Source: Aestuariibaculum sp. M13 (GTDB lineage: Bacteria; Bacteroidota; Bacteroidia; Flavobacteriales; Flavobacteriaceae). Taken from it: a DNA stretch of 64,000 nucleotides. Both the position numbers and the translations under genes were made by a program. Positions within the stretch are counted from its first letter, which is position 1. Each line of letters starts with the position of its first letter. Location of the stretch: contig NZ_JANIAC010000004.1 in assembly GCF_024723255.1 (NCBI RefSeq), forward strand, positions 310,001-374,000, given 5' to 3'. Positions 1 through 64,000 of the stretch are shown one piece after another. The notes under the pieces were generated by a model, which did no database searches, was not told the DNA's origin, and saw only the letters and a list, made by a program, of their open reading frames with translations.

Positions 1-197
1 GTGGATTCTGCAATACGAACGAAATTGATATTGGCATCTTTCATCATGTCAATGTCTTTTTGTAAACGTTCGTATGGCATGTATTCGTCGTAATAAGCAA
101 CGCCGTAATATAAGTGGTCTTGCTTATAATTTTGCCCTATGGTAGACTGGAATATCAGCAAAACAATAGGGGTGATAATTAGTTTTAATAGTTTCAT
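1..197 (-). CDS. GH42-like beta-galactosidase, N-terminal part (runs off the left edge)
   Basis: Only the first 65 codons are inside the window. They encode a signal peptide ending near FQSTIGQ, then YYGVAYYDEYMPYERLQKDI and an MMKDANINFVRIAES stretch. That layout (YGV.YY.E, then a D.. M K . A . I N . V R I A E block) is how GH42 beta-galactosidases and related clan GH-A enzymes begin. The catalytic glutamates would lie outside the window, so activity cannot be judged. The gene is on the same strand as the sensor upstream of it and separated from it by a terminator hairpin, so it probably has its own promoter. It likely belongs to the same glycan locus. Confidence 0.7.
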   Translation of the reverse strand, partial: MKLLKLIITPIVLLIFQSTIGQNYKQDHLYYGVAYYDEYMPYERLQKDIDMMKDANINFVRIAES

Positions 198-328
198 ATT
201 TTAATTATTAAATAGTTAGTTGAATTGAAAATTTACAAGCGTATCAATTGTAAGGAAATATAAATCGAAAGAGCATCTGAAATTCGCCAATAAGGAATTA
301 GTAATTGGTCATTTATAAAGGAGGAATA

Positions 329-363
329 AAAAAAGCCGAATGAGGTATGTTCATACGGCTTTA
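329..363 (-). terminator. Rho-independent terminator after the hybrid sensor gene
   Basis: AAAGCCG at 332-338 pairs with CGGCTTT at 356-362, and the stem extends inward with one interruption. Read on the minus strand the hairpin is followed by a T-run (complement of the A-run at 328-334). It lies 28 bp past the stop codon of the sensor gene. Confidence 0.8.
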
Positions 364-389
364 CAAAAAGTTAAAAAAGGAAATTTAGT

Positions 390-3300
390 TTAGCTGTCTT
401 TTAGCTTTTGTAGATATTCGCTTGGGTTGGTTCCAAATTCTTCCTTGAAACATTGCCTGAAATAGCTACTACTATTAATCCCAACCTGATACATGATTTC
501 AGAAATATTAAACTGCCCGGTGATTAAAAGTTGTTCTGCGTAGTTAATGCGAACTTTTCTAATGAATTCGTTGGCAGTTAAATCTGTTAAGGCTTTAATT
601 TTTCTATATAACGTGGAATGGCTCATGTTTAACTGTGCAGCAACATAGGAAATGTTCATTTTTTCATCTTCTAAGTTTTCCTCAATTACTTCAGTTAATT
701 TATTTAAAAACTCCTTATCCAATTCACCTACCGATTCATTTAGCAGTTGTTGTTTTTGTTTAAATTTAGAAACACTGGTTAAAGAATATTGTTTTCTGGT
801 ATCTATAATGTTTTTGAGTCTGCTTTTTAAAAGGTTACTACTAAACGGTTTGGTTAAATAGGAATCTGCCCCCACATCGTAACCTACTTTTTGATCATGT
901 AAAGACACTTTAGCCGTTAATAAAACAACAGGAATATGACTCGTGTCGATATCTTGTTTTAGGTGTTTACACATGTCTATACCGTCCATAATTGGCATCA
1001 TGACATCACTAATAATGATATCAGGAATCGATTCTTTAGCCAATTCGAGACCAACTTTACCATTTTCGGCAGAGATGATTTTATAAGTATCGCTTAGCGA
1101 TTCTTTTATATATTGAATGATATCCTGATCGTCATCTACAATTAAAACAACATTTTTGTCATCTTCTTCATTTTCTGGTTCTTCCGGGTAATAATGTATG
1201 GCATCGGGGTAGCTGTTATTGGTTAAGAATTTAATTTTAAATGTGGTGCCTTGGTTCAACTCACTGGAAACTTCAATATTAGCTTCATGTAATTCGACCA
1301 TATTTTTCACTAAAGCTAAGCCTATTCCGGTACCTTTAACCGGGTGAGAAACATTCTTGGCTTGGTAGTATCGGTCAAAAATATGGGGTAAATCTTCTTT
1401 AGAAATGCCATAACCAGTGTCTGAAATGGTTATTTCTGTATAATCGATATTATCCTCTAAGTAATTGTTGAAATCTACAGTAATCGAGCCTTTTTGCGTG
1501 TATTTTAGAGCGTTTGAAATAAGATTGTCTATAATAATTGTAACAACGTTAGGGTCGAAAAACATTTCTGTTTTTTGTTTAGGCTCATTAATTTGAATAT
1601 CAATGGCTTTGTTTTGATTGAGGTCTTTATATTTTATACCAATTTCATGAATGTATTGGTTTAAGTCGTCTTTTATAACGCTAAGTTTTCTGTTTTTATT
1701 TTCAGATTTTCTAAATTCAAGAATCTGGTTTACAATGTTCAATAATCGATTGGCAATCCGCTGAATCATTTGAAGTTTTTTCGACTGGTCTTCTGTCAAG
1801 GAGTTTTCAGAAATCAAGTCTTCTAAAGGCCCCAGAATTAGCGTCATTGGGCTTCTTAGTTCATGGGTAATGTTTGTGAAGAATTTAAGCTTGTCTTCAT
1901 TTAAATCATGCTCCTGTTGTCTGCTTTTTTTCTCTAAAATCAGTGCGTTTTCAACTTTTAATTTTCTTTGGTAAAATCTGGAAACTAAAATAAAGATTGC
2001 CGAAAAAACAATTAAATAAATAAGTTTCATCCACCAGGAAAGCCAGATAGGAGGATCGATTTCTATAAATATGGTGTTTAGCTGATCTGACCATTCACTG
2101 TTTTTTATTTTCGATTTTAGATTGAAAACATAGTTTCCTGGTTTTAAATTTCTAAAGGTAACTTCTCTCTCGTTTTTTAATAGAAACCATCCTTGATCGA
2201 GGCCTTTCATTTCATAAGCAAATTCGGCCATATCAGTTAATGCATAATCAAGAATATTAAATTTTATTTGAATTGTATTTTGGTTGTGGTTTAGTTTTAG
2301 TTTTTCGTTGAAAGGTATAGGCTTAAATTGATTGAGGTTGTTTTTGTTGATTGGAGTTAAAATACTTGTAATACTTGGTTTTGGTGATTCGAAAGAAGGA
2401 ATTTCAATGTCTTGATTAAACCAGGTAATTCCATTTTGAGACCCGAAAAACAGATTACCATCCTTAGTTTTTGCTACAGATCTGTATAGGTATTCACCAT
2501 GTACAATTCCATCATTAAAACTGTAGTTGGTAACATGCATGGTATTAATCTCAATTTTGCTAATTCCATTAATCGTGCTAAACCAGATTGTATTTTCGTT
2601 TTTGCCTTCGGTAATGGCTCTTATATTTGATTCGGCCAAACCCGAAATTTCACCTATTCGTAAAATGGAGTCGTCGTTATGGTTTTTAATTAAGAACAGG
2701 TCGTTTTGACTACCAATCCACATGCGGTTTTTAGAATCTTTATAAATGCAATTAATCGCATAAAAGGCATACGAAGGATTGTATTCTTTAATTAAATTGA
2801 AGTCTTCATTAAAAACACTTAAGTTTCCAATATAGGTTCCCACCCACAAATTACCCTCACCGTCTTCGGAAATAGCCCTAATGATATTATCTGGCAACTC
2901 AGAATTCTTATCGGTGTAAATATCACAGGTTTTTAGTTCGGTATTATATTTATGTAAGCCTTTATCGGTAGCTATCCATATGTTATTTTTAGAATCTTCA
3001 AAAAAGGAGTATACCGGCGTGTTTTCTATGTCGCTAAAACAGGCTAGTCTGTTAAATTTATTTTGTTGTTTATCGTAGTAATAAATTCTGCCGTCTGATG
3101 TTCCTATCCAGGTGTATTGCTGTCCTTGGTAAGTACTTATAATGTTTTCATTTTTAAAATTGATATCTATATAATCGTATTGTCTAATTTTATTTTCATT
3201 TTTATAGATAGCCAGACCACCTGAGCCATTTGCAACCCAAATATTTTGGTCTGCATCAACGCAAAGGCTATGCGCCCATGAATTGTTCAAGCTATTATGG

Positions 3301-4421
3301 TTTGAAATATATGGCAGGTAGGTGATTTTGTTAAATTGATTTGGCTTGCTTGAAATAAAATTTAAATTACTTCCTTGTCCACCAAGCCAAATGTTTCCAA
3401 AAGAATCCTGGGTAATGGTTTGAACGGATAAACTGGATAGTCCATTGGAAGTGTCTGATTCCAGTATGTGGCTAAATTTTAAATCGGATAGATTAAAGTT
3501 AAAGGTTAAGTCGTTTAAATCTAAAATATTTAATCCGCCTCCCTCAGTACCAATGTAAAGTTTATGTTCTTTTGTTTCAATGACTTGTTGAACAAAGTTG
3601 TTTGATAGCGAATTTGGATTTTTTGGATTGTGCTGAAAATTAATCATTTTCGTACTAGCCGGATCATATAATGTGAGGCCTTCTCGGGTACCTATCCAAA
3701 TACGCCCTTTAAAATCTTTAGTGATCGAAGTGACTGTGTTATTAACAAGTGAAGAAGGGTTTTCCGGGTCGTGTCTGTAGTTTATGGCCGTTTTCGTTTT
3801 TGAATTTAATATGCTAAAACCTTCATTAACATGGCCTATGTATATGTTTTCAGGGTCATCATAGTAAAGACACCAATTGAAGTTTGATCCTAAGCCTTTA
3901 GTATTATCGGTATTGTAATATGTAAACTTATTATTTGATTTATCTAATACATTTATGCCGCCATCATAAGTTGCGAACCAAATATTGCCTGCTTCATCTG
4001 CATCAATATGGGTGATTCCATTGGCACTAATAGAATTTTCTTCAGGTGAATCATAATTATGTTCAAAATGTTTAAATGTATGGGTTTTATAATTGTAGGC
4101 ATCGACACCATTTTTTTCTGAACCAATCCACACGACGTCATCAAATTCATCAGCATAAACATGGTTGAGAATGTTACTGCAAATGGAGTTTTCTTCATTG
4201 TCAGTTTTTTTAAAAATTTTAAAATTACTCCCGTCGAATCTATTTAAACCATCTTTTGTGCTAATCCATATAAAACCTTCTCTATCTTGAGTAATACAGG
4301 ATATGTTGCTGTTAGAAAGTCCTTTTTCTATTCCTAATTTTTCAATTTGAATTTCTTGAGCAGTTACGAAAGAGCTAATAATAAAAAAAGAAATAATGAC
4401 AAATAGTTTACAATAATTCAT
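390..4421 (-). CDS. Hybrid two-component system sensor/regulator (HTCS) of the PUL
   Basis: This 1343-residue protein carries a complete one-protein signalling path. It has a signal peptide (1-22, ending VTAQ), a long periplasmic region of two-component propeller repeats (about 25-700, many copies of an IW.GT..G pattern), a Y_Y_Y domain (about 710-785) and one membrane helix (about 790-812). The cytoplasmic part has a histidine kinase with H-box THELRSP and G-boxes DTGYGIS and GTGIGLAL, a receiver with acidic cluster VDDDQD and SDVMMP, and a C-terminal AraC-type HTH (about 1254-1343). Proteins of this class bind an oligosaccharide in the periplasm and activate the neighbouring PUL. It is divergent from the SusC operon. 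The ligand cannot be read from the sequence. Confidence 0.95.
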   Translation of the reverse strand: MNYCKLFVIISFFIISSFVTAQEIQIEKLGIEKGLSNSNISCITQDREGFIWISTKDGLNRFDGSNFKIFKKTDNEENSICSNILNHVYADEFDDVVWIGSEKNGVDAYNYKTHTFKHFEHNYDSPEENSISANGITHIDADEAGNIWFATYDGGINVLDKSNNKFTYYNTDNTKGLGSNFNWCLYYDDPENIYIGHVNEGFSILNSKTKTAINYRHDPENPSSLVNNTVTSITKDFKGRIWIGTREGLTLYDPASTKMINFQHNPKNPNSLSNNFVQQVIETKEHKLYIGTEGGGLNILDLNDLTFNFNLSDLKFSHILESDTSNGLSSLSVQTITQDSFGNIWLGGQGSNLNFISSKPNQFNKITYLPYISNHNSLNNSWAHSLCVDADQNIWVANGSGGLAIYKNENKIRQYDYIDINFKNENIISTYQGQQYTWIGTSDGRIYYYDKQQNKFNRLACFSDIENTPVYSFFEDSKNNIWIATDKGLHKYNTELKTCDIYTDKNSELPDNIIRAISEDGEGNLWVGTYIGNLSVFNEDFNLIKEYNPSYAFYAINCIYKDSKNRMWIGSQNDLFLIKNHNDDSILRIGEISGLAESNIRAITEGKNENTIWFSTINGISKIEINTMHVTNYSFNDGIVHGEYLYRSVAKTKDGNLFFGSQNGITWFNQDIEIPSFESPKPSITSILTPINKNNLNQFKPIPFNEKLKLNHNQNTIQIKFNILDYALTDMAEFAYEMKGLDQGWFLLKNEREVTFRNLKPGNYVFNLKSKIKNSEWSDQLNTIFIEIDPPIWLSWWMKLIYLIVFSAIFILVSRFYQRKLKVENALILEKKSRQQEHDLNEDKLKFFTNITHELRSPMTLILGPLEDLISENSLTEDQSKKLQMIQRIANRLLNIVNQILEFRKSENKNRKLSVIKDDLNQYIHEIGIKYKDLNQNKAIDIQINEPKQKTEMFFDPNVVTIIIDNLISNALKYTQKGSITVDFNNYLEDNIDYTEITISDTGYGISKEDLPHIFDRYYQAKNVSHPVKGTGIGLALVKNMVELHEANIEVSSELNQGTTFKIKFLTNNSYPDAIHYYPEEPENEEDDKNVVLIVDDDQDIIQYIKESLSDTYKIISAENGKVGLELAKESIPDIIISDVMMPIMDGIDMCKHLKQDIDTSHIPVVLLTAKVSLHDQKVGYDVGADSYLTKPFSSNLLKSRLKNIIDTRKQYSLTSVSKFKQKQQLLNESVGELDKEFLNKLTEVIEENLEDEKMNISYVAAQLNMSHSTLYRKIKALTDLTANEFIRKVRINYAEQLLITGQFNISEIMYQVGINSSSYFRQCFKEEFGTNPSEYLQKLKDS

Positions 4422-4511
4422 TTGTATAGCGTGCTTGAAATGTTTAGTCGATATGTAAATTTAAATAAAATAGACAAGCCCTCCACGTGTGCTTTTTAAC
4501 AGAATTATGGT

Positions 4512-4576
4512 TTGACGAGTTTTCAAGCTACGATTGACGAATTAACGATGTCTTCCGGAACTACGTATTGGTAGTT
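4512..4576. promoter_or_regulatory. Candidate operator region between the HTCS gene and the PUL operon
   Basis: The 209-bp divergent intergenic region contains two direct copies of TTGACGA (4512-4518 and 4534-4540) exactly 22 bp apart, about two helical turns. A perfect inverted repeat AACTAC-N6-GTAGTT follows at 4559-4576. AraC-type regulators usually bind direct repeats on one DNA face, so the first pair is a plausible HTCS site. This is inference from spacing only. No clear promoter could be fixed here. Confidence 0.3.
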
Positions 4577-4630
4577 TTACTCAGAGTTAAATTTTAAATG
4601 GCTCTTTGTACGTTGTAATCAAATTATATT

Positions 4631-5215
4631 TTGAAAAATACTATAACATATTTGTTAATCTATCTGGTGGTTTTGGCATGTTTTTCAAGGTGTGATACCC
4701 AGGAAAAAGAAGTGGTTAAAACTCAGCTTTTCGATTTAAACTGGAAATTTTATTATGGGAATACTAATATTCCAGAGGATATTAAATATAATGATCAGGT
4801 TTGGAGAAATTTAGACTTACCTCACGACTGCAATAAAGACTATGGTCTTTTAAAATCGCACACAATAACAAGGATTCCTTCAGGTGAAACGAAAGTAGTC
4901 TGGTACAGAAAGCATTTTGATATCCCAGAATCATGGAATGGTAAAAATATATGGATCAAGTTTCAGGGGATTTCGAATCCTTATGAAATCTATATAAACG
5001 GGAAATGTCTTAGTGTTAATCATAATACATCAGAAATTTTCGAAAGCGACATAACGTCTTATTTGCAAAGTGAAGGGGAGAATGTTGTTTTGGTAAAATT
5101 GAGTAAGAATAAACAATCTAATGGTATTTATAGTGACAGTTTTGGTATTTACAACCACGTTTGGCTGGTTGTAAAGGATTCTATCCAAACTAATACATGG
5201 GCCCGAATAAAGTAA
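4631..5215 (+). CDS. Free-standing GH2 N-terminal (sugar-binding jelly-roll) domain, lipoprotein
   Basis: The 194-residue product has a lipoprotein-type signal (VLAC at about 14-17) and then only the beta-sandwich sugar-binding domain that begins GH2 beta-galactosidases: F.LNWKF, the LDLPHD motif, VVWYRKHFDIP and FGIYNHVWL. It aligns with roughly residues 37-185 of the full GH2 enzyme at 13160-15583. The catalytic barrel is absent and no GH2-like sequence follows the stop, so it cannot be a hydrolase. The start must be TTG at 4631: there is no in-frame ATG in the whole reading frame and a stop lies upstream. It is either a GH2 remnant that has stayed open or a carbohydrate-binding lipoprotein. 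Confidence 0.65.
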   Translation: MKNTITYLLIYLVVLACFSRCDTQEKEVVKTQLFDLNWKFYYGNTNIPEDIKYNDQVWRNLDLPHDCNKDYGLLKSHTITRIPSGETKVVWYRKHFDIPESWNGKNIWIKFQGISNPYEIYINGKCLSVNHNTSEIFESDITSYLQSEGENVVLVKLSKNKQSNGIYSDSFGIYNHVWLVVKDSIQTNTWARIK

Positions 5216-5465
5216 ATATAAGACTGTTTTTTTATTTGTTTTTTATTGAAAAATAGAGGGTTGTGAAATACAGACACTATTTGACTGATTTGAGATTCTT
5301 GAATTATTTACTTCGAAATATTTTAGTGGAAACAAAAGGAAGTACAACATAAATTAAACAATGAGATGATAAGGAATAAGAGCAAGTTATAAAAATTAAG
5401 AGGAGATTATAGTAGTAATATTTCTACTTCATAAAAAATAAAAAGCAACTTAAACTAAACTAATT

Positions 5466-8400
5466 ATGAATGAAAAGCGATGTTTTCACGGTTTCAAACC
5501 GTGTTTGCAAAAAGTAACTAAGGCCAACTGGCTAACAGTTATTTTAATTTTAATGTCTGTTTGTGCAACATTTGCACTTGAGCAGCAGAAATCAATATCC
5601 GGTACTGTTGTAGATGGTGCAGGTATGCCGGTTCCGGGAGTTACCATTATAGTAAAAGGAACTTCTAACGGTACTGCCACAGATTTTGACGGGCAGTACA
5701 CTATTTCAGATGTAAAGGAAGGAGATATACTTCTGTTTTCATATGTAGGTATGAAACAACAAGAAGTAACCGTAGCAGGAACGTCCACCATTAATGTAAC
5801 CATGGAGGAAGATACCGCACAATTAGATGAGGTAGTTGTAGTAGGTTTTGGAACACAAAAGAAAACAACATTAACGGGAGCTGTTTCTTCAGTAAAAGGT
5901 AAAGAATTAAAAAGTATTCCTGTAACCAATGTTAGTCAAGGGTTATCAGGAAGATTGCCTGGTGTTGTTGCAGTGTCCAATGGTGGTGAACCAGGTTATG
6001 ACGGAGTGTCAATTCTTATTCGTGGTGTTAATACCTTTGGAAATGCTTCACCATTAATAGTTGTTGATGGAGTGCCTGGAAGATCTTTAGAAAGAATAGA
6101 TCCAAGTACTATCGAAAGTATGTCTGTACTTAAAGATGCTTCTGCAGCTATTTATGGAGCACAGGCGGCGAATGGAGTTATTCTGATCACAACCAAACGT
6201 GGTACGCCAGGTAAGCCAAAAATAGACTTTACTACGAATTACGGTTTAACTCGCCCGACTGTAATGCCTGAATTAACTAATTCAGCAGAGTATGCGACTT
6301 TATTAAATGAAATAGATCTTTATGCAGGACGAGGACCAAGATATTCACCAGATGAAATTCAGAAGTTCAGAGATGGATCTGATCCTTGGAATTATCCTAA
6401 TAGCGATTATATTAAAGAGACTCTAAAACCTTGGTCGGCACAAACTTATAACAACCTTTCTATTAGTGGAGGGACTGAAAATACAAAATATTTTGTGAGT
6501 CTTTCATCAAAGTCTCAAGACGCATTCTACAGAAATAGTTCAACTAAATTTGAGCAATATGACATGCGATCTAACCTTGATATAAAAATTAATGATTATA
6601 TCAATTTTAGAATGAACACTTCAGGAAGATATGAAGATAGAAACTTTCCGCAACGTGGCGCACCTGAGATATTTAATAAACTGATGAGGTCTAAACCTAT
6701 CATTCCTGCTTATTGGCCAAATGGTTTACCAGGGCCTGGTATGGAAGGAGGAGATAACCCTGTGGTTTTAGTTACAGATGATACGGGATATTCAAAAGAT
6801 AGATGGTATGTTTTAAACTCCGATTTTCAATTGAATATCGATATTCCTGGTGTAAAAGGTTTATCAGTAAATTTAAACGCCTCTTTAGATAAGTCATTCA
6901 ATTTTGTTAAGAACTGGAGTACACCATGGACTGTGTATTCTTGGGATAATGTAAGTTATGATGATAATGGCGATCCGTTATTGGTGGGTTCTGAACAAGG
7001 TCTTGATGACCCAAGATTACGTCAATCTGCAAGGGATAATCAAAATATACTTACCAGAGGAATGATTAATTATGAAAGTAGTTTTTCAGATGATCACAGC
7101 TTAAAATTAATGGGAGGTGTAGAACGAATTGAAGGTAAAGGAAGTGACTTCTGGGCTTTTAGAAGAAACTTTGTGTCAACAGCGGTCGATCAATTATTCG
7201 CCGGAGGTTTAGAAGATATAAATAACGGTGGTTCTGCATATGAAGAAACACGTTTAAACTATTTTGGTAGAGCCAATTATGGTTATAAGGATAAGTATTT
7301 GGCTGAGTTTGTTTGGAGATATCAGGCTTCTTATATTTTTGAGCAATCCAGTCGCTATGGGTTTTTCCCAGGAGTATCTTTAGGGTATGTCATTTCTAAA
7401 GAAGGTTTTTGGCAAAAAAACATTCCGTTTATCAATTTTGCTAAATTCAGAGCATCTTGGGGTCAAACAGGTAACGATTTAATTTCTCCATATCAATACT
7501 TGTCATCATATTCTTTTGGAGGATTATCGTTTGTTTCTAATGGAGGAACACAATTCAATAAAGTACTTTATGAAGGTGTGGTTCCAAATACAGGGGTAAC
7601 CTGGGAGTCGGCTACACAAAAAGATGTTGGTGTTGATTTACATTTCTTTGATGGAAAATTAACGCTTACTGCCGATTATTTTGAAAATACGCGTACCGAT
7701 ATTCTTGCTCGCAGAAATGCTTCAGTACCTAACTCTACAGGTTTAAGCTTGCCAGATGAAAACATAGGAGAATTCGAGAATAAAGGTTTCGATTTTAATG
7801 TAGTGTACAGTAATAATTCATCGGCTTTCACTTATAGTGTTGGGGTAAACGGAGTATATGCTAAAAACAAAGTACTTTTCTGGGATGAACCGCCTGGAGC
7901 ACCTGTATACCAACAATCAACAGGAAGACCACTTGGAGCTTCTTTATATTATAATGCGATTGGAATATTCCAAAATCAAGATGAAATAGATGCGTATCCG
8001 CATTTAGCAGGAGCAAGACCTGGAGATATCATTTTTGAAGATTACAACGAAGATGGTGTTTTAGATGGCAAAGATATGGTGCGATACGATAAAAGCCGCA
8101 CGCCATTATTTACCGGAGGTTTAAATATGAATTTCGGATTTAAAGGTTTCGATTTAAACCTATTATTTCAAGGAGCTCTTGGAGGTGTGTTCTATCAAGG
8201 AACAGAATCAGGTGAGTTCGGTAATTATCTTAAGAGTTTTTACGACAACCGCTGGACAGAGTTAGATCCTAGTACAGAGCATCCAAGAACTTATAACAGA
8301 ACAGGTGAATACTGGGTAAATCAGCCAAATACTTATTGGTTGCATAAAACAGATTATGTGCGTTTAAAAACAATAGAATTAGGGTATTCTTTACCTAAAT

Positions 8401-8576
8401 CGGTTACCGATAAAATTAAGATTGATAACCTAAGAATGTATGTGAATGGATTCAATTTATGGACGCACAGTCCTGATATGAAGGACTTCGACCCTGAGAT
8501 GGTTCAAACTGGTTATGCAGGATACAGTTATCCGTTGAATAAAGCTATTAACCTAGGATTGAATGTAACCTTTTAA
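5466..8576 (+). CDS. SusC-like TonB-dependent outer-membrane transporter (PUL 1)
   Basis: The 1036-residue receptor imports oligosaccharides across the outer membrane together with the SusD partner 12 bp downstream. After an unusually long n-region and signal sequence (about 1-38) comes a carboxypeptidase-D-like domain (about 43-118, ISGTVVDGAGMPVPGV), a TonB-box/plug start (LDEVVVVGFGTQKK), the plug to about 240, and a beta-barrel ending in aromatic F. There is no STN domain, which fits control by the HTCS rather than by a sigma/FecR pair. The 250-bp region upstream (5216-5465) shows no other gene. The start codon is followed by a perfect palindrome listed separately. Confidence 0.95.
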   Translation: MNEKRCFHGFKPCLQKVTKANWLTVILILMSVCATFALEQQKSISGTVVDGAGMPVPGVTIIVKGTSNGTATDFDGQYTISDVKEGDILLFSYVGMKQQEVTVAGTSTINVTMEEDTAQLDEVVVVGFGTQKKTTLTGAVSSVKGKELKSIPVTNVSQGLSGRLPGVVAVSNGGEPGYDGVSILIRGVNTFGNASPLIVVDGVPGRSLERIDPSTIESMSVLKDASAAIYGAQAANGVILITTKRGTPGKPKIDFTTNYGLTRPTVMPELTNSAEYATLLNEIDLYAGRGPRYSPDEIQKFRDGSDPWNYPNSDYIKETLKPWSAQTYNNLSISGGTENTKYFVSLSSKSQDAFYRNSSTKFEQYDMRSNLDIKINDYINFRMNTSGRYEDRNFPQRGAPEIFNKLMRSKPIIPAYWPNGLPGPGMEGGDNPVVLVTDDTGYSKDRWYVLNSDFQLNIDIPGVKGLSVNLNASLDKSFNFVKNWSTPWTVYSWDNVSYDDNGDPLLVGSEQGLDDPRLRQSARDNQNILTRGMINYESSFSDDHSLKLMGGVERIEGKGSDFWAFRRNFVSTAVDQLFAGGLEDINNGGSAYEETRLNYFGRANYGYKDKYLAEFVWRYQASYIFEQSSRYGFFPGVSLGYVISKEGFWQKNIPFINFAKFRASWGQTGNDLISPYQYLSSYSFGGLSFVSNGGTQFNKVLYEGVVPNTGVTWESATQKDVGVDLHFFDGKLTLTADYFENTRTDILARRNASVPNSTGLSLPDENIGEFENKGFDFNVVYSNNSSAFTYSVGVNGVYAKNKVLFWDEPPGAPVYQQSTGRPLGASLYYNAIGIFQNQDEIDAYPHLAGARPGDIIFEDYNEDGVLDGKDMVRYDKSRTPLFTGGLNMNFGFKGFDLNLLFQGALGGVFYQGTESGEFGNYLKSFYDNRWTELDPSTEHPRTYNRTGEYWVNQPNTYWLHKTDYVRLKTIELGYSLPKSVTDKIKIDNLRMYVNGFNLWTHSPDMKDFDPEMVQTGYAGYSYPLNKAINLGLNVTF
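5487..5503. repeat. 17-bp palindrome inside the signal-peptide codons of SusC
   Basis: CACGGTTT-C-AAACCGTG is a perfect 8+1+8 inverted repeat only 21 bp after the SusC start codon. It encodes part of the n-region (FHGFKP). It could form a hairpin near the start of the message or bind a dimeric protein. No function can be assigned. Confidence 0.6.
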
Positions 8577-8588
8577 ATTTTTAGTATC

Positions 8589-10373
8589 ATGAATCGTATA
8601 AAAAACATATATATATTATTACTAATCTTGTTAATAACAGGATGTAATGATGATTTTCTTGAAGTAGCACCGCTAGATCGATTTTCAGATTCGGCAGTGT
8701 GGTCAGATCCGGCTTTAATAACCGCTTACGTAGATAATATTTACATGGGGCAACATCATGCGTTTCAAACAGAAATGATGTCCTCGCTAAGTGATGAATC
8801 TATGGACGTTTGGGATTGGGAAGCAAAACCAATTTTAAACAGTGAAATTAGTGATAGTTATTTAGGTGTACTGAGCCCTTGGCATTGGACAGGAGATTAT
8901 TATAATCTAACCTGGAATAGTCTTTATAAAAATATTAGAGCTTGTAATTTGTTTTTTGAAAATATTGAAAAATCAGGTTTAGAAGGTGACGATATCGATA
9001 AGTTAAAAGGTGAAGTTCACTTTTTAAGAGGTTATTTCTATGGATGGTTAATGAGCTTTTACGGAGGTGTTCCAATAATAGATAAGGCATATACACCAAC
9101 AGATGAGTTTTTAGTGCCTCGAAATACGCTGGAAGAGACTGTGAATTTCATTGTTGCAGATTGCGATGCAGCTGCAGCGATGTTGCCTGCATCTGGAGAT
9201 AAAGCAAGAGCTACAAAAGGAGCTGCTTTAACTTTAAAGTCTAAGATTTTATTATACGCAGCTAGTGATTTGTTTGCTTCAGCATCATGGACTAATGGTT
9301 ATGAAAATCCTGAATTAATCAGTTATACCAGTGGAAGTCAAATGGATCGTTGGAAAGCGGCTAAAGATGCTGCTAAAGCTGTTATTAACCTGGGAGTGTA
9401 TAGTCTTTATGGGGGTACAAGTTTTGATTCTCAAGAGGCTGCTACACAGAATTACATCAATATTTTCTTGAACAATGGAAATGAAGAAGATATTTTCTTA
9501 AGCTTCTTTGATCATGCTAATAATGCTAATAACTGGGATAACCCAAACGTTGGTTTGTTTAACGGACCTAACGGCTGGGAAAACTGGGGAGGAAATACAC
9601 CAATTGGACAATTGGTTGATGATTATGAAATGGCAGACGGAACTTATTTTGATTGGAGCAATCCAGATCAGGCAGCTGCACCTTATGAAAATCGAGATCC
9701 AAGATTTTATGCTAACATTCTTTACGATGGCGCATATTGGAAACCACGTCCGGAGTCTACAGCAGGAACTGATCCTACCGGAAGAGTACAAACAGGATCA
9801 TATGTTCAGGCAGATGGTACAACCATCCCGGGTCTAGATACCCGTCAGGGACCGGTGCAAGACTGGAATGGTACGTATACGGGATATTACTTGAGAAAGT
9901 TTATAGATCCTGCAGTAAATCATACGGCTACCAACATGCAAAAATATCCTTGGAGACAAATGCGATATGCCGAAGTATTATTGAATTATGCTGAGGCATG
10001 TATAGAGTTAGGAGAAGAAGGTGAGGCTAAAACGTATTTAAACATGATACGTAACCGCGCAGGCATGCCAGATGTTCCAGTAAGTGAAACAGGAGTAGAT
10101 TTAATGGAACGTTACAGAAACGAACGCCGTATCGAGTTATCATACGAACAACATCGTTATTTTGATATAAGACGATGGATGATTGCTCCAGATGTAATTA
10201 CTCCAGCCGAGGGTATTAAAATTGTATATCCTTACGGAAGTAGCACCCCAACATATTCTGTTCTTGATAATGTTCAAGGGAGAGCATGGAATGATAATAA
10301 ATCGTATTTCCTTCCAATTTTATTGGATGAGTTGAATAGAAATAATGAGTTGATCCAGAATCCTGGTTACTAA
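8589..10373 (+). CDS. SusD-like surface glycan-binding lipoprotein (PUL 1)
   Basis: The 594-residue protein has a lipoprotein signal (LLITGC, C about 19) and the SusD/RagB fold: an N-terminal TPR-like start FLEVAPLDRFSD, the conserved LRGYFYGWLMSFYGGVP helix region (about 145-160), and a C-terminal NEAR-type segment ending RNNELIQNPGY. SusD proteins sit on the SusC barrel as a lid and capture glycan. It follows SusC by 12 bp in one operon. Family assignment is secure; the glycan is not determined. Confidence 0.95.
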   Translation: MNRIKNIYILLLILLITGCNDDFLEVAPLDRFSDSAVWSDPALITAYVDNIYMGQHHAFQTEMMSSLSDESMDVWDWEAKPILNSEISDSYLGVLSPWHWTGDYYNLTWNSLYKNIRACNLFFENIEKSGLEGDDIDKLKGEVHFLRGYFYGWLMSFYGGVPIIDKAYTPTDEFLVPRNTLEETVNFIVADCDAAAAMLPASGDKARATKGAALTLKSKILLYAASDLFASASWTNGYENPELISYTSGSQMDRWKAAKDAAKAVINLGVYSLYGGTSFDSQEAATQNYINIFLNNGNEEDIFLSFFDHANNANNWDNPNVGLFNGPNGWENWGGNTPIGQLVDDYEMADGTYFDWSNPDQAAAPYENRDPRFYANILYDGAYWKPRPESTAGTDPTGRVQTGSYVQADGTTIPGLDTRQGPVQDWNGTYTGYYLRKFIDPAVNHTATNMQKYPWRQMRYAEVLLNYAEACIELGEEGEAKTYLNMIRNRAGMPDVPVSETGVDLMERYRNERRIELSYEQHRYFDIRRWMIAPDVITPAEGIKIVYPYGSSTPTYSVLDNVQGRAWNDNKSYFLPILLDELNRNNELIQNPGY

Positions 10374-10380
10374 ATTTTAG

Positions 10381-10423
10381 TTGGTAGGCCCTTGGAGCAT
10401 AACAAAGTGAAGAGGGCTGCCAA
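10381..10423 (+). other. Intercistronic mRNA hairpin between susD and the PKD lipoprotein gene
   Basis: TTGGTAGGCCCT (10381-10392) pairs with AGGGCTGCCAA (10413-10423) with one bulge and one wobble pair. No T-run follows, so it looks more like an mRNA-stabilising or processing hairpin than a terminator. Confidence 0.5.
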
Positions 10424-10461
10424 ATCTAACATAGATAAGATAATTTTTAAACGAATTAAAA

Positions 10462-11541
10462 ATGAAAATAATTAATAGATATAATTTAAGATTTTTAGCT
10501 TTAGCTTTAGCTATGCTAATGTCTGTGTTTGTTGTGGGGTGTAGTGACGAAAATGTTATGGATCCAACAGCAGATTTTACTTATGAAGTTGATTCAGAGA
10601 ATCCGTTATTGGTTTCTTTCGAAGCTACAGCTACGAATGGAAAAACACTGTCATGGGAGTTTGGAGATGGGGGATTATCAATTGCTAAAAGTGCAGATTA
10701 TACATTTCCTTCAGCAGGAACATATTCGGTAAAGTTAACAGTTTATGGAGAAGAAGGATCTACGCCTGCTGTAGTTACAAAATCAGTAACGGTTATTGAA
10801 AATCCAACGGCAAAATTCACAGCAACTATTGAAGATTTAACGGTAATGTTTACAAGTACAACTACTGCTTCAGAATCATTTTCTTGGGATTTTGGGGATG
10901 GTCAAACGTCTACCGAAGAAAACCCTGTCCATACTTATACCGATTATGGGACTTATACAGTGTCATTAACAGTAAATGGAATGGAAGGTTCTACACCTGC
11001 TATGGTCTCAAAAGACATTATGGTAGAGTTTAATGCTCCTGTTTTTGAGGCGGTAGTTGTTGAAAATTCAGATTTTGAATTACCAGGTGATTCGAAATAT
11101 ACGAATTGGGCAAATGTTCCAGGATGGAGTAGTGATACTGGGGCAGTAGATTCTGGAGTAGAAGCATCTGCTTGGTGGATGAGCTCAGATAATAGTGATT
11201 ATGCGGGGTATAAGTTTAGTGGAGATGCACCGGTTTATAATTTAACGAATCATATGATTTCAGAGGGAGAAGAGTTTCTATTAACTGTCGATGCTTTTGA
11301 TATTTGGAATGGAGCCAAGTTTACAGTAACGCTGTATTATAATAATGGCGATGGCGTTCGAAATGTTATTGAAACGCAAACAGTAGATCTTGTCTCGTCT
11401 CAATGGAACCCTATCGAATTAAGTGCATCTGCTACAGCAGAATCTGTAGGAGCAAGATTAGGAATAGAAATTAATACGGCAGCTGCTGATGGAGGTGATG
11501 GCTGGACCGGATTTGATGATATTGTATTAATGGCAAAATAG
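10462..11541 (+). CDS. PKD-domain lipoprotein, probable surface glycan-binding protein
   Basis: The 359-residue lipoprotein (signal ending VVGC, C27) has two PKD domains in tandem. Each carries the typical W.FGDG and Y.V.LTV strands (SWEFGDG near 66-72, SWDFGDGQTS near 140-149). A C-terminal beta-sandwich follows (about 200-359: NSDFELPGD at the start, WTGFDDIVL at the end), resembling carbohydrate-binding modules. Position directly after SusD is where PULs carry their surface glycan-binding protein (SusE/F-like). Binding function is inferred from position and architecture; the ligand is unknown. A terminator-like hairpin after it may set its level above that of the enzymes. Confidence 0.8.
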   Translation: MKIINRYNLRFLALALAMLMSVFVVGCSDENVMDPTADFTYEVDSENPLLVSFEATATNGKTLSWEFGDGGLSIAKSADYTFPSAGTYSVKLTVYGEEGSTPAVVTKSVTVIENPTAKFTATIEDLTVMFTSTTTASESFSWDFGDGQTSTEENPVHTYTDYGTYTVSLTVNGMEGSTPAMVSKDIMVEFNAPVFEAVVVENSDFELPGDSKYTNWANVPGWSSDTGAVDSGVEASAWWMSSDNSDYAGYKFSGDAPVYNLTNHMISEGEEFLLTVDAFDIWNGAKFTVTLYYNNGDGVRNVIETQTVDLVSSQWNPIELSASATAESVGARLGIEINTAAADGGDGWTGFDDIVLMAK

Positions 11542-11568
11542 ATTATTATTTAGTTTTATTGTAGTTGG

Positions 11569-11608
11569 AAGGACGTAGGAGTTGGTGTCCCTACGTCTTT
11601 CTTTTAAA
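11569..11608 (+). terminator. Intra-operon terminator/attenuator before the enzyme genes
   Basis: GACGTAGG (11572-11579) pairs perfectly with CCTACGTC (11590-11597), extended by A-T pairs, followed by TTTCTTTT. It separates susC-susD-PKD from the downstream glycosidase genes. It is likely partial, since no obvious new promoter follows. Confidence 0.7.
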
Positions 11609-11651
11609 TTAGAATAAAAGTTAATCCTCAAATTGAAAAAAAAATAAATAG

Positions 11652-13124
11652 ATGTATTTTAAATGTTTTATGCTTGTGTTTTTTGTGATATCCACGATTA
11701 AAATGAATGGGCAAGCAGTGGAGTGGGTATGCAGCACAGAAGAAAATATGTATGAATACTTAACTTCTAAGTTGGAAAAAACAGGAACAAAAACTCCTAC
11801 TCTGGAGATTAACGATGATTATAAGAGTTTAGTTTTTAAAGCTTGGGGAACTTGTTTTAATGAGCGTGGATGGGATGCAATTAATATGTTATCACGTACT
11901 AATCAGGAAAAAATTTTAAGTCAGTTGTTTTCTCCGGAAGGTGATTTAAGATTTACTATGGGACGTTTTTCTATGAATGCAAACGATTATGCTCGCGATT
12001 GGTATAGCTGCGATGAAGTTAATGGTGATTTTCAGCTAAAATACTTTAATATAGATCGAGATAAAACAACTTTAATCCCTTTTATAAAAGCAGCACAGGA
12101 ATACAATCCTGATTTAATGTTTTGGATTTCGCCTTGGTCACCTCCATCCTGGATGAAAATTAATAATTATTATTCGGTTGTTAGTAATGAAGAGTATAAT
12201 GAGCTAAACCCAAAGTTAGATTATTTGCTATTTGAAGGAAATGATAAAAAATATGAAAATCAGTTTCCTCAGAAATTGGCAGTTAATGACTATTTTATTC
12301 AAGATCCACGCTATTTACAAACCTATGCCAATTATTTTAGTAAGTTCATAACAGCTTATCAACAGGAAGGGATTCCTATTAAAATGGTTATGTTTCAAAA
12401 TGAACCTTGGAGTTATACCCCTTATCCAGGTTGTGCTTGGACACCCGAAGGGATAATTCGTTTTAACGAGGAGTATTTGGGGCCAACATTAAAAGAACAG
12501 CATCCTAATGTAGATTTATATTTTGGAACAATAAATACTAATCATTATGAAGTAATTGATGAGGTTTTGTCCAATTTAACTCAACCAGAAACATTTAGCG
12601 GAATTGGTTTTCAATGGGAAGGCGGGCAAATTTTATCACGCATTCGTGAAAAATATCCAAAATATAAATATGTTCAAACAGAAAGTGAATGTGGTTGGGG
12701 CGCTTTTGATTGGGGCGCAGCAGAACACACCTTTAATTTAATAAATCATTACTTAGGTAATGGTTGTGAGGAATATACGTTTTGGAATGCTATTTTATAC
12801 GATGAAGGTGTAAGTGGCTGGGGGTGGAAGCAAAATGCATTAATTCGTGTCGATTCTAAAACACGAAAAGCAACTTATACACCAGAATATTTTGCAGTAA
12901 AGCATTATACACGGTACCTAACTCCTGGTAGTATAATAAAAGCATTTAAACCAGGTAAGGAAGACAAGTTGCCGGTAATGTTAGCTACAAACCCCAATGG
13001 AGAAGATTTAGTTTTTGCAGGTAACTTTAATGAGCAAAGTAAAACCATATCGGTAAAATTAGAGGGAAAATTTTTAAATGTAACATTGCCACCTCATTCC
13101 TTAAATACATTTAAAGTAAAATAA
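11652..13124 (+). CDS. GH30 family glycoside hydrolase
   Basis: The 490-residue protein has a signal peptide (to about residue 20) and a (beta/alpha)8 barrel with GH30 hallmarks: FTMGRFSMNANDYARDWYS (about 101-119), WISPWSPPSWMK (158-169), the acid/base glutamate in QNEPW (E251) and the nucleophile in QTESECG (E344 most likely, E346 adjacent). A small C-terminal beta-domain (about 420-490) completes the GH30 layout. Known bacterial GH30 activities include beta-1,6-galactanase, beta-1,6-glucanase, glucosylceramidase and xylanase, and I cannot fix the subfamily by eye. Neighbouring GH2, GH42-like and GH43 genes favour a galactan substrate. It probably acts outside or in the periplasm. Confidence 0.85.
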   Translation: MYFKCFMLVFFVISTIKMNGQAVEWVCSTEENMYEYLTSKLEKTGTKTPTLEINDDYKSLVFKAWGTCFNERGWDAINMLSRTNQEKILSQLFSPEGDLRFTMGRFSMNANDYARDWYSCDEVNGDFQLKYFNIDRDKTTLIPFIKAAQEYNPDLMFWISPWSPPSWMKINNYYSVVSNEEYNELNPKLDYLLFEGNDKKYENQFPQKLAVNDYFIQDPRYLQTYANYFSKFITAYQQEGIPIKMVMFQNEPWSYTPYPGCAWTPEGIIRFNEEYLGPTLKEQHPNVDLYFGTINTNHYEVIDEVLSNLTQPETFSGIGFQWEGGQILSRIREKYPKYKYVQTESECGWGAFDWGAAEHTFNLINHYLGNGCEEYTFWNAILYDEGVSGWGWKQNALIRVDSKTRKATYTPEYFAVKHYTRYLTPGSIIKAFKPGKEDKLPVMLATNPNGEDLVFAGNFNEQSKTISVKLEGKFLNVTLPPHSLNTFKVK

Positions 13125-13159
13125 TCAAATAAAAGATTAAAATTTAGAGCTTAACTATC

Positions 13160-15583
13160 ATGAAACACTATTTAAAAATCAATTTTCTTGTTCTTTTAAG
13201 TATTTCAATATTCGCTTGTTCTTACAACAAAGAACAACAAAATGAGAATGTATTTGGAAAACAAAATTTCGATTTCAATTGGAAATTTAAATTGGGAGAC
13301 TTTCCCATGGCTGCCAATTTAAATTTTGACGATGAAAATTGGAGAACTCTTGATATACCTCATGACTGGAGTGTTGAAGGTCAGATCAGTCCAGAAAATA
13401 CTACTGGAAATGACGGTGGGTATTTTCCCGCTGGCATAGGTTGGTATCGTAAAGATTTCGATATCTCAAAAGAACTAGAAGGAAATAAAATAAGCATATA
13501 TTTTGAAGGTGTTTATATGAATGCAGAAGTCTTTATCAACGGAAAGTCTTTGGGTGTTCATCCATATGGATATACCTCTTTTGAACATGATTTAAGTCCT
13601 TACATTCAATATGGAAATAAAAATACATTAGCTGTTCGCGTAGATAATTCACAGCAAAAAAATTGTCGCTGGTATAGTGGTTCGGGAATTTACCGTCATG
13701 TTTGGTTAAAAGTTAATTCGCCTTTACATATAGCTAATTGGGGCGTGGGAATATCAACACCTGAGATTTCCAGCGAAAGGGCCACTGTTCAAGTTAATAC
13801 GACCATTCAAAACGAAACGAATCAAATACAAAGTCTTCAGTTGATTACTAAAATTTCAAATTCTAGTGGAGAAATTGCAGGAAAAGAAGAACAGGAGATA
13901 GAGCTCAAGCCTAATGGCAAACAAGTGGTTACACAAAATATAGAGGTGACCAATCCGAAGTTATGGTGCCCTGATTACCCAAATTTATATGTAGCAACAT
14001 CTACATTAAAAAAGAGAGGAGAAAATATTGATCAAGAGGAAAATAGCTTTGGTATACGATCAATTGAATATTCAGCCGATAAGGGCTTTATCTTAAATGG
14101 AGAGTCTATTAAATTAAATGGAGGTTGTGTTCATCATGATAATGGAATTTTAGGTGCGGCAGCATACGATAGAGCTGAAGAACGAAAAGTTGAATTATTA
14201 AAAGCTGCTGGATATAATTCGGTTAGAACTGCACATAATCCGCCCTCAGAAGGCTTTTTAGAAGCTTGTGATCGACTGGGTTTATTGGTTATTGATGAGG
14301 CGTTTGATGGGTGGCGTGAGAAAAAAACAACACACGATTATGCTAGTATTTTTGATGAATGGTGGCAACGAGATATAGAGGCTATGGTTTTACGTGATCG
14401 TAATCATCCATCAATTGTTATGTGGAGTAGTGGTAATGAAATTATAGAGCGAACAAAACCCGAAGCCGTAGAAACAGCTAGACTGCTTAATAGCTATATT
14501 AGAGAACTTGATCCAACAAGACCTGTAACTTCGGCTATGACGTCATGGGATCAGGGTTGGGATATTTTCGATCCATTAATGGCCGAGCATGATATTTGCG
14601 GGTATAATTATATGATGCATGAATCTGAGGGCGATCATGAAAGAGATCCTTCACGGGTTATCGTTCAAACCGAGTCTTATCCTAAAGATGCCTTTTATAA
14701 TTGGAAAATGGTTCAGGATCACTCTTATATTATAGGAGATTTTGTCTGGACAGCTATGGATTATTTAGGGGAATCAAGTATTGGACGCTACTATTATCCA
14801 GGAGAACCTGAAGGACAACATTGGAAGCAGGATTTTTACCCTTGGCATGGGGCTTATTGTGGTGATATTGATTTAATAGGATGGCGTAAACCTATTTCTC
14901 ACTATAGAGATCTTCTTTGGAATAATACCGAAAAGATTTATATGGCAGTTCGTGAGCCAAATCCAAGTGAAGGCGAAATAAAAACAACCATGTGGGCTGT
15001 GTGGCCAACTTGGGAAAGCTGGAATTGGCCTGGATATGAAGGAAAGCCTATTGAAGTTGAGGTCTATTCTAAATATCCAAGGGTACGTCTTTACCTAGAC
15101 AATGAACTAATTGCAGAGCAAAAAACAGGACTAGATCAAGAGTATAAAGCGATCTTTACATTACCTTATAAAAAAGGAATTTTAAAAGCAGTTGGAGTTC
15201 AGGATAATCAGGAATTAGAATCGTGTATACTTAAAACTGAAAAAGAGGCTTCACAAATAAAATTAACTGCAGATAGAAATACTATAAAATCAAATGGTCA
15301 GGATTTAACATTCGTAACCGTTGAGGTAAAAGATAGCGATGGTCAATTGGTGTCCAATGCAGATAATAGTGTATCATTTACTATAACTGGTCCTGGTAAA
15401 ATTATAGGGGTTGGTAATGCAAATTTAAAGGACGAAACAGCATATAATGTACATACTCATAAAGTTTGGAAAGGGAGAGCTTTAGTCGTTATAAAAGGAG
15501 GAAAGGAAGCTGGTGAAATAAAACTTAAAGCAATTTCTTCTGGTTTAACTGAAGCGTCTTTAATAGTAAACCTTGCAGAGTAA
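13160..15583 (+). CDS. GH2 beta-galactosidase-type enzyme, lipoprotein
   Basis: The 807-residue lipoprotein (SIFAC, C20) has complete GH2 architecture: sugar-binding domain (about 37-190), immunoglobulin-like domain (about 195-300), catalytic barrel (about 305-590) and C-terminal beta domains of the DUF4982/invasin-like type. Catalytic residues are in place: acid/base in SSGNEIIER (E427) and nucleophile in VQTESYPKD (E505). RTAHNPPS (356-363), a substrate-pocket motif of GH2 beta-galactosidases, is also present. It lies 35 bp after GH30 and probably trims beta-galactosyl residues. Beta-glucuronidase or beta-mannosidase activity cannot be excluded but is less likely given this architecture. 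Confidence 0.85.
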   Translation: MKHYLKINFLVLLSISIFACSYNKEQQNENVFGKQNFDFNWKFKLGDFPMAANLNFDDENWRTLDIPHDWSVEGQISPENTTGNDGGYFPAGIGWYRKDFDISKELEGNKISIYFEGVYMNAEVFINGKSLGVHPYGYTSFEHDLSPYIQYGNKNTLAVRVDNSQQKNCRWYSGSGIYRHVWLKVNSPLHIANWGVGISTPEISSERATVQVNTTIQNETNQIQSLQLITKISNSSGEIAGKEEQEIELKPNGKQVVTQNIEVTNPKLWCPDYPNLYVATSTLKKRGENIDQEENSFGIRSIEYSADKGFILNGESIKLNGGCVHHDNGILGAAAYDRAEERKVELLKAAGYNSVRTAHNPPSEGFLEACDRLGLLVIDEAFDGWREKKTTHDYASIFDEWWQRDIEAMVLRDRNHPSIVMWSSGNEIIERTKPEAVETARLLNSYIRELDPTRPVTSAMTSWDQGWDIFDPLMAEHDICGYNYMMHESEGDHERDPSRVIVQTESYPKDAFYNWKMVQDHSYIIGDFVWTAMDYLGESSIGRYYYPGEPEGQHWKQDFYPWHGAYCGDIDLIGWRKPISHYRDLLWNNTEKIYMAVREPNPSEGEIKTTMWAVWPTWESWNWPGYEGKPIEVEVYSKYPRVRLYLDNELIAEQKTGLDQEYKAIFTLPYKKGILKAVGVQDNQELESCILKTEKEASQIKLTADRNTIKSNGQDLTFVTVEVKDSDGQLVSNADNSVSFTITGPGKIIGVGNANLKDETAYNVHTHKVWKGRALVVIKGGKEAGEIKLKAISSGLTEASLIVNLAE

Positions 15584-15612
15584 AAGAGCATAGAAACTTT
15601 TAATTGCAAATC

Positions 15613-18372
15613 ATGAAAACAACTAAACTTTTAATTGTATTGATATTACTTTCTAGTATTGAAATACAATGTATATATGCGCAAATAGCTAGTGCAAGTG
15701 ATAATTTGGTAGTAGTGCCAATCGCTGATAGAAAAGTACCTTTTAATTTGTCCGCAAACGGAATTTCAAAAACTATAGAATTTGGTCCTGATTTAGCTTG
15801 GGCCGATATGCAAAACTTTCGTCGTAATATCCTTTTTATGGGGTTGGATCAAATTGATATTGTTCGAGCATCTTTTCAGCCAACCTATCCTTTGGTCAAC
15901 GAGACAGATCTTACAACAGAGCAAATTAACGATCTTAATAATCGGTTGAATTTGATTAATACTTATGTGGGGCCTAACACAAACCTGGCGCTTAATTGCG
16001 ATCATCCTTGGGTAGATAATTGGTATGTCGGGAATCCGGCACGTTGGGAACAATTAATTAGAACTACGGCGCAAAAGTTTATCGATGCAGGGCATTCTAT
16101 CGTTACCATAGGAGCATTCAATGAGCCGGATTATGGCTGGGGTCAGGGTTCAGCTCAGGATATGTATGATATTACTAATCTAATGAACAATAATTCATTT
16201 TATGATGCGATTAGACTTTCCGGAGGTAATACTTTAAATTGTGATGAAGCTCAGGGATGGTATGATTATTTAGTGCCTGCGGGTGTTGATGAGGGGAATA
16301 CACATCAGTTAGCTGGCAGTTTTAATGGGTTTGCCAGCTTTCTTCAAAATGTTAGAGCCAATGGACATCATGCAACACTTGATGAACTTCATAATATTGT
16401 AGAAGCTTTGGTTGGCTATGAATATGGTATGCAAACTGGTATTTGGTGGGCAGATATCGATCTGGCCAGTGGGGAAATGGTGAAGGCTTTTGATGGCGAG
16501 CGATTAGGGTATGCAGAACATCGATCTAACTGGACAGCAGCTGCCGTGTACAGAAATCCAGAAGGGAAAGTTCAGGCCTTCGGAGGAACATCAGAACGCC
16601 AGGCCGTAACGACAACATATAATTATTTATCAAAAGATAGGGTAGTTTATTATGATGGTTATGGGCCTCAACGAAGCTTTGTTTTGGAGTTGCCAGGAGG
16701 CACAGGATACGGTCAAGGTCAAACCAATGCAGAGCGCGTTATAAACATCTCTTGGGGAGACGATATACAACCAGTAATAAACGGAACCTATAAATTGGTA
16801 AACAGAGCTACAGGACAAGTACTTGAAGTTGCAGGCGATTTTAACGAAGCAGGTGTTTATCAAGGTAATTATTCAGGGAAACTAACACAGCACTGGGAAG
16901 TGTTTCCTGTAGACTCCAGAGTAGGAGGCGATTTTAGTTACTATCGAATTAAACCTGTGTCAAGTGCCAATAGAAGATTGGATTTGTACGGGTATTCATT
17001 AGAGCCAGGAGGGAAGGTTAGTATTTGGGATAATGGGCCCTATGGAAATCAGCAATGGTATTTAGATTACGCTGAAGATGGATGGTTTTATATTAGAAGC
17101 AGAGAAAGTTCTTATTGCGCAGAAATAAATGGTTCTGGTAATTTGGTTCAAGGAGAAAAATCTAATTCACAAAACCAGCAGTGGCGTTTTCTTCCTGTTG
17201 ACGCTCCTATAGAATTCGATGCACCCAGCATACCAACGAATTTAGTTGCAGAAAGTCGACCGACATCGGTAAAACTTAGTTGGAGTGCGAGTCCGGAATC
17301 TGATGTTTTAGGCTATGATATTCTTCGATCTCAAACAATGGGAGGTGCTTACAATACCATATCAAGAAGCGTGGTTACAACGGAGTTTGTAGATAATACA
17401 GTGCTTGCGGGAGAAACTTATTTTTATGTAATAAAGGCAGTTGACCAATCTTTAAATCAGTCAAATTTTTCAAATGAGGTAACTACAAGTGTAAACGGCG
17501 CAAATGATATGGTTGTTCGTCTTAATTTAGATAGTGACACTAAGGATAGTACTGTAAATTTAAACCATGCAGCTATTAATGGAGGGAGCTTTGTTTCAGG
17601 AATAAACGGCGAAGGAGCCGTGTCTTTAAACGGAAGTTCAGATTTTATGCAATTGTCTTCAGATATAGCTAGTTATGAAGAGTTAACCATTTCAACTTGG
17701 GTTAAATGGGCGGGGTTTAATGTAGGACAGTATCTATTTGAGTTTAGTAATGGTAGTGATGAGTATTTTTATTTATCTCCTTCTATTTCCGGGTTTACCG
17801 AATTTGCAATTAAGCACAATGGCGTGGAACAAAAATTAAATGCGGCTGCATTGCCAGCAGGAGAATGGGCTCATGTTGCTATTACGATAGGAGATTTAGG
17901 AATGTTTCTTTACATAAATGGGCAAGTGGTTGCACAATCAGAAATCGCTTCCATACGACCGATTGATATTATGCCTTTTTTGAATTATTTAGGCGTAAAT
18001 ACAGGTAATAAAAAGTATTTTGAAGGACTTGTTGATGATTTCAGAATTTATAATTATCAAATGACTCCAGGTACAGTTGGTGCAATTTATAATGCGCTGT
18101 CTATAGAAGATGATAAACTAATAGCTAACAAGATTAACTTGTGGCCTGTACCTGCAGATGACTTTTTAAATATTACGACTTCAGAAAAATCACATTTGGC
18201 AAATTATAAATTGTTTTTGTATAGTTTGAATGGAAAGCTGTTAATTGAAAAACAGTCCCACTTTTCAAATAATATACAATTAGATGTTTCGGGATTAACG
18301 TCGGGGTTATATATTCTTAAAATGACAAGCGATACAGGAAATATTACTAAAAAAATTATAGTTAATCATTAA
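15613..18372 (+). CDS. Multidomain secreted glycosidase candidate: clan GH-A-like barrel, ricin lectin, Fn3, LamG, T9SS tail
   Basis: I chose ATG at 15613 over an in-frame TTG at 15604 because the signal peptide then starts canonically (MKTTKLLIV, cleavage after IYAQ). The 919-residue protein has an N-terminal barrel-like region (about 30-385) with FNEPDYG (E171), as in clan GH-A acid/base motifs, and TLDELHN (E258) as a possible nucleophile. Then come a ricin-type beta-trefoil (about 388-525, QQW motifs), an Fn3 domain (about 535-625), a LamG/concanavalin-like domain (about 630-815) and a T9SS type A sorting domain (about 838-919). I do not recognise the GH family. A cell-surface or secreted endo-enzyme with two binding modules is the best reading. 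Confidence 0.65.
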   Translation: MKTTKLLIVLILLSSIEIQCIYAQIASASDNLVVVPIADRKVPFNLSANGISKTIEFGPDLAWADMQNFRRNILFMGLDQIDIVRASFQPTYPLVNETDLTTEQINDLNNRLNLINTYVGPNTNLALNCDHPWVDNWYVGNPARWEQLIRTTAQKFIDAGHSIVTIGAFNEPDYGWGQGSAQDMYDITNLMNNNSFYDAIRLSGGNTLNCDEAQGWYDYLVPAGVDEGNTHQLAGSFNGFASFLQNVRANGHHATLDELHNIVEALVGYEYGMQTGIWWADIDLASGEMVKAFDGERLGYAEHRSNWTAAAVYRNPEGKVQAFGGTSERQAVTTTYNYLSKDRVVYYDGYGPQRSFVLELPGGTGYGQGQTNAERVINISWGDDIQPVINGTYKLVNRATGQVLEVAGDFNEAGVYQGNYSGKLTQHWEVFPVDSRVGGDFSYYRIKPVSSANRRLDLYGYSLEPGGKVSIWDNGPYGNQQWYLDYAEDGWFYIRSRESSYCAEINGSGNLVQGEKSNSQNQQWRFLPVDAPIEFDAPSIPTNLVAESRPTSVKLSWSASPESDVLGYDILRSQTMGGAYNTISRSVVTTEFVDNTVLAGETYFYVIKAVDQSLNQSNFSNEVTTSVNGANDMVVRLNLDSDTKDSTVNLNHAAINGGSFVSGINGEGAVSLNGSSDFMQLSSDIASYEELTISTWVKWAGFNVGQYLFEFSNGSDEYFYLSPSISGFTEFAIKHNGVEQKLNAAALPAGEWAHVAITIGDLGMFLYINGQVVAQSEIASIRPIDIMPFLNYLGVNTGNKKYFEGLVDDFRIYNYQMTPGTVGAIYNALSIEDDKLIANKINLWPVPADDFLNITTSEKSHLANYKLFLYSLNGKLLIEKQSHFSNNIQLDVSGLTSGLYILKMTSDTGNITKKIIVNH

Positions 18373-18422
18373 TTGTAAAATTTGTTACAGATGAACAGGA
18401 TTATAATAAATATGAATTAAGA

Positions 18423-19427
18423 ATGAAAAATATTGAAAAGATATATAGGTTATTTATAGCTTGCTTTTTTGTGATACTTGTTTCTTGTAATGAAAATTTA
18501 GAAACTCAAAGTGAGTTTAAAAATTACCTATTTGCATATTTTGTGGGTAATGGTCCAGAAGAGGAGTCTATTAGATTTGCACTAAGTCGTGATGGTTTTA
18601 ATTACTATGCACTTAACAATAATGAACCTATTATAGATTCTGGAGACATAAGCTCTACAGGTGGTGTTCGTGATCCTCATATATTACGTGGGCATGATGG
18701 GAAAACGTTCTTTATGGTTGTAACCGATATGGTTTCAGCTAATGGATGGAGTTCTAACAGAGCTATGGTTTTAATGAAATCTACAGACTTAATTCATTGG
18801 ACATCGACAGTGGTTAATATTCCAAGGACTTTTCCAAATAAGTTTGTAGATATTGTAAGAGTGTGGGCACCGCAAACCATTTATGATAATAAGGCTAAAA
18901 AGTATATGATTTATTGGTCTATGTTAGGTGAATCTGGGCCAGATAAAATATATTATGCCTATGCTAATGCAGATTTTACAGGTTTAGAAACGACGCCAGA
19001 ACAATTATATTTCAGTCCTACAAATAGTGCTTGTATCGATGGAGATATTATATATAAAGATGGTAAATATCACTTGTTTTTTAAAAATGAAGATGAAGGA
19101 AAAAAGGGTATTATGCAGGCAGTTTCCAATAGTTTAACAGAAGGATATGAAGAGGTAGATGGTTTTATGGATCAAACCGATGAAGCTGTAGAAGGCTCAA
19201 GTATATTTAAGTTAATTGGTTCTGATGACTATATTTTAATGTACGATGTTTATAATCAGGGTAAATACCAATTTACAAAAACCAAAGACCTAATCAATTT
19301 CAAAATTGTAGATGAAAGTGTTTCAATGGATTTTCACCCAAGACATGGAACAGTTATTCCAATTACAGAATTTGAAACGAAAAGGTTAATAGAAAAGTGG
19401 GGCAAAACTTTGGATTCAAAATTCTAA
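18423..19427 (+). CDS. GH43-like five-bladed propeller glycosidase, lipoprotein
   Basis: The 334-residue lipoprotein (ILVSC, C22) reads as a GH43-type beta-propeller: RDPHI (D84, general base), SSNRAMVLMKSTDLIHW, VWAPQTIY, IDGDII (D206/D208, pKa modulator) and VEGSSIF (E258, general acid), ending HPRHGTVIPI. All three acidic residues expected of a retained GH43 active site are present. GH43 members include arabinofuranosidases, beta-xylosidases and exo-beta-1,3-galactanases, and I cannot choose the subfamily. It is the last gene of the PUL operon and lies next to the tRNA remnant marking the probable island boundary. Confidence 0.75.
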   Translation: MKNIEKIYRLFIACFFVILVSCNENLETQSEFKNYLFAYFVGNGPEEESIRFALSRDGFNYYALNNNEPIIDSGDISSTGGVRDPHILRGHDGKTFFMVVTDMVSANGWSSNRAMVLMKSTDLIHWTSTVVNIPRTFPNKFVDIVRVWAPQTIYDNKAKKYMIYWSMLGESGPDKIYYAYANADFTGLETTPEQLYFSPTNSACIDGDIIYKDGKYHLFFKNEDEGKKGIMQAVSNSLTEGYEEVDGFMDQTDEAVEGSSIFKLIGSDDYILMYDVYNQGKYQFTKTKDLINFKIVDESVSMDFHPRHGTVIPITEFETKRLIEKWGKTLDSKF

Positions 19428-19480
19428 AATTGAGTATTTCATTTTTTGTTATATTGCATTAGAAATTTAAATAACAAAGT

Positions 19481-19516
19481 GAACACAAAACTGAACACGT
19501 TTTGGAACACGAATTT
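19481..19516 (+). repeat. Three 12-bp-phased GAACAC direct repeats (candidate integrase arm sites)
   Basis: GAACAC occurs at 19481, 19493 and 19505, each exactly 12 bp apart, with A/T-rich spacers. The array lies about 60 bp before the tRNA remnant. Phased short direct repeats beside a tRNA-derived core fit the arm-type binding sites of a tyrosine recombinase. This is inferred from geometry only. The rest of the 19428-19792 gap holds the tRNA remnant, a terminator and a promoter. Confidence 0.5.
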
Positions 19517-19572
19517 AAAATATAGCATCCGGGAAGTCCTTATTTTGTGTCGTGAATTTGTCAGGTGATGAA

Positions 19573-19615
19573 CTCATAACCCGAAGGTCACAGGTTCGAG
19601 TCCTGTTCCCGCTAC
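19573..19615 (+). pseudogene. 3' half of tRNA-fMet (CAT): probable att site / island boundary
   Basis: From the anticodon loop onward the sequence matches initiator tRNA-Met: CTCATAACCCGAAGGTC (anticodon CAT at 19575-19577), then a T-arm with a perfect 5-bp stem ACAGG-TTCGAGT-CCTGT, then TCCCGCTAC. The 5' half is missing: the 35 bp upstream form no D-arm, no acceptor strand and no CGGG strand of the anticodon stem. A break exactly at the anticodon loop is what tyrosine-recombinase integration into a tRNA 3' end leaves behind. The functional tRNA would then be restored at the other end of the element, left of this window. Confidence 0.8.
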
Positions 19616-19620
19616 GAAGC

Positions 19621-19652
19621 AAGAGAATCTAGAAATAGGTTCTCTTTTTTAT
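19621..19652 (+). terminator. Terminator directly after the tRNA-fMet remnant
   Basis: AAGAGAA (19621-19627) pairs with TTCTCTT (19640-19646), followed by a T-run. It sits 5 bp beyond the tRNA 3' end, where the native terminator of a tRNA gene would be. This supports the side to the right being original chromosome. Confidence 0.75.
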
Positions 19653-19725
19653 TCTTTAATTTAGTGATATTAGTTTTAAAATTTAGTTTTAACAAAGCTC
19701 TAAGAAAGCTTTAGTACTAAAAATG

Positions 19726-19733
19726 TACCTTTG
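19726..19733 (+). promoter_or_regulatory. Bacteroidota-type -7 promoter element before the trypsin-like protease gene
   Basis: TACCTTTG matches the TAnnTTTG -7 consensus of the Bacteroidota primary sigma factor and lies 60 bp before the chosen start. The -33 element is not clear. Confidence 0.5.
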
Positions 19734-19792
19734 AGCTCTTAAATTTTAATTATTATTAGTTGTCGAATTCAGACAAATTATCATTTTATATC

Positions 19793-20689
19793 ATGAAATA
19801 CGTATTGAAAATTGTTTTTGTATTATGTGCGTTTACAGTAGCAGCTCAGGCTCAGAATTATAAAAGTAACATCCGTCAGTATAAAGTGCCATTAGCAATA
19901 AAGGCAGGGAAACTTATTGATGCAGGTCATGTGATTTCAGCCGATTCTCTTAGTCCTTCTTTTAAAAATAAGGGGTATGCTCCGGTAGAAGTAAACCTGA
20001 AATCACCAAAGAAAAAAAGTCTGAAACCAAGTGAACTGTATAATCGTGTTTCTGAATCTATTGTTATTGTTTCTCCTGCAGGTCGATGTGGCGAGGTTGA
20101 TGAGAAGGGTAAAGCATGTGATAAGGTGCATACCTACCCAGCATCGGGTTATATTATCGATTCAAAAGGAATTATCGTAACCAACTATCATGTTGCTAAT
20201 AGTTATATAACGAAGTATAACAAAGATGCCAGAGATGTTATGGTGGTAATGCTTAAAGATGGTACAATTTTTCCTGTCGAAGCTATATTATCTGCAGATC
20301 AAAAAAACGATTTGGCGATTTTAAAAATAGACACTAAAGGTAGAGAACTTCCTGTATTACCAATAGCAACTAAAGATGCTGAAATTGGTGATCCGGTTTT
20401 TATTGTTAGTCATCCTAAAGGGTATTATTATGCCTTTTCTTCGGGAATGGTAACCGATAAGTTTAGTGAAATTAATATTGGAGGTTATAGAAATATTATG
20501 GCTATTTCTGCCGATTTTGCTGCAGGTTCAAGTGGCTCGGCCATTATTGATCAATTTGGAAATGTTATAGGAACCGTGTCTTATACAAAAACACTTCAGC
20601 ATTCCGACGATGCAACTAAAACACAAATGGTATTGAAAGCTACCATTCCTGTTTCAGCGCTTACAGAACTGATAAAAAAAGGAAATTAA
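19793..20689 (+). CDS. Secreted trypsin-like serine protease (S1, HtrA-like fold)
   Basis: ATG at 19793 gives a clean signal peptide (MKYVLKIVFVLCAFTVAAQAQ); an in-frame TTG 33 bp earlier would put a polar extension before it and is unlikely. The roughly 298-residue product has a complete trypsin-type triad: His in TNYHVAN (H133), Asp in NDLAILKID (D173) and Ser in GSSGSAII (S247). No PDZ domain follows, unlike DegP/HtrA. A Cys pair (about C99/C109) lies before the catalytic domain. It is probably periplasmic or secreted. The gene is monocistronic between its own promoter and a bidirectional terminator. Confidence 0.85.
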   Translation: MKYVLKIVFVLCAFTVAAQAQNYKSNIRQYKVPLAIKAGKLIDAGHVISADSLSPSFKNKGYAPVEVNLKSPKKKSLKPSELYNRVSESIVIVSPAGRCGEVDEKGKACDKVHTYPASGYIIDSKGIIVTNYHVANSYITKYNKDARDVMVVMLKDGTIFPVEAILSADQKNDLAILKIDTKGRELPVLPIATKDAEIGDPVFIVSHPKGYYYAFSSGMVTDKFSEINIGGYRNIMAISADFAAGSSGSAIIDQFGNVIGTVSYTKTLQHSDDATKTQMVLKATIPVSALTELIKKGN

Positions 20690-20704
20690 GATTATTGATA
20701 ATAA

Positions 20705-20739
20705 ACAAAAAAGAGCAACTACACGTTGCTCTTTTTTGT
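20705..20739. terminator. Bidirectional terminator between the protease gene and ggt
   Basis: AAAAAAGAGCAAC (20707-20719) pairs perfectly with GTTGCTCTTTTTT (20725-20737) with a 5-nt loop. A-run and T-run flank both sides, so it can serve both convergent genes. Confidence 0.9.
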
Positions 20740-20764
20740 TTAAAGTATTTTGTGCCTTAAGCTA

Positions 20765-22477
20765 TTAGTAGCCTACAGCAGCACCTTCAGCACTCGATGA
20801 ATCTGATGCGCCTATAAGAATGTGGTTTTCGTTATCTATTTGAATACCCATTAATTCACCCAAACGATTGGTTGGCGTTAATTTGTGTCCCATGAATTCA
20901 AGATTTTTCTTGGTATCGGGAGATAATTTATCGGCTTCGTAAGTAATTCTGTCGGGTAACCACTGGTGATGAATTTTCATCGCTTCAATAGCTTTGTCCA
21001 CAGGCATATTATACCCTAAAACATTTAATACGGTTTGAAAAACGGTATTAATAATTGTTTTTCCGCCTGGGCTCCCAATTACTAAATAAGGTTTTCCATC
21101 TTTAGCAACAATTGTTGGTGTCATGCTAGATAACATACGTTTTTCAGGTTGTATGATGTTTGGGTTAGTGCCTATTAAACCTTCTTCGTTTGTAACATTG
21201 GGTTTCGCATTAAAATCGCCCATTTCATTGTTGAATATAAAACCAAGTTTTTTTGAACCCATCCCAGAACCATAAGAATGTTCAAGTGTGTAGGTTAGGG
21301 CAACAGCATTTCCGTCTTTATCTACCACCGAAAAATGGGTTGTGTTTTCACCGTCGTAAATTTGTCCGAATCTAGATGGATTGCTTGGTGAAGCATGCGT
21401 CATATCAATATTTTCAAAACGTGTTTTGGCAAATGTTTTAGAAGTTAGTTTATCTAAAGGAATATCTGGGTTAAAATCGGGATCACCAAGAAATTCGGCG
21501 CGATCTGCAAAGGTTCGGCGCATTACTTCAGCTAAAAGATGTACGTATTCGGTTGAGTTAAATTCAATGGTTTCTAAATTGGCCTGTTCCGTTATATTCA
21601 TCATTTCAAGAAGGGCAACCCCACCTGAACTTGGCGGCGGCATGGAATAGATTTCGTAACCTTTAAAAGTTCCTTTTACAGGTTTTCGCTCTATAGCTTC
21701 GTACTTTTTTAAATCTTTTTTAGTGATGATGCCTCCATTGTTTTTCATGAAATTTTCAATGTCGTTGGCAACTTCTCCTTTGTAAAATCCGTCTTTACCT
21801 TTGTCTCTAATTAATTTTAAAGTATGCGCTAAAGCAGGTTGTTTCCATAGTTCACCAAATTTTACCAGTTCACCTTTTTCATTTTTAAAATAATCTTTTA
21901 AAAACTGAATATCAGAATTATCATTAGTGTAAATGGCAAACTGAGCAATGGAATAAGGAAGAGCAAAGCCGTTTTCGGCCAGATCAATGGCTGGTTGCAC
22001 TAAAGTTTTCCAAGGTAATTTTCCATATTTACCATGTGCCACATATAAACCGGCAACGGTTCCAGGAACGCCAACCGATTTTAACCCGATGTGATTTATT
22101 GTTGATTCTTTTCCATATAAATTTATCCCTTTAGGTAAGTCACCTTCTTTGGTCAAAAACATTTCAGGACTTGCTTTTAAAGGCGCTTTTTCTCGGAAAT
22201 CGATGGTTGTAGAGAAGCCGGTTGTGTCTAAATAAACTAAAAAACCACCACCACCAATATTGCCTGCAGATGGGTGTGTTACAGCTAAAGCAAAAGCCGT
22301 AGCAACCGAAGCATCTACAGCATTTCCTCCTCGTTTTAAAATATCCACACCAACAGCCGAAGCTATTTTACTGCTCGATACTACCATGCCGTTTTTAGCA
22401 TAGGTTTGCGCATAAACGTTGAAATAAGAAAAAATGATGAAGCAGCATGATAATGATTTGGATATTAGAAGTTTCAT
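20765..22477 (-). CDS. ggt: Gamma-glutamyltranspeptidase
   Basis: The 570-residue precursor is of normal family length with a signal peptide (cleavage near VYAQ). Gamma-glutamyltranspeptidase hydrolyses glutathione and other gamma-glutamyl compounds in the periplasm. The autocleavage site is visible as NTTHFSVVD with T379 as the nucleophile that starts the small subunit. Other family signatures are present: GGNAVDASVA near the N-terminus, PPPSSGG (280-286), and SYGSGMGSKKLGFIFNN after the nucleophile. It stands alone, divergent from the ATP-cone gene and convergent with the protease gene. Confidence 0.95.
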   Translation of the reverse strand: MKLLISKSLSCCFIIFSYFNVYAQTYAKNGMVVSSSKIASAVGVDILKRGGNAVDASVATAFALAVTHPSAGNIGGGGFLVYLDTTGFSTTIDFREKAPLKASPEMFLTKEGDLPKGINLYGKESTINHIGLKSVGVPGTVAGLYVAHGKYGKLPWKTLVQPAIDLAENGFALPYSIAQFAIYTNDNSDIQFLKDYFKNEKGELVKFGELWKQPALAHTLKLIRDKGKDGFYKGEVANDIENFMKNNGGIITKKDLKKYEAIERKPVKGTFKGYEIYSMPPPSSGGVALLEMMNITEQANLETIEFNSTEYVHLLAEVMRRTFADRAEFLGDPDFNPDIPLDKLTSKTFAKTRFENIDMTHASPSNPSRFGQIYDGENTTHFSVVDKDGNAVALTYTLEHSYGSGMGSKKLGFIFNNEMGDFNAKPNVTNEEGLIGTNPNIIQPEKRMLSSMTPTIVAKDGKPYLVIGSPGGKTIINTVFQTVLNVLGYNMPVDKAIEAMKIHHQWLPDRITYEADKLSPDTKKNLEFMGHKLTPTNRLGELMGIQIDNENHILIGASDSSSAEGAAVGY

Positions 22478-22615
22478 GAAAGTGTTTATAACAAGTTAAG
22501 AACCTAAGATAGTAAAAATGAAAAGACTTTTTAAGAAGAAAGTAAACTGATAAATATCATAGCAAGAGGGTAACAGGTTTTTTAATTTTAAAAGTTCGAA
22601 GCTAACTATTAAAAT

Positions 22616-23455
22616 ATGAAAACGACTGTCGATATCATAAAATCTTCTGGTGAAAAGGTGAAGTTTTCAATAGATAAATTAAGGAAATCTTTGCTAAGAA
22701 GTGGAGCTAAACAGGCCACGGTAGATGAGATTGTTGATATTGTAGTTGGGGAGTTATATGAAAATATTTCTACCAAGGAAATTTATAATAGAGCTTTTGC
22801 TTTGTTAAGAAAGGAGAAAAGTTATTTGGCTTCAAAATATAAACTGAAACGCGCCATTTATGAATTGGGTCCAACTGGTTTTCCGTTTGAACGATTCATA
22901 AGTGCAATTTTAATGTATTCGGGTTACACTACCGAAGTCGATAAAGTATTGCAGGGACATTGCATTTCACATGAGGTAGATGTTGTTGCGACAAAGAATA
23001 ATTCAACCACTATTGTAGAGTGTAAGTTTCATAGCGAGAAGAATTTTAAATGCAATGTAAAAGTGCCTCTGTATATCAATTCCCGATATAACGATATAAA
23101 AACGCATTGGGATAAAAATCCCAAAAACACCTCTGATTTAACCGAAGGCTGGGTGGTTACAAATACCCGGTTTACAGAGGATGCCCTAAAATATGGACAA
23201 TGTGTCAATTTGTATTTGCTAAGTTGGGATTATCCTGGAAATAATGGGTTAAAGGACCGGATTGATCGATTGGGGTTGTATCCCATAACCGTTTCTACTT
23301 TACTAACGCAACGAGAAAAGCAATTTTTGTTGAGTCGCGATGTGGTGTTATGCCGGCAATTGGTTGGAGATGCCTTTTATCTCGACCATTTAGGGATTTC
23401 AGAAAAAAGAAAAGAAAAAATATTAAACGAAATAAACATGTTATGTCATCAATAA
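22616..23455 (+). CDS. ATP-cone domain fused to a PD-(D/E)XK (Mrr-like) nuclease domain
   Basis: Residues 1-90 of this 279-residue protein form an ATP-cone, the nucleotide-sensing domain best known from ribonucleotide reductases and NrdR (VDIIKSSGEKVKFSIDKLRK, then SYLASKYKLKRAI). Residues about 95-210 contain a restriction-endonuclease-like core: HEVDVVA...VECKF gives D122 and the E135-x-K137 signature. No reductase domain is present. The next gene begins at or overlapping its stop, so the two are translationally coupled. A nucleotide-responsive nuclease is a reasonable reading, but no substrate or pathway is known to me. Confidence 0.75.
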   Translation: MKTTVDIIKSSGEKVKFSIDKLRKSLLRSGAKQATVDEIVDIVVGELYENISTKEIYNRAFALLRKEKSYLASKYKLKRAIYELGPTGFPFERFISAILMYSGYTTEVDKVLQGHCISHEVDVVATKNNSTTIVECKFHSEKNFKCNVKVPLYINSRYNDIKTHWDKNPKNTSDLTEGWVVTNTRFTEDALKYGQCVNLYLLSWDYPGNNGLKDRIDRLGLYPITVSTLLTQREKQFLLSRDVVLCRQLVGDAFYLDHLGISEKRKEKILNEINMLCHQ

Positions 23456-23457
23456 TT

Positions 23458-24846
23458 ATGGACGATTCTGTTAAAATAACATTTTTAGGTGCATCAGGAA
23501 CCGTTACAGGCTCAAAATTTTTTATTGAAACAGCCGAAAAAAATATCATGGTAGATTGCGGAATGTTTCAAGGTTTAAAAGAGTTAAGGTTACAAAACTG
23601 GAACGATTTACCCATAGATGTAAGTACTATAGATGTTATTTTACTTACCCACGGACATTTCGATCATGTGGGTTATTTACCAAGACTGTTAAAACAAGGT
23701 TTTAAAGGAACAATTGTTGGAACAGCACCTACTTTATCCATTGCCGAAATTGTACTTTTAGATAGCGCCAAAATACATGAAGAAGATGCCGAAAAGGCGA
23801 ACAAGGAAGATTATACCGAGCACCATCCGGCCTTGCCGTTTTATACCAAATTAGATGTTGAACGCATTATTAGAAAGTTTCAGGTTGAAATGCCAAACAA
23901 ATGGATTTACCTGTCCGATAACATCTCGTATCGTTTTCAATCTAATGGCCATATTTTAGGGTCAACTTTTATAGAAATAGATATTAATGGTAAACGTTTT
24001 GTCTTCTCTGGCGATGTGGGGCGAATTAAAGATTATTTGTTGGAACCACCTAAAAAACCGGAGTGGGCCGACTATTTATTTGTAGAAAGTACTTATGGCG
24101 ATAAACTGCATCCAAAAGATGATGTTGAAGAGGAACTGTCTGAAATTATTAATAAAACCATTCGCAAACATGGCAATTTAATTATTCCAAGCTTTGCGGT
24201 AGAACGGTTACAAACCTTGGTGTTTTTACTTTGGAAACTGTACAAGAAAAACAAAATTCCTAACATTCCCATTTTTGTTGATAGTCCCATGGGAACCAAC
24301 GTGCTCAAGGTCTTTAAGCAATACAACAAGTGGCATAAACTATCTGATTCAGAGTACGAAGCCATGTGCAATCATGTGAATATTATTCAGTCGTACAAAG
24401 AAACCTGGGAAACCATTGATGATAACCGGTCTAAAATAATTATTGCCGGTAGTGGTATGGTAACCGGTGGTCGCGTACTAACGTATTTGCAGCAACTTAT
24501 CGATCAGCGTTCAACAACTATTTTATTGGTAGGCTATCAGGCTGAAGGTACTCGTGGGCGTCTTTTAAAAGAAGGGGCACACGAACTAAAATTCTACGGG
24601 AAATACTATCCGGTAAAAGCGACCGTGAAAAGTATAGATAGTCTATCGGCACATGCCGACCAATATGAATTACTGGACTGGATGAACAATATTATGAATG
24701 TTCCTGAAAAGGTGTTTTTAATACATGGCGAACCTACAGCTTTAGATGCCTTACGACTAAAATTAAAGAGCACTTTTGGTTGGAATGCCACTATTCCAAA
24801 GTTGTTTGATGAAGAAATAATTGAAATGTATTCTCTTTCAGAATAG
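23458..24846 (+). CDS. MBL-fold/beta-CASP ribonuclease-like metallohydrolase
   Basis: The product carries the metallo-beta-lactamase zinc motif LTHGHFDHVGYLP, a beta-CASP insertion (about 200-390) and a C-terminal RMMBL segment (LSAHADQYELLDW, then VFLIHGEPTAL). This is the architecture of bacterial CPSF73-like RNases. ATG 23458 (MDDSVKITFLGASGTVTGS) and ATG 23443 (five residues longer) are both possible. The longest reading frame begins at 23350, but its first 31 residues overlap the preceding gene and look like read-through of that gene in another frame. Coupling to the ATP-cone nuclease suggests a shared nucleic-acid role. Confidence 0.85.
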   Translation: MDDSVKITFLGASGTVTGSKFFIETAEKNIMVDCGMFQGLKELRLQNWNDLPIDVSTIDVILLTHGHFDHVGYLPRLLKQGFKGTIVGTAPTLSIAEIVLLDSAKIHEEDAEKANKEDYTEHHPALPFYTKLDVERIIRKFQVEMPNKWIYLSDNISYRFQSNGHILGSTFIEIDINGKRFVFSGDVGRIKDYLLEPPKKPEWADYLFVESTYGDKLHPKDDVEEELSEIINKTIRKHGNLIIPSFAVERLQTLVFLLWKLYKKNKIPNIPIFVDSPMGTNVLKVFKQYNKWHKLSDSEYEAMCNHVNIIQSYKETWETIDDNRSKIIIAGSGMVTGGRVLTYLQQLIDQRSTTILLVGYQAEGTRGRLLKEGAHELKFYGKYYPVKATVKSIDSLSAHADQYELLDWMNNIMNVPEKVFLIHGEPTALDALRLKLKSTFGWNATIPKLFDEEIIEMYSLSE

Positions 24847-24901
24847 AAGGAGAAATATTTAAACTAAAAACTAAATAAGAGATATAAAAACAGCATTAAA
24901 G

Positions 24902-25342
24902 ATGAAAACACAAGAAGTTAAAGGGTATCGCGTATGGCTAAACTCCGAAAATATGCATGAAAGTACTCTTAAATGGGTGTCTGAGTTAGAATTTGCAAAA
25001 GACGAACAATTGTTTTTTAATGATTTGATCAAGTCTTACACCCTTCAGTTAATTGAATCCAAACATTTTGAAGATGGTAAAAAAATGTCTGAGGAAATTA
25101 GTAAAGTTCATAATGAAATTACCGATTTGCTTGAAGAAGTAAAACGTCATGAAAATGGATTGGAAATTATGGTCGACGGGTTAGATCAATACGAAGAAGA
25201 GGAAGCTTATAGAGACGAACACCGTAAGCTTATTATAAAAGTAAACGCCTTTTTAAATGAGTATCGTGCACTTAAAAAAGAGTTGTTCGAACTTGTAAAA
25301 GGTGTCATAAAAGAAGGCAAACAAAAACGTTTGCTCGAATAG
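24902..25342 (+). CDS. Hypothetical coiled-coil protein
   Basis: This is a 146-residue cytoplasmic protein without a signal peptide. It is rich in Glu, Lys and Leu, with helical heptad-like stretches (about 45-90 and 105-140), a strongly acidic centre and the basic tail KQKRLLE. I recognise no family. It lies 55 bp after the beta-CASP nuclease, in the same direction, and a terminator follows it, so it is probably the third gene of that operon and may be a partner or adaptor. That role is inferred from position only. Confidence 0.6.
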   Translation: MKTQEVKGYRVWLNSENMHESTLKWVSELEFAKDEQLFFNDLIKSYTLQLIESKHFEDGKKMSEEISKVHNEITDLLEEVKRHENGLEIMVDGLDQYEEEEAYRDEHRKLIIKVNAFLNEYRALKKELFELVKGVIKEGKQKRLLE

Positions 25343-25357
25343 TGTAATTAGTTGTTT

Positions 25358-25397
25358 AAAAGGCTTTCAGTTTAGGTAATTGGAGGCCTTTTTTTAT
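25358..25397 (+). terminator. Terminator of the ATP-cone/beta-CASP/coiled-coil operon
   Basis: AAAGGC plus TTTC (25359-25368) pairs with GGAG plus GCCTTT (25382-25391) with two G-U pairs, followed by a T-run. It is 15 bp after the stop codon. Confidence 0.65.
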
Positions 25398-25497
25398 GAA
25401 AACATGTCGTTCATTATTAAAATAACTACTTCCGTCTAAACTTTTTTTGAAAATTGGAGAATTCAAATACCTTGTCGGTCAAACTAAAACATAAAAC

Positions 25498-27198
25498 ATG
25501 AAACTTCAATTTTCAGCATTAATGCTATTTGTTTTCTTAATCTTGTTCAATACCAGTCTTTTTGGTCAAACAGCAAACAAGGCAAGCGATTATAAAATCA
25601 TTCCAAAGCCTGCTTTTCAGGAAATTTTAAAAGGAACATTTAAGGTTGATAAAAAAACAAAAATAGTTTGTAATGAAGAACTTAATCAGGAAGCCAGTTA
25701 TTTGTCTGAGATTTTAGGTGCTGCAATAGGGAAAACATTAAAAATTGAAACTAAAGCCGAAAAGGGAGCTATTGTTTTAAAATTAGATGATGCTATTGAG
25801 AATGCTGAAGGTTACGAATTGGTGGTTAATACTAATGAAATTGTTATTTCAGGAAAAACTAGCACGGGGGTATTTTATGGTATTCAAACGTTGAAACAGT
25901 TAATGCCTTCTGAAATAGAAAAAGCTGCCAAAATAGCAAGTGCTTTCACGATTCCTGCGGTTATTGTAAAAGATCAACCACGGTTTGTTTACAGAGGAAT
26001 GCATCTTGATGTTGGGCGTCATTTCTTTCCAGTAAGTTTCATCAAACAATACATCGATTTAATAGCGATGCATAAAATGAATACTTTCCATTGGCATTTA
26101 ACCGAAGATCAAGGGTGGAGAATTGAAATTAAAAAATACCCAAAACTTACAGAAGTAGGGGCTTACAGAAACGGAACTATTGTAGGGCATCATCCGGGAA
26201 CATCTAACGACCAGAAAGTTTATGGCGGATTTTATACTCAAGAGGAAATTAAAGAAGTTGTTGCGTATGCAGAAAGTAAACATGTTACAGTTGTTCCTGA
26301 AATAGAATTGCCAGGTCATAGTGCAGCGGCCATTGCAGCCTATCCTGAATTAAGCTGTTTTCCTGAGGAGCCAACCGATTTAGGAAAAAGTCCAATGTCT
26401 GAAAAAAGCAAGGAGCTTCAAGCTAGCGGAACGGCTAAAGTGGTTTATGAAACTTGGGGTGTAACTGGTGATGTGTACTGTGCAGGAAAAGAACATACCT
26501 TTAAGTTTTTAGAAGATGTATTATCTGAAGTATTGCCATTATTCCCATCAAAATATATTCATATTGGTGGAGATGAATGTCCGAAAGGAAACTGGAAACG
26601 TTGTCCAAATTGTCAAAGTAAAATCAAGGCTCTAGGTTTGCATGATGAGCATGAGTTGCAGAGTTATTTTATTCAACGTATAGAAAAGTTTGTTAATGCA
26701 AAAGGCAAACAAATTATTGGTTGGGATGAAATTTTGGAAGGCGGTTTAGCACCAAATGCGACCGTAATGTCATGGCGAGGTACTAAGGGCGGAATTGAAG
26801 CTGCAAAACAACACCATGATGTCATTATGACACCGGGTTCTCATTGTTATTTCGACCATTATCAGTCTAAAGATAAAGACAGTGAACCTTTGGCTATTGG
26901 TGGTTTTACGACTGTAGAAAAGGTGTATTCTTATAATCCGGAGCCGGAAGAATTAACAGCAGAAGAGAAGAAGTATATTTTAGGTGCTCAGGGAAATGTA
27001 TGGACAGAATACATGGAAACAACCGATTATGTGGAGTACATGATTTTGCCAAGAATGACTGCTTTAAGTGAGGTGGTTTGGTCAGCTCAAGACCAGCGAG
27101 ACTGGAGTGATTTTAAATTAAGACTTCCTAATTTAATAGAACGCTATAGAGCCATGAATTTAAATTATGCTAAGCATAGTTTAGCAGAAGAAAAATAA
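25498..27198 (+). CDS. GH20 beta-N-acetylhexosaminidase
   Basis: The 566-residue secreted enzyme (signal peptide to about residue 24, SLFGQ) has the GH20 N-terminal alpha/beta domain (about 30-155) and catalytic barrel. Key motifs are FHWHLTEDQGWRIEIKKYP, the H-G-G-D-E catalytic pair in IHIGGDECPKGNW (about 352-364), and WDEILEGG. GH20 enzymes remove terminal GlcNAc or GalNAc by substrate-assisted catalysis. It has its own terminator and is not linked to either SusCD locus, so it is probably a general chitin-oligosaccharide, glycan or cell-wall turnover enzyme. Confidence 0.92.
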   Translation: MKLQFSALMLFVFLILFNTSLFGQTANKASDYKIIPKPAFQEILKGTFKVDKKTKIVCNEELNQEASYLSEILGAAIGKTLKIETKAEKGAIVLKLDDAIENAEGYELVVNTNEIVISGKTSTGVFYGIQTLKQLMPSEIEKAAKIASAFTIPAVIVKDQPRFVYRGMHLDVGRHFFPVSFIKQYIDLIAMHKMNTFHWHLTEDQGWRIEIKKYPKLTEVGAYRNGTIVGHHPGTSNDQKVYGGFYTQEEIKEVVAYAESKHVTVVPEIELPGHSAAAIAAYPELSCFPEEPTDLGKSPMSEKSKELQASGTAKVVYETWGVTGDVYCAGKEHTFKFLEDVLSEVLPLFPSKYIHIGGDECPKGNWKRCPNCQSKIKALGLHDEHELQSYFIQRIEKFVNAKGKQIIGWDEILEGGLAPNATVMSWRGTKGGIEAAKQHHDVIMTPGSHCYFDHYQSKDKDSEPLAIGGFTTVEKVYSYNPEPEELTAEEKKYILGAQGNVWTEYMETTDYVEYMILPRMTALSEVVWSAQDQRDWSDFKLRLPNLIERYRAMNLNYAKHSLAEEK

Positions 27199-27206
27199 GA
27201 ATAGAT

Positions 27207-27236
27207 AAAAGGTTCCTGTTTTAGGAACCTTTTTTG
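27207..27236 (+). terminator. Terminator after GH20
   Basis: AAAAGGTTCC (27207-27216) pairs perfectly with GGAACCTTTT (27224-27233), 7-nt loop, followed by T-run. Confidence 0.9.
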
Positions 27237-27306
27237 TTTTGTGTTAGAATTGTATGAAGAATAATCTAAACTTCTGTTAAATAGAATACTCATAATTAAA
27301 ATTTTG

Positions 27307-27314
27307 TAACTTTG
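27307..27314 (+). promoter_or_regulatory. -7 promoter element of the metal-efflux cluster
   Basis: TAACTTTG matches TAnnTTTG and ends only 8 bp before the start codon of the first gene at 27323. Transcription would begin at or very near the ATG, so the message could be almost leaderless. Confidence 0.55.
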
Positions 27315-27322
27315 TTTTAATC

Positions 27323-27736
27323 ATGAAAAGTATATTTCTAAAAATAATGGCAATTTCAATGGCATTTGTGGTCTTGTTTACCACCATGTCATTTACTGTA
27401 GATATGCATTATTGCGGAGATACCTTAGTTGAAATGGCTGTGTTTCATGAAGCCAAAGGCTGCGGCATGGAAATGGATACACCTTCAACCGATGCATGTG
27501 CGATTACAAAGAAAAATTGTTGTGATGATAAACAGTTAATTGTTGACGGACAAGACGAACTTCAGCAAACTTTAGAAAAAATAGCATTCAATCAACAATT
27601 ATTTGTAACGTCTTTTGTTTACACCTTTATCAATCTTTTTGAAGGGGAAAAACAACTTGTTAATTTTTATACGGCTTACAAGCCACCACTCGTCAGCAGG
27701 CAAATCTACAAGCTGGTCGAGACCTATTTAATTTGA
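27323..27736 (+). CDS. HYC_CC_PP family protein (metal-locus associated)
   Basis: The 137-residue protein has an N-terminal signal or membrane segment (about 5-24). It contains the three motifs the family is named for: DMHYCGD (HYC), KKNCCDDK (CC) and YKPPLVSRQIYKL (PP). Cys and His spacing suggests metal binding at the periplasmic face. The family typically sits in Bacteroidota heavy-metal efflux clusters, as here, directly before a CusA-type pump. Its biochemical role is not established to my knowledge. Confidence 0.8.
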   Translation: MKSIFLKIMAISMAFVVLFTTMSFTVDMHYCGDTLVEMAVFHEAKGCGMEMDTPSTDACAITKKNCCDDKQLIVDGQDELQQTLEKIAFNQQLFVTSFVYTFINLFEGEKQLVNFYTAYKPPLVSRQIYKLVETYLI

Positions 27737-27852
27737 TTTTAGTAAAACGGTTATAATGCATTAATGTGTTGTGACCTTGTTGTGTTTAGAGCATTTTTTT
27801 AAGCGCTCAGTTTTATCTTATACACTATTTTAATTACTAAAATTTCAAAACC

Positions 27853-30800
27853 ATGCTGAATAAAAGCATTAAGTTTTTAATAGAAAATAAATTGGTTGCT
27901 GTTCTGTTACTTGTCCTTTTTATAGGTTGGGGTACAGTAAATGCACCTTTTAACTGGGATACAGGATTTTTGCCAAGTAATCCAGTTGCAGTCGATGCTA
28001 TACCTGATATTGGAGAGAATCAACAAATTGTATTTACTAAATGGGACGGCCGTTCGCCACAGGATATTGAAGATCAGATTACCTATCCTTTAACCACATC
28101 TTTGTTGGGAATTCCCGGAGTGAAAACTATTCGTAGTTCGTCTATGTTTGGGTTTTCGAGTATCTACATCATTTTTGAAGAAGATGTGGAGTTTTACTGG
28201 AGTCGAAGTCGTATTCTGGAGAAGTTAAATGCTTTACCTAGCGGATTACTGCCAGAAGGGGTTAGTCCGGCTTTAGGCCCTGATGCTACTGGTTTAGGGC
28301 AAATATTCTGGTACACGCTTGAAGGTCGCGATCAGGAGGGTAATGTTACCGGCGGTTGGGATTTACAGGAATTAAGAAGCATTCAGGATTATTACGTGAA
28401 ATATGCCTTGTCATCGGCAAGTGGAGTTTCCGAAGTGTCTTCAATAGGCGGTTATGTTCAGGAATATCAGGTGGATGTTAATCCAGAATTAATGCGCCAA
28501 TATAATATCGGATTACAGCAAATTGTAAAAGCCGTTAAAGAAAGTAACAGAGATATTGGAGCTCAGACTTTAGAAATTAATCAAGCTGAATATTTAGTGC
28601 GTGGTTTGGGCTATGTGAAGTCTATTGCCGATATCGAAGATGCAGTAGTGACTTCAAAAGATTTTACGCCTATAAAAATTAAGGACGTTGCTAAAGTATC
28701 GTTGGGTCCAGCGGCGCGGCGTGGTATTTTAGATAAAGAAGGTGCTGAAGTTGTTGGCGGCGTGGTCGTGGCACGATATGGTGCGAACCCAATGGAAGTT
28801 ATTAACAACGTTAAGGAAAAAATAAACGAGTTAAGTTCAGGCTTACCATCGAAGGAGCTTAGTGATGGTAGAATATCTCAGGTAACAATTGTGCCATTTT
28901 ACGACCGTTCGGAGCTTATTCAGGAAACTTTAGGTACCTTAAATGAAGCACTGACTTTAGAAATCCTAATCACTGTTTTAGTTATTGTGGTTATGGTTTT
29001 CAATTTGCGCGCTTCCATACTAATTTCCGGATTATTACCTGTGGCGGTTCTAATGGTGTTTATTGCCATGAAATTCTTCGGAGTTGATGCCAATATTGTG
29101 GCACTGTCTGGTATTGCCATTGCCATCGGGACTATGGTTGATGTAGGCGTGATCCTCTCTGAAAATATCATTCGGCACCTTGATGAAAATGATGGAACAC
29201 ATTCTATAAATACAGTGGTCTATAATGCAACTGCCGAAGTATCGGGAGCCATTGTTACTGCCGTTATGACCACGATTATTAGTTTTATTCCAGTGTTTAC
29301 TATGATAGGTGCCGAAGGGAAACTGTTCCGTCCTTTGGCATTCACAAAAACATTTGCCTTAACGGCTTCCATTATTCTGGCGTTATTTTTAATTCCACCG
29401 TTTGCGGCATTCATATTTAAGAAGCATGATATCAAAAGGAAACTTAATTATGGTGTTAATATCATTTTATTAGCTGTTGGTATTTTGGCAATTGTGAATG
29501 GATATTGGTTGGGGTTTGTGCTTGTTGGTTTCGCAGGGGTTACTTTAATGAGTTTGTATCTTGGGAAAGAGAATTATGAGTTTTTAGTTTTTAATAAACA
29601 GATTCGCCTTTCAAACAACAGTATTAATATTATTATTTCGGCTTTAGTTATTGTTTTTCTTTTAGCCGAATACTGGCGACCTCTCGGGGTGGATCGAAGT
29701 ATTTTTTGGAATCTCATTTTTGTAGCTATTATTTGTTTCGGATTATTAGGTGTTTTTACGCTTTTCAGAATGTATTACACCAGAATATTACGTTGGTGTC
29801 TCGATAATAAAGTAATGTTTTTGTCTGTTCCGGCAGCCATTGTAATTGCTGGTTTTTTCATTATGAAAAATACCGGGAAAGAATTTATGCCATCTCTAAA
29901 TGAAGGCTCCTTTTTATTGATGCCTACGTCGATGCCGCATTCGGGAATTGAAGAAAATAAACGGGTGTTACAACAACTTGATATGGCTGTAGCAAATATT
30001 CCGGAAATAGAAACTGTAGTTGGTAAAGCAGGAAGAACAGAATCGGCTTTAGACCCGGCACCATTGTCGATGTACGAAAATATTATTCAGTACAAACCTG
30101 AATATATGCTCAATGTTAGTGGTGTTCGTCAGCGTTATAAGGTAAATGACGAAGGAGAGTTTGTATTAAAAAACGGAATGACATTGCGAGCGGAAGAGCA
30201 CGAAGCGTGGCAATCTCTTAACGTTAAGGAACAACTTATTCCTGATGATGATGGCGAATTTTTCAGAAACTGGCGTCCTGAAATTCAATCTCCAGACGAT
30301 ATTTGGAACGAGATTGTAAAAGCAACAAAGCTTCCGGGAGTCACTTCAGCGCCCAAACTGCAACCTATCGAAACCCGATTAGTGATGTTGCAAACGGGTA
30401 TGCGTGCACCTATGGGGATTAAGGTAAAAGGTCAGGATTTAAAACAAATTGAAGCCTTTGGGATGGAACTTGAAAATGTATTAAAACATGCGGAAGGTGT
30501 TAAGCAGGAAGCTGTTTTTGCCGATAGAATTGTTGGTAAACCGTATTTATTAATTGATATCGATCGTGATAAAATTGCCCGATACGGTGTGAGTATCGAA
30601 CAGGTACAAAATGTGTTGAAAGTAGCCGTTGGAGGCATGGTGTTAACACAAACGGTTGAAGGGCGTGAGCGCTATGGGGTGCGGGTGCGTTATCCAAGAG
30701 AATTACGTGACAACCCAACCGATTTAGAGCAGGTGTATATTCCTGTAGAAAACGGAAGTACGGTGCCGCTTAGTGAACTGGCAACCATTCGTTACGAACA

Positions 30801-31578
30801 AGGTCCACAGGTAATAAAAAGTGAAGATACCTTTTTGGTGGGTTATGTGTTATTCGATAAACTGGATGGGTTTGCCGAGGTTAATGTAGTTGAAAGTGCG
30901 CAGAAGCTCATTCAGGAGAAAATCGATTCAGGGGATTTAGTTGTGCCAAAAGGGATTAGTTACCAGTTTACGGGGAGTTATGAAAATCAGTTGCGAGCAG
31001 AGAAAACCTTATCGGTAGTGGTGCCGCTTGCACTTATAATTATCTTTTTAATTCTGTATTTTCAGTTTAGATCGGTAGGTACTTCTCTTATGGTGTTTTC
31101 TGGAATTGCAGTGGCTTTTGCAGGAGGCTTTATCATGATTTGGTTATACGGACAAAGTTGGTTTTTAAACATATCCTTTTTCGGTGAAAACCTTCGCGAC
31201 TTATTTCAAATGCATCCAATCAATTTAAGTGTTGCTGTTTGGGTTGGATTTATTGCTTTATTCGGTATTGCTACAGATGATGGTGTGGTCATGGCGACTT
31301 ATTTAACGCAAACATTCGATAGAAACACACCTGAAACTAGAAAGGAAATCAGAGCATCGGTTGTTGAAGCCGGAGAAAAACGTATCAGACCGTGTTTAAT
31401 GACCACGGCAACAACTATTCTTGCTTTATTACCGGTGTTAACATCAACGGGTCGTGGTAGTGATATTATGATTCCTATGGCGATTCCAAGTTTTGGCGGG
31501 ATGTTAATTGCTTTGATAACACTTTTTGTGGTACCTGTATTATACAGTTGGAAAGCAGAAATGAAAGTTAAAAACTAA
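27853..31578 (+). CDS. cusA: CusA/CzcA-type heavy-metal efflux RND transporter
   Basis: This inner-membrane proton-driven pump works with the CusB- and CusC-type genes nearby. At 1241 residues it is about 190 longer than E. coli CusA. Recognisable parts are the first TM and porter start (IPDIGENQQIVFTKWDGRSPQDIEDQITYP region), the TM4 proton-relay region GTMVDVGVILSENI, the central MPTSMPHSG and ETRLVMLQTGMRAP segments (a Met near the copper-site methionine of CusA), and the C-terminal TM block. A hydrophobic insertion at about 522-665 adds probable membrane helices between the two halves. Copper or silver is the likely substrate given the CopA neighbour; other divalent metals remain possible. 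Confidence 0.9.
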   Translation: MLNKSIKFLIENKLVAVLLLVLFIGWGTVNAPFNWDTGFLPSNPVAVDAIPDIGENQQIVFTKWDGRSPQDIEDQITYPLTTSLLGIPGVKTIRSSSMFGFSSIYIIFEEDVEFYWSRSRILEKLNALPSGLLPEGVSPALGPDATGLGQIFWYTLEGRDQEGNVTGGWDLQELRSIQDYYVKYALSSASGVSEVSSIGGYVQEYQVDVNPELMRQYNIGLQQIVKAVKESNRDIGAQTLEINQAEYLVRGLGYVKSIADIEDAVVTSKDFTPIKIKDVAKVSLGPAARRGILDKEGAEVVGGVVVARYGANPMEVINNVKEKINELSSGLPSKELSDGRISQVTIVPFYDRSELIQETLGTLNEALTLEILITVLVIVVMVFNLRASILISGLLPVAVLMVFIAMKFFGVDANIVALSGIAIAIGTMVDVGVILSENIIRHLDENDGTHSINTVVYNATAEVSGAIVTAVMTTIISFIPVFTMIGAEGKLFRPLAFTKTFALTASIILALFLIPPFAAFIFKKHDIKRKLNYGVNIILLAVGILAIVNGYWLGFVLVGFAGVTLMSLYLGKENYEFLVFNKQIRLSNNSINIIISALVIVFLLAEYWRPLGVDRSIFWNLIFVAIICFGLLGVFTLFRMYYTRILRWCLDNKVMFLSVPAAIVIAGFFIMKNTGKEFMPSLNEGSFLLMPTSMPHSGIEENKRVLQQLDMAVANIPEIETVVGKAGRTESALDPAPLSMYENIIQYKPEYMLNVSGVRQRYKVNDEGEFVLKNGMTLRAEEHEAWQSLNVKEQLIPDDDGEFFRNWRPEIQSPDDIWNEIVKATKLPGVTSAPKLQPIETRLVMLQTGMRAPMGIKVKGQDLKQIEAFGMELENVLKHAEGVKQEAVFADRIVGKPYLLIDIDRDKIARYGVSIEQVQNVLKVAVGGMVLTQTVEGRERYGVRVRYPRELRDNPTDLEQVYIPVENGSTVPLSELATIRYEQGPQVIKSEDTFLVGYVLFDKLDGFAEVNVVESAQKLIQEKIDSGDLVVPKGISYQFTGSYENQLRAEKTLSVVVPLALIIIFLILYFQFRSVGTSLMVFSGIAVAFAGGFIMIWLYGQSWFLNISFFGENLRDLFQMHPINLSVAVWVGFIALFGIATDDGVVMATYLTQTFDRNTPETRKEIRASVVEAGEKRIRPCLMTTATTILALLPVLTSTGRGSDIMIPMAIPSFGGMLIALITLFVVPVLYSWKAEMKVKN

Positions 31579-31584
31579 AAGAGG

Positions 31585-32817
31585 ATGAATATAAAATTCA
31601 ATATAAAAGGGGGCTTTATTCTTGGTTCTTTATTCTCGATGCTGAATGGATATTCACAAGAATTAAACACCTTAATAAATGAAGCAGTAGGTAATAATCC
31701 GGAACTGCAGAAATTCGATACGCAATATCAAATCGCTTCCGAAAAGGTTAATGAAGTCAATACCGTTCCAAACACCGAATTTGGGGTTGGATATTTTGTT
31801 AGTGAACCGGAAACCAGAACAGGAGCACAAAAATTTAAAGTCTCGGCGAAACAAATGTTGCCTTGGTTTGGGAATGTTACAGCCAGAGAAAATTATGTCG
31901 GTGCTATGGCTGATGCTAAATATGAAGACTACGTGATTGCTAAGCGAAAACTTATGGCTTCGGTATCACAATCGTACTACGAATTGTACACCATTCAGTC
32001 TAAACAGCAAGTATTAACAGAAAATATAAAGCTGTTGAAAACCTACGAAACGATGGCGCTGACTTCAGTTGAAGTTGGAAAAGCATCAGCGGTAAGTGTA
32101 TTGCGATTACAAATGCGTCAAAACGATTTACAACAGTTAAAAGACGTGTTGTCTCAGCAGTTTTTGGCTGAGCAAACCAAGTTGAATAAATTGTTGAATC
32201 GAGATAAGAATACGAGAATTGAGGTGGTTCAGGACTTAGAAATTCCAAGTTCAGATTTTGATGAAACTTTAGGTCAATTGGAATTACATCCTGAATTGAT
32301 AAAGTACGATAAGTTGTTTCATTCGGTTGAAGAGTCGGAGTTGTTAAATCAAAAGGAAAGCAGCCCGATGATAGGATTTGGTTTAGATTACATTAATGTT
32401 GAAAAGCGCCCTGATATGGATTTTACGGATAATGGTAAGGATATTATTATGCCGATGGTTTCTGTTTCCATTCCAATTTTCAATAAAAAATACAAATCGC
32501 AAACCAGGCAAAACGAATTGCAGCAGCAGGAAATTGTTTTTCAAAAGCAGGAACGTTACAATACCCTAGAAACCACTCTGGATAAAGCTATAAACGATAG
32601 AACTTCGGCACGTATTAGTTTCAATACGCAGACTAAAAATTTAAAGCAAGCCAAAGACGCCGAAAGCATTCTCATTAAGAGTTATGAAACAGGCACTATA
32701 AATTTTAACGATGTTCTGGATATACAGGAATTGCAGTTAAAGTTTCAAATGAATCAAATTGAAGCGGTAAGAGCCTATTATATGCAGTCTACCATCATAA
32801 ATTATTTAATTCAGTAG
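31585..32817 (+). CDS. cusC: TolC-family outer-membrane efflux protein (CusC-like)
   Basis: The 410-residue protein starts 7 bp after the pump gene. It has a signal peptide (to about residue 25, NGYSQ) and two internally similar helical halves with long coiled-coil segments (about 125-200 and 325-405), the outer-membrane efflux protein pattern. It would form the outer-membrane exit duct for the CusA/CusB complex. No N-terminal lipobox Cys was seen, unlike enteric CusC. Symbol is by role. Confidence 0.85.
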   Translation: MNIKFNIKGGFILGSLFSMLNGYSQELNTLINEAVGNNPELQKFDTQYQIASEKVNEVNTVPNTEFGVGYFVSEPETRTGAQKFKVSAKQMLPWFGNVTARENYVGAMADAKYEDYVIAKRKLMASVSQSYYELYTIQSKQQVLTENIKLLKTYETMALTSVEVGKASAVSVLRLQMRQNDLQQLKDVLSQQFLAEQTKLNKLLNRDKNTRIEVVQDLEIPSSDFDETLGQLELHPELIKYDKLFHSVEESELLNQKESSPMIGFGLDYINVEKRPDMDFTDNGKDIIMPMVSVSIPIFNKKYKSQTRQNELQQQEIVFQKQERYNTLETTLDKAINDRTSARISFNTQTKNLKQAKDAESILIKSYETGTINFNDVLDIQELQLKFQMNQIEAVRAYYMQSTIINYLIQ

Positions 32818-32819
32818 TT

Positions 32820-33377
32820 ATGTCGCATACATTAATGATAAAGAATATGGTTTGCGATCGTTGTAAAATGACGGTTTTAAAAGTGTTGAAAGATCTACGT
32901 TTTGAGGTACAGTCTGTTGAATTAGGAAAAGTCGTGGTAGCTGAAAATAAAGATTATAATTATGCCGATTTGGAAATTGAGTTGAATGAATTAGGTTTTG
33001 AGCTTATTAAAGAAACAAATGAAGCGATAGTAGAGCAGATAAAAATAGCTTTAATAGAAGACGTTGAAAAGGGTGATGCCGATGTGATCCTTTCGGAAGT
33101 TGCTAAAAAGCTTGGGAAGAATTATTCAGCTTTAAGCAAGACTTTCAGTAAGCATGAAGGCATCACGCTTGAGAAGTATCTGATAAATTTAAAGATTGAA
33201 AAGGTTAAGGAGTATATTCAGTTGCAACAGCTTAATTTTTCACAAATCGCCTATAGTCTTAATTATAAAAACAGTAGCCATTTGGCGAAGCAATTTAAAA
33301 GTGTGACTGGCATGTCGATGACGGATTATAAAAACCTTCAGAATTGGGAAAGAAAATCGATAGACCAAATTGTATAA
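32820..33377 (+). CDS. HMA-like domain fused to an AraC-type HTH regulator
   Basis: The 185-residue protein starts 2 bp after the channel gene. Residues 1-70 resemble a heavy-metal-associated domain: IKNMVCDRCKMTVLKVL has the C-x-x-C metal site (C12, C15) and the following strands fit the ferredoxin-like fold. Residues about 90-180 are an AraC-family DNA-binding domain (VAKKLGKNYSALSKTFSKHEG, then FSQIAYSLNYKNSSHLAKQFK). It may be a metal-sensing regulator in which the HMA domain is the sensor, controlling this cluster. That role is inferred from fusion and position. It is cytoplasmic, with no signal peptide. Confidence 0.8.
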   Translation: MSHTLMIKNMVCDRCKMTVLKVLKDLRFEVQSVELGKVVVAENKDYNYADLEIELNELGFELIKETNEAIVEQIKIALIEDVEKGDADVILSEVAKKLGKNYSALSKTFSKHEGITLEKYLINLKIEKVKEYIQLQQLNFSQIAYSLNYKNSSHLAKQFKSVTGMSMTDYKNLQNWERKSIDQIV

Positions 33378-33419
33378 AGATTAACCATAATTAGAAAACC
33401 CAAAATTTTAGAGTTGCGG

Positions 33420-33427
33420 TAATTTTG
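33420..33427 (+). promoter_or_regulatory. -7 promoter element before copA
   Basis: TAATTTTG matches TAnnTTTG in the 74-bp gap between the HMA-AraC gene and copA, 25 bp before the start. It suggests a second promoter for copA-cusB, possibly the target of the HMA-AraC protein. Confidence 0.5.
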
Positions 33428-33451
33428 AATGGTAAATTTTAAAATGAGAAA

Positions 33452-35953
33452 ATGATGAAACATACATATCACATACACGGAATGACTTGTAATGGCTGTC
33501 GCAGTCATGTTGAAAGCACACTTGCTAAAGTGGAAGGCGTTACCAATGCATCGGTAGATTTGGCAAAGGCTGAGGCAACGATAGAGATGGAAAACCACAT
33601 TCCTATTGAAAGGTTGCAGCTAGCATTAAAAAATGATGGCGGCAGATACAGTATTCATATGCCGGGACATCACCACCATGAGGCTCCCAAAAAAGTGGAA
33701 AAACCAAAAGGTAAAGGAACAGGGGTATTTTATTGCCCGATGCACTGCGAAGGTGATAAAACTTATGGTAAACCTGGGGATTGTCCGGTTTGCGGGATGG
33801 ATTTAGTTGAAGAACAAAATTTGTTGGTAACAACGTCAGAACAGTGGACATGCCCTATGCACCCTGAAGTGGTGAAAGATGAAGCCGGTTCTTGCCCAAT
33901 TTGCGGCATGGACCTCGTGTCTTTAAAGCTTGAAGCATCAGCTGAAGAGAAAACCTATAAATCGCTGTTGAAAAAGTTTTGGATAGCCACGGCGTTTACC
34001 TTGCCAATTTTCCTAATAGCGATGAGCGAGATGCTTCATAATAATCCATTATACGATATTATGGAACAAAAATACTGGAACATGGTGCAGTTTGTATTAT
34101 CGCTTCCTGTAGTGTTCTATGCAGCGTGGATGTTTTTCGAGCGTGCTTATAGAAGTATTAAAACGTGGAACCTAAATATGTTTACCTTAATCGGCATTGG
34201 TGCCGGTGTGGCCTGGGTATTTAGCGTGGTCGGTATGCTGTTACCAGATATGTTTCCGGCACAGTTTAAAACTGAATCAGGAGCGGTGCATGTTTATTTT
34301 GAAGCAGCCACAGTGATTTTAACGTTGGTACTTTTAGGACAGTTGTTGGAAGCGCGAGCACATAGTAAAACCAATTCAGCGGTTAAGGAATTATTGAAAC
34401 TGGCTCCAAACAAAGCGATTAAAATGATAGATGATGATGAGGTTGAGGTTGGAATTGATAGCATTCAAATTAACGATATTCTTAAAGTAAAACCCGGTGA
34501 CAAAATTCCGGTAGATGGCGTTTTGGTTAAAGGAAACTCGAGTGTCGATGAGTCGATGATCACCGGAGAACCTGTTCCTGTAGATAAACAGCTAGGAGAT
34601 AAGGTTAGTAGTGGAACAATTAATGGTAATCAGACTTTTTTAATGAAAGCCGAGAAGGTTGGTAGCGATACCTTGTTATCACAAATTATTCATATGGTGA
34701 ATGATGCCAGCCGAAGTCGTGCACCCATTCAGAATTTAGCCGATAAAGTATCTGCCTATTTTGTGCCCATTGTGGTTATTATTTCAATAATCACATTTGT
34801 CGTTTGGTCTATCTGGGGTCCAGACCCTGCCTATGTTTTTGCTTTGGTGAATGCGATTGCGGTATTAATCATAGCCTGTCCTTGTGCCTTAGGATTGGCA
34901 ACGCCTATGTCGGTTATGGTTGGTGTTGGTCGCGGTGCACAGCATGGTGTGCTTATTAAAAATGCCGAGGCCTTAGAGTTGATGAATAAAGTTAATGCTT
35001 TAATTATCGATAAAACAGGAACCATTACAGAAGGTAAGCCAAGTGTGGAAAAAATTGGAGTTTTTGGTGAGGGTTTAACTGAAGATGTGGTATTACAATA
35101 TATAATTTCTTTAAATACGAATAGTGAGCACCCATTAGCTGAAGCAACGGTGAATTATGGTAAGATGCATCAAACTAAAACTCTACAATCGGAGCAATTT
35201 AATGCGGTTACCGGAAAAGGTGTTGAAGCGGTTATTGATGGAAAAAACCTGGCTTTGGGAAATCCTAAAATGATGGATTATGTAAAAGCTGATATTAATT
35301 CGCAGATGGAAGAGGAAGTTAAAACTTATCAGAAACAAGGCAAAACGGTGTCCTACCTGGCTGTTGAAAATGAGGTTGTAGGTTATGTGGTTATTGGGGA
35401 TAAAATTAAAGAAACCAGTAAAGCGGCTATAAAGGAATTGCAGAGCAAGGGGGTTGATGTGATTATGCTTACAGGTGATAATCACGATACGGCACAAGCA
35501 GTGGCTTCAGAGTTAAATCTGACGGAGTTTAAGGCAGGTATGTTACCAGAAGATAAATTGAAAGAAGTAGAGAAACTTCAGAATAAAGGAAGACTGGTTG
35601 CTGTTGCCGGCGACGGTATTAACGATGCGCCTGCATTGGCGAAAAGTAATGTGGGTATTGCTATGGGAACAGGAACCGATGTCGCTATAGAAAGTGCTAT
35701 GATAACCTTGGTAAAAGGCGATTTACAAGGTATTGTAAAAGCGAGGCATTTAAGTCATGCGGTAATGAAGAATATTAAACAAAATCTGTTTTTTGCTCTA
35801 ATTTACAATACGCTGGGTGTGCCAGTGGCAGCGGGGGTGTTGTTTCCGTTTTTCGGTATTTTATTATCCCCAATGATTGCTGCATTGGCTATGAGTTTTA
35901 GTTCGGTGTCAGTAATAACAAATGCATTAAGATTAAGAAAAGTAAAAATATAA
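33452..35953 (+). CDS. copA: Copper-translocating P1B-type ATPase
   Basis: The 833-residue pump begins with an HMA domain (GMTCNGC, C13 and C16) and then two heavy-metal-binding modules in tandem: YCPMHCEG...CPVCGMDL (about 91-120) and WTCPMHPE...CPICGMDL (about 131-158). The ATPase core follows: CPC translocation motif in [13 protein letters not shown], phosphorylation site [13 protein letters not shown], and hinge [14 protein letters not shown] plus the C-terminal [15 protein letters not shown] (Asn, Met-Ser-Ser type) fit Cu(I) specificity. It exports copper from cytoplasm to periplasm, where the Cus-like complex can remove it. It is 3 bp upstream of the adaptor gene. Confidence 0.93.
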
Positions 35954-35956
35954 ATA

Positions 35957-37678
35957 ATGAAAAAATATATTATATACGCGGCGATTTTAGGTGTTGGCCT
36001 TTTGTTAGGTTGGGTATTATTTGGAGGGAAATCAATGCAGGAAACAGAGCATACTCACGATGCTGAAATATCGGAAACCCAAATGTGGACCTGCTCGATG
36101 CATCCACAAATTATGCAGCCTGAACCTGGAGATTGCCCTATTTGTGGTATGGATTTAATACCAGCTGAAGCCGGTTCAGAGGGGTTAAGTGCCGATCAGT
36201 TTAAGCTAACTGAAAACGCCATGGCTTTAGCAAATATTCAAACAACCGTGGTTGGAAATGTGGCCAGCGAAGAACATGGTATTAATTTATCAGGTAAAAT
36301 TGCTGAAAATGAAAGTGAAAATGCTGTTCAGGTAAGTTACGTTTCCGGTAGAATTGAAAAATTGAATATTAGTTTTACAGGGGAAGCTGTTAAAAAGGGA
36401 CAATTGTTAGCAACAGTGTATTCTCCAGAATTGTACGCGGCTCAGCAGGAATTGTTAACAGCGCTTTCGTTGAAGGCATCCCAACCGGATTTGTATCAGG
36501 CTGTGAGGAATAAATTGAAATTATGGAAACTTTCCGATAGTCAAATCAATAATATTGAAACCACTGGAAAGGTTAAGGAAAATCTTCCTGTGTATGCAAC
36601 AGTATCTGGTGTGGTAACTCAAAAATTAGTGAATCAGGGTGATTATATAAAACAAGGTCAGCCACTTTTAAAAATTGCCAATTTAGGCACGGTATGGGCT
36701 AATTTCGATGTGTATGAAAATCAAATATCACAATTTAAAAAGGGACAGGATATTGAGGTTACAGCAAAAGCTTATCCGGGAAAAGTATTTCATGGTAAAG
36801 TCGATTTTGTAGATCCGGTACTTAACGCCAATACAAGAACTGTGAGTTTACGTGTGGTTCTTAAAAATACAGATGGAGAATTTAAACCAGGGATGTTTGT
36901 TCAGGCTGAAATTAAAGGAGGTAATGCACACCGTGAAAACATGTTGATCATTCCAGCTACCGCTGTGATGTGGACGGGAGAGCGTTCAGTGGTGTACTTA
37001 AAAGCCAGTCAAACAGCCTCTGTTTTCGAAATGCGTGAAGTGACTTTAGGAAATCGTTTAGGAGAGACTTTTGAAATTTTAGAAGGATTAAATGCTGGTG
37101 ATGAAATTGTTACTAACGGCACCTTTACTGTTGATGCTGCAGCGCAATTACAAGGCAAAAAATCGATGATGAACCATCCAAAAGAAATGAAGATGGAATC
37201 TGAGGAACAGGAAACAAATAGGTTAACAGTGTCTAAAGATTTTCAGTCGCAGCTAAAATCTGTGTATGATGAATATATAACTTTGAAAGACGCATTGGTT
37301 GAAGGAGATGCAGAAACAGCTTCTAAGGCATCTCAAAGTTTAGAAAAAAGCCTGATGAAAGTCGATATGAAGTTGTTGAAAGAAAATGAAGCTCACATGC
37401 GATGGATGTCTCAGTTAAAAGCGATAGAAAATAATACAGCGTCTATTTTAAAGTCTTCTAACATTGATGCGCAAAGACAGTATTTTAAAGAATTGTCGGA
37501 TGCCTTAATAAGTGCTGTTCAATCCTTCGGAATAAATGAAAAAGTCTTTTTAGAGTTTTGCCCAATGGCCAATGATAATAACGGAGCCTATTGGTTAAGC
37601 AAAGAAGATAAAATTTTAAATCCGTATTTCGGAGACGCCATGTTAACCTGTGGAGAAGTAAAACAAATTATAGAATAA
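35957..37678 (+). CDS. cusB: CusB-type periplasmic adaptor with heavy-metal-binding and DUF3347 domains
   Basis: The 573-residue membrane-fusion protein has an N-terminal membrane anchor (about 3-22), a heavy-metal-binding module (WTCSMHPQIMQPEPGDCPIC, about 44-68), then lipoyl/barrel-sandwich, alpha-hairpin and beta-barrel parts (GKIAENESENAVQVSY to EIVTNGTFTVDAAAQL, about 100-400). A C-terminal DUF3347 domain (about 425-570, with FCPMANDNNGAYWLSKEDKI) resembles a metal-binding four-helix module. It links the CusA-type pump to the TolC-type channel and probably hands over copper. It is separated from its pump by the regulator and copA genes, but all lie on the same strand. Confidence 0.9.
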   Translation: MKKYIIYAAILGVGLLLGWVLFGGKSMQETEHTHDAEISETQMWTCSMHPQIMQPEPGDCPICGMDLIPAEAGSEGLSADQFKLTENAMALANIQTTVVGNVASEEHGINLSGKIAENESENAVQVSYVSGRIEKLNISFTGEAVKKGQLLATVYSPELYAAQQELLTALSLKASQPDLYQAVRNKLKLWKLSDSQINNIETTGKVKENLPVYATVSGVVTQKLVNQGDYIKQGQPLLKIANLGTVWANFDVYENQISQFKKGQDIEVTAKAYPGKVFHGKVDFVDPVLNANTRTVSLRVVLKNTDGEFKPGMFVQAEIKGGNAHRENMLIIPATAVMWTGERSVVYLKASQTASVFEMREVTLGNRLGETFEILEGLNAGDEIVTNGTFTVDAAAQLQGKKSMMNHPKEMKMESEEQETNRLTVSKDFQSQLKSVYDEYITLKDALVEGDAETASKASQSLEKSLMKVDMKLLKENEAHMRWMSQLKAIENNTASILKSSNIDAQRQYFKELSDALISAVQSFGINEKVFLEFCPMANDNNGAYWLSKEDKILNPYFGDAMLTCGEVKQIIE

Positions 37679-37696
37679 TCAAATAAATTAAAAATC

Positions 37697-38137
37697 ATGA
37701 AAAAAGTAATTTTAAGTTTAGCAGTTATTGCAGTGTTAGGTTTAGTAAGCTGCAAAAATGAAACAAAGAGAGAAGCCGAATCAACACAAACAGAAATGGC
37801 TGGAGATGTTGCGTTAACCGAATTGTCTTTTGGTGTTCGCGGTAATTGCGGGATGTGTAAAAATACTATTGAGAAAGCAGTTAATGCTGTTGAAGGTGTA
37901 GCAAAAGCAGATTGGGATGTTAACAAAAAGAAAATCGATGTCGCTTTTGATGGTTCAAAAACCGATGCTATGGCCATTCATAAGGCTATTGCTGCTTCAG
38001 GATACGATACAGAAAAAGTTGCAGGAAGCGAAGAAGCTTATAAAAATTTACCGGGGTGTTGCCAGTATGACCATGCTATGGAGATGAATCAGTCTGGAGA
38101 AAACGCGGCTGAATCTCATGACGAACACCACATGTAA
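37697..38137 (+). CDS. HMA-domain lipoprotein, putative periplasmic copper-binding chaperone
   Basis: The 146-residue lipoprotein (GLVSC, C18) carries one heavy-metal-associated domain (about 40-115) with the metal site in GNCGMCKNTIE. A tail follows with a Cys pair (PGCCQYDHAMEM) and a His-rich end (HDEHHM). Both ends look able to bind Cu(I) or similar metals. It starts 18 bp after cusB and closes the cluster. It probably works outside the cytoplasm as a metal carrier or buffer. Confidence 0.8.
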   Translation: MKKVILSLAVIAVLGLVSCKNETKREAESTQTEMAGDVALTELSFGVRGNCGMCKNTIEKAVNAVEGVAKADWDVNKKKIDVAFDGSKTDAMAIHKAIAASGYDTEKVAGSEEAYKNLPGCCQYDHAMEMNQSGENAAESHDEHHM

Positions 38138-38296
38138 TAGATTAATAAGTCAATATTACCAAAGTCTTAAATTTCTTAATCTGTTGTTAAATTTTCGATT
38201 TTCAGTGTTGTATTTTGTTAAACCCTTATAATCAACTATTGTAAAGGTTGTATCTTTACTATAAGTATAAAATGATTAAAAAATAGCGAAGAAAAG

Positions 38297-39313
38297 ATGA
38301 AAGAAAATAATCCATCAGGTGTATTCCAGGGTATCCATAATATACAAGTGGAAGAAAGAGATTTACCAAACTTAACAGACGATAGCGTAATAATTAAAGT
38401 AGGAGCAACCGGTATTTGCGGAACAGATTTGCATATCTACCACGAAGGGTTAGTGCCAGCAGGTTCTGTTTTAGGACATGAGTTTAGTGGAGAGCTAACA
38501 GCTGTTGGTAAAGATGTTGAAGGCTTAAATGTTGGCGATCGCGTGGTGGTTAATCCGATGTATAATGGTGTAGGTTTAGGGTTGGCTCCTGGCGGATTTG
38601 CTAGACAAGTAAAAATTGATCAGGCACAGTTAGGGAAAAACATCCTTAAAATATCTGATAAAATTAACAGTGAAAAAGGCGCGCTTTTAGAGCCGTTAAC
38701 CGTTGGTTTGGCAGCGATTAATAAAACACATTTAACGTCATCAGATAATGTATTAGTGTCGGGTTGTGGTACCATTGGCTTAGTAACTATTGCTGCTTTG
38801 AAAAGTAAAGGTATTGAGAACATTATCGCGACTGATATTAGTGAAAAACGTCTAGAGTTAGCTAAAACCTTAGGAGCTAAGTTTACGTTTAATCCAACAA
38901 AAGATGGGAATTTAAAAGATTTTATTGTTGAGCAGTATGGCGAGGTTAATGCTCTTGATTATACAGGGAAATTACCGAATTTAACTTCGGTTTTCGAATG
39001 TACGGGAGTGAGTGCTTTGTTTGCACAATGTTTAGAACTTTTAGCTCCAGATGGGAAAATGACGGTTTTGGCTATTTACAGTAAAGAAACAACGTTGAAC
39101 CCTAATTTGGTTGTTTACAAACGTTTAAATGTACAAGGGTCTTTATTTTATACAGATGAAGATTTTGCAGAAGCGATTGAGTTGGTTGAAAGTGGTAAGG
39201 TTGATGTAACTCCAATTATTACACACCGTTTTCCATTAGATGAATTGCCAAAGGCTTTTGAAGTTCAGGCAGATAGTAGTCAATCGGTAAAAGTGGTTGT
39301 AAACTGCAATTAA
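38297..39313 (+). CDS. Zinc-dependent medium-chain alcohol/polyol dehydrogenase
   Basis: The 338-residue MDR-family enzyme has catalytic zinc ligands in GICGTDLH (Cys) and GHEFSG (His, Glu), a Glu in LLEPLTV, a Rossmann motif GCGTIGL and an Asp after beta-2 (ATDISEKRL) indicating NAD(H). It resembles threonine/2,3-butanediol/sorbitol dehydrogenases. The four-cysteine structural zinc lobe expected after GDRVVV is missing: NPMYNGVGLGLAPGGFARQ follows directly with no Cys. The substrate cannot be read. It has its own upstream region (38138-38296) with a weak TATCTTTA element and a strong bidirectional terminator behind it. Confidence 0.85.
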   Translation: MKENNPSGVFQGIHNIQVEERDLPNLTDDSVIIKVGATGICGTDLHIYHEGLVPAGSVLGHEFSGELTAVGKDVEGLNVGDRVVVNPMYNGVGLGLAPGGFARQVKIDQAQLGKNILKISDKINSEKGALLEPLTVGLAAINKTHLTSSDNVLVSGCGTIGLVTIAALKSKGIENIIATDISEKRLELAKTLGAKFTFNPTKDGNLKDFIVEQYGEVNALDYTGKLPNLTSVFECTGVSALFAQCLELLAPDGKMTVLAIYSKETTLNPNLVVYKRLNVQGSLFYTDEDFAEAIELVESGKVDVTPIITHRFPLDELPKAFEVQADSSQSVKVVVNCN

Positions 39314-39332
39314 TATTCAGTTTGAAAATATT

Positions 39333-39363
39333 AAAAAAGGCTTGGTTTATCCAAGCCTTTTTT
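39333..39363. terminator. Bidirectional terminator between the dehydrogenase and GH27 genes
   Basis: AAAAAAGGCTTGG (39333-39345) pairs perfectly with CCAAGCCTTTTTT (39351-39363) around a 5-nt loop, serving the two convergent genes. Confidence 0.92.
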
Positions 39364-39370
39364 ATGTCTG

Positions 39371-40627
39371 TTAGTTTTGTTTTTTGTCTTTATACTGAAA
39401 AACGTTGTACGGAATTGATGTCCCAGTAATTTTTAAAACCACAACCCCATGAGCAGGTACCGTTTTTGTAATAGAAGACGATTTTGAAGATGGTTGAGTA
39501 GCTTTAGACCACAAATTTTTAGTGTCATAACCATCTGAAGCGTCAATTCCAATATCTTTTAAATTAAAGCTAATGTCTTGTTGTTCATTAGTTCTGTTTA
39601 ATAAAGCAACCGCTACAATACCACTCATGGTTGAGGTTACCGGTTTTGCCCAGATTTCAGTTTCGCCGTAATCAATCACTCTTCTGGCTTGGTAAACAAA
39701 TGTGCTTTGGTTTAATTCAATAAGTTCTTCGTTGGTTATGATTTCTTTGGTTTCTTCCGATAGTGTAGTTAAGTCATTTCCTAATAAAAGAGGCGAATGC
39801 ATTAAGCACCACATCGAGAACTGAGTTTTATCTTCCTCGTAAGTCATACCACGTCCCACCTGAAGCATATCCATATCGTTATAATGTCCGTAGGAACTGT
39901 AAGGCCATAAGTCGGCATTGGCGTCAATGGTTTTTAAAGCCGATTCAAAAGTATCTGCTAAATCACCATTTATTCTCCAGGAATTAGCGACTTGTGTTAC
40001 CCATTTGCCAGGGAATTTCCAGCGGCAAACATTATAGATTACAGAAGGTTTTATCGATTTGGCAAGTTTACCAATTTCAGTATATCTCGATTCTTCATCA
40101 AGGCCTAACCATTCGCCACCACACCAGTCTACTTTTATAAAATCGAAATCCCAATCTTTTAAAAACAAGTTTAAATCCTGTTTATCATGACCGTATAGCC
40201 CCATGCCTACACCAATGGTGTCTTTATCCCAGTAAGAAGCACAAGTGTTAATACCAGCATCAGAATAGATGCCTGCTTTTAATCCTTTGGAGTGAATATA
40301 ATCCGCCATGGCTTTCATGCCAGTGGGAAAACGAGTTTCATGAGATTTTATTTTCCCGTTTTCATCTCGACCTCCAAAATATCCATCATCAATATTTAAG
40401 TACGTGTAACCATAATCATTTAATTTTTGATTTACTAAAGCATCAGCCTGTCCTTTAATGATGTCTTCATTAATGTTTATGCGATAGTTGTTCCACGATG
40501 CCCAGCCCATTAATGGAGGATGGAGTGTGGTGTTTTCAAGTGGCTTTTCAGAAGTGTTTGGAGGTTTACATGAAAATATGAAAACGGATAATAATAAAGT
40601 GTAAGATAGAAGTTTGTATGGTTTCAT
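39371..40627 (-). CDS. GH27 alpha-galactosidase, lipoprotein
   Basis: The 418-residue lipoprotein (VFIFSC, C20) is a standard GH27 enzyme: PPLMGWASWNNY (37-48), YTYLNIDDGYF, the nucleophile in FIKVDWCGG (D167) and the acid/base region WRINGDLAD (D222). A C-terminal beta-domain follows (about 315-405). It removes terminal alpha-galactose from oligosaccharides or polymers; alpha-N-acetylgalactosaminidase activity is a possible alternative in this family. It is monocistronic and not adjacent to the PUL, though it could assist with galactose-containing glycans. Confidence 0.9.
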   Translation of the reverse strand: MKPYKLLSYTLLLSVFIFSCKPPNTSEKPLENTTLHPPLMGWASWNNYRININEDIIKGQADALVNQKLNDYGYTYLNIDDGYFGGRDENGKIKSHETRFPTGMKAMADYIHSKGLKAGIYSDAGINTCASYWDKDTIGVGMGLYGHDKQDLNLFLKDWDFDFIKVDWCGGEWLGLDEESRYTEIGKLAKSIKPSVIYNVCRWKFPGKWVTQVANSWRINGDLADTFESALKTIDANADLWPYSSYGHYNDMDMLQVGRGMTYEEDKTQFSMWCLMHSPLLLGNDLTTLSEETKEIITNEELIELNQSTFVYQARRVIDYGETEIWAKPVTSTMSGIVAVALLNRTNEQQDISFNLKDIGIDASDGYDTKNLWSKATQPSSKSSSITKTVPAHGVVVLKITGTSIPYNVFQYKDKKQN

Positions 40628-40761
40628 TTAATAAAAGGTGTATTCTCAAAAAGTTTTAGTTCTTGGATTTGAGTTGATTGTTTATTAATCAATAACACAC
40701 AAAAAGTAGTAAACCCTTGCTTGCTGTGCAAAAAAAAAAAGAATAAGGAATTTATATTTCA

Positions 40762-40791
40762 AAAAAAACGCCCTCATTAAAAGAGAGCGTT
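40762..40791 (-). terminator. Terminator after the N/H-rich protein gene
   Basis: AACGCCCTC (40767-40775) pairs with GAGAGCGTT (40783-40791) with one internal mismatch. On the minus strand it is followed by a T-run (complement of the A-run at 40761-40768). Confidence 0.8.
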
Positions 40792-40835
40792 GCTATGGTT
40801 GCTATGGTGTTCCCATTAATTGTTTAGTGTTGTTT

Positions 40836-41915
40836 TTATTCATCTTCAAGCACATCTACGATTTCGTACATGTCTTTACCGTCTACCTGAATAGGTTGGT
40901 AATACGTGTCTCCAAACTGTACAAAGGTCTGGTCGCCAATTTTAACTTCTTCACCACCTTCCGGTAAGTTAGGTACAATAGTTCCGGCTGTTGCAGGTAC
41001 TACAATATAGCCATCGGCATTTTGTTCATAAAAAGCACCGCCGTAATAGTAGTTATTAGTTTCGTTAACAGTGACTTTTTCGGCCTCGGTAGGGATAGAA
41101 GGTACCTGAGCACCAATTGGTGCCTGAACCGCTTCAAAACCATCTTCGGTTTTTAAATAGTACGTGCCATTGTCGTAATGGTATTCCTCGTTATTATCAT
41201 TGCTGTCGTCAATAATGGCAACAATAATGGCTGTTGTGGCTAATGTGGTTACAAAATAACCCCATGGATGCCAGTGTGGACCCCAGTAGTATGGACGATA
41301 CGGGTGGTAGAAATATGGTCTGTGACAGTAAAATCTAAAACCTCCAAAAATGTAAGGTGGTCGCGAATAATGCGAATGGCTGTGTCTTACATAAGTGTTT
41401 CTGTGGTTGTGGTGATTGTTATTAACATTGATGTTAATATTGTTATGACTGTTATTAATGTTAATGTTATTGTGCCCACCACCGGTATTTCCAGGTCTTC
41501 GATTTACCGTTTTTACATTTGAAGTATTTTTATTTCGATTAATAACTTGTTTGTTATTTGTTGGTTTATTTCTGTTAATAACCTGTTTGTTATTATTGTT
41601 TGTAGTCGGTTTGTTCCTGTTTATAGTCGTTTTGTTGTTTGTATTTCGGTTAGGTAAATTGTTTCTGTTAACCACTTTGGTATGACCACCATTTATGGAG
41701 CCGCCTCGGTTTGTTGGGGTTGTGACTTTTCGGTTTGCTGTAGTGGGTCTGCTTACCGGGCGACTTGCCGGTTTGTGAGCCATGCTTGTATTGCCACCTC
41801 TTGACACCGGATGTTTTAAGCGTTGTGCGTTTAAGTTTTCGGTGGTTCCCAAGCTTAAAATAACTATTAAGGCTGTAGCTGAAAAGTATTTAATGCTGTT
41901 TAATATAAGTTTCAT
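40836..41915 (-). CDS. Secreted Asn/His-rich protein, DUF6515-like C-terminus
   Basis: The 359-residue protein has a signal peptide (to about residue 30, LNAQ), then a low-complexity region (about 60-200) full of Asn, Arg, Thr and His. It includes imperfect repeats around KQVINRNKPT and an NININ-type stretch. Next is a Tyr/His/Pro-rich segment (FYCHRPYFYHPYRPYYWGPHW region), a hydrophobic stretch (about 222-237), and three repeats of a YY..G.F/YE...GY.VV.AP.GA.V..LP pattern (about 245-350), as in DUF6515-type proteins. Function unknown. It may be a surface or matrix protein. It lies next to two other small secreted proteins on the same strand. Confidence 0.6.
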   Translation of the reverse strand: MKLILNSIKYFSATALIVILSLGTTENLNAQRLKHPVSRGGNTSMAHKPASRPVSRPTTANRKVTTPTNRGGSINGGHTKVVNRNNLPNRNTNNKTTINRNKPTTNNNNKQVINRNKPTNNKQVINRNKNTSNVKTVNRRPGNTGGGHNNININNSHNNININVNNNHHNHRNTYVRHSHSHYSRPPYIFGGFRFYCHRPYFYHPYRPYYWGPHWHPWGYFVTTLATTAIIVAIIDDSNDNNEEYHYDNGTYYLKTEDGFEAVQAPIGAQVPSIPTEAEKVTVNETNNYYYGGAFYEQNADGYIVVPATAGTIVPNLPEGGEEVKIGDQTFVQFGDTYYQPIQVDGKDMYEIVDVLEDE

Positions 41916-41933
41916 AGTTATGTTTATTTAAGG

Positions 41934-42656
41934 TTAGGATTTTGCCATAATACTGATTAAACTGGCATGCGGTGGCGGGGTGAAATTGTATATGGTTTCC
42001 GGAATATTTGGGTTTAACTCCCAGTTGTTGAAATTAGTTTCAAACTGTAAGTTGCCTTCTTTTTTGTATACAATAATCAGGCGTTTTGGTAACATGGTTG
42101 TGTTGCTTGTTATCCACAGCTGAATGTGTTTTTCATTATTTGTTGCAGTAATGTAGAAACATTTTTCGCCATCAATACTGCGTTGTCCTTCATAGCTTAT
42201 CGTGTTGAAATCTTCAATAAGATCATCTGTAAATGATGGATAGAAAAAATCGGCTGCCGGAAACTTAAAATCGAATGCGGTATGCATGGAGTCGATCATG
42301 GTTAAAATAGTGTCTGGTGCTTCAAGAGTAACGTAATTATTTTCACTTAATGAATAATAAGAAACATATTCGCCATCATACCAGTATCCAAAATTACCTG
42401 AGTCACCGGTAGTTGTTGAGGTGAATTTATCAGGACCTGTCATAGCTATATGGCTCATTGCATAATAAGTGCTTAAATTACCATTATCGTCTAGTTTATC
42501 TGTTGCTGTATTAATATCGAATTTTACAGATTCAAGACTACCAATGATGTCTGCCATTTTATCCAGAATGTAAACAGCTGTAGAGTCTATACTTTTTGTC
42601 TGTGCCTGAGAAAAGCAAACAGCAAAAAGGCTGAAAAGGGTTAAGAGTTTTTTCAT
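41934..42656 (-). CDS. DUF2092-like secreted protein
   Basis: The 240-residue protein with a signal peptide (FSQAQ) matches the DUF2092 pattern: DSTAVYILDKMADIIGSLES near the start, a GYWYDGEYVSYYS segment, an IDGEKCFYITATN segment, and a C-terminal FTPPPHA. Such proteins have a lipoprotein-carrier-like (LolA/LppX) half-barrel fold in related families; transport of a lipid or hydrophobic compound is only a guess. Its start lies 88 bp beyond the stop of the 133-residue gene upstream, with a terminator between. It ends 18 bp before the start of the N/H-rich gene, so those two probably form one operon. Confidence 0.65.
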   Translation of the reverse strand: MKKLLTLFSLFAVCFSQAQTKSIDSTAVYILDKMADIIGSLESVKFDINTATDKLDDNGNLSTYYAMSHIAMTGPDKFTSTTTGDSGNFGYWYDGEYVSYYSLSENNYVTLEAPDTILTMIDSMHTAFDFKFPAADFFYPSFTDDLIEDFNTISYEGQRSIDGEKCFYITATNNEKHIQLWITSNTTMLPKRLIIVYKKEGNLQFETNFNNWELNPNIPETIYNFTPPPHASLISIMAKS

Positions 42657-42691
42657 AAAATGTTTTGTTAAAATGCTTTAGGTATAGAGAC

Positions 42692-42735
42692 AAAAAAGCC
42701 AGATTTCACTTTAATGTTCATGAAATCTGGCTTTT
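42692..42735 (-). terminator. Strong terminator after the 133-residue secreted protein gene
   Basis: A perfect 15-bp stem (42694-42708 with 42721-42735; AAAAGCCAG / CTGGCTTTT at its base), 12-nt loop, T-run on the minus strand. Confidence 0.9.
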
Positions 42736-42744
42736 AATTATGTT

Positions 42745-43146
42745 TTAATCTTTTCCTTTTTTACCCCAAACTTCGACTTTAGCTCTTTTGGTTAAAAGGA
42801 CCTTGCCTTTAGTGTCGTATTCCATTTCTAAGTATTTTACTTTATCGCCTTTACTTGGCACGGCGTAAGGTACAGAGGACATGCCATTGGTTAAAACCCC
42901 AAGGCCTTTGGCATCATATTCCTTTTTTTCACCATTTTCCATAACAATGGTTAGACTTTTTAATTCCAGAGTACCCTGCGTACAGGTTATTTTTACTTTG
43001 GTAATGTCTTTTTCAGAGCCTGAAAGTGATACTTTATCTTTTTCATTTTGAAAAGCAACAGTCTTTTCTGCTAATTTTTTCCAGTTGTCGTTTTGAGCCT
43101 GTGTAGCAACAGAAACTAAAAAGAATAGTATAAATAAATATTTCAT
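42745..43146 (-). CDS. Small secreted protein, possibly DUF2541-like
   Basis: The 133-residue protein has a signal peptide (VSVATQAQ) and a compact beta-rich mature part: NWKKLAEKTVAFQNEKDKVS, then ITKVKITCTQGTLELKSLTI. That W..L.EKTV.F...KD...V pattern is reminiscent of DUF2541, a secreted family of unknown function, but the match is from memory and weak. Basic C-terminus (VWGKKGKD). It is transcribed away from the 313-bp gap 43147-43459 and terminated by a strong hairpin. Confidence 0.5.
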   Translation of the reverse strand: MKYLFILFFLVSVATQAQNDNWKKLAEKTVAFQNEKDKVSLSGSEKDITKVKITCTQGTLELKSLTIVMENGEKKEYDAKGLGVLTNGMSSVPYAVPSKGDKVKYLEMEYDTKGKVLLTKRAKVEVWGKKGKD

Positions 43147-43362
43147 TGTAAAAGGTTTAGGTTTAACATATTCTGTCTTAAATTTAGTGAATTATCTTCA
43201 CTTTTTCTTACATCTTTTCGAATTTTAATATTTAGATAACTTAGGTGAATTAAAATTGAATGGAAAGACTAATACTTTGGTTTAATATGAGTTAAGTTGT
43301 GAGGTTGTTCGTCTAGCGATACTTTTTGATAAAATACATGAAAATGCCCCTGTTTTTATAAC

Positions 43363-43417
43363 TGAACAAATCTCGAACGAAACTCGAACAAAACCCGAGC
43401 AAGAAACGAATCGAACC
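43363..43417. repeat. Five 11-bp-phased CGAAC direct repeats in an intergenic region
   Basis: GAAC-type cores start at 43364, 43375, 43386, 43397 and 43408, each exactly 11 bp apart, with consensus near CGAACAAAACT: TGAACAAATCT, CGAACGAAACT, CGAACAAAACC, CGAGCAAGAAA, CGAATCGAACC. The array lies in the 313-bp gap between the 133-residue gene and the YitT-type gene (43147-43459), where I see no coding sequence. One-helical-turn phasing suggests cooperative protein binding on one face. Confidence 0.55.
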
Positions 43418-43459
43418 TCTGGCGTTATTTTTTAATTAAAATGTTGAAAATTAATGGTT

Positions 43460-44356
43460 TTAGTGGTTGCTTCGTTTGCTTACAATACCGCCTCCAACTT
43501 CATTAATATTTTGCACATACATAAAGGCTTTTGGGTCTGCTTTGCTAATCGCTTTTTTTATTTTATGCACCTCAATTCTGGTGACAACGGCAACAATAAT
43601 ATCACAGTCTTGTTTTATACCGTAAGACCCAGGTAAGTTACCGCGTTCGCCTTTGTATACGGTAACTGCCTTTTTAAAATCGTTAACTATTAACGATTTT
43701 ACCTTTTCAGAGTCTGGGGCTATTATGGTTAAGGAAATAAGTTTTTCAAATCCGTCAACGACATAATCAGATGTTTTTAGTGCCGTATAAAAAGTGACAA
43801 TAGAATACATGGCTTTTTCGATGCCTAAATAGAAGGCAATGATTAAAAATAAGGTTGTATTAATTGTCATAATAATTTCAGCGGTAGATAGTCCAATATT
43901 TTTGTTGGTGTAAGCGGCAATAACTTCAAGTCCGTCTATTACACCGCCTCCGCGTATAACAAATCCAATACCTAATCCAACAAAAACACCACCAAATATT
44001 GCGGTTAAAAAATGGTCGTTAGTGACTTCCGGTACAGGTAAAATGTGCATCATAAGTCCTAATAGAATAACAGCAATAAATGAGCTGGCTGCAAAATTTT
44101 TGCTAATTTTTAAATAGCCTATATACACAAAAGGAAGATTAAGTAAAACCAGAGGTATACTCACACTAATGTGATAGAACTCATGAATTAAAATGGAAAT
44201 ACCTAAAAGACCACCATCCAGAAAATGATTTGGTATCATAAAACCTTTTATGGCAAATACCGCAAAACAAACACCTAAAAGGGTTAAGGATAAGGATCTG
44301 AACGAAAAAATGGTTTTGAAGTGTAACTCTTCAGAATTAACATGACTCATAGACAT
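43460..44356 (-). CDS. YitT-family membrane protein with C-terminal DUF2179
   Basis: The 298-residue protein has about five to six hydrophobic helices (about 20-200: FRSLSLTLLGVCFAVFAIKG, then FLDGGLLGISILIH, then LGIGFVIRGGGVIDGLEV with a Gly-rich DG motif). A cytoplasmic DUF2179 domain follows (about 215-290: DSEKVKSLIVNDF, CDIIVAVVTRIE). This is the YitT/DUF161 plus DUF2179 layout. Its transport substrate is unknown. The C-terminal domain is PII-like and may bind a small regulator. Confidence 0.85.
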   Translation of the reverse strand: MSMSHVNSEELHFKTIFSFRSLSLTLLGVCFAVFAIKGFMIPNHFLDGGLLGISILIHEFYHISVSIPLVLLNLPFVYIGYLKISKNFAASSFIAVILLGLMMHILPVPEVTNDHFLTAIFGGVFVGLGIGFVIRGGGVIDGLEVIAAYTNKNIGLSTAEIIMTINTTLFLIIAFYLGIEKAMYSIVTFYTALKTSDYVVDGFEKLISLTIIAPDSEKVKSLIVNDFKKAVTVYKGERGNLPGSYGIKQDCDIIVAVVTRIEVHKIKKAISKADPKAFMYVQNINEVGGGIVSKRSNH

Positions 44357-44804
44357 TAAATTAAATAATGAAACTTATAGATTGCTGCTAATTAATTCGA
44401 AAAGAGGTGGTTCTGGTTTTGGTTGAGGCTAGTCTAAGGTACGCAAAAAAATATATAGTTGGAGTATTGGTGAAGAAATAGTAAAACCTCTTGTGGTGTT
44501 TGTTGCTTAAAATTGGTGTTTGTTATTGCATTTGTTAAGTATTTGATAATCAGTTAAAAAATAAAACATGATTAGTTTTTAAATAATCGATGGTTTTATT
44601 GATGAATATTTAACTTATTAACATAAAAAGTGAGACTATGTTAAATATTGGTTTATTTACTTAAGAATCAATTATTTGTGGTAAATTTACGAGGCTTCTC
44701 GGGTCACCTCTCAACCTCTCTAAGATTTATGTTATAGTAATTTTTAATCATTTTTTACGAATTAGCGCATCGTAGAAAGTGGGTTTAACATTAAATCTGT
44801 TTTT
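44357..44804. other. 448-bp intergenic region between divergent genes
   Basis: No reading frame or RNA gene could be supported here. On the minus strand a TACCTTAG element near 44438-44445 could serve the YitT-type gene. On the plus side TAAATTTA near 44681-44688 is a weak promoter candidate for the subtilase-cyclase operon, leaving a leader of about 110 nt. A CCTCTCAACCTCTC direct repeat occurs at about 44706-44719. Nothing resembling a known riboswitch was seen. Confidence 0.4.
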
Positions 44805-47800
44805 ATGAAAAAAAATTACTTACCTCAGGATGTCTTTTTGTTTTGCCTCATAGTTTTTTTTATTTCATTACCGTCTTTTGCACAAAAGAATAAAGATATT
44901 ATGCCAGTTGTTGAATGTGTAAAAGATTTAACCAATGGTCTGTATCAGGCTACTTTTAGCTATTATAACCCAACTAATAAGGAAGTTGTAATTGATGAGT
45001 CGGGTAGTATTGTTAAAACAAATAACGGAAAAAAAGTAGCTAAAGGTTTAAATAAATTCAAGCCAGGGTCTGTTGAAAAGGCGTTTACAAAGATATATGG
45101 ACCGCATGATTATGTAGAGTGGACTATTATTAGTAACGGAAATACCCATACCGTTATAGCGAATGCTAATTCGAATAAATGTTATGATGACGATGGTATT
45201 GTTTTCCCTGTGGTGGGGAATAATGGAAAATCTTATGATATTATTGGTCAGAAACTTTCAGCTTTATGTGATGGTGTTGCAGGAGAAACACCTTCCGATT
45301 TAATTTTTCAAATTGATGAAGGAAAGGTGTTAGTAGAGATTGTGCCTAAGGCCGGTGAAATGCAAGCGGTTTTGGATTTATTGCAAGGCCCGGTCTTCAA
45401 TATTCCTGATTCCGATTTCTTACTGGCTGTATCTGAATACCTTAATCTTGCTGCAATTGATGTGTATATTATCCCTTCTGATGTATGTCTCCTTAATAAT
45501 TATTCAGATATTATAAATTTTGCAAGGCCCGTTTATCCGGCTTACAATAATTCCGGAGGAATTGTTTCGCAAGGTGATGGCGCACAGACTTCAGATTTGG
45601 TGAGACAATCCTTTCGAATCATTCAAAGCGATGGAACGGTTTTACCTGTAGACGGAACGGGAGTAAAGGTAGGGGTGTTATCTGATAGTTATGATATGGC
45701 CTTGGGAGGTCCGGAATATGCTGCTCTAGATGTTGAAAATGGGGAATTACCTTCTGGTGTTCAGGTTTTAGCTGATAATAAATATAAATCATCTGATGAA
45801 GGTCGGGCCATGTTACAGATTATTCATGATGTAGCGCCCGGAGCTTCTTTGGCATTTCATACGGCAACGGCTTCTCCAAGACAGTTTGAAGTGGGATTTA
45901 ATGCGTTAAAAGATGCTGGTTGCGATTTGATAGTTGATGATATAACGTTTATTACTGAACCCTTCTTCGGGATTGGTAGAATTTCAGAGAGTGTTCAGGC
46001 TTTTGTAAGTCAAACAGGTGGCTTTCATTATACCTCCGCCGGTAACATTGCGAATAAAGGTTATCAGGCTAATTTTAATAGTTCTTCAGGAACGCCAATA
46101 ACGAATTTTATACCAGCCGGAACACCTACAGTTGCTCATGTTTTTGGAACGAATTCTAATGGTTCCGAGGATTATTTACAGAAAATAAGTGTTGTTCCGG
46201 GAACTTATTTGGTTGTATTGCAATGGAAGGAGGATGTGGCATCACAACAAAATCAGGTTGGAGCCGATAACGATTTGGATATTTATATTGTTGATGATTC
46301 GGGTCGATTATTAGTTGGAAATAATCGTGTAAATGTGAATGGAGACCCGACTGAAATTATAGTATTTAAAGCCACAGGGACAGGCGATGCGAATATTTTA
46401 ATAACGAGTGCAAACGGACCAACAAATGTGCCATTTAGATATATTGCGTTCAGAACAACGGCCGAAGACGGTACACCAGATGGTCTTTCATTCCCAGAGT
46501 ACTTCGGTACGGGAGCACCTACAGTTAGTGGACATGCCATGACACCGGAATCCATTACCGTTGGAGCTGTAGATTATAGGTTTGCAGATAGTCCGGTAGC
46601 AGAAGCGTTTTCAAGTTATGGAGGGTTATTAAAAGATGGTGTAAATTTAGAAATTGATATGTATGCGCCAGATGGCGGGAATACAGCTTCCACAACTATT
46701 GGTCAACTGGCAACATGTGACACTTGCGATAAAGATGATGCACTAAATTTTTATGGAACTTCTGCTGCAGCACCTCATGCCGCCGCCGCCATGGCATTAC
46801 TTAAGTCGGCATTACCATATTGGTACCCTGATGGTTCGGGAGCCTCAACATTTTCAGATGCTGATGCCTTGTCAACGTTTAAGAATACAGCGGTTGGTTT
46901 CACAGCTCGGGATGGCGGAGCAGCACAGTTTTTAAATACGGTAAATGCTTTTAAAAGTCTGGCGGCACAGACAGCTAATATTACGTCTTTAACTATTTTA
47001 ACAGGGAATCCGGGAGCAGAACCTATTCAGCTTTCTATTATAGGAGAATTTTTTCCGTCTTTAAGTGAAGAGCCATATCCGGCCAAGGTATATTTTGATG
47101 GTAAGGAAATTACGGATATTCAGGTGATTTCCGATACTGAAATTATAGCAATAATTCCAGAGTTTACAGGAAACCCGGATTTAAAAATCTATACAGCACC
47201 AAAACCTGGAACTGAAGGGAATGGTGGGTTTTCCGATCCGGTTAAAATTTTACCTGATGGCAGATATGCTATCAATATTGTGCCAAATAATGCTATTTTT
47301 GAATATGGTCAGGATATTAGTTTATCATATTATGTTCAAGGTCTGCCTCCTGAAGATATTGGTGATTCAACCTTATCTTTTCCTGAGATTATGGCAGCTT
47401 TAGGATTTCCTGAAGTCGTGTTAAGTTCGGGAGCGGACGAAAAATTGGCATTAGGAGAATATCCCATTGTTTTTGATTATGTGATAACACCATCATTTGC
47501 AGAAGAGTTATCTACTGAGTTATCCGAGAAATATCAGGTAAACTTCGTTTCAGGCTATATCGATTCAGATCCGGAAATAGGTAAAATAGGGTATTTGACG
47601 ATTACTAAAAAAGATTTAACAATTACGCCTGAAGATGTAGAGTATACTTATGGGGATCCAATTACTATTGGATTTAATTATCAATTTAATGGAACAGGAA
47701 TATCTGATGAAGAAGGATTTAGGTTATTGATTGATGAAACCCATGCCAGTGATTTTAAGGATGGTATTCCTAGTAAGTTTCAGGCTTTAGTTAGTAAGTT

Positions 47801-49496
47801 TCAAGCTTTAGTTAGTAATTATGATATGACCTTTTTAAATGGAGGTAGTTGGAGTGCTTCCGGACGTACTATTCAAAATAAATTTCAGGCATTAGTTAGT
47901 GGAATGAGTGTGATAAGTTTAGATAATGATAATTTTACTAACTATATAGATGCACGCGAAGATTTTGATAGTGGAACAACAAGTAAGTTTCAGGCTTTAG
48001 TGAGTAAGTTTCAAGCTTTGGTAAGCGCTGAAGATTTATTTGCTGGCGATGTGGAGTTAGGTATAGAAAATAAATTTCAGGCATTGGTTAGTAAATTTCA
48101 GGCTTTAGTAAGTTCAGATGATCCGGAGAGGCCTTATGAAGGGTATGCTGAGGTGTTTACAATAGTAGATGCTGAGGATGCGCCTCCTGAAGATGGGACT
48201 GATGATGAACGGGCTATTTCTGAAATTTATGCTTTAAATATGTTAACTGGTATAGATGTAACAACGGAGGAAGATAAGAATTATGTGTATCCAGGAGCAT
48301 TTTTGAATGAAATGTCGGCAAACTTTAATATTACGTATGGCATAGGGAATGTTATTATTAATCCTAAGGATTTAAATGTAAGTACAGAAAACATTTCCAT
48401 TCCTTATGGAACTGATTTGACTGAAGCCATGCTTTTGGATATTACAACATTTGATGGTTGGGCATTTGAAGGTGAAGCTATGGAGTCTGTTGAAATTGTT
48501 TTTCCTGATGGCGTGCCATTCTATTTTGTGAAAGATAATCAGGAGTTTGAATTGTCAGAGCTTAGTACATTAGGTGAATATCAGATTAAAATAAGAGATC
48601 CTAAAAATTACGTTATAAATTCTTTGTATGATGAATCCTATGGCGCTTTAACCATAACCCCTGCAACACTTCATGTTATTATTTCTCCTGATGATTCTGT
48701 TGTACTTCAAGGTGAAAACCCCGATTTAGCTTTCGAATTTGATGGCTTTGTCTCCGGTGATGATGAAAGCACGGTCTTTCCAAGTGGTGTGCCTTATTAT
48801 TTTGTAGATGATACAGGTAATAGTTTTAACGATACCAGTATTCCTGGATCGTATTATATTAAAATAACAGAACCTGAAAATTACATTATAATTTCCAATA
48901 CATCTCATGTATTCGTGAACCCTTCAGATAGCAATAGAAAGGTAAGAACTTATGCCGATTGTGTTGCTTACGATCCGAATGCTATAGGTAATTTAAAATA
49001 TACAGTAGTTTACAGATATGAAAATGATAATAATTATCCTGTATATGTTAATGAAGGAGAAGATAATAAGCTAACAGGTGCTCCTCATAGTGGTGTTTTA
49101 CCAACGGTATTTATGCCAGGAGAAGGAATATTTGAGATTCAATTTGATGGGACTCAATTGGTTTGGAGTCTAACAACCTATGATGGTACACAAAAAAGTT
49201 CGGTATCCTCGGCATCTACTAGTGAAAGCGGTAAATGTGATGCTAAACTGGATGGAGCATATTCCGTTTATCCAAATCCAGTTTCGACCACGCTCTATAT
49301 TGAGCAGAATATTATGGAGAGTAATGTTTCAGTTTTGGTAATTAATATGTACGGATTTGTAGTCATCGATGCAGGAACATTTGATAGCCCTCTTAGTACT
49401 AAGGAAATCAATATGTCAAGTTTACCAACAGGTCTGTATGTTGTTAAGGTAGCCAGCGAATCAGAGATAAGAACCTATAATATTTTAAAAGAATAA
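44805..49496 (+). CDS. Large subtilase-like T9SS protein with MBG domains and KFQALVS heptad insert
   Basis: The 1563-residue protein has a signal peptide (SLPSFAQ), a novel-looking N-terminal region (about 30-275), a subtilase-like domain (about 285-720), an IPT-like segment (about 730-815), MBG-type beta domains (about 830-1345) and a T9SS type A sorting domain (about 1485-1563, YSVYPNPVSTTLYIEQN). Visible active-site residues are Asp in VGVLSDSYD (D294), Asn in SAGN (N414) and Ser in GTSAAAPH (S653). At the HGT position where the catalytic His should be, the sequence is DEGRAMLQIIHDVAPGA, giving Glu332. One MBG domain is interrupted by seven KFQALVS heptads (991-1103). It is secreted, probably surface-anchored, and followed 8 bp later by the cyclase gene. 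Confidence 0.8.
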   Translation: MKKNYLPQDVFLFCLIVFFISLPSFAQKNKDIMPVVECVKDLTNGLYQATFSYYNPTNKEVVIDESGSIVKTNNGKKVAKGLNKFKPGSVEKAFTKIYGPHDYVEWTIISNGNTHTVIANANSNKCYDDDGIVFPVVGNNGKSYDIIGQKLSALCDGVAGETPSDLIFQIDEGKVLVEIVPKAGEMQAVLDLLQGPVFNIPDSDFLLAVSEYLNLAAIDVYIIPSDVCLLNNYSDIINFARPVYPAYNNSGGIVSQGDGAQTSDLVRQSFRIIQSDGTVLPVDGTGVKVGVLSDSYDMALGGPEYAALDVENGELPSGVQVLADNKYKSSDEGRAMLQIIHDVAPGASLAFHTATASPRQFEVGFNALKDAGCDLIVDDITFITEPFFGIGRISESVQAFVSQTGGFHYTSAGNIANKGYQANFNSSSGTPITNFIPAGTPTVAHVFGTNSNGSEDYLQKISVVPGTYLVVLQWKEDVASQQNQVGADNDLDIYIVDDSGRLLVGNNRVNVNGDPTEIIVFKATGTGDANILITSANGPTNVPFRYIAFRTTAEDGTPDGLSFPEYFGTGAPTVSGHAMTPESITVGAVDYRFADSPVAEAFSSYGGLLKDGVNLEIDMYAPDGGNTASTTIGQLATCDTCDKDDALNFYGTSAAAPHAAAAMALLKSALPYWYPDGSGASTFSDADALSTFKNTAVGFTARDGGAAQFLNTVNAFKSLAAQTANITSLTILTGNPGAEPIQLSIIGEFFPSLSEEPYPAKVYFDGKEITDIQVISDTEIIAIIPEFTGNPDLKIYTAPKPGTEGNGGFSDPVKILPDGRYAINIVPNNAIFEYGQDISLSYYVQGLPPEDIGDSTLSFPEIMAALGFPEVVLSSGADEKLALGEYPIVFDYVITPSFAEELSTELSEKYQVNFVSGYIDSDPEIGKIGYLTITKKDLTITPEDVEYTYGDPITIGFNYQFNGTGISDEEGFRLLIDETHASDFKDGIPSKFQALVSKFQALVSNYDMTFLNGGSWSASGRTIQNKFQALVSGMSVISLDNDNFTNYIDAREDFDSGTTSKFQALVSKFQALVSAEDLFAGDVELGIENKFQALVSKFQALVSSDDPERPYEGYAEVFTIVDAEDAPPEDGTDDERAISEIYALNMLTGIDVTTEEDKNYVYPGAFLNEMSANFNITYGIGNVIINPKDLNVSTENISIPYGTDLTEAMLLDITTFDGWAFEGEAMESVEIVFPDGVPFYFVKDNQEFELSELSTLGEYQIKIRDPKNYVINSLYDESYGALTITPATLHVIISPDDSVVLQGENPDLAFEFDGFVSGDDESTVFPSGVPYYFVDDTGNSFNDTSIPGSYYIKITEPENYIIISNTSHVFVNPSDSNRKVRTYADCVAYDPNAIGNLKYTVVYRYENDNNYPVYVNEGEDNKLTGAPHSGVLPTVFMPGEGIFEIQFDGTQLVWSLTTYDGTQKSSVSSASTSESGKCDAKLDGAYSVYPNPVSTTLYIEQNIMESNVSVLVINMYGFVVIDAGTFDSPLSTKEINMSSLPTGLYVVKVASESEIRTYNILKE
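47775..48113 (+). repeat. Seven in-frame 21-bp repeats encoding KFQALVS
   Basis: Copies are at 47775-47795, 47796-47816, 47880-47900, 47985-48005, 48006-48026, 48072-48092 and 48093-48113 (residues 991-997, 998-1004, 1026-1032, 1061-1067, 1068-1074, 1090-1096, 1097-1103). All seven peptides are identical, while the DNA varies only at synonymous positions (AAG/AAA, CAG/CAA, GCT/GCA, TTA/TTG, GTT/GTG/GTA, AGT/AGC). Three tandem pairs and one single copy are separated by unrelated spacers of 21, 28 and 15 residues. Confidence 0.95.
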
Positions 49497-49504
49497 ATGT
49501 TTCT

Positions 49505-51493
49505 ATGAATTTAAGGCAAGGGTTACTTTTTATTTGTGTGTTTTTTCTGTTAGCTTATTCAGGTTTCGGCCAAAATAGTTCTATAGATAGTCTTAAAAGA
49601 ATTGTTAACTCAGGTGTTAAGGATACCACAGTGGTTATTGCTTTAAATGAATTAAGTAAGGAATTAATCGGTATAGGTGATTTTAACGAATCTTATTCAG
49701 CTGCAAAGAAAGCTAATGATTTGTCTATTGAGATAGATTATAAGAGGGGAGTGGCTTATTCATTAAAAAATATAGGACTAACTCAGTTTTATCAAGGGAA
49801 GTATCTTGATGTACTTAATTCCTGGACGCAATCATTAAAGGAATTTGAATCTATTAATGATACAATTGGTATGGCTACAGTAGTAAATAATTTGGGAGTT
49901 ATTTACTATAGTCAGGGAGGAAATGTTAAGGCATTGGATTATTATTTACGTTCTTTAAGTATTTCGGAGAAAATTAAAGACAATTATAATGTAGCTCAAA
50001 CTTTGTTAAATATTGGAGGGCTCTATGCAGAAATGGGGAATTATGATAAGGCATTGGAGTATTTCAATAAGTTTAATGACTATAAGCAAAATGTTAATGA
50101 TAATGATTCCAAACTTTTAATAGGATACTTAATGGGAGTTGGAGAAGTATACTATAAAAAAGGACAATATGATGAAGCACTTTATTATTATCAGGAAGCT
50201 TTGGTTATTAATAACATTGTTTCTAAACGTGTAGACAATCTTCTTAAAATTGGTAAAGTATTATTAAAGAAAAATGAGATTAAGAAATCAATACAAAATT
50301 TTAATGATGCTTATGAGATTTCAAAATCCAATGAGTTATTACTATCTCAGATTCAGGCCTTAGATGCTTTAGGAGAAGTTTATAGAAAGGAAAATTTTAA
50401 AAAGTCTGTTGCAGCCTACAAAGAGGCAGAAGCCTTAGCAAAAAGTATTGAGGCTAACGATGAGTTGAGAGATATATACAAAGGTTTGTCGAGTACTTAT
50501 GCGATGAATAGTGATTTTGAAAAAGCTTACTACTACAATGAATTATACGTAGCTAAAAAAGATTCTTTATTTAACCTAGAAACAGATGATAAAATAAGAG
50601 GACTTCAGTTTGATTTTGATTTAGAGAAAAAGGAAGATCAAATTGGTCTTTTAGAGAAAGATTCAGAAATTATGCAGCTCAAGCAAAAAAGACAAAAAAG
50701 TGTTATTTTGGTTTCTTTGTTAACTATTCTCGTTGTATTTATATCAGCGGTGGGACTATATAAACGCTATAAGTTTGTGAAGGCAACAAATCTAATTATT
50801 GAGCAGGAGAAGAAACGATCAGAAAATTTATTACACAATATTCTTCCTGAAGAAACGGCAGTTGAGCTAAAAGAAAAAGGTAAAGTAGAAGCTAAGAAGT
50901 TTGAATCTGTTACAGTATTGTTTACCGATTTTAAAGGTTTTACCTATTTTGCTAAAGATTTGTCTCCGGAAGACCTTGTAAATAGTGTAGATTATTACTT
51001 TTCTAAGTTTGACGAAATCATGGAAAAATATGGCATCGAAAAAATAAAAACTATTGGTGATGCCTATATGTGTGCAGGAGGCTTGCCATTCCCAACCTCC
51101 GATCATCCTTTTAAAGTTATTATGGCGGCTTTCGAAATTGCGCAGTTTATTGATGAATCGAAACGAAATGCCGGAAAAAACGTAACTACATTCGATATTC
51201 GTATTGGTGTTAATACCGGACCCATAGTTGCCGGAGTTGTTGGAATTCATAAGTTCGCTTACGATATCTGGGGAGATACTGTAAATGTAGCTTCAAGAAT
51301 GGAGTCGCTATCAGAACCCGGTAGAATTAATATTTCTGAAAACACTTATGACATTGTTAAAGACGTTTTCGACTGTAAATATCGGGGTGAGATTGAAGTG
51401 AAAAACCGTGGAATTATGAAAATGTTTTTCGTAAACGGAATAAAAGATCAGGGATTTTTAGATCGGCTTCAATTGAATAGGACTGCTGTTTAA
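49505..51493 (+). CDS. TPR-containing membrane-bound class III adenylate cyclase
   Basis: The 662-residue protein has a signal peptide (AYSGFGQ), a periplasmic TPR array (about 40-345, e.g. NLGVIYYSQGGNVKALDYY and ALYYYQEAL), one membrane helix (about 398-420), a short coiled coil, and a cytoplasmic cyclase domain (about 445-645). Metal-binding aspartates are in LFTDFKGF and TIGDAYM. The Lys in EKIKTIGD and the Asp in DIWGDTVNVASR are the pair expected for ATP rather than GTP. It should make cAMP in response to a periplasmic signal. It follows the subtilase gene by 8 bp, so the two are probably co-transcribed. Confidence 0.9.
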   Translation: MNLRQGLLFICVFFLLAYSGFGQNSSIDSLKRIVNSGVKDTTVVIALNELSKELIGIGDFNESYSAAKKANDLSIEIDYKRGVAYSLKNIGLTQFYQGKYLDVLNSWTQSLKEFESINDTIGMATVVNNLGVIYYSQGGNVKALDYYLRSLSISEKIKDNYNVAQTLLNIGGLYAEMGNYDKALEYFNKFNDYKQNVNDNDSKLLIGYLMGVGEVYYKKGQYDEALYYYQEALVINNIVSKRVDNLLKIGKVLLKKNEIKKSIQNFNDAYEISKSNELLLSQIQALDALGEVYRKENFKKSVAAYKEAEALAKSIEANDELRDIYKGLSSTYAMNSDFEKAYYYNELYVAKKDSLFNLETDDKIRGLQFDFDLEKKEDQIGLLEKDSEIMQLKQKRQKSVILVSLLTILVVFISAVGLYKRYKFVKATNLIIEQEKKRSENLLHNILPEETAVELKEKGKVEAKKFESVTVLFTDFKGFTYFAKDLSPEDLVNSVDYYFSKFDEIMEKYGIEKIKTIGDAYMCAGGLPFPTSDHPFKVIMAAFEIAQFIDESKRNAGKNVTTFDIRIGVNTGPIVAGVVGIHKFAYDIWGDTVNVASRMESLSEPGRINISENTYDIVKDVFDCKYRGEIEVKNRGIMKMFFVNGIKDQGFLDRLQLNRTAV

Positions 51494-51577
51494 ATAATTT
51501 ATTATATTTAATAGGAAAAATATTATAATTCAATCTTTGTTGAATCCAATGATTATTGGAGAATAAAGCAATAGCGT

Positions 51578-52174
51578 ATGAAAGGCTACTTAAAATTAAG
51601 AAAACATGCTCTACATATTTTAAACACAGAATTACCTGAAGAACTTTGTTATCATAATATTATTCATACGCTTGATGTTCTTAACGTGGTCAATAAATAT
51701 ATTCGAAGACAAAAAATTGATAATCATCATGCTAAATTATTACGTATAGGAGCTATACTTCATGATATTGGCTTTACCGTTGGAAGAGAAAATCATGAAG
51801 AAAAAGGTGTTGTTATAGCCAAGCGATTAATGCATCAGTACAACTTCTCTGAAAAAGATATTAAAATTGTTAAAGGATTGATTTTGGCCACCAAAGTGCC
51901 ACAATCTCCAAAAACTAACTTGGAAAAAATAATATGTGATTCAGATTTGGATTATCTGGGAAGAAGAGATTTTTATGTTACCGGAGATCAGCTTTTAAAA
52001 GAATTGAATAATCAGGGGTTTAATCTGGATGTTGAGGAGTGGAATAAAATGCAGATAACATTTTTGAAAGATCACAAATACCTCACCGAGTTTGCTAAAA
52101 AGTACAGAAAGCCTAAAAAAGTGAAACGTATAAAGGAATTAGAAAAGTTAATTGAGAATGAAATTGCGAAATAG
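51578..52174 (+). CDS. HD-domain phosphohydrolase-like protein
   Basis: The 198-residue cytoplasmic protein has HD-superfamily metal ligands: His in CYHNIIHTLDVLNVV, the HD pair in LHDIGFTVG, His in ENHEEKGVVIA, and Asp in ICDSDLDYLGRRDFY. Such small HD proteins can hydrolyse nucleotides or cyclic nucleotides; proximity to the cyclase invites that idea, but no substrate is shown. The gene lies 84 bp after the cyclase gene and is convergent with the ECF sigma gene, with only 2 bp between the stops. Confidence 0.75.
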   Translation: MKGYLKLRKHALHILNTELPEELCYHNIIHTLDVLNVVNKYIRRQKIDNHHAKLLRIGAILHDIGFTVGRENHEEKGVVIAKRLMHQYNFSEKDIKIVKGLILATKVPQSPKTNLEKIICDSDLDYLGRRDFYVTGDQLLKELNNQGFNLDVEEWNKMQITFLKDHKYLTEFAKKYRKPKKVKRIKELEKLIENEIAK

Positions 52175-52176
52175 TA

Positions 52177-52761
52177 TTATTTCATAATATCGAATAGAAT
52201 AAACAGTATTTCCTTTAACTGACTTCCTATTAAGTCTCTTAAAATGCGATAGGCTTTTGTAATCTGGCCTTCAACCGTTTTTACCGATATATTTAAGTAT
52301 TCTGCAATTTCAATATTGGTCAATCCGTCCTGCTTACTCAGTAAAAATATTTCCTTGCATTTTTTTGGAAGTTCCTCGATCCCTTGAGTAACCATCGCTA
52401 TTTTTTTAGCTAACATTTCCCCATTATCTTCATCAATTGTTTCGTTTATAGCTTCAATATAAGTGTCTTCTATTGATTGAAAAGGCTTTTCTTTGCGGTA
52501 ATGACTAATAAAATTGTTAAAGGTAGATTTATATAACAGGTTTTTTATTGGTAAATCAGGGTTTAGTTTTTTTCTGTATTTCCAGGTTTTTAAAAATGTA
52601 TTTTGAACAATGTCTTCTGCTGTATCATGATCTTTACATAGATTTAGTGCATAAATAAAAAGAGGCTTGTGGTAGGTGTTTATAAGGTTGGTAAAGGCCT
52701 CTTCATCTCCTTTTTGGAGTAGAAGGATTAAATTTATATTATGCTCATGTGATGCAGACAT
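52177..52761 (-). CDS. ECF sigma factor (Bacteroidota sigma-70 type, FecR-linked)
   Basis: I start this gene at 52761 (MSASHEHNINLILLLQKGDE); the open frame extends 29 codons further upstream, but those encode an implausible Phe/Leu-rich run. The 194-residue product has sigma region 2 (INTYHKPLFIYALNL, DTAEDIVQNTFLKTWKY) and region 4 (GIEELPKKCKEIFLLSKQDG, then NIEIAEYLNISVKTVEGQI). It is divergent from the FecR-type anti-sigma gene, whose SusC partner has an STN domain, so the three likely form a cell-surface signalling path. Confidence 0.92.
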   Translation of the reverse strand: MSASHEHNINLILLLQKGDEEAFTNLINTYHKPLFIYALNLCKDHDTAEDIVQNTFLKTWKYRKKLNPDLPIKNLLYKSTFNNFISHYRKEKPFQSIEDTYIEAINETIDEDNGEMLAKKIAMVTQGIEELPKKCKEIFLLSKQDGLTNIEIAEYLNISVKTVEGQITKAYRILRDLIGSQLKEILFILFDIMK

Positions 52762-52898
52762 TAAATAGTTTGTGTCAAAAAAAAGGAAATGTTTCGTAAA
52801 TGTCACAAAAAAAATAATAAAAAGTAAAAAAAGAAAGAATAAAAGCAAGGGTGGGTAATTTTTGTTGAGTATTAATTAAAAAAACAACGTAGAAATAC
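52762..52898. promoter_or_regulatory. Divergent regulatory region between ECF sigma and fecR
   Basis: The 137-bp region holds a G-rich motif GGGTGGGTA followed by ATTTTTG (52849-52864), 35 bp before fecR, which may be part of an ECF-type promoter. It also has a near-perfect inverted repeat, TTTGTGTCA (about 52770-52778) with TGTCACAAA (52801-52809), 8 of 9 positions matching. Both are candidates only. Confidence 0.35.
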
Positions 52899-54083
52899 AT
52901 GTCTAAAGAAATAGAAGATATATTATTAAAGTATTTATCGCAATCGGCTAATCCAGAGGAATTAAGACAGCTTTCAAAATGGTTGGAAGATTCGAAAAAT
53001 AAGCAAATCTTTAAAGAATTTGTGAAGACGAATTATGCTATTACTTATAGTGTAAATCATCCGAATACTAAAGCTACGGTCGAAACTTTAATGAATAAAA
53101 TACGTAAGGAGCCTAAAGTATTTAAGCTTCAAACGGTATTTAAGTATGCTGCAATATTAATTTTATTTATTGCCGTTGGAATTGGTGTGTATAATGAGAC
53201 GTATAAAAATGAAGAGGTTATTGTCGAAAATGCTCTAAAGGAAATCCTTCCGGGTGATCAAAAGGCAACATTGGTTTTATCTGATGGTAGCGTTGTAGAT
53301 TTGGCGGCTCATCAGGACGAATTAATTTCGAAAGACGAGCTTGCAAGTATTCAAAATACAAAAGAAGGTTTAGTGTATGATGCATTAACAAATCAGGAAG
53401 AATTAATTACCGAACAGCCGAAAATAAACACATTAAATGTTCCAGTTGGTGGTGTGTATCAAATAAAATTACCTGATGGGACAAAGGTGTGGTTAAATTC
53501 GGCAACATCGTTAGAGTTTCCAGAACGTTTTGTTGGAGATCAACGTGTGGTAACTTTAAAAGGAGAGGCCTATTTTGAAGTGACTAAAAGCAAGCGTCCT
53601 TTTATAGTAAAAACCAATTCGGCAGATATCACTGTTCTTGGTACACAGTTTAATGTATCATCTTATGACGATGATGAATATTTCTCTTCAACATTAGTGG
53701 AAGGAAGCATTGCATTAAATTCAAATTTAAAGGATCAAAGTAGTACAATATTAGCACCTGGACAACGTGCCGTAATTGAAAAGATGAATCCAAGTATAGA
53801 TGTGGCTTCGGTAGATACTCAAGTCTACACGGCATGGAAAGAAGGTAAATTCTATTTCGAGCGAGAAAGTTTAGAACAAATTCTTGTAAAAATGAGTCGT
53901 TGGTATAATGTAGATGTTATTATAGAAAATGAAAGCTTAAAAAGCGAAACATTTACCGGTGTAGCGTATAAAAATAAGCAGGTAGACTATTTGCTAAATA
54001 TGATAAGTAAAACCACTAAAGTCAATTATAAAATAACTAAAAATAACAAAACAGAAAAGTATGAAATAACGCTAACCAAGTAA
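52899..54083 (+). CDS. FecR-family anti-sigma factor
   Basis: The 394-residue protein has a cytoplasmic N-terminal anti-sigma domain (about 1-80, LLKYLSQSANPEELRQLSKW), one membrane helix (about 86-104), a periplasmic FecR domain (about 175-275, with VWLNSATSLEFPERF and LKGEAYFEVTKS) and a C-terminal DUF4974 domain (about 315-394, FYFERESLEQILVKMSRWYNV). It should hold the divergent ECF sigma factor until the STN domain of the downstream SusC signals substrate. Confidence 0.93.
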   Translation: MSKEIEDILLKYLSQSANPEELRQLSKWLEDSKNKQIFKEFVKTNYAITYSVNHPNTKATVETLMNKIRKEPKVFKLQTVFKYAAILILFIAVGIGVYNETYKNEEVIVENALKEILPGDQKATLVLSDGSVVDLAAHQDELISKDELASIQNTKEGLVYDALTNQEELITEQPKINTLNVPVGGVYQIKLPDGTKVWLNSATSLEFPERFVGDQRVVTLKGEAYFEVTKSKRPFIVKTNSADITVLGTQFNVSSYDDDEYFSSTLVEGSIALNSNLKDQSSTILAPGQRAVIEKMNPSIDVASVDTQVYTAWKEGKFYFERESLEQILVKMSRWYNVDVIIENESLKSETFTGVAYKNKQVDYLLNMISKTTKVNYKITKNNKTEKYEITLTK

Positions 54084-54100
54084 TATTAGCAGCAAAAAAA

Positions 54101-54126
54101 ATGGGAAATGCTGCAACATTCCCCAT
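54101..54126 (+). other. Hairpin between fecR and susC (possible attenuator)
   Basis: ATGGGAAATG (54101-54110) pairs with CATTCCCCAT (54117-54126) with one mismatch and a 6-nt loop. No T-run follows directly. It may separate low fecR from high susC expression. Confidence 0.5.
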
Positions 54127-54190
54127 GTAAGTATTTGTTAGCTAATAAAAAACTATTAAAACTCAATTAATTAACTAAACACACAAATTT

Positions 54191-57100
54191 ATGGAAAAAA
54201 AGTTAACCACAACAACTTGTAGGTTACTCAGTAAACTCAACCCTTTAATTATACGGTTCATGAAACGTTCTCTCATGTTATGTATCGCATTTTTCAGTAT
54301 CACTGCTTTTTCTTTTTCTCAGAAAATCTCCATTAAAATGGGGAAAGTTACATTGCATGATGCACTAAAAGAAATTAAAAAGGAAGCAGATGTAGACTTC
54401 TTTTACAGTGATAAAGAAGTAAATGTAGACCGCATAGTTTCTGCTAATTTTAATAATGCTGATGTTATAGATGCTTTATATACTTTGTTAGGGAACACTT
54501 ATAATGTTCAAAGAACAGAGGATGGTATTATTTTAATCAGTCCGAAATATACAGCATCTTTTGAAAATGAAATTAAAGTATCTGGTGTTGTTACTGATAA
54601 AAGTGGAATGTCACTTCCTGGTGTTACCGTTATCGTAAAAGGTACAAAATATGGAACCACAACAGATTTTGACGGAAATTATGCATTAACAGTGGATGAT
54701 TCGTCAATATTAGTATTCAGCTATATAGGATATAAAACTGTTGAATTAGAGGTTAAAGGCAAAACAAAATTAGATGTTACTTTAGAAGAAGAAGTAAGTG
54801 CATTAGAAGAAGTCGTTATTACTGGTATTGTAGAGCGTAAGAAAGAAAGCTTTACAGGAGCAACAACTTCAGTTAAAGGAGAAGATTTAAAAGCTATAGG
54901 TAATTTAAATATTATTGAAAGTTTGAAGACTTTAGATCCTTCATTTGTTATTGTTGAGAATAATGCTTTAGGGTCTAACCCTAACCGTTTACCAGATATT
55001 GAGGTTCGTGGTAAAACAAGTATCTCTACTGATGATATTCGCGATGAATTTGGAGGAAACCCTAATCAGCCATTATTTGTGTTAGATGGCTTCGAAACCA
55101 CTTTAAGAAATATTATCGATTTAGATATGAATCGAGTGGCATCGATTACTATTTTAAAAGATGCTGCATCTACTGCTTTATACGGTGCAAGAGCCGCTAA
55201 CGGGGTGATTGTCGTAGAAACTGTAAAACCAGTTGCTGGAAAATTAAAAATTAATTACACATCCGATTTTAGAATTGAAGCACCAGATTTAAGTGGTTAT
55301 AACTTAATGAATTCCAGAGAAAAGTTAGAGTATGAAAGATTAGCTGGATATTGGACATACTCGAATACAGAAAACTATATTGGTCAGTTTGAATTAGATA
55401 AGCAGTATAACAATATTTTATCTGAAATAGAACGTGGTGTAGATACCTATTGGTTAAACGAACCAGTACAGGTAGGAACTTCTTTGGCGCACTCATTATA
55501 TATAAGCGGAGGAGCAGAAAACATTACTTATGGTGTTGGTGTAAATTATAGAGACCAGGAAGGTGTTATGATAGGTTCTGGGCGTAAGACCTGGGGAACC
55601 AATTTCGATTTGACCTACAGAAAAGGAAAGTTAAATATTAGCAACCGTTTACGTATTAATGGATATGATGCCGCCGAGTCGCCTTACGGGTCATTTTCAG
55701 ATTTCGCAAAAGCGAATCCTTATTTCAGAAAATATAATGAGGACGGAAGTATTCCTAAATATTTAGATATCAACGATTATTGGGTTGGAGAAACACGTGA
55801 TGATGGTTTGTTAAAACCATTAATAGGAAACCCTTTGTACAATGCGAGTTTAAATTCTTATGATGAAACTAAGAACACGCAAATAACAAACAACTTACAA
55901 GCAATATTAACGATTAATCCTAAGTTACGTTTAACTACACAATTGCAAATCAATAAGTCTAGTACAACAGGCGAAGTATTCTTAGATCCATCTCATACAA
56001 GTTTTGCGAAAGCAGCTTTTACTAAGGCAGGTACTTATAAATTTAATCAAACCGAGCAGTTTAGCTATAATTTAAATACCATGGCTACCTATGCTACAGT
56101 TATTAACGATAAACATAGAATTACGGCCAACTTAAGAGGATCTGTCGAAGAAAGTGATAATAGACGGATAAGCATGGCTGCCGAAGGATTTCCGTTAGGA
56201 ACAAATGGTAATCCTGGTTATTCCTTTAGTTACCAGAATAATTCTTCACCTTCAAATACCTCAAATGTTTATAGAAGAGTAAATGTTGTAGGTAGTGCTA
56301 ACTATGAGTATAACAAAATGTATTTCTTTGATGTAAACTACCGCTTAGATGGATCTACAGTTTTTGGAGCAAACAATAAATACACACCATTCTGGTCGGC
56401 TGGGGCAGGTTGGAACTTAGCGAATCAATTTGACTTAGATGAAAATTATGTGTCTTCATTAAGATTGAGAGGTAGTGTTGGTCAAACAGGAAATCAAGGT
56501 TTTGGTAATTTGTCTGATGCAAGTATTTATAACTTCTTTAAAAGTGTTAATAATTTTGGCCAGTCGTTAGATTTAATAACCTTAGCTAACCCAGATTTAG
56601 AATGGCAAAAAACATTGGATTACAGTTTTGGTATTGAGGCATCATTATTGAAAAATAGAATCGTTACACAGTTTAATGTTTATAAAAAATTAACCGATCC
56701 TTTAGTGGTTAAAATAGATAAGCCATCATCTACAGGAATTGTATCATACCCTATTAATGCGGGATTAATGAATACAACAGGTATAGAAAGTATGGTGAGA
56801 TTCTCTCCTGTTTATAATCTTAAAGATCAGATTATATGGACGGTAAGTGTAAATACTGCAACCGTAACCAGTAAATATGATAATTTCAGTAATATTCTAC
56901 AAAAGTTAAATGACGAGGCGACTGAAAATAATTCTTTACAACGTTATTATGATGGTTATAGTCCAGACGATTTATGGGCTGTAGAATCTTTGGGTATAGA
57001 CCCAGCAACCGGAGAAGAAGTGTTTTTAACAAAAGAAGGTCTCCCTACTTTCGAGTATAGCGCTAGTGATATTAAAAAGGTAGGTAATAGCCGTCCATCT

Positions 57101-57556
57101 GTTGAAGGTGTAATAGGAAACACCTTTAGATATAAAGATTTAACTGTGGGTGTGAATTTAAGATACCGTTTAGGAGGTGATGTGTTTAATAATGCATTAT
57201 ACAGCAAAGTAGAAAACATATCTAAAGTTAATGTTATAAATAATCAAGATTTAAGAGCTTTAACCGAAAGATGGGTAAATCCTGGGGACGTAACTTTATT
57301 TAAGGCTATTGACAATTTTACGCGAGTTAATATGTCTTCTCGTTTTGTTCAGGAAGAAAACGTGCTTATTGGAGAATCTATTAATTTGGGATATCAGTTT
57401 AGAAATAAAGCATGGATGCGTAGTATTGGATTGGAGCGTTTACAGTTAAACGCTTACATGAACGATATTTTCCGTGTGTCATCAATTCAATCTGAGCGCG
57501 GTATAAATTACCCGTTTGCCAGATCGATATCATTTAGTTTAAATGCTAATTTCTAA
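54191..57556 (+). CDS. SusC-like TonB-dependent receptor with N-terminal STN signalling domain
   Basis: The 1121-residue receptor begins with an extended leader (start at 54191; an internal Met at residue 24, MKRSLMLCIAFF, would also give a signal peptide). After SFSQ comes an STN domain (about 46-115, KVTLHDALKEIKKEADVDFF), a carboxypeptidase-D-like domain (about 128-205, VSGVVTDKSGMSLPGV), plug (LEEVVITGIVERKKESFTGA) and barrel. The STN domain and adjacent FecR/sigma genes make it a trans-envelope signalling transporter, unlike the first SusC in this window. The substrate is unknown; no glycosidase is in the operon. Confidence 0.95.
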   Translation: MEKKLTTTTCRLLSKLNPLIIRFMKRSLMLCIAFFSITAFSFSQKISIKMGKVTLHDALKEIKKEADVDFFYSDKEVNVDRIVSANFNNADVIDALYTLLGNTYNVQRTEDGIILISPKYTASFENEIKVSGVVTDKSGMSLPGVTVIVKGTKYGTTTDFDGNYALTVDDSSILVFSYIGYKTVELEVKGKTKLDVTLEEEVSALEEVVITGIVERKKESFTGATTSVKGEDLKAIGNLNIIESLKTLDPSFVIVENNALGSNPNRLPDIEVRGKTSISTDDIRDEFGGNPNQPLFVLDGFETTLRNIIDLDMNRVASITILKDAASTALYGARAANGVIVVETVKPVAGKLKINYTSDFRIEAPDLSGYNLMNSREKLEYERLAGYWTYSNTENYIGQFELDKQYNNILSEIERGVDTYWLNEPVQVGTSLAHSLYISGGAENITYGVGVNYRDQEGVMIGSGRKTWGTNFDLTYRKGKLNISNRLRINGYDAAESPYGSFSDFAKANPYFRKYNEDGSIPKYLDINDYWVGETRDDGLLKPLIGNPLYNASLNSYDETKNTQITNNLQAILTINPKLRLTTQLQINKSSTTGEVFLDPSHTSFAKAAFTKAGTYKFNQTEQFSYNLNTMATYATVINDKHRITANLRGSVEESDNRRISMAAEGFPLGTNGNPGYSFSYQNNSSPSNTSNVYRRVNVVGSANYEYNKMYFFDVNYRLDGSTVFGANNKYTPFWSAGAGWNLANQFDLDENYVSSLRLRGSVGQTGNQGFGNLSDASIYNFFKSVNNFGQSLDLITLANPDLEWQKTLDYSFGIEASLLKNRIVTQFNVYKKLTDPLVVKIDKPSSTGIVSYPINAGLMNTTGIESMVRFSPVYNLKDQIIWTVSVNTATVTSKYDNFSNILQKLNDEATENNSLQRYYDGYSPDDLWAVESLGIDPATGEEVFLTKEGLPTFEYSASDIKKVGNSRPSVEGVIGNTFRYKDLTVGVNLRYRLGGDVFNNALYSKVENISKVNVINNQDLRALTERWVNPGDVTLFKAIDNFTRVNMSSRFVQEENVLIGESINLGYQFRNKAWMRSIGLERLQLNAYMNDIFRVSSIQSERGINYPFARSISFSLNANF

Positions 57557-57578
57557 AAAAAGAATAAACAGATATATT

Positions 57579-59039
57579 ATGAAAGTATATATAAAACATA
57601 TTATAACACTAATAATGCTTGTTGTGTTAGTGTCTTGTGACGATTATCTGGATATAAAACCAGAAGACAAGTTTTTAGAAGAACAAGTGTTTGAGTCTAA
57701 GAAATCAATACTAGCTGCTTTAAATGGTATTTATACAAACATGGCGAGCCCAGAAACTTATGGAGGAAATTTAACCATGAGTGCGGTAGATTTATTAGGG
57801 CAGCAGTATAAAACACCTGGAGAGAATCATTCTTGGTATGGGATTGCTCATTACGATTATGAAGATCCTAAAGCAAGAAGTGCATTTAATAGTATTTGGT
57901 CTACGCAATATGCCACCATTTTAGCATTAAATAATTTTTTAACAGGATTAGAAATGTATCCGGGCGTATTAACAGTAGAAGAGGAGAATATTGTTAAAGG
58001 CGAAGCTTATGGCCTTCGTGCAATGTTGCACTTTGATTTATTACGTTTGTATGGACCTGTATACAGTGTAAGCCCAGAGAAGGAAGCTATACCTTATTCT
58101 TTAGATAACTCTGGAAATACCCTAGAATTTTTATCGGCAAGTGAAGTTATAAAATTGGTATTAACGGATTTGGAGTTAGCAGAAACCTTTTTAGAAAACG
58201 ATGCTATTATTAGTGAAGGTCCTGCAGATTTGTATGGTTTTGGTGATCCAGGTTTAGAAATTTTAGAATCAGAAGCGGACAAATTAAATCAATTAAGACA
58301 ATATCGTTTTAATTACTATGCTGTGAAAGCATTACAGGCTCGTGTAAATTTATATGCAGGAAATAAAACAGAAGCTTTACAAGCCGCCAAATATATTATA
58401 GATAATGCGTCTCAATGGTTCCCTTGGACAGATGAAGATAAAGTTTTTGATAGTAATGACCCTGATCGTACATTTTCTACAGAAGTAATTTTTGGTTTAA
58501 TTAATACAGACCTTTATGGTAGACAAATTGATTATTTTACCACTAATAGAGATCAAGATGTTTTAACAGCAGATTATAGTATTTTGTTAAGCACCTTTGA
58601 GACTTTGCAAGATTACCGATTTACAACTACATGGATTGTGCCACAATCAGGTAGAGCGTACCATTTATTCTATAAATACGCTGACGTAGCAAATAAAGAT
58701 CATTCAGATTTTAGGTTTAAACAGCCATTAATTAGAATGACTGAAATGTATTATATAGCGGCAGAAACAGAGCCAGACCCTGCGGTAGCTGCTGAATACA
58801 TAAATACGGTTAGAGCTAACAGAGGTGTAGCAGGAGATATAGAGCCTAGCAATTTACAAAACGAAATTTTTAAGGAGTATAAAAAAGAGTTTTACGGTGA
58901 AGGTCAGTTGTTCTTTTACTACAAACGCTTAAATGTACCAACTATAAATAGTGGAACACAAGGTGTATCTCCTTATACTATGGGAGCCGATCAATATGTG
59001 GTGCCATTACCATTGTCTGAAACTGATTACCGTAATTAA
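57579..59039 (+). CDS. SusD-like lipoprotein (second SusCD locus)
   Basis: ATG at 57579 (MKVYIKHIITLIML) gives a proper lipoprotein signal with VLVSC (C20); an upstream in-frame ATG at 57543 overlaps the SusC stop and adds a charged leader, so it is less likely. The roughly 486-residue protein has SusD/RagB features: DDYLDIKPEDKFLEEQVF, a GEAYGLRAMLHFDLLRLYGP helix (about 138-157), and a C-terminal SusD segment. It partners the STN-type SusC as its substrate-binding lid. Confidence 0.92.
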   Translation: MKVYIKHIITLIMLVVLVSCDDYLDIKPEDKFLEEQVFESKKSILAALNGIYTNMASPETYGGNLTMSAVDLLGQQYKTPGENHSWYGIAHYDYEDPKARSAFNSIWSTQYATILALNNFLTGLEMYPGVLTVEEENIVKGEAYGLRAMLHFDLLRLYGPVYSVSPEKEAIPYSLDNSGNTLEFLSASEVIKLVLTDLELAETFLENDAIISEGPADLYGFGDPGLEILESEADKLNQLRQYRFNYYAVKALQARVNLYAGNKTEALQAAKYIIDNASQWFPWTDEDKVFDSNDPDRTFSTEVIFGLINTDLYGRQIDYFTTNRDQDVLTADYSILLSTFETLQDYRFTTTWIVPQSGRAYHLFYKYADVANKDHSDFRFKQPLIRMTEMYYIAAETEPDPAVAAEYINTVRANRGVAGDIEPSNLQNEIFKEYKKEFYGEGQLFFYYKRLNVPTINSGTQGVSPYTMGADQYVVPLPLSETDYRN

Positions 59040-59050
59040 AATTTAAGAAG

Positions 59051-59842
59051 ATGAAAAAATATATTTATATATCAATTTTAGCGTGCAGCACACTTCTTAG
59101 TTTAGTGGCTTGTGCTAAAGATGAACTACAGGAATTCGATACACTTGTTAGCAATGTTTATTTTGAATGGGCTAAAGAAGGAAGAGAAAATTATACTCAA
59201 ACATTAGATAGTTTAGATTTTTCTTTTGTGCAATTTGATCAGTCGGTAACAGATACCATTATTAATGTGCCTGTTAAAATTTTAGGATATACTTCTAAAA
59301 TGGACAGAACAGTTAATATAAAGATTTTAAGCGATAAAACTACAGCCGAAGAAGGTGTGAATTTTACAATGCCTACTTCGGTGGTATTACCAGCAGATTC
59401 AGTTAGAGCTTATATTCCAGTTACCTTATTTAGAGATGCTTCTTTAAGAGAGGAAATTAAATCTGTAAGTTTTAAGTTGTTACCAAACCAATATTTTGGT
59501 ACAGATATTTATACAACAGAAGAATATCATAATGTAGATCGTCCATTAAGTTTTACGGAGTTCGAAATTACATTTTCTGATATTTTAACTAAGCCTTCCT
59601 ATTGGGTGTCTATATATGATAACTATTTGGGAGAGTGGTCTTCAAGAAAAATTTATTTGTTAGTTGAATTAACAGGCAAACCTCTAGATAGCTTCTTTTC
59701 AGGATATGCCACACCTTCTGGGTTATTTGCCGACACAAGAATTTTAAGAGATTATTTAGATGAACGTCGAGCAGCTAACGATCCTGTTATGGAGGCCGAT
59801 GGTAGTGAGATGAGAGTTGGAGATAATGCTTACTCAATTTAA
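59051..59842 (+). CDS. DUF4843-family lipoprotein
   Basis: The 263-residue lipoprotein (LVACAKDEL, C21) has the DUF4843 pattern: VYFEWAKEG near the start, VPVKILGYTSKMDRTVNI, TAEEGVNFTMPTSVVLPADS, then YWVSIYDNYLGEWSS-type aromatic motifs near 195-210. This Calx-beta-like family sits next to SusD in many Bacteroidota SusCD loci and is thought to be a surface accessory protein. It is 11 bp after SusD. Specific function unknown. Confidence 0.8.
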   Translation: MKKYIYISILACSTLLSLVACAKDELQEFDTLVSNVYFEWAKEGRENYTQTLDSLDFSFVQFDQSVTDTIINVPVKILGYTSKMDRTVNIKILSDKTTAEEGVNFTMPTSVVLPADSVRAYIPVTLFRDASLREEIKSVSFKLLPNQYFGTDIYTTEEYHNVDRPLSFTEFEITFSDILTKPSYWVSIYDNYLGEWSSRKIYLLVELTGKPLDSFFSGYATPSGLFADTRILRDYLDERRAANDPVMEADGSEMRVGDNAYSI

Positions 59843-59875
59843 TAAGTTGTTGAATTACATAATATTTAAAAAATT

Positions 59876-61381
59876 ATGAGATTAAATAAAATAAAATTAC
59901 ATTTTCTTGCTCTAACAGGTGCCTTAACATTGGGAGTATCTTGTATGGACGATGAAGGGAATTACGATTATAAAGATATTAATGAAGTAGAAATTAATGC
60001 TGTAAGCGAAGATTATACCGTAGAACGTTTTACAAACCTAGTTATAAATCCTGAAGTTAAATTCAGTATAGATGTAGACGGTGCAGGTGAGTATTCGTAT
60101 AGATGGGTTGCCGTTACAGATGCTTCAGGAAAGCAACAAGCAACCGAGTTGGGAACAACCAAAAATCTTGATGCAGTTATTAATTTAAAACCTGGGGAAT
60201 ATATTGGTTACTATTTTGTTACCGATGAAAAAACAGGAATTGAAACTCAATACGATTTTAACTTGGAAGTGATTAATACTACTTACGAAGGTTGGTTGGT
60301 GTTAAGCGATACCGACCAAAATCCAAGAGTAGACATGATTTCCTTGTATAATGGAGAATATCAGCCTTTTTATGATGTGTTTGCAGAAAATGGTTTAGAA
60401 CTTAGTGGAGAAGCAAAATTCATGAATTGCTACACTTTTACTAGGAATATGACTACGGGAGAGATTATTTATGGTGTTTATGTGTCTACCACAGGTAATG
60501 GAACAACCAGAGTAGATCCGGACACCTTTGAATGGTCGCCAGAAATGCGTGTATCGGCGGAGTTTCAAAGTCCACAACCAGAAGATTTGGAGTTGGATGC
60601 ATTAGAGTCTCCAGTAGGGCTTAGCAGCTTTGCCTTGGTTGATAACAATGTTTATTTTTATAACTTTAGTATGCAAAGAGCCTATAGTAGTCCACTAAAT
60701 ACTATTGCAGGAGAGCGTTTTGATGTATCTCCAATGATGGGAAAAGGTTATCAAACGTTTGCAGCTTTATATGATACAACCAATAAGCGTTATGTAAGAG
60801 CTTACCGAGGGGCTATGTATACGATGCCCGCATCGAGATCTACTAAATTCAACTACAATGACACAGGAATGGATCTTGTTTATATGACAAGTAATGATTA
60901 TTCTGGGTTAAAAGGAAATTATGTGTTTAGTATACTAAAAGATCCAGCTACTTCTAAACATTACTTAGCCAACTTTAATATTGGTAATTCGTCTCAAACT
61001 TACTATGAAGAAATAACAGGTGATGAAGAAGCGCCGTTTGCTCAGGCAGAACATATTGCTATAAATCCAGTTTATGGATATATTTACTACAATATCGGCT
61101 CTAAAGTGTATAGATACGACTGGACTAAGGTAACACCTGAGGTGCGATTAGAATTAGACGCTGGTAGCGATGAGATAACCTTGCTTAAATTTCATGATTT
61201 CGCAGGAGAGGTAAATACATCGTACGTAGAAATGCAAAACCATTTAATTGTTGGTCGTCATGATGGAATAGAAGGAACTTTAGAGTTCTATGATGTTCAA
61301 AATCTTGATAACCCATTAAATTTAGTGAGTTCTTATTCAGGATTTGGTAAAGTAAAAAGCGTGGCATACAGACAGCGATAA
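59876..61381 (+). CDS. PKD-like family lipoprotein
   Basis: The 501-residue lipoprotein (LGVSCMDDEGNYDYKDINEV, C23) starts like the PKD-like family (N-terminal Ig/PKD-type repeat with YSYRWVAVTDASGKQ at about 71-85). It continues into a long beta-propeller-like region (about 135-500). It follows the DUF4843 gene by 33 bp, an arrangement repeated in Bacteroidota SusCD loci that lack obvious CAZymes. Probable surface-exposed component of the uptake complex; ligand unknown. Confidence 0.78.
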   Translation: MRLNKIKLHFLALTGALTLGVSCMDDEGNYDYKDINEVEINAVSEDYTVERFTNLVINPEVKFSIDVDGAGEYSYRWVAVTDASGKQQATELGTTKNLDAVINLKPGEYIGYYFVTDEKTGIETQYDFNLEVINTTYEGWLVLSDTDQNPRVDMISLYNGEYQPFYDVFAENGLELSGEAKFMNCYTFTRNMTTGEIIYGVYVSTTGNGTTRVDPDTFEWSPEMRVSAEFQSPQPEDLELDALESPVGLSSFALVDNNVYFYNFSMQRAYSSPLNTIAGERFDVSPMMGKGYQTFAALYDTTNKRYVRAYRGAMYTMPASRSTKFNYNDTGMDLVYMTSNDYSGLKGNYVFSILKDPATSKHYLANFNIGNSSQTYYEEITGDEEAPFAQAEHIAINPVYGYIYYNIGSKVYRYDWTKVTPEVRLELDAGSDEITLLKFHDFAGEVNTSYVEMQNHLIVGRHDGIEGTLEFYDVQNLDNPLNLVSSYSGFGKVKSVAYRQR

Positions 61382-61480
61382 GTATTATAGAATAAGATAA
61401 ATTATTAAAGGGTTGGTTTTAATAATCAACCCTTTATGTTAATATTTGAAGTTTTGGCTCAAAAAAATCGAATAAAATTT

Positions 61481-62329
61481 ATGAAAACCATTATTAAAGG
61501 TCTTGTTTTTATATTTATATTGTTTAGTCCGTTATTAAATTCTGCCCAAACAAATTTTTATAAAGCATCATGGGAAGAAGTACTTGTACAAGCCAAAAAA
61601 GAAAACAAATTAATATTTGTCGATTTGTATTTTACAGGATGTTTTCCTTGTAAGCAAATGGACGATAAAGTGTTTCCAGACTCTAAAGTGGTTGAGGTGT
61701 TAAATACATCGTTTATCGCTTTTAAATCAGATATTTTTAAGGAAGATATTGGTAAAAAAATTGCCCGAAAATATGGTGTCACAGGGTTTCCTTCGTTTAT
61801 TGTTTTAGATGCTAACGGGAATACTATAGAGGTTACTTCAGGGTATCATGGTGTAGAGGAATTAGTCGCGGTATTAGAATTGGCAAAGTCTAATGAGAGT
61901 AAAAAGCAATTTAAAGCGTATTCAAAAGCTTTAGAAGGAGAGTACCCCGAATTTTACAATGATGCATACCTAAAGAACAAACGACAAGTGCCTTTCGAGG
62001 TGGTCGATGCGTATCTAAAATCTCAGAAAAATTTAAGTGAAGAAATACCATTTTTAATCATTACAGGTCTACGAATTGGAGGTGAATATACCGATTATAT
62101 TATAGAAAATGCATCGTCACTTTCCAGTGCTTATGGACATGTCCCTGTACGAAACTATATCGCTTCTACAGTGAACTTAAAAGCAAAGGTTTTTGCGAGT
62201 AATAATGATATTTCTGGTTTTAATAAATTTTTAAGGAAGGTTAAGCCTCATTTTACCGAAAGTGAATGGGAACGATTTAGAGAAGGTTTTGATAAAACTT
62301 TTGAAAAAAACAGAGGTGAATCGAAATAG
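61481..62329 (+). CDS. Secreted thioredoxin-fold protein
   Basis: ATG at 61481 starts a signal peptide (MKTIIKGLVFIFILFSPLLNSAQ); an in-frame ATG 45 bp upstream would prefix a polar extension and is unlikely. The roughly 282-residue protein has a thioredoxin domain (about 25-140) with redox motif TGCFPCKQM and the cis-Pro loop VTGFPSFIVLD. A helical extension of unknown role follows (about 150-282). It likely works in periplasmic thiol chemistry alongside the TlpA-like gene 50 bp downstream. Confidence 0.82.
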   Translation: MKTIIKGLVFIFILFSPLLNSAQTNFYKASWEEVLVQAKKENKLIFVDLYFTGCFPCKQMDDKVFPDSKVVEVLNTSFIAFKSDIFKEDIGKKIARKYGVTGFPSFIVLDANGNTIEVTSGYHGVEELVAVLELAKSNESKKQFKAYSKALEGEYPEFYNDAYLKNKRQVPFEVVDAYLKSQKNLSEEIPFLIITGLRIGGEYTDYIIENASSLSSAYGHVPVRNYIASTVNLKAKVFASNNDISGFNKFLRKVKPHFTESEWERFREGFDKTFEKNRGESK

Positions 62330-62379
62330 AAAAGAAATAGATATATATTTAAAAACAGAAAAGATAATTTAGAATTAAA

Positions 62380-63426
62380 ATGAACCAAATTAAAACTTTA
62401 GCATTATTAATTGTGGTAGGTGGTGTGTTTGCCTGCAAAGCAAATCGGTCACATCCTAATTTTGTTGAAATATCAGGAACTATACATAATGCTAAATCTA
62501 AAGAGGTTACGCTTTATACTATGGGAGGTGATAATAAAACAATTACCATTCAGGAAAATGGAACCTTTAAAGATACGTTCGCTGTGAAGTCCGGTAAATC
62601 AGATTTTCAAATGTTATTAAACGAAGATCAGGTGATGACTAAATTATATGCCGAGAATGGAGCCAATATTTATTTAGAGGTAGATGCAAGTGATTTTAAA
62701 AATACAATAAAGTTTAGTAATGACTTTGCTGATTATAATAATTATCAAAGTGAGAAATACAGAATTATCAGCTCTGATATAGGTTTCGACCCTAAAATTT
62801 GGTATCGTTTTGATGAAGCTGAATTTGAAGAACATGTTAATACGTTAAGAGGAACCTTAAATACTGCTTTGCATTCCTATAAAACTATTACTCCAGAGCA
62901 AATAGAAAAAGAAAATACTTTTACAGAGCGCTATATTAAAAATATTACTTCAAAATATGAGAAAGAACATAGTTTTGCCACAAAGTTAGATAAAGGGAGC
63001 GTTTCTCCTGAATTTGTTGATTATGAAAATTATGATGGCTCTAAAACATCGCTTTCAGATTTTAAAGGTAAGTATGTGTTTATAGATGTCTGGGCAACCT
63101 GGTGTACACCGTGTAAGGCTCAAATTCCTTATTTAGAAGAATTGGAAAAGGAGTATAAAGATGAGAATATCGTTTTTGTTAGTATGTCTGTTGATAAACC
63201 ATCAGATAAGGAAAAATGGAGCAAAATGGTGAAAGATAAACATATGTCTGGAGTACAAATATTGGCTCCAAATGCTACAAAATCTGAGTTTGCTTTGGCC
63301 TATAATATAAATTCCATTCCAAGATTTATATTAATCGATCCGCAAGGTAATATTGTAGATTTCGATGCGCCAAGACCATCAAATAAAGAAGCAATTCACA
63401 AATTATTAGATATTGTGAAATCTTAA
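62380..63426 (+). CDS. TlpA-like thiol-disulfide oxidoreductase lipoprotein with DUF4369-like N-terminus
   Basis: The 348-residue lipoprotein (GGVFAC, C19) has a beta-rich N-terminal domain (about 28-115, ISGTIHNAKSKEVTLYT) like DUF4369, a helical linker, and a C-terminal AhpC/TSA-thioredoxin domain (about 205-348). The latter has the redox site WATWCTPCKAQIP and cis-Pro loop NSIPRFILIDPQG. Such proteins reduce periplasmic disulfides. It ends the SusCD operon, followed by a strong terminator. Two redox proteins in the operon suggest a thiol-containing or metal-bound substrate, which is speculation. Confidence 0.85.
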   Translation: MNQIKTLALLIVVGGVFACKANRSHPNFVEISGTIHNAKSKEVTLYTMGGDNKTITIQENGTFKDTFAVKSGKSDFQMLLNEDQVMTKLYAENGANIYLEVDASDFKNTIKFSNDFADYNNYQSEKYRIISSDIGFDPKIWYRFDEAEFEEHVNTLRGTLNTALHSYKTITPEQIEKENTFTERYIKNITSKYEKEHSFATKLDKGSVSPEFVDYENYDGSKTSLSDFKGKYVFIDVWATWCTPCKAQIPYLEELEKEYKDENIVFVSMSVDKPSDKEKWSKMVKDKHMSGVQILAPNATKSEFALAYNINSIPRFILIDPQGNIVDFDAPRPSNKEAIHKLLDIVKS

Positions 63427-63441
63427 AATAAAAACAAAAAC

Positions 63442-63476
63442 AAAACGGCAATTCATTTGAATTGCCGTTTTGTTTT
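63442..63476. terminator. Terminator of the second SusCD operon
   Basis: AAAACGGCAATTC (63442-63454) pairs perfectly with GAATTGCCGTTTT (63459-63471) around a 4-nt loop, with T-rich sequence after it. Confidence 0.92.
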
Positions 63477-63525
63477 ATGTAAGATTTTTTTATTAGATTT
63501 ATAATTAAATTCGCTCTAAGTCAAG

Positions 63526-64000
63526 ATGATGAACCTTATTTTACAAGGCATAAGAAATAAAGATGAACAAGTTTTTAAAAACTTGTTCGATAGTCATTAT
63601 AATGGCTTGGTAGCTTATGCTAATGGCTTTTTATTTGATAAGGACGCGAGTGAAGATTTAGTACAGGAGGTATTTATCTACATTTGGGAAAATGCTTCTA
63701 AAATGGACGTGCACACTTCGCTAAATAGTTATCTCTACACAATGGTTAGAAATCGTTGTTTTAATTATTTAAAATCGATAAAGATTACTGATAATTTTAA
63801 ATTACTCGAATTTAATATAGAATTGTTTTCAGAGCATGTTGTTGAAACTGCTTCAGAAGATGATAAAAAAATTATATATCATCAAATTTTAAAAATTATC
63901 GATTCGCTTCCCGAAAAAATGCAGGAAATAGTCCGTTTAAAATTTATTCAAAATTATACTTACCTTGAAATAGCTGAAGAGCTTGGTGTTTCTGTAAACA
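63526..64000 (+). CDS. ECF sigma factor, partial (runs off the right edge)
   Basis: The reading frame from ATG 63526 (a second ATG follows immediately) stays open to the window end. It encodes about 158 residues: region 2 (NLFDSHYNGLVAYANGFL, then ASEDLVQEVFIYIWENA) and most of region 4 (IIDSLPEKMQEIVRLKFIQN, then YLEIAEELGVSVN). It is a Bacteroidota ECF sigma factor different from the one at 52177-52761. It probably starts the next sigma/FecR/SusC locus beyond this window. Confidence 0.9.
   Translation, partial: MMNLILQGIRNKDEQVFKNLFDSHYNGLVAYANGFLFDKDASEDLVQEVFIYIWENASKMDVHTSLNSYLYTMVRNRCFNYLKSIKITDNFKLLEFNIELFSEHVVETASEDDKKIIYHQILKIIDSLPEKMQEIVRLKFIQNYTYLEIAEELGVSVN

Follow-up and report, generated by a model that had tools for sequence, protein, structure and literature searches.

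Peptide words repeated on T9SS-secreted proteins of Bacteroidota co-vary with the sensor of an adjacent TPR receptor cyclase and are probable ligands

The seven heptads of a large T9SS-secreted protein encoded in the window (the whole stretch of DNA analysed, 64,000 nucleotides of Aestuariibaculum sp. M13) are likely to be repeated ligand words that are read by the TPR receptor cyclase of the adjacent gene, with the protein probably serving as the precursor of a peptide signal that it holds in several copies and whose pherotypes can be exchanged. At the level of sequence, the array gene and the receptor gene are tied together by their linkage, by the change of the word between relatives, by co-variation of word and sensor, and by the divergence of two separated blocks within one species; binding, peptide release and cell-to-cell signalling are what we infer.

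The array-bearing protein has, in order, an N-terminal hydrophobic segment, an S8-like domain, an MBG-like region with the seven heptads, an MBG_2 domain and a T9SS sorting tail. Its features, in window coordinates, are as follows.

44805..49496, + strand: array-bearing protein, ORF of 1563 aa (ORF list, Pfam and NCBIfam matches)
46500..46832, + strand: subtilase (S8) match, serine part, aa 566-676 (Pfam)
47775..47795 and 47796..47816, + strand: heptad copies 1 and 2 (KFQALVSKFQALVS; exact match in frame)
47880..47900, + strand: heptad copy 3, single slot (exact match in frame)
47985..48005 and 48006..48026, + strand: heptad copies 4 and 5 (exact match in frame)
48072..48092 and 48093..48113, + strand: heptad copies 6 and 7 (exact match in frame)
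48681..48872, + strand: MBG_2 (YGX type) domain, aa 1293-1356 (Pfam)
49266..49466, + strand: Por_Secre_tail, T9SS sorting domain, aa 1488-1554 (profile match)

An earlier, sequence-only reading had described seven perfect KFQALVS heptads at 47775-48113, and this was confirmed (7/7, exact and in frame, spanning aa 991-1103), as were their arrangement as three tandem pairs and one single (in the order pair, single, pair, pair, separated by 21, 28 and 15 aa) and the variation of their codons, which differ at six of the seven positions, F always being TTT. When the protein was shuffled 1000 times, the count of any 7-mer never exceeded two, as against seven for KFQALVS in the real sequence. Placement of the heptads inside an MBG domain did not hold, as the sole MBG_2 match of Pfam (aa 1293-1356) lies outside the array and the flanks are MBG-like by eye only. 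The C-terminal Por_Secre_tail is a feature of T9SS cargo. An AlphaFold model of the array domain, built from a two-sequence alignment, reached a pLDDT of 31, and no fold is therefore claimed for the array. Two single matches to the heptad motif lie elsewhere in the window's genome, and short tandem repeats are present upstream at window positions 41597-41636 (period 21) and 43360-43402 (period 11). Among 35 homologues, some with truncated rows, GTSA[AS]AP was found in 28/35 and SDEGR/K in 30/35, whereas HGTH was found in 0/35. SDEGR/K occupies the expected position of the catalytic His, in the window's gene and in homologues, and the S8-like domain is possibly of the Ser-Glu-Asp type or has an inactive site.

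Homologues were collected through searches of relatives, the family, genera and the phylum. In the Bacteroidota homologues an array is retained at the same place, with the KFQALVS word itself mostly replaced by others and usually one word, or its close variants, per protein. Exactly seven copies were found in nine proteins, the window's included: KFQALVS in the window's genome (G000) and UBA6231, KFQAVVN in G002 and G571, one KFQAVVN with six KFRAVVN in G003, KFQAVVS in G040, KFRAVVS in L091, KFKAVVS in L092 and KFKAIVS in L084. G571 is labelled as the same species as G000 and has the same copy number with a different word. In these nine proteins neither loss of the motif, nor random expansion, nor nonsynonymous decay was seen. 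Array spacings, compared in seven of the nine (without L091 and L092), are identical in five of them, and those of G040 and L084 differ only slightly. Farther off in the family, arrays are made up of four to six copies of GFKALVN, RFKAVVN, RFRTVLN, RARALVN, KLRAVVN, KSRAVVN and others, and there are arrays of six-residue words (NGISLV, NGLSVI, NGFSFV, NGIPLV, SLRGIV), of an eight-residue word (NGQALGII; L047, L095, L098) and of a nine-residue word (N[DE][FL]RQSA[VI]M; L096, L104). These 8-mer and 9-mer arrays occur in the same genus as heptad arrays. Variants of the word are mixed within some arrays, and conservation of the array has a limit in that some distant arrays are degenerate (G376, G148, G686); that of G456a looks broken, and all four genomes have the receptor despite this. 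Within one genus, the array of G376 (L138) is degenerate and that of G195 (L139) has 13 perfect NGLSVIN copies. Genus-level searches and a repeat family search returned no new array locus or genome, and no array relatives were confirmed in viral contigs. The notion that tandems of the RFQALVN type are common was not borne out as such: in one scan of genome contigs for the tandem pattern, UBA6231 was the single further record.

Codon identity between copies in 13 proteins is near the random expectation, often slightly above it: 0.34-0.49 against an expected 0.37-0.44 in eight proteins, and, in five, 0.29-0.64 against 0.28-0.41 at fourfold and 0.52-0.90 against 0.59-0.75 at twofold positions, and two classes clearly exceed it (fourfold positions in UBA6231, 0.64 against 0.41; twofold positions in G040, 0.90 against 0.63). 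Constancy is therefore a property of the peptide and mostly not of its codons. Five proteins sharing 63-91% identity each carry four GFKALVN and one DFKALVN, with the slot-specific D kept in all five; this retention of the word in all copies over a large divergence supports the proposal that selection acts on the peptide rather than on the DNA. The suggestion that an older pair-plus-single block was duplicated once found no such backing, as copy codons are near random and homologues show other codon patterns in the same slots. Slot-wise retention of codons was weak in a permutation test (joint p=0.02 with the third bases of the K, Q and A codons, 0.098 with all seven). Gene conversion was not adopted as the reason why the words stay in step, the codons of the copies agreeing mostly at near-random levels; synonymous sites are nearly saturated between species, however, and conversion of old date may have occurred. 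The same evidence bears on the possibility that the repeats are a structural array, a beta-stack or solenoid whose copies are kept alike by gene conversion or by packing, with an incidental link to the TPR protein. Agreement of the copies within a protein would fit such an array, as would that possible old conversion and the DNA identity of some copies (one neighbouring pair in L045; 5/596 pairs in eight proteins). It is at odds with near-random codons in most classes, with word lengths of 6, 7, 8 or 9 at comparable places and with the slot-specific D, and it leaves the co-variation with the TPR sensor described below, with its flat controls, unexplained; we consider it very improbable.

The reading of the heptads as ligand words draws on the neighbouring genes, which have the following features.

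49505..51493, + strand: receptor, 662 aa, with N-terminal hydrophobic segment, TPR sensor, TM segment and class III adenylate cyclase
49877..50086, + strand: part of the sensor (aa 125-194) that co-varies most with the word
49988..49990, + strand: sensor residue 162, Asn in the window
50690..50767, + strand: TM segment, aa ~396-421 (hydropathy)
50885..51439, + strand: cyclase catalytic domain with adenylate-type residues (Guanylate_cyc PF00211)
51578..52174, + strand: HD-domain protein (PF01966), often the third gene of the locus; putative cyclic-nucleotide phosphohydrolase

The TPR-cyclase adjoins the array gene in 46/49 loci, the other three ending at contig ends; the count combines 40/43 loci with six more (G148, G523, G145, G686, G855, G740) and is taken without the array-family fragments on other contigs, G461, G462 C58, G464, G456 C148, G465 C69, G452 C102 and G443 C172. 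Both frames were resolved in 35 of 37 loci, and in these 35 the two genes lie on the same strand, with the receptor downstream in 26 and upstream in 9. No TPR-cyclase was found beside 11 distant S8 relatives that have no array (the L194 contig ends 171 bases after the gene), an absence that is confounded with descent because those relatives are distant. The HD gene is present in the fetched stretch of 33/42 loci (9/42 are without it, some of them cut by contig ends). It mostly adjoins the cyclase; where the receptor is upstream it sits between the two genes, and in G686 and G855 it lies beyond the array gene. A second TPR-cyclase match in G463 (L148:1793-3349, - strand) lies close to the first.

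Hydropathy alone places a TM segment at receptor aa 396-421, separating the TPR from the cyclase. The catalytic residues of a class III adenylate cyclase (two metal Asp, the adenine-selecting Lys and Asp, and an Asn and Arg) are kept almost throughout: the first metal Asp in 35/35 receptors and the other five in 34/35 (one row truncated). Modelling of the sensor from a two-sequence alignment (pLDDT 77) predicted a TPR superhelix in which aa 160-176 form one helix, and Foldseek matched the model to LGN, solved with partner proteins, and to the pheromone receptors Rap and NprR. The stretch from TPR to TM segment (aa 179-422) matches the NCBIfam model FimS (NF053520) at 81.7 bits against a cut-off of 600; given this sub-cut-off match, TPR sensor kinases may merit a look for linked word arrays.

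Co-variation of the words with part of the TPR sensor across species is seen in the aligned sequences. The main partial Mantel test used 22 heptad-type loci of 35 resolved pairs, leaving out six-, eight- and nine-residue, broken and degenerate arrays, and one consensus word was assigned to each of the mixed-copy proteins G003, G294, G455 and G183. Word distance was correlated with distance in TPR aa 40-290 given the cyclase and S8 distances (partial r=0.47, p=0.0005), in permutations that leave some relatedness among loci in. The correlation was r=0.24 (p=0.025) for receptor aa 291-400 and r=0.11 (p=0.12) for the cyclase given the S8 distance. A sliding window peaked at aa 125-194 (0.43-0.57), with a lesser rise in the cyclase window from aa 505 (0.26-0.37). 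The signal at aa 125-194 persisted when three genus-mates and UBA6231 were removed (n=18, r=0.56, p=0.0005) and when four GFKALVN duplicates were removed as well (n=14, r=0.54, p=0.0005). Controls were flat in the 16 of the 22 loci for which the HD gene was retrieved (HD 0.03, S8 C-terminal part 0.08, S8 N-terminal part -0.15), whereas in the same loci receptor aa 125-194 gave 0.595 and aa 300-430 gave 0.19 (p=0.11). Residue 162, picked post hoc from 3,136 column-by-position tests, is Arg in 32/34 receptors paired with N-ending words of six or seven residues and in 1/5 paired with S-ending words, with G294, G195 and G855 as exceptions; seven rows with eight- or nine-residue, degenerate or broken arrays, all Arg at 162, are left out of these counts. 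Among heptads alone, Arg is found in 20/21 N-ending and 0/4 S-ending cases (Fisher 0.0004; rows related).

Array and sensor have also diverged between G000 and G571, the single genome pair that provides the within-species evidence. In the alignment of this pair (61,209 nt of the window, 95.4%), dips were defined as identity under 85%, and two blocks stand out.

47751..48250, + strand: divergent block of about 0.5 kb with the heptads (KFQALVS in G000, KFQAVVN in G571)
49501..50450, + strand: second divergent block, TPR sensor

These are the two long dips before a divergent SusC/D region at 54201; shorter dips lie at 29401-29750, 31951-32200, 35051-35250 and 35501-35700. The array gene has 92-100% DNA identity per 40-codon window outside about aa 982-1141 and 77-84% within that block, the next window having 90%. 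The receptor has 63-79% identity at aa 51-290 and 97-100% at aa 351-662, and the DNA between the two dips has an identity of 0.925-0.98 per 200 bases. Elsewhere in the window, the SusC/SusD-type locus at 54201-61650 is strongly divergent in this pair (76-83% in dips, with unaligned stretches), and 32817-33434, near two small identity dips, does not align to G571.

Site patterns in the quartet of G000, G571, G002 and UBA6231 were sorted into species-type, word-type and third-type. The array protein has 75, 24 and 1 of these, respectively, and of the word-type sites 22 are confined to aa 995-1121 (14 inside heptads, 8 outside), where there is one species-type site. The species pattern returns between the two blocks. 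In the receptor there are 28 species-type, 13 word-type and 5 third-type sites; all 13 word-type sites are at aa 39-272 (160, 162, 164, 165 and 166 fall in the first two turns of the predicted helix), and from aa 287 on only species-type sites occur. Trees of three backbone segments grouped G000 with G571 at 100/100, whereas the tree of the heptad block grouped G571 with G002 and G003 at 96/97 and rejected G000+G571 (AU p=0.0009). When the heptads were removed from the block, G000+G571 was still rejected (AU p=0.0057), and the grouping of G000 with UBA6231 was lost, yet not rejected (p=0.13). The TPR-segment tree did not group G000 with G571, but the AU test does not reject that grouping (p=0.068).

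Diversifying selection on an exposed, repeated epitope, as in escape from phages or predators, with a receptor that varies for reasons of its own, would fit the within-species divergence of the heptad block and of the nearby SusC/D locus. It predicts neither a sensor that follows the word nor the pairing of the genes, and is the least credible of the explanations weighed here, with a very low probability in our estimate. The main rival is a tethered ligand, in which the heptads bind the TPR sensor within the intact protein as it crosses the periplasm and the cyclase monitors the state of the cargo or of T9SS export. The same co-variation and linkage data fit it. A large scaffold that presents the word repeatedly, at some places as a single copy flanked by conserved spacers, would suit multivalency, and no processing site was identified. 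Why a private cargo monitor should have so many alternative words, or switch its word within a species, is not obvious, and we regard this explanation as unlikely, favouring a diffusible peptide signal with pherotypes. Among the functions the sequence-only reading had entertained, a ligand motif is the best supported; self-association and processing gained no support of their own.

Comparison with known systems gives partial likenesses. The precursor of yeast alpha-factor is likewise one secreted protein with several near-identical peptide copies, but the tandem heptads abut directly, without spacer peptides. In agr and ComQXPA, the ligand varies within species in concert with the sensor part of its receptor, and the signalling domain is conserved; the receptors are histidine kinases, and small genes encode the ligands, which are modified or cyclic peptides. 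Here too, the word block and the linked sensor segment diverge within a species, in one genome pair; the output of the receptor is a Guanylate_cyc domain (PF00211) instead of a histidine kinase. FimS shares the TPR-to-TM stretch and has a kinase where the present receptor has a cyclase. The RRNPP systems (Rap-Phr, NprR-NprX, PlcR-PapR, ComR-ComS) also match a TPR receptor to a short peptide from a neighbouring gene, with co-variation of peptide and receptor as found here, and the predicted superhelix of the window's sensor resembles Rap and NprR in the Foldseek comparison. Their receptors are cytoplasmic, whereas the present one is predicted, by hydropathy only, to be TM-tethered with its sensor outside the cytoplasm and is fused to an adenylate cyclase; their precursors are small with the peptide near the C-terminus, whereas the words here lie in the interior of a 1563-aa T9SS-secreted Bacteroidota protein. 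Phr prepeptides with several identical autoinducer repeats are mentioned in a published report (PMC5199041). PycC of Pycsar shares the class III cyclase fold, and PADLOC PycC models match the cyclase domain, but the present protein is a membrane receptor that has a TPR sensor, and its catalytic residues are of the adenylate type; in the PADLOC scan, which covered the receptor and the array protein, the latter had no match. The module would work much as RRNPP or agr systems do, with components unrelated to theirs, and is filed with neither, because receptor location and precursor form do not fit the former and the kinase does not fit the latter.

According to the favoured reading, a peptide signal with pherotypes, the TPR sensor would lie in the periplasm, as the N-terminal hydrophobic segment and one TM segment suggest, and would bind the word, with residue 162 helping to read its last residue. 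Word binding would then change cAMP synthesis, which is plausible in that the cyclase has the residues needed, and the HD protein may remove cAMP by hydrolysis. The array would most likely be a multi-copy precursor from which free peptides are presumably released, and the alternative words would be pherotypes exchanged by recombination. Evidence against such release is that no protease able to cut out the heptads was identified and that the S8-like domain is devoid of the canonical HGTH motif. On the wider proposal, that Bacteroidota communicate by T9SS-secreted words of 6-9 residues, with a TPR receptor cyclase reading them, an HD protein ending the cAMP signal and pherotypes passing between lineages, our confidence is evenly balanced.

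Term searches of open-licence papers listed neither a matched pair of peptide pheromone and receptor for Bacteroidota nor a relevant paper on the peptide words themselves, and the change in step of word and adjacent sensor suggests a kind of peptide signal and receptor that is new to these bacteria. The module comes in many natural pairs of word and sensor, which opens its specificity to tests with short synthetic peptides. If the favoured reading is true, it would provide a ligand for TPR receptor cyclases, add a role for T9SS cargo and bring pherotype exchange to Gram-negative bacteria.
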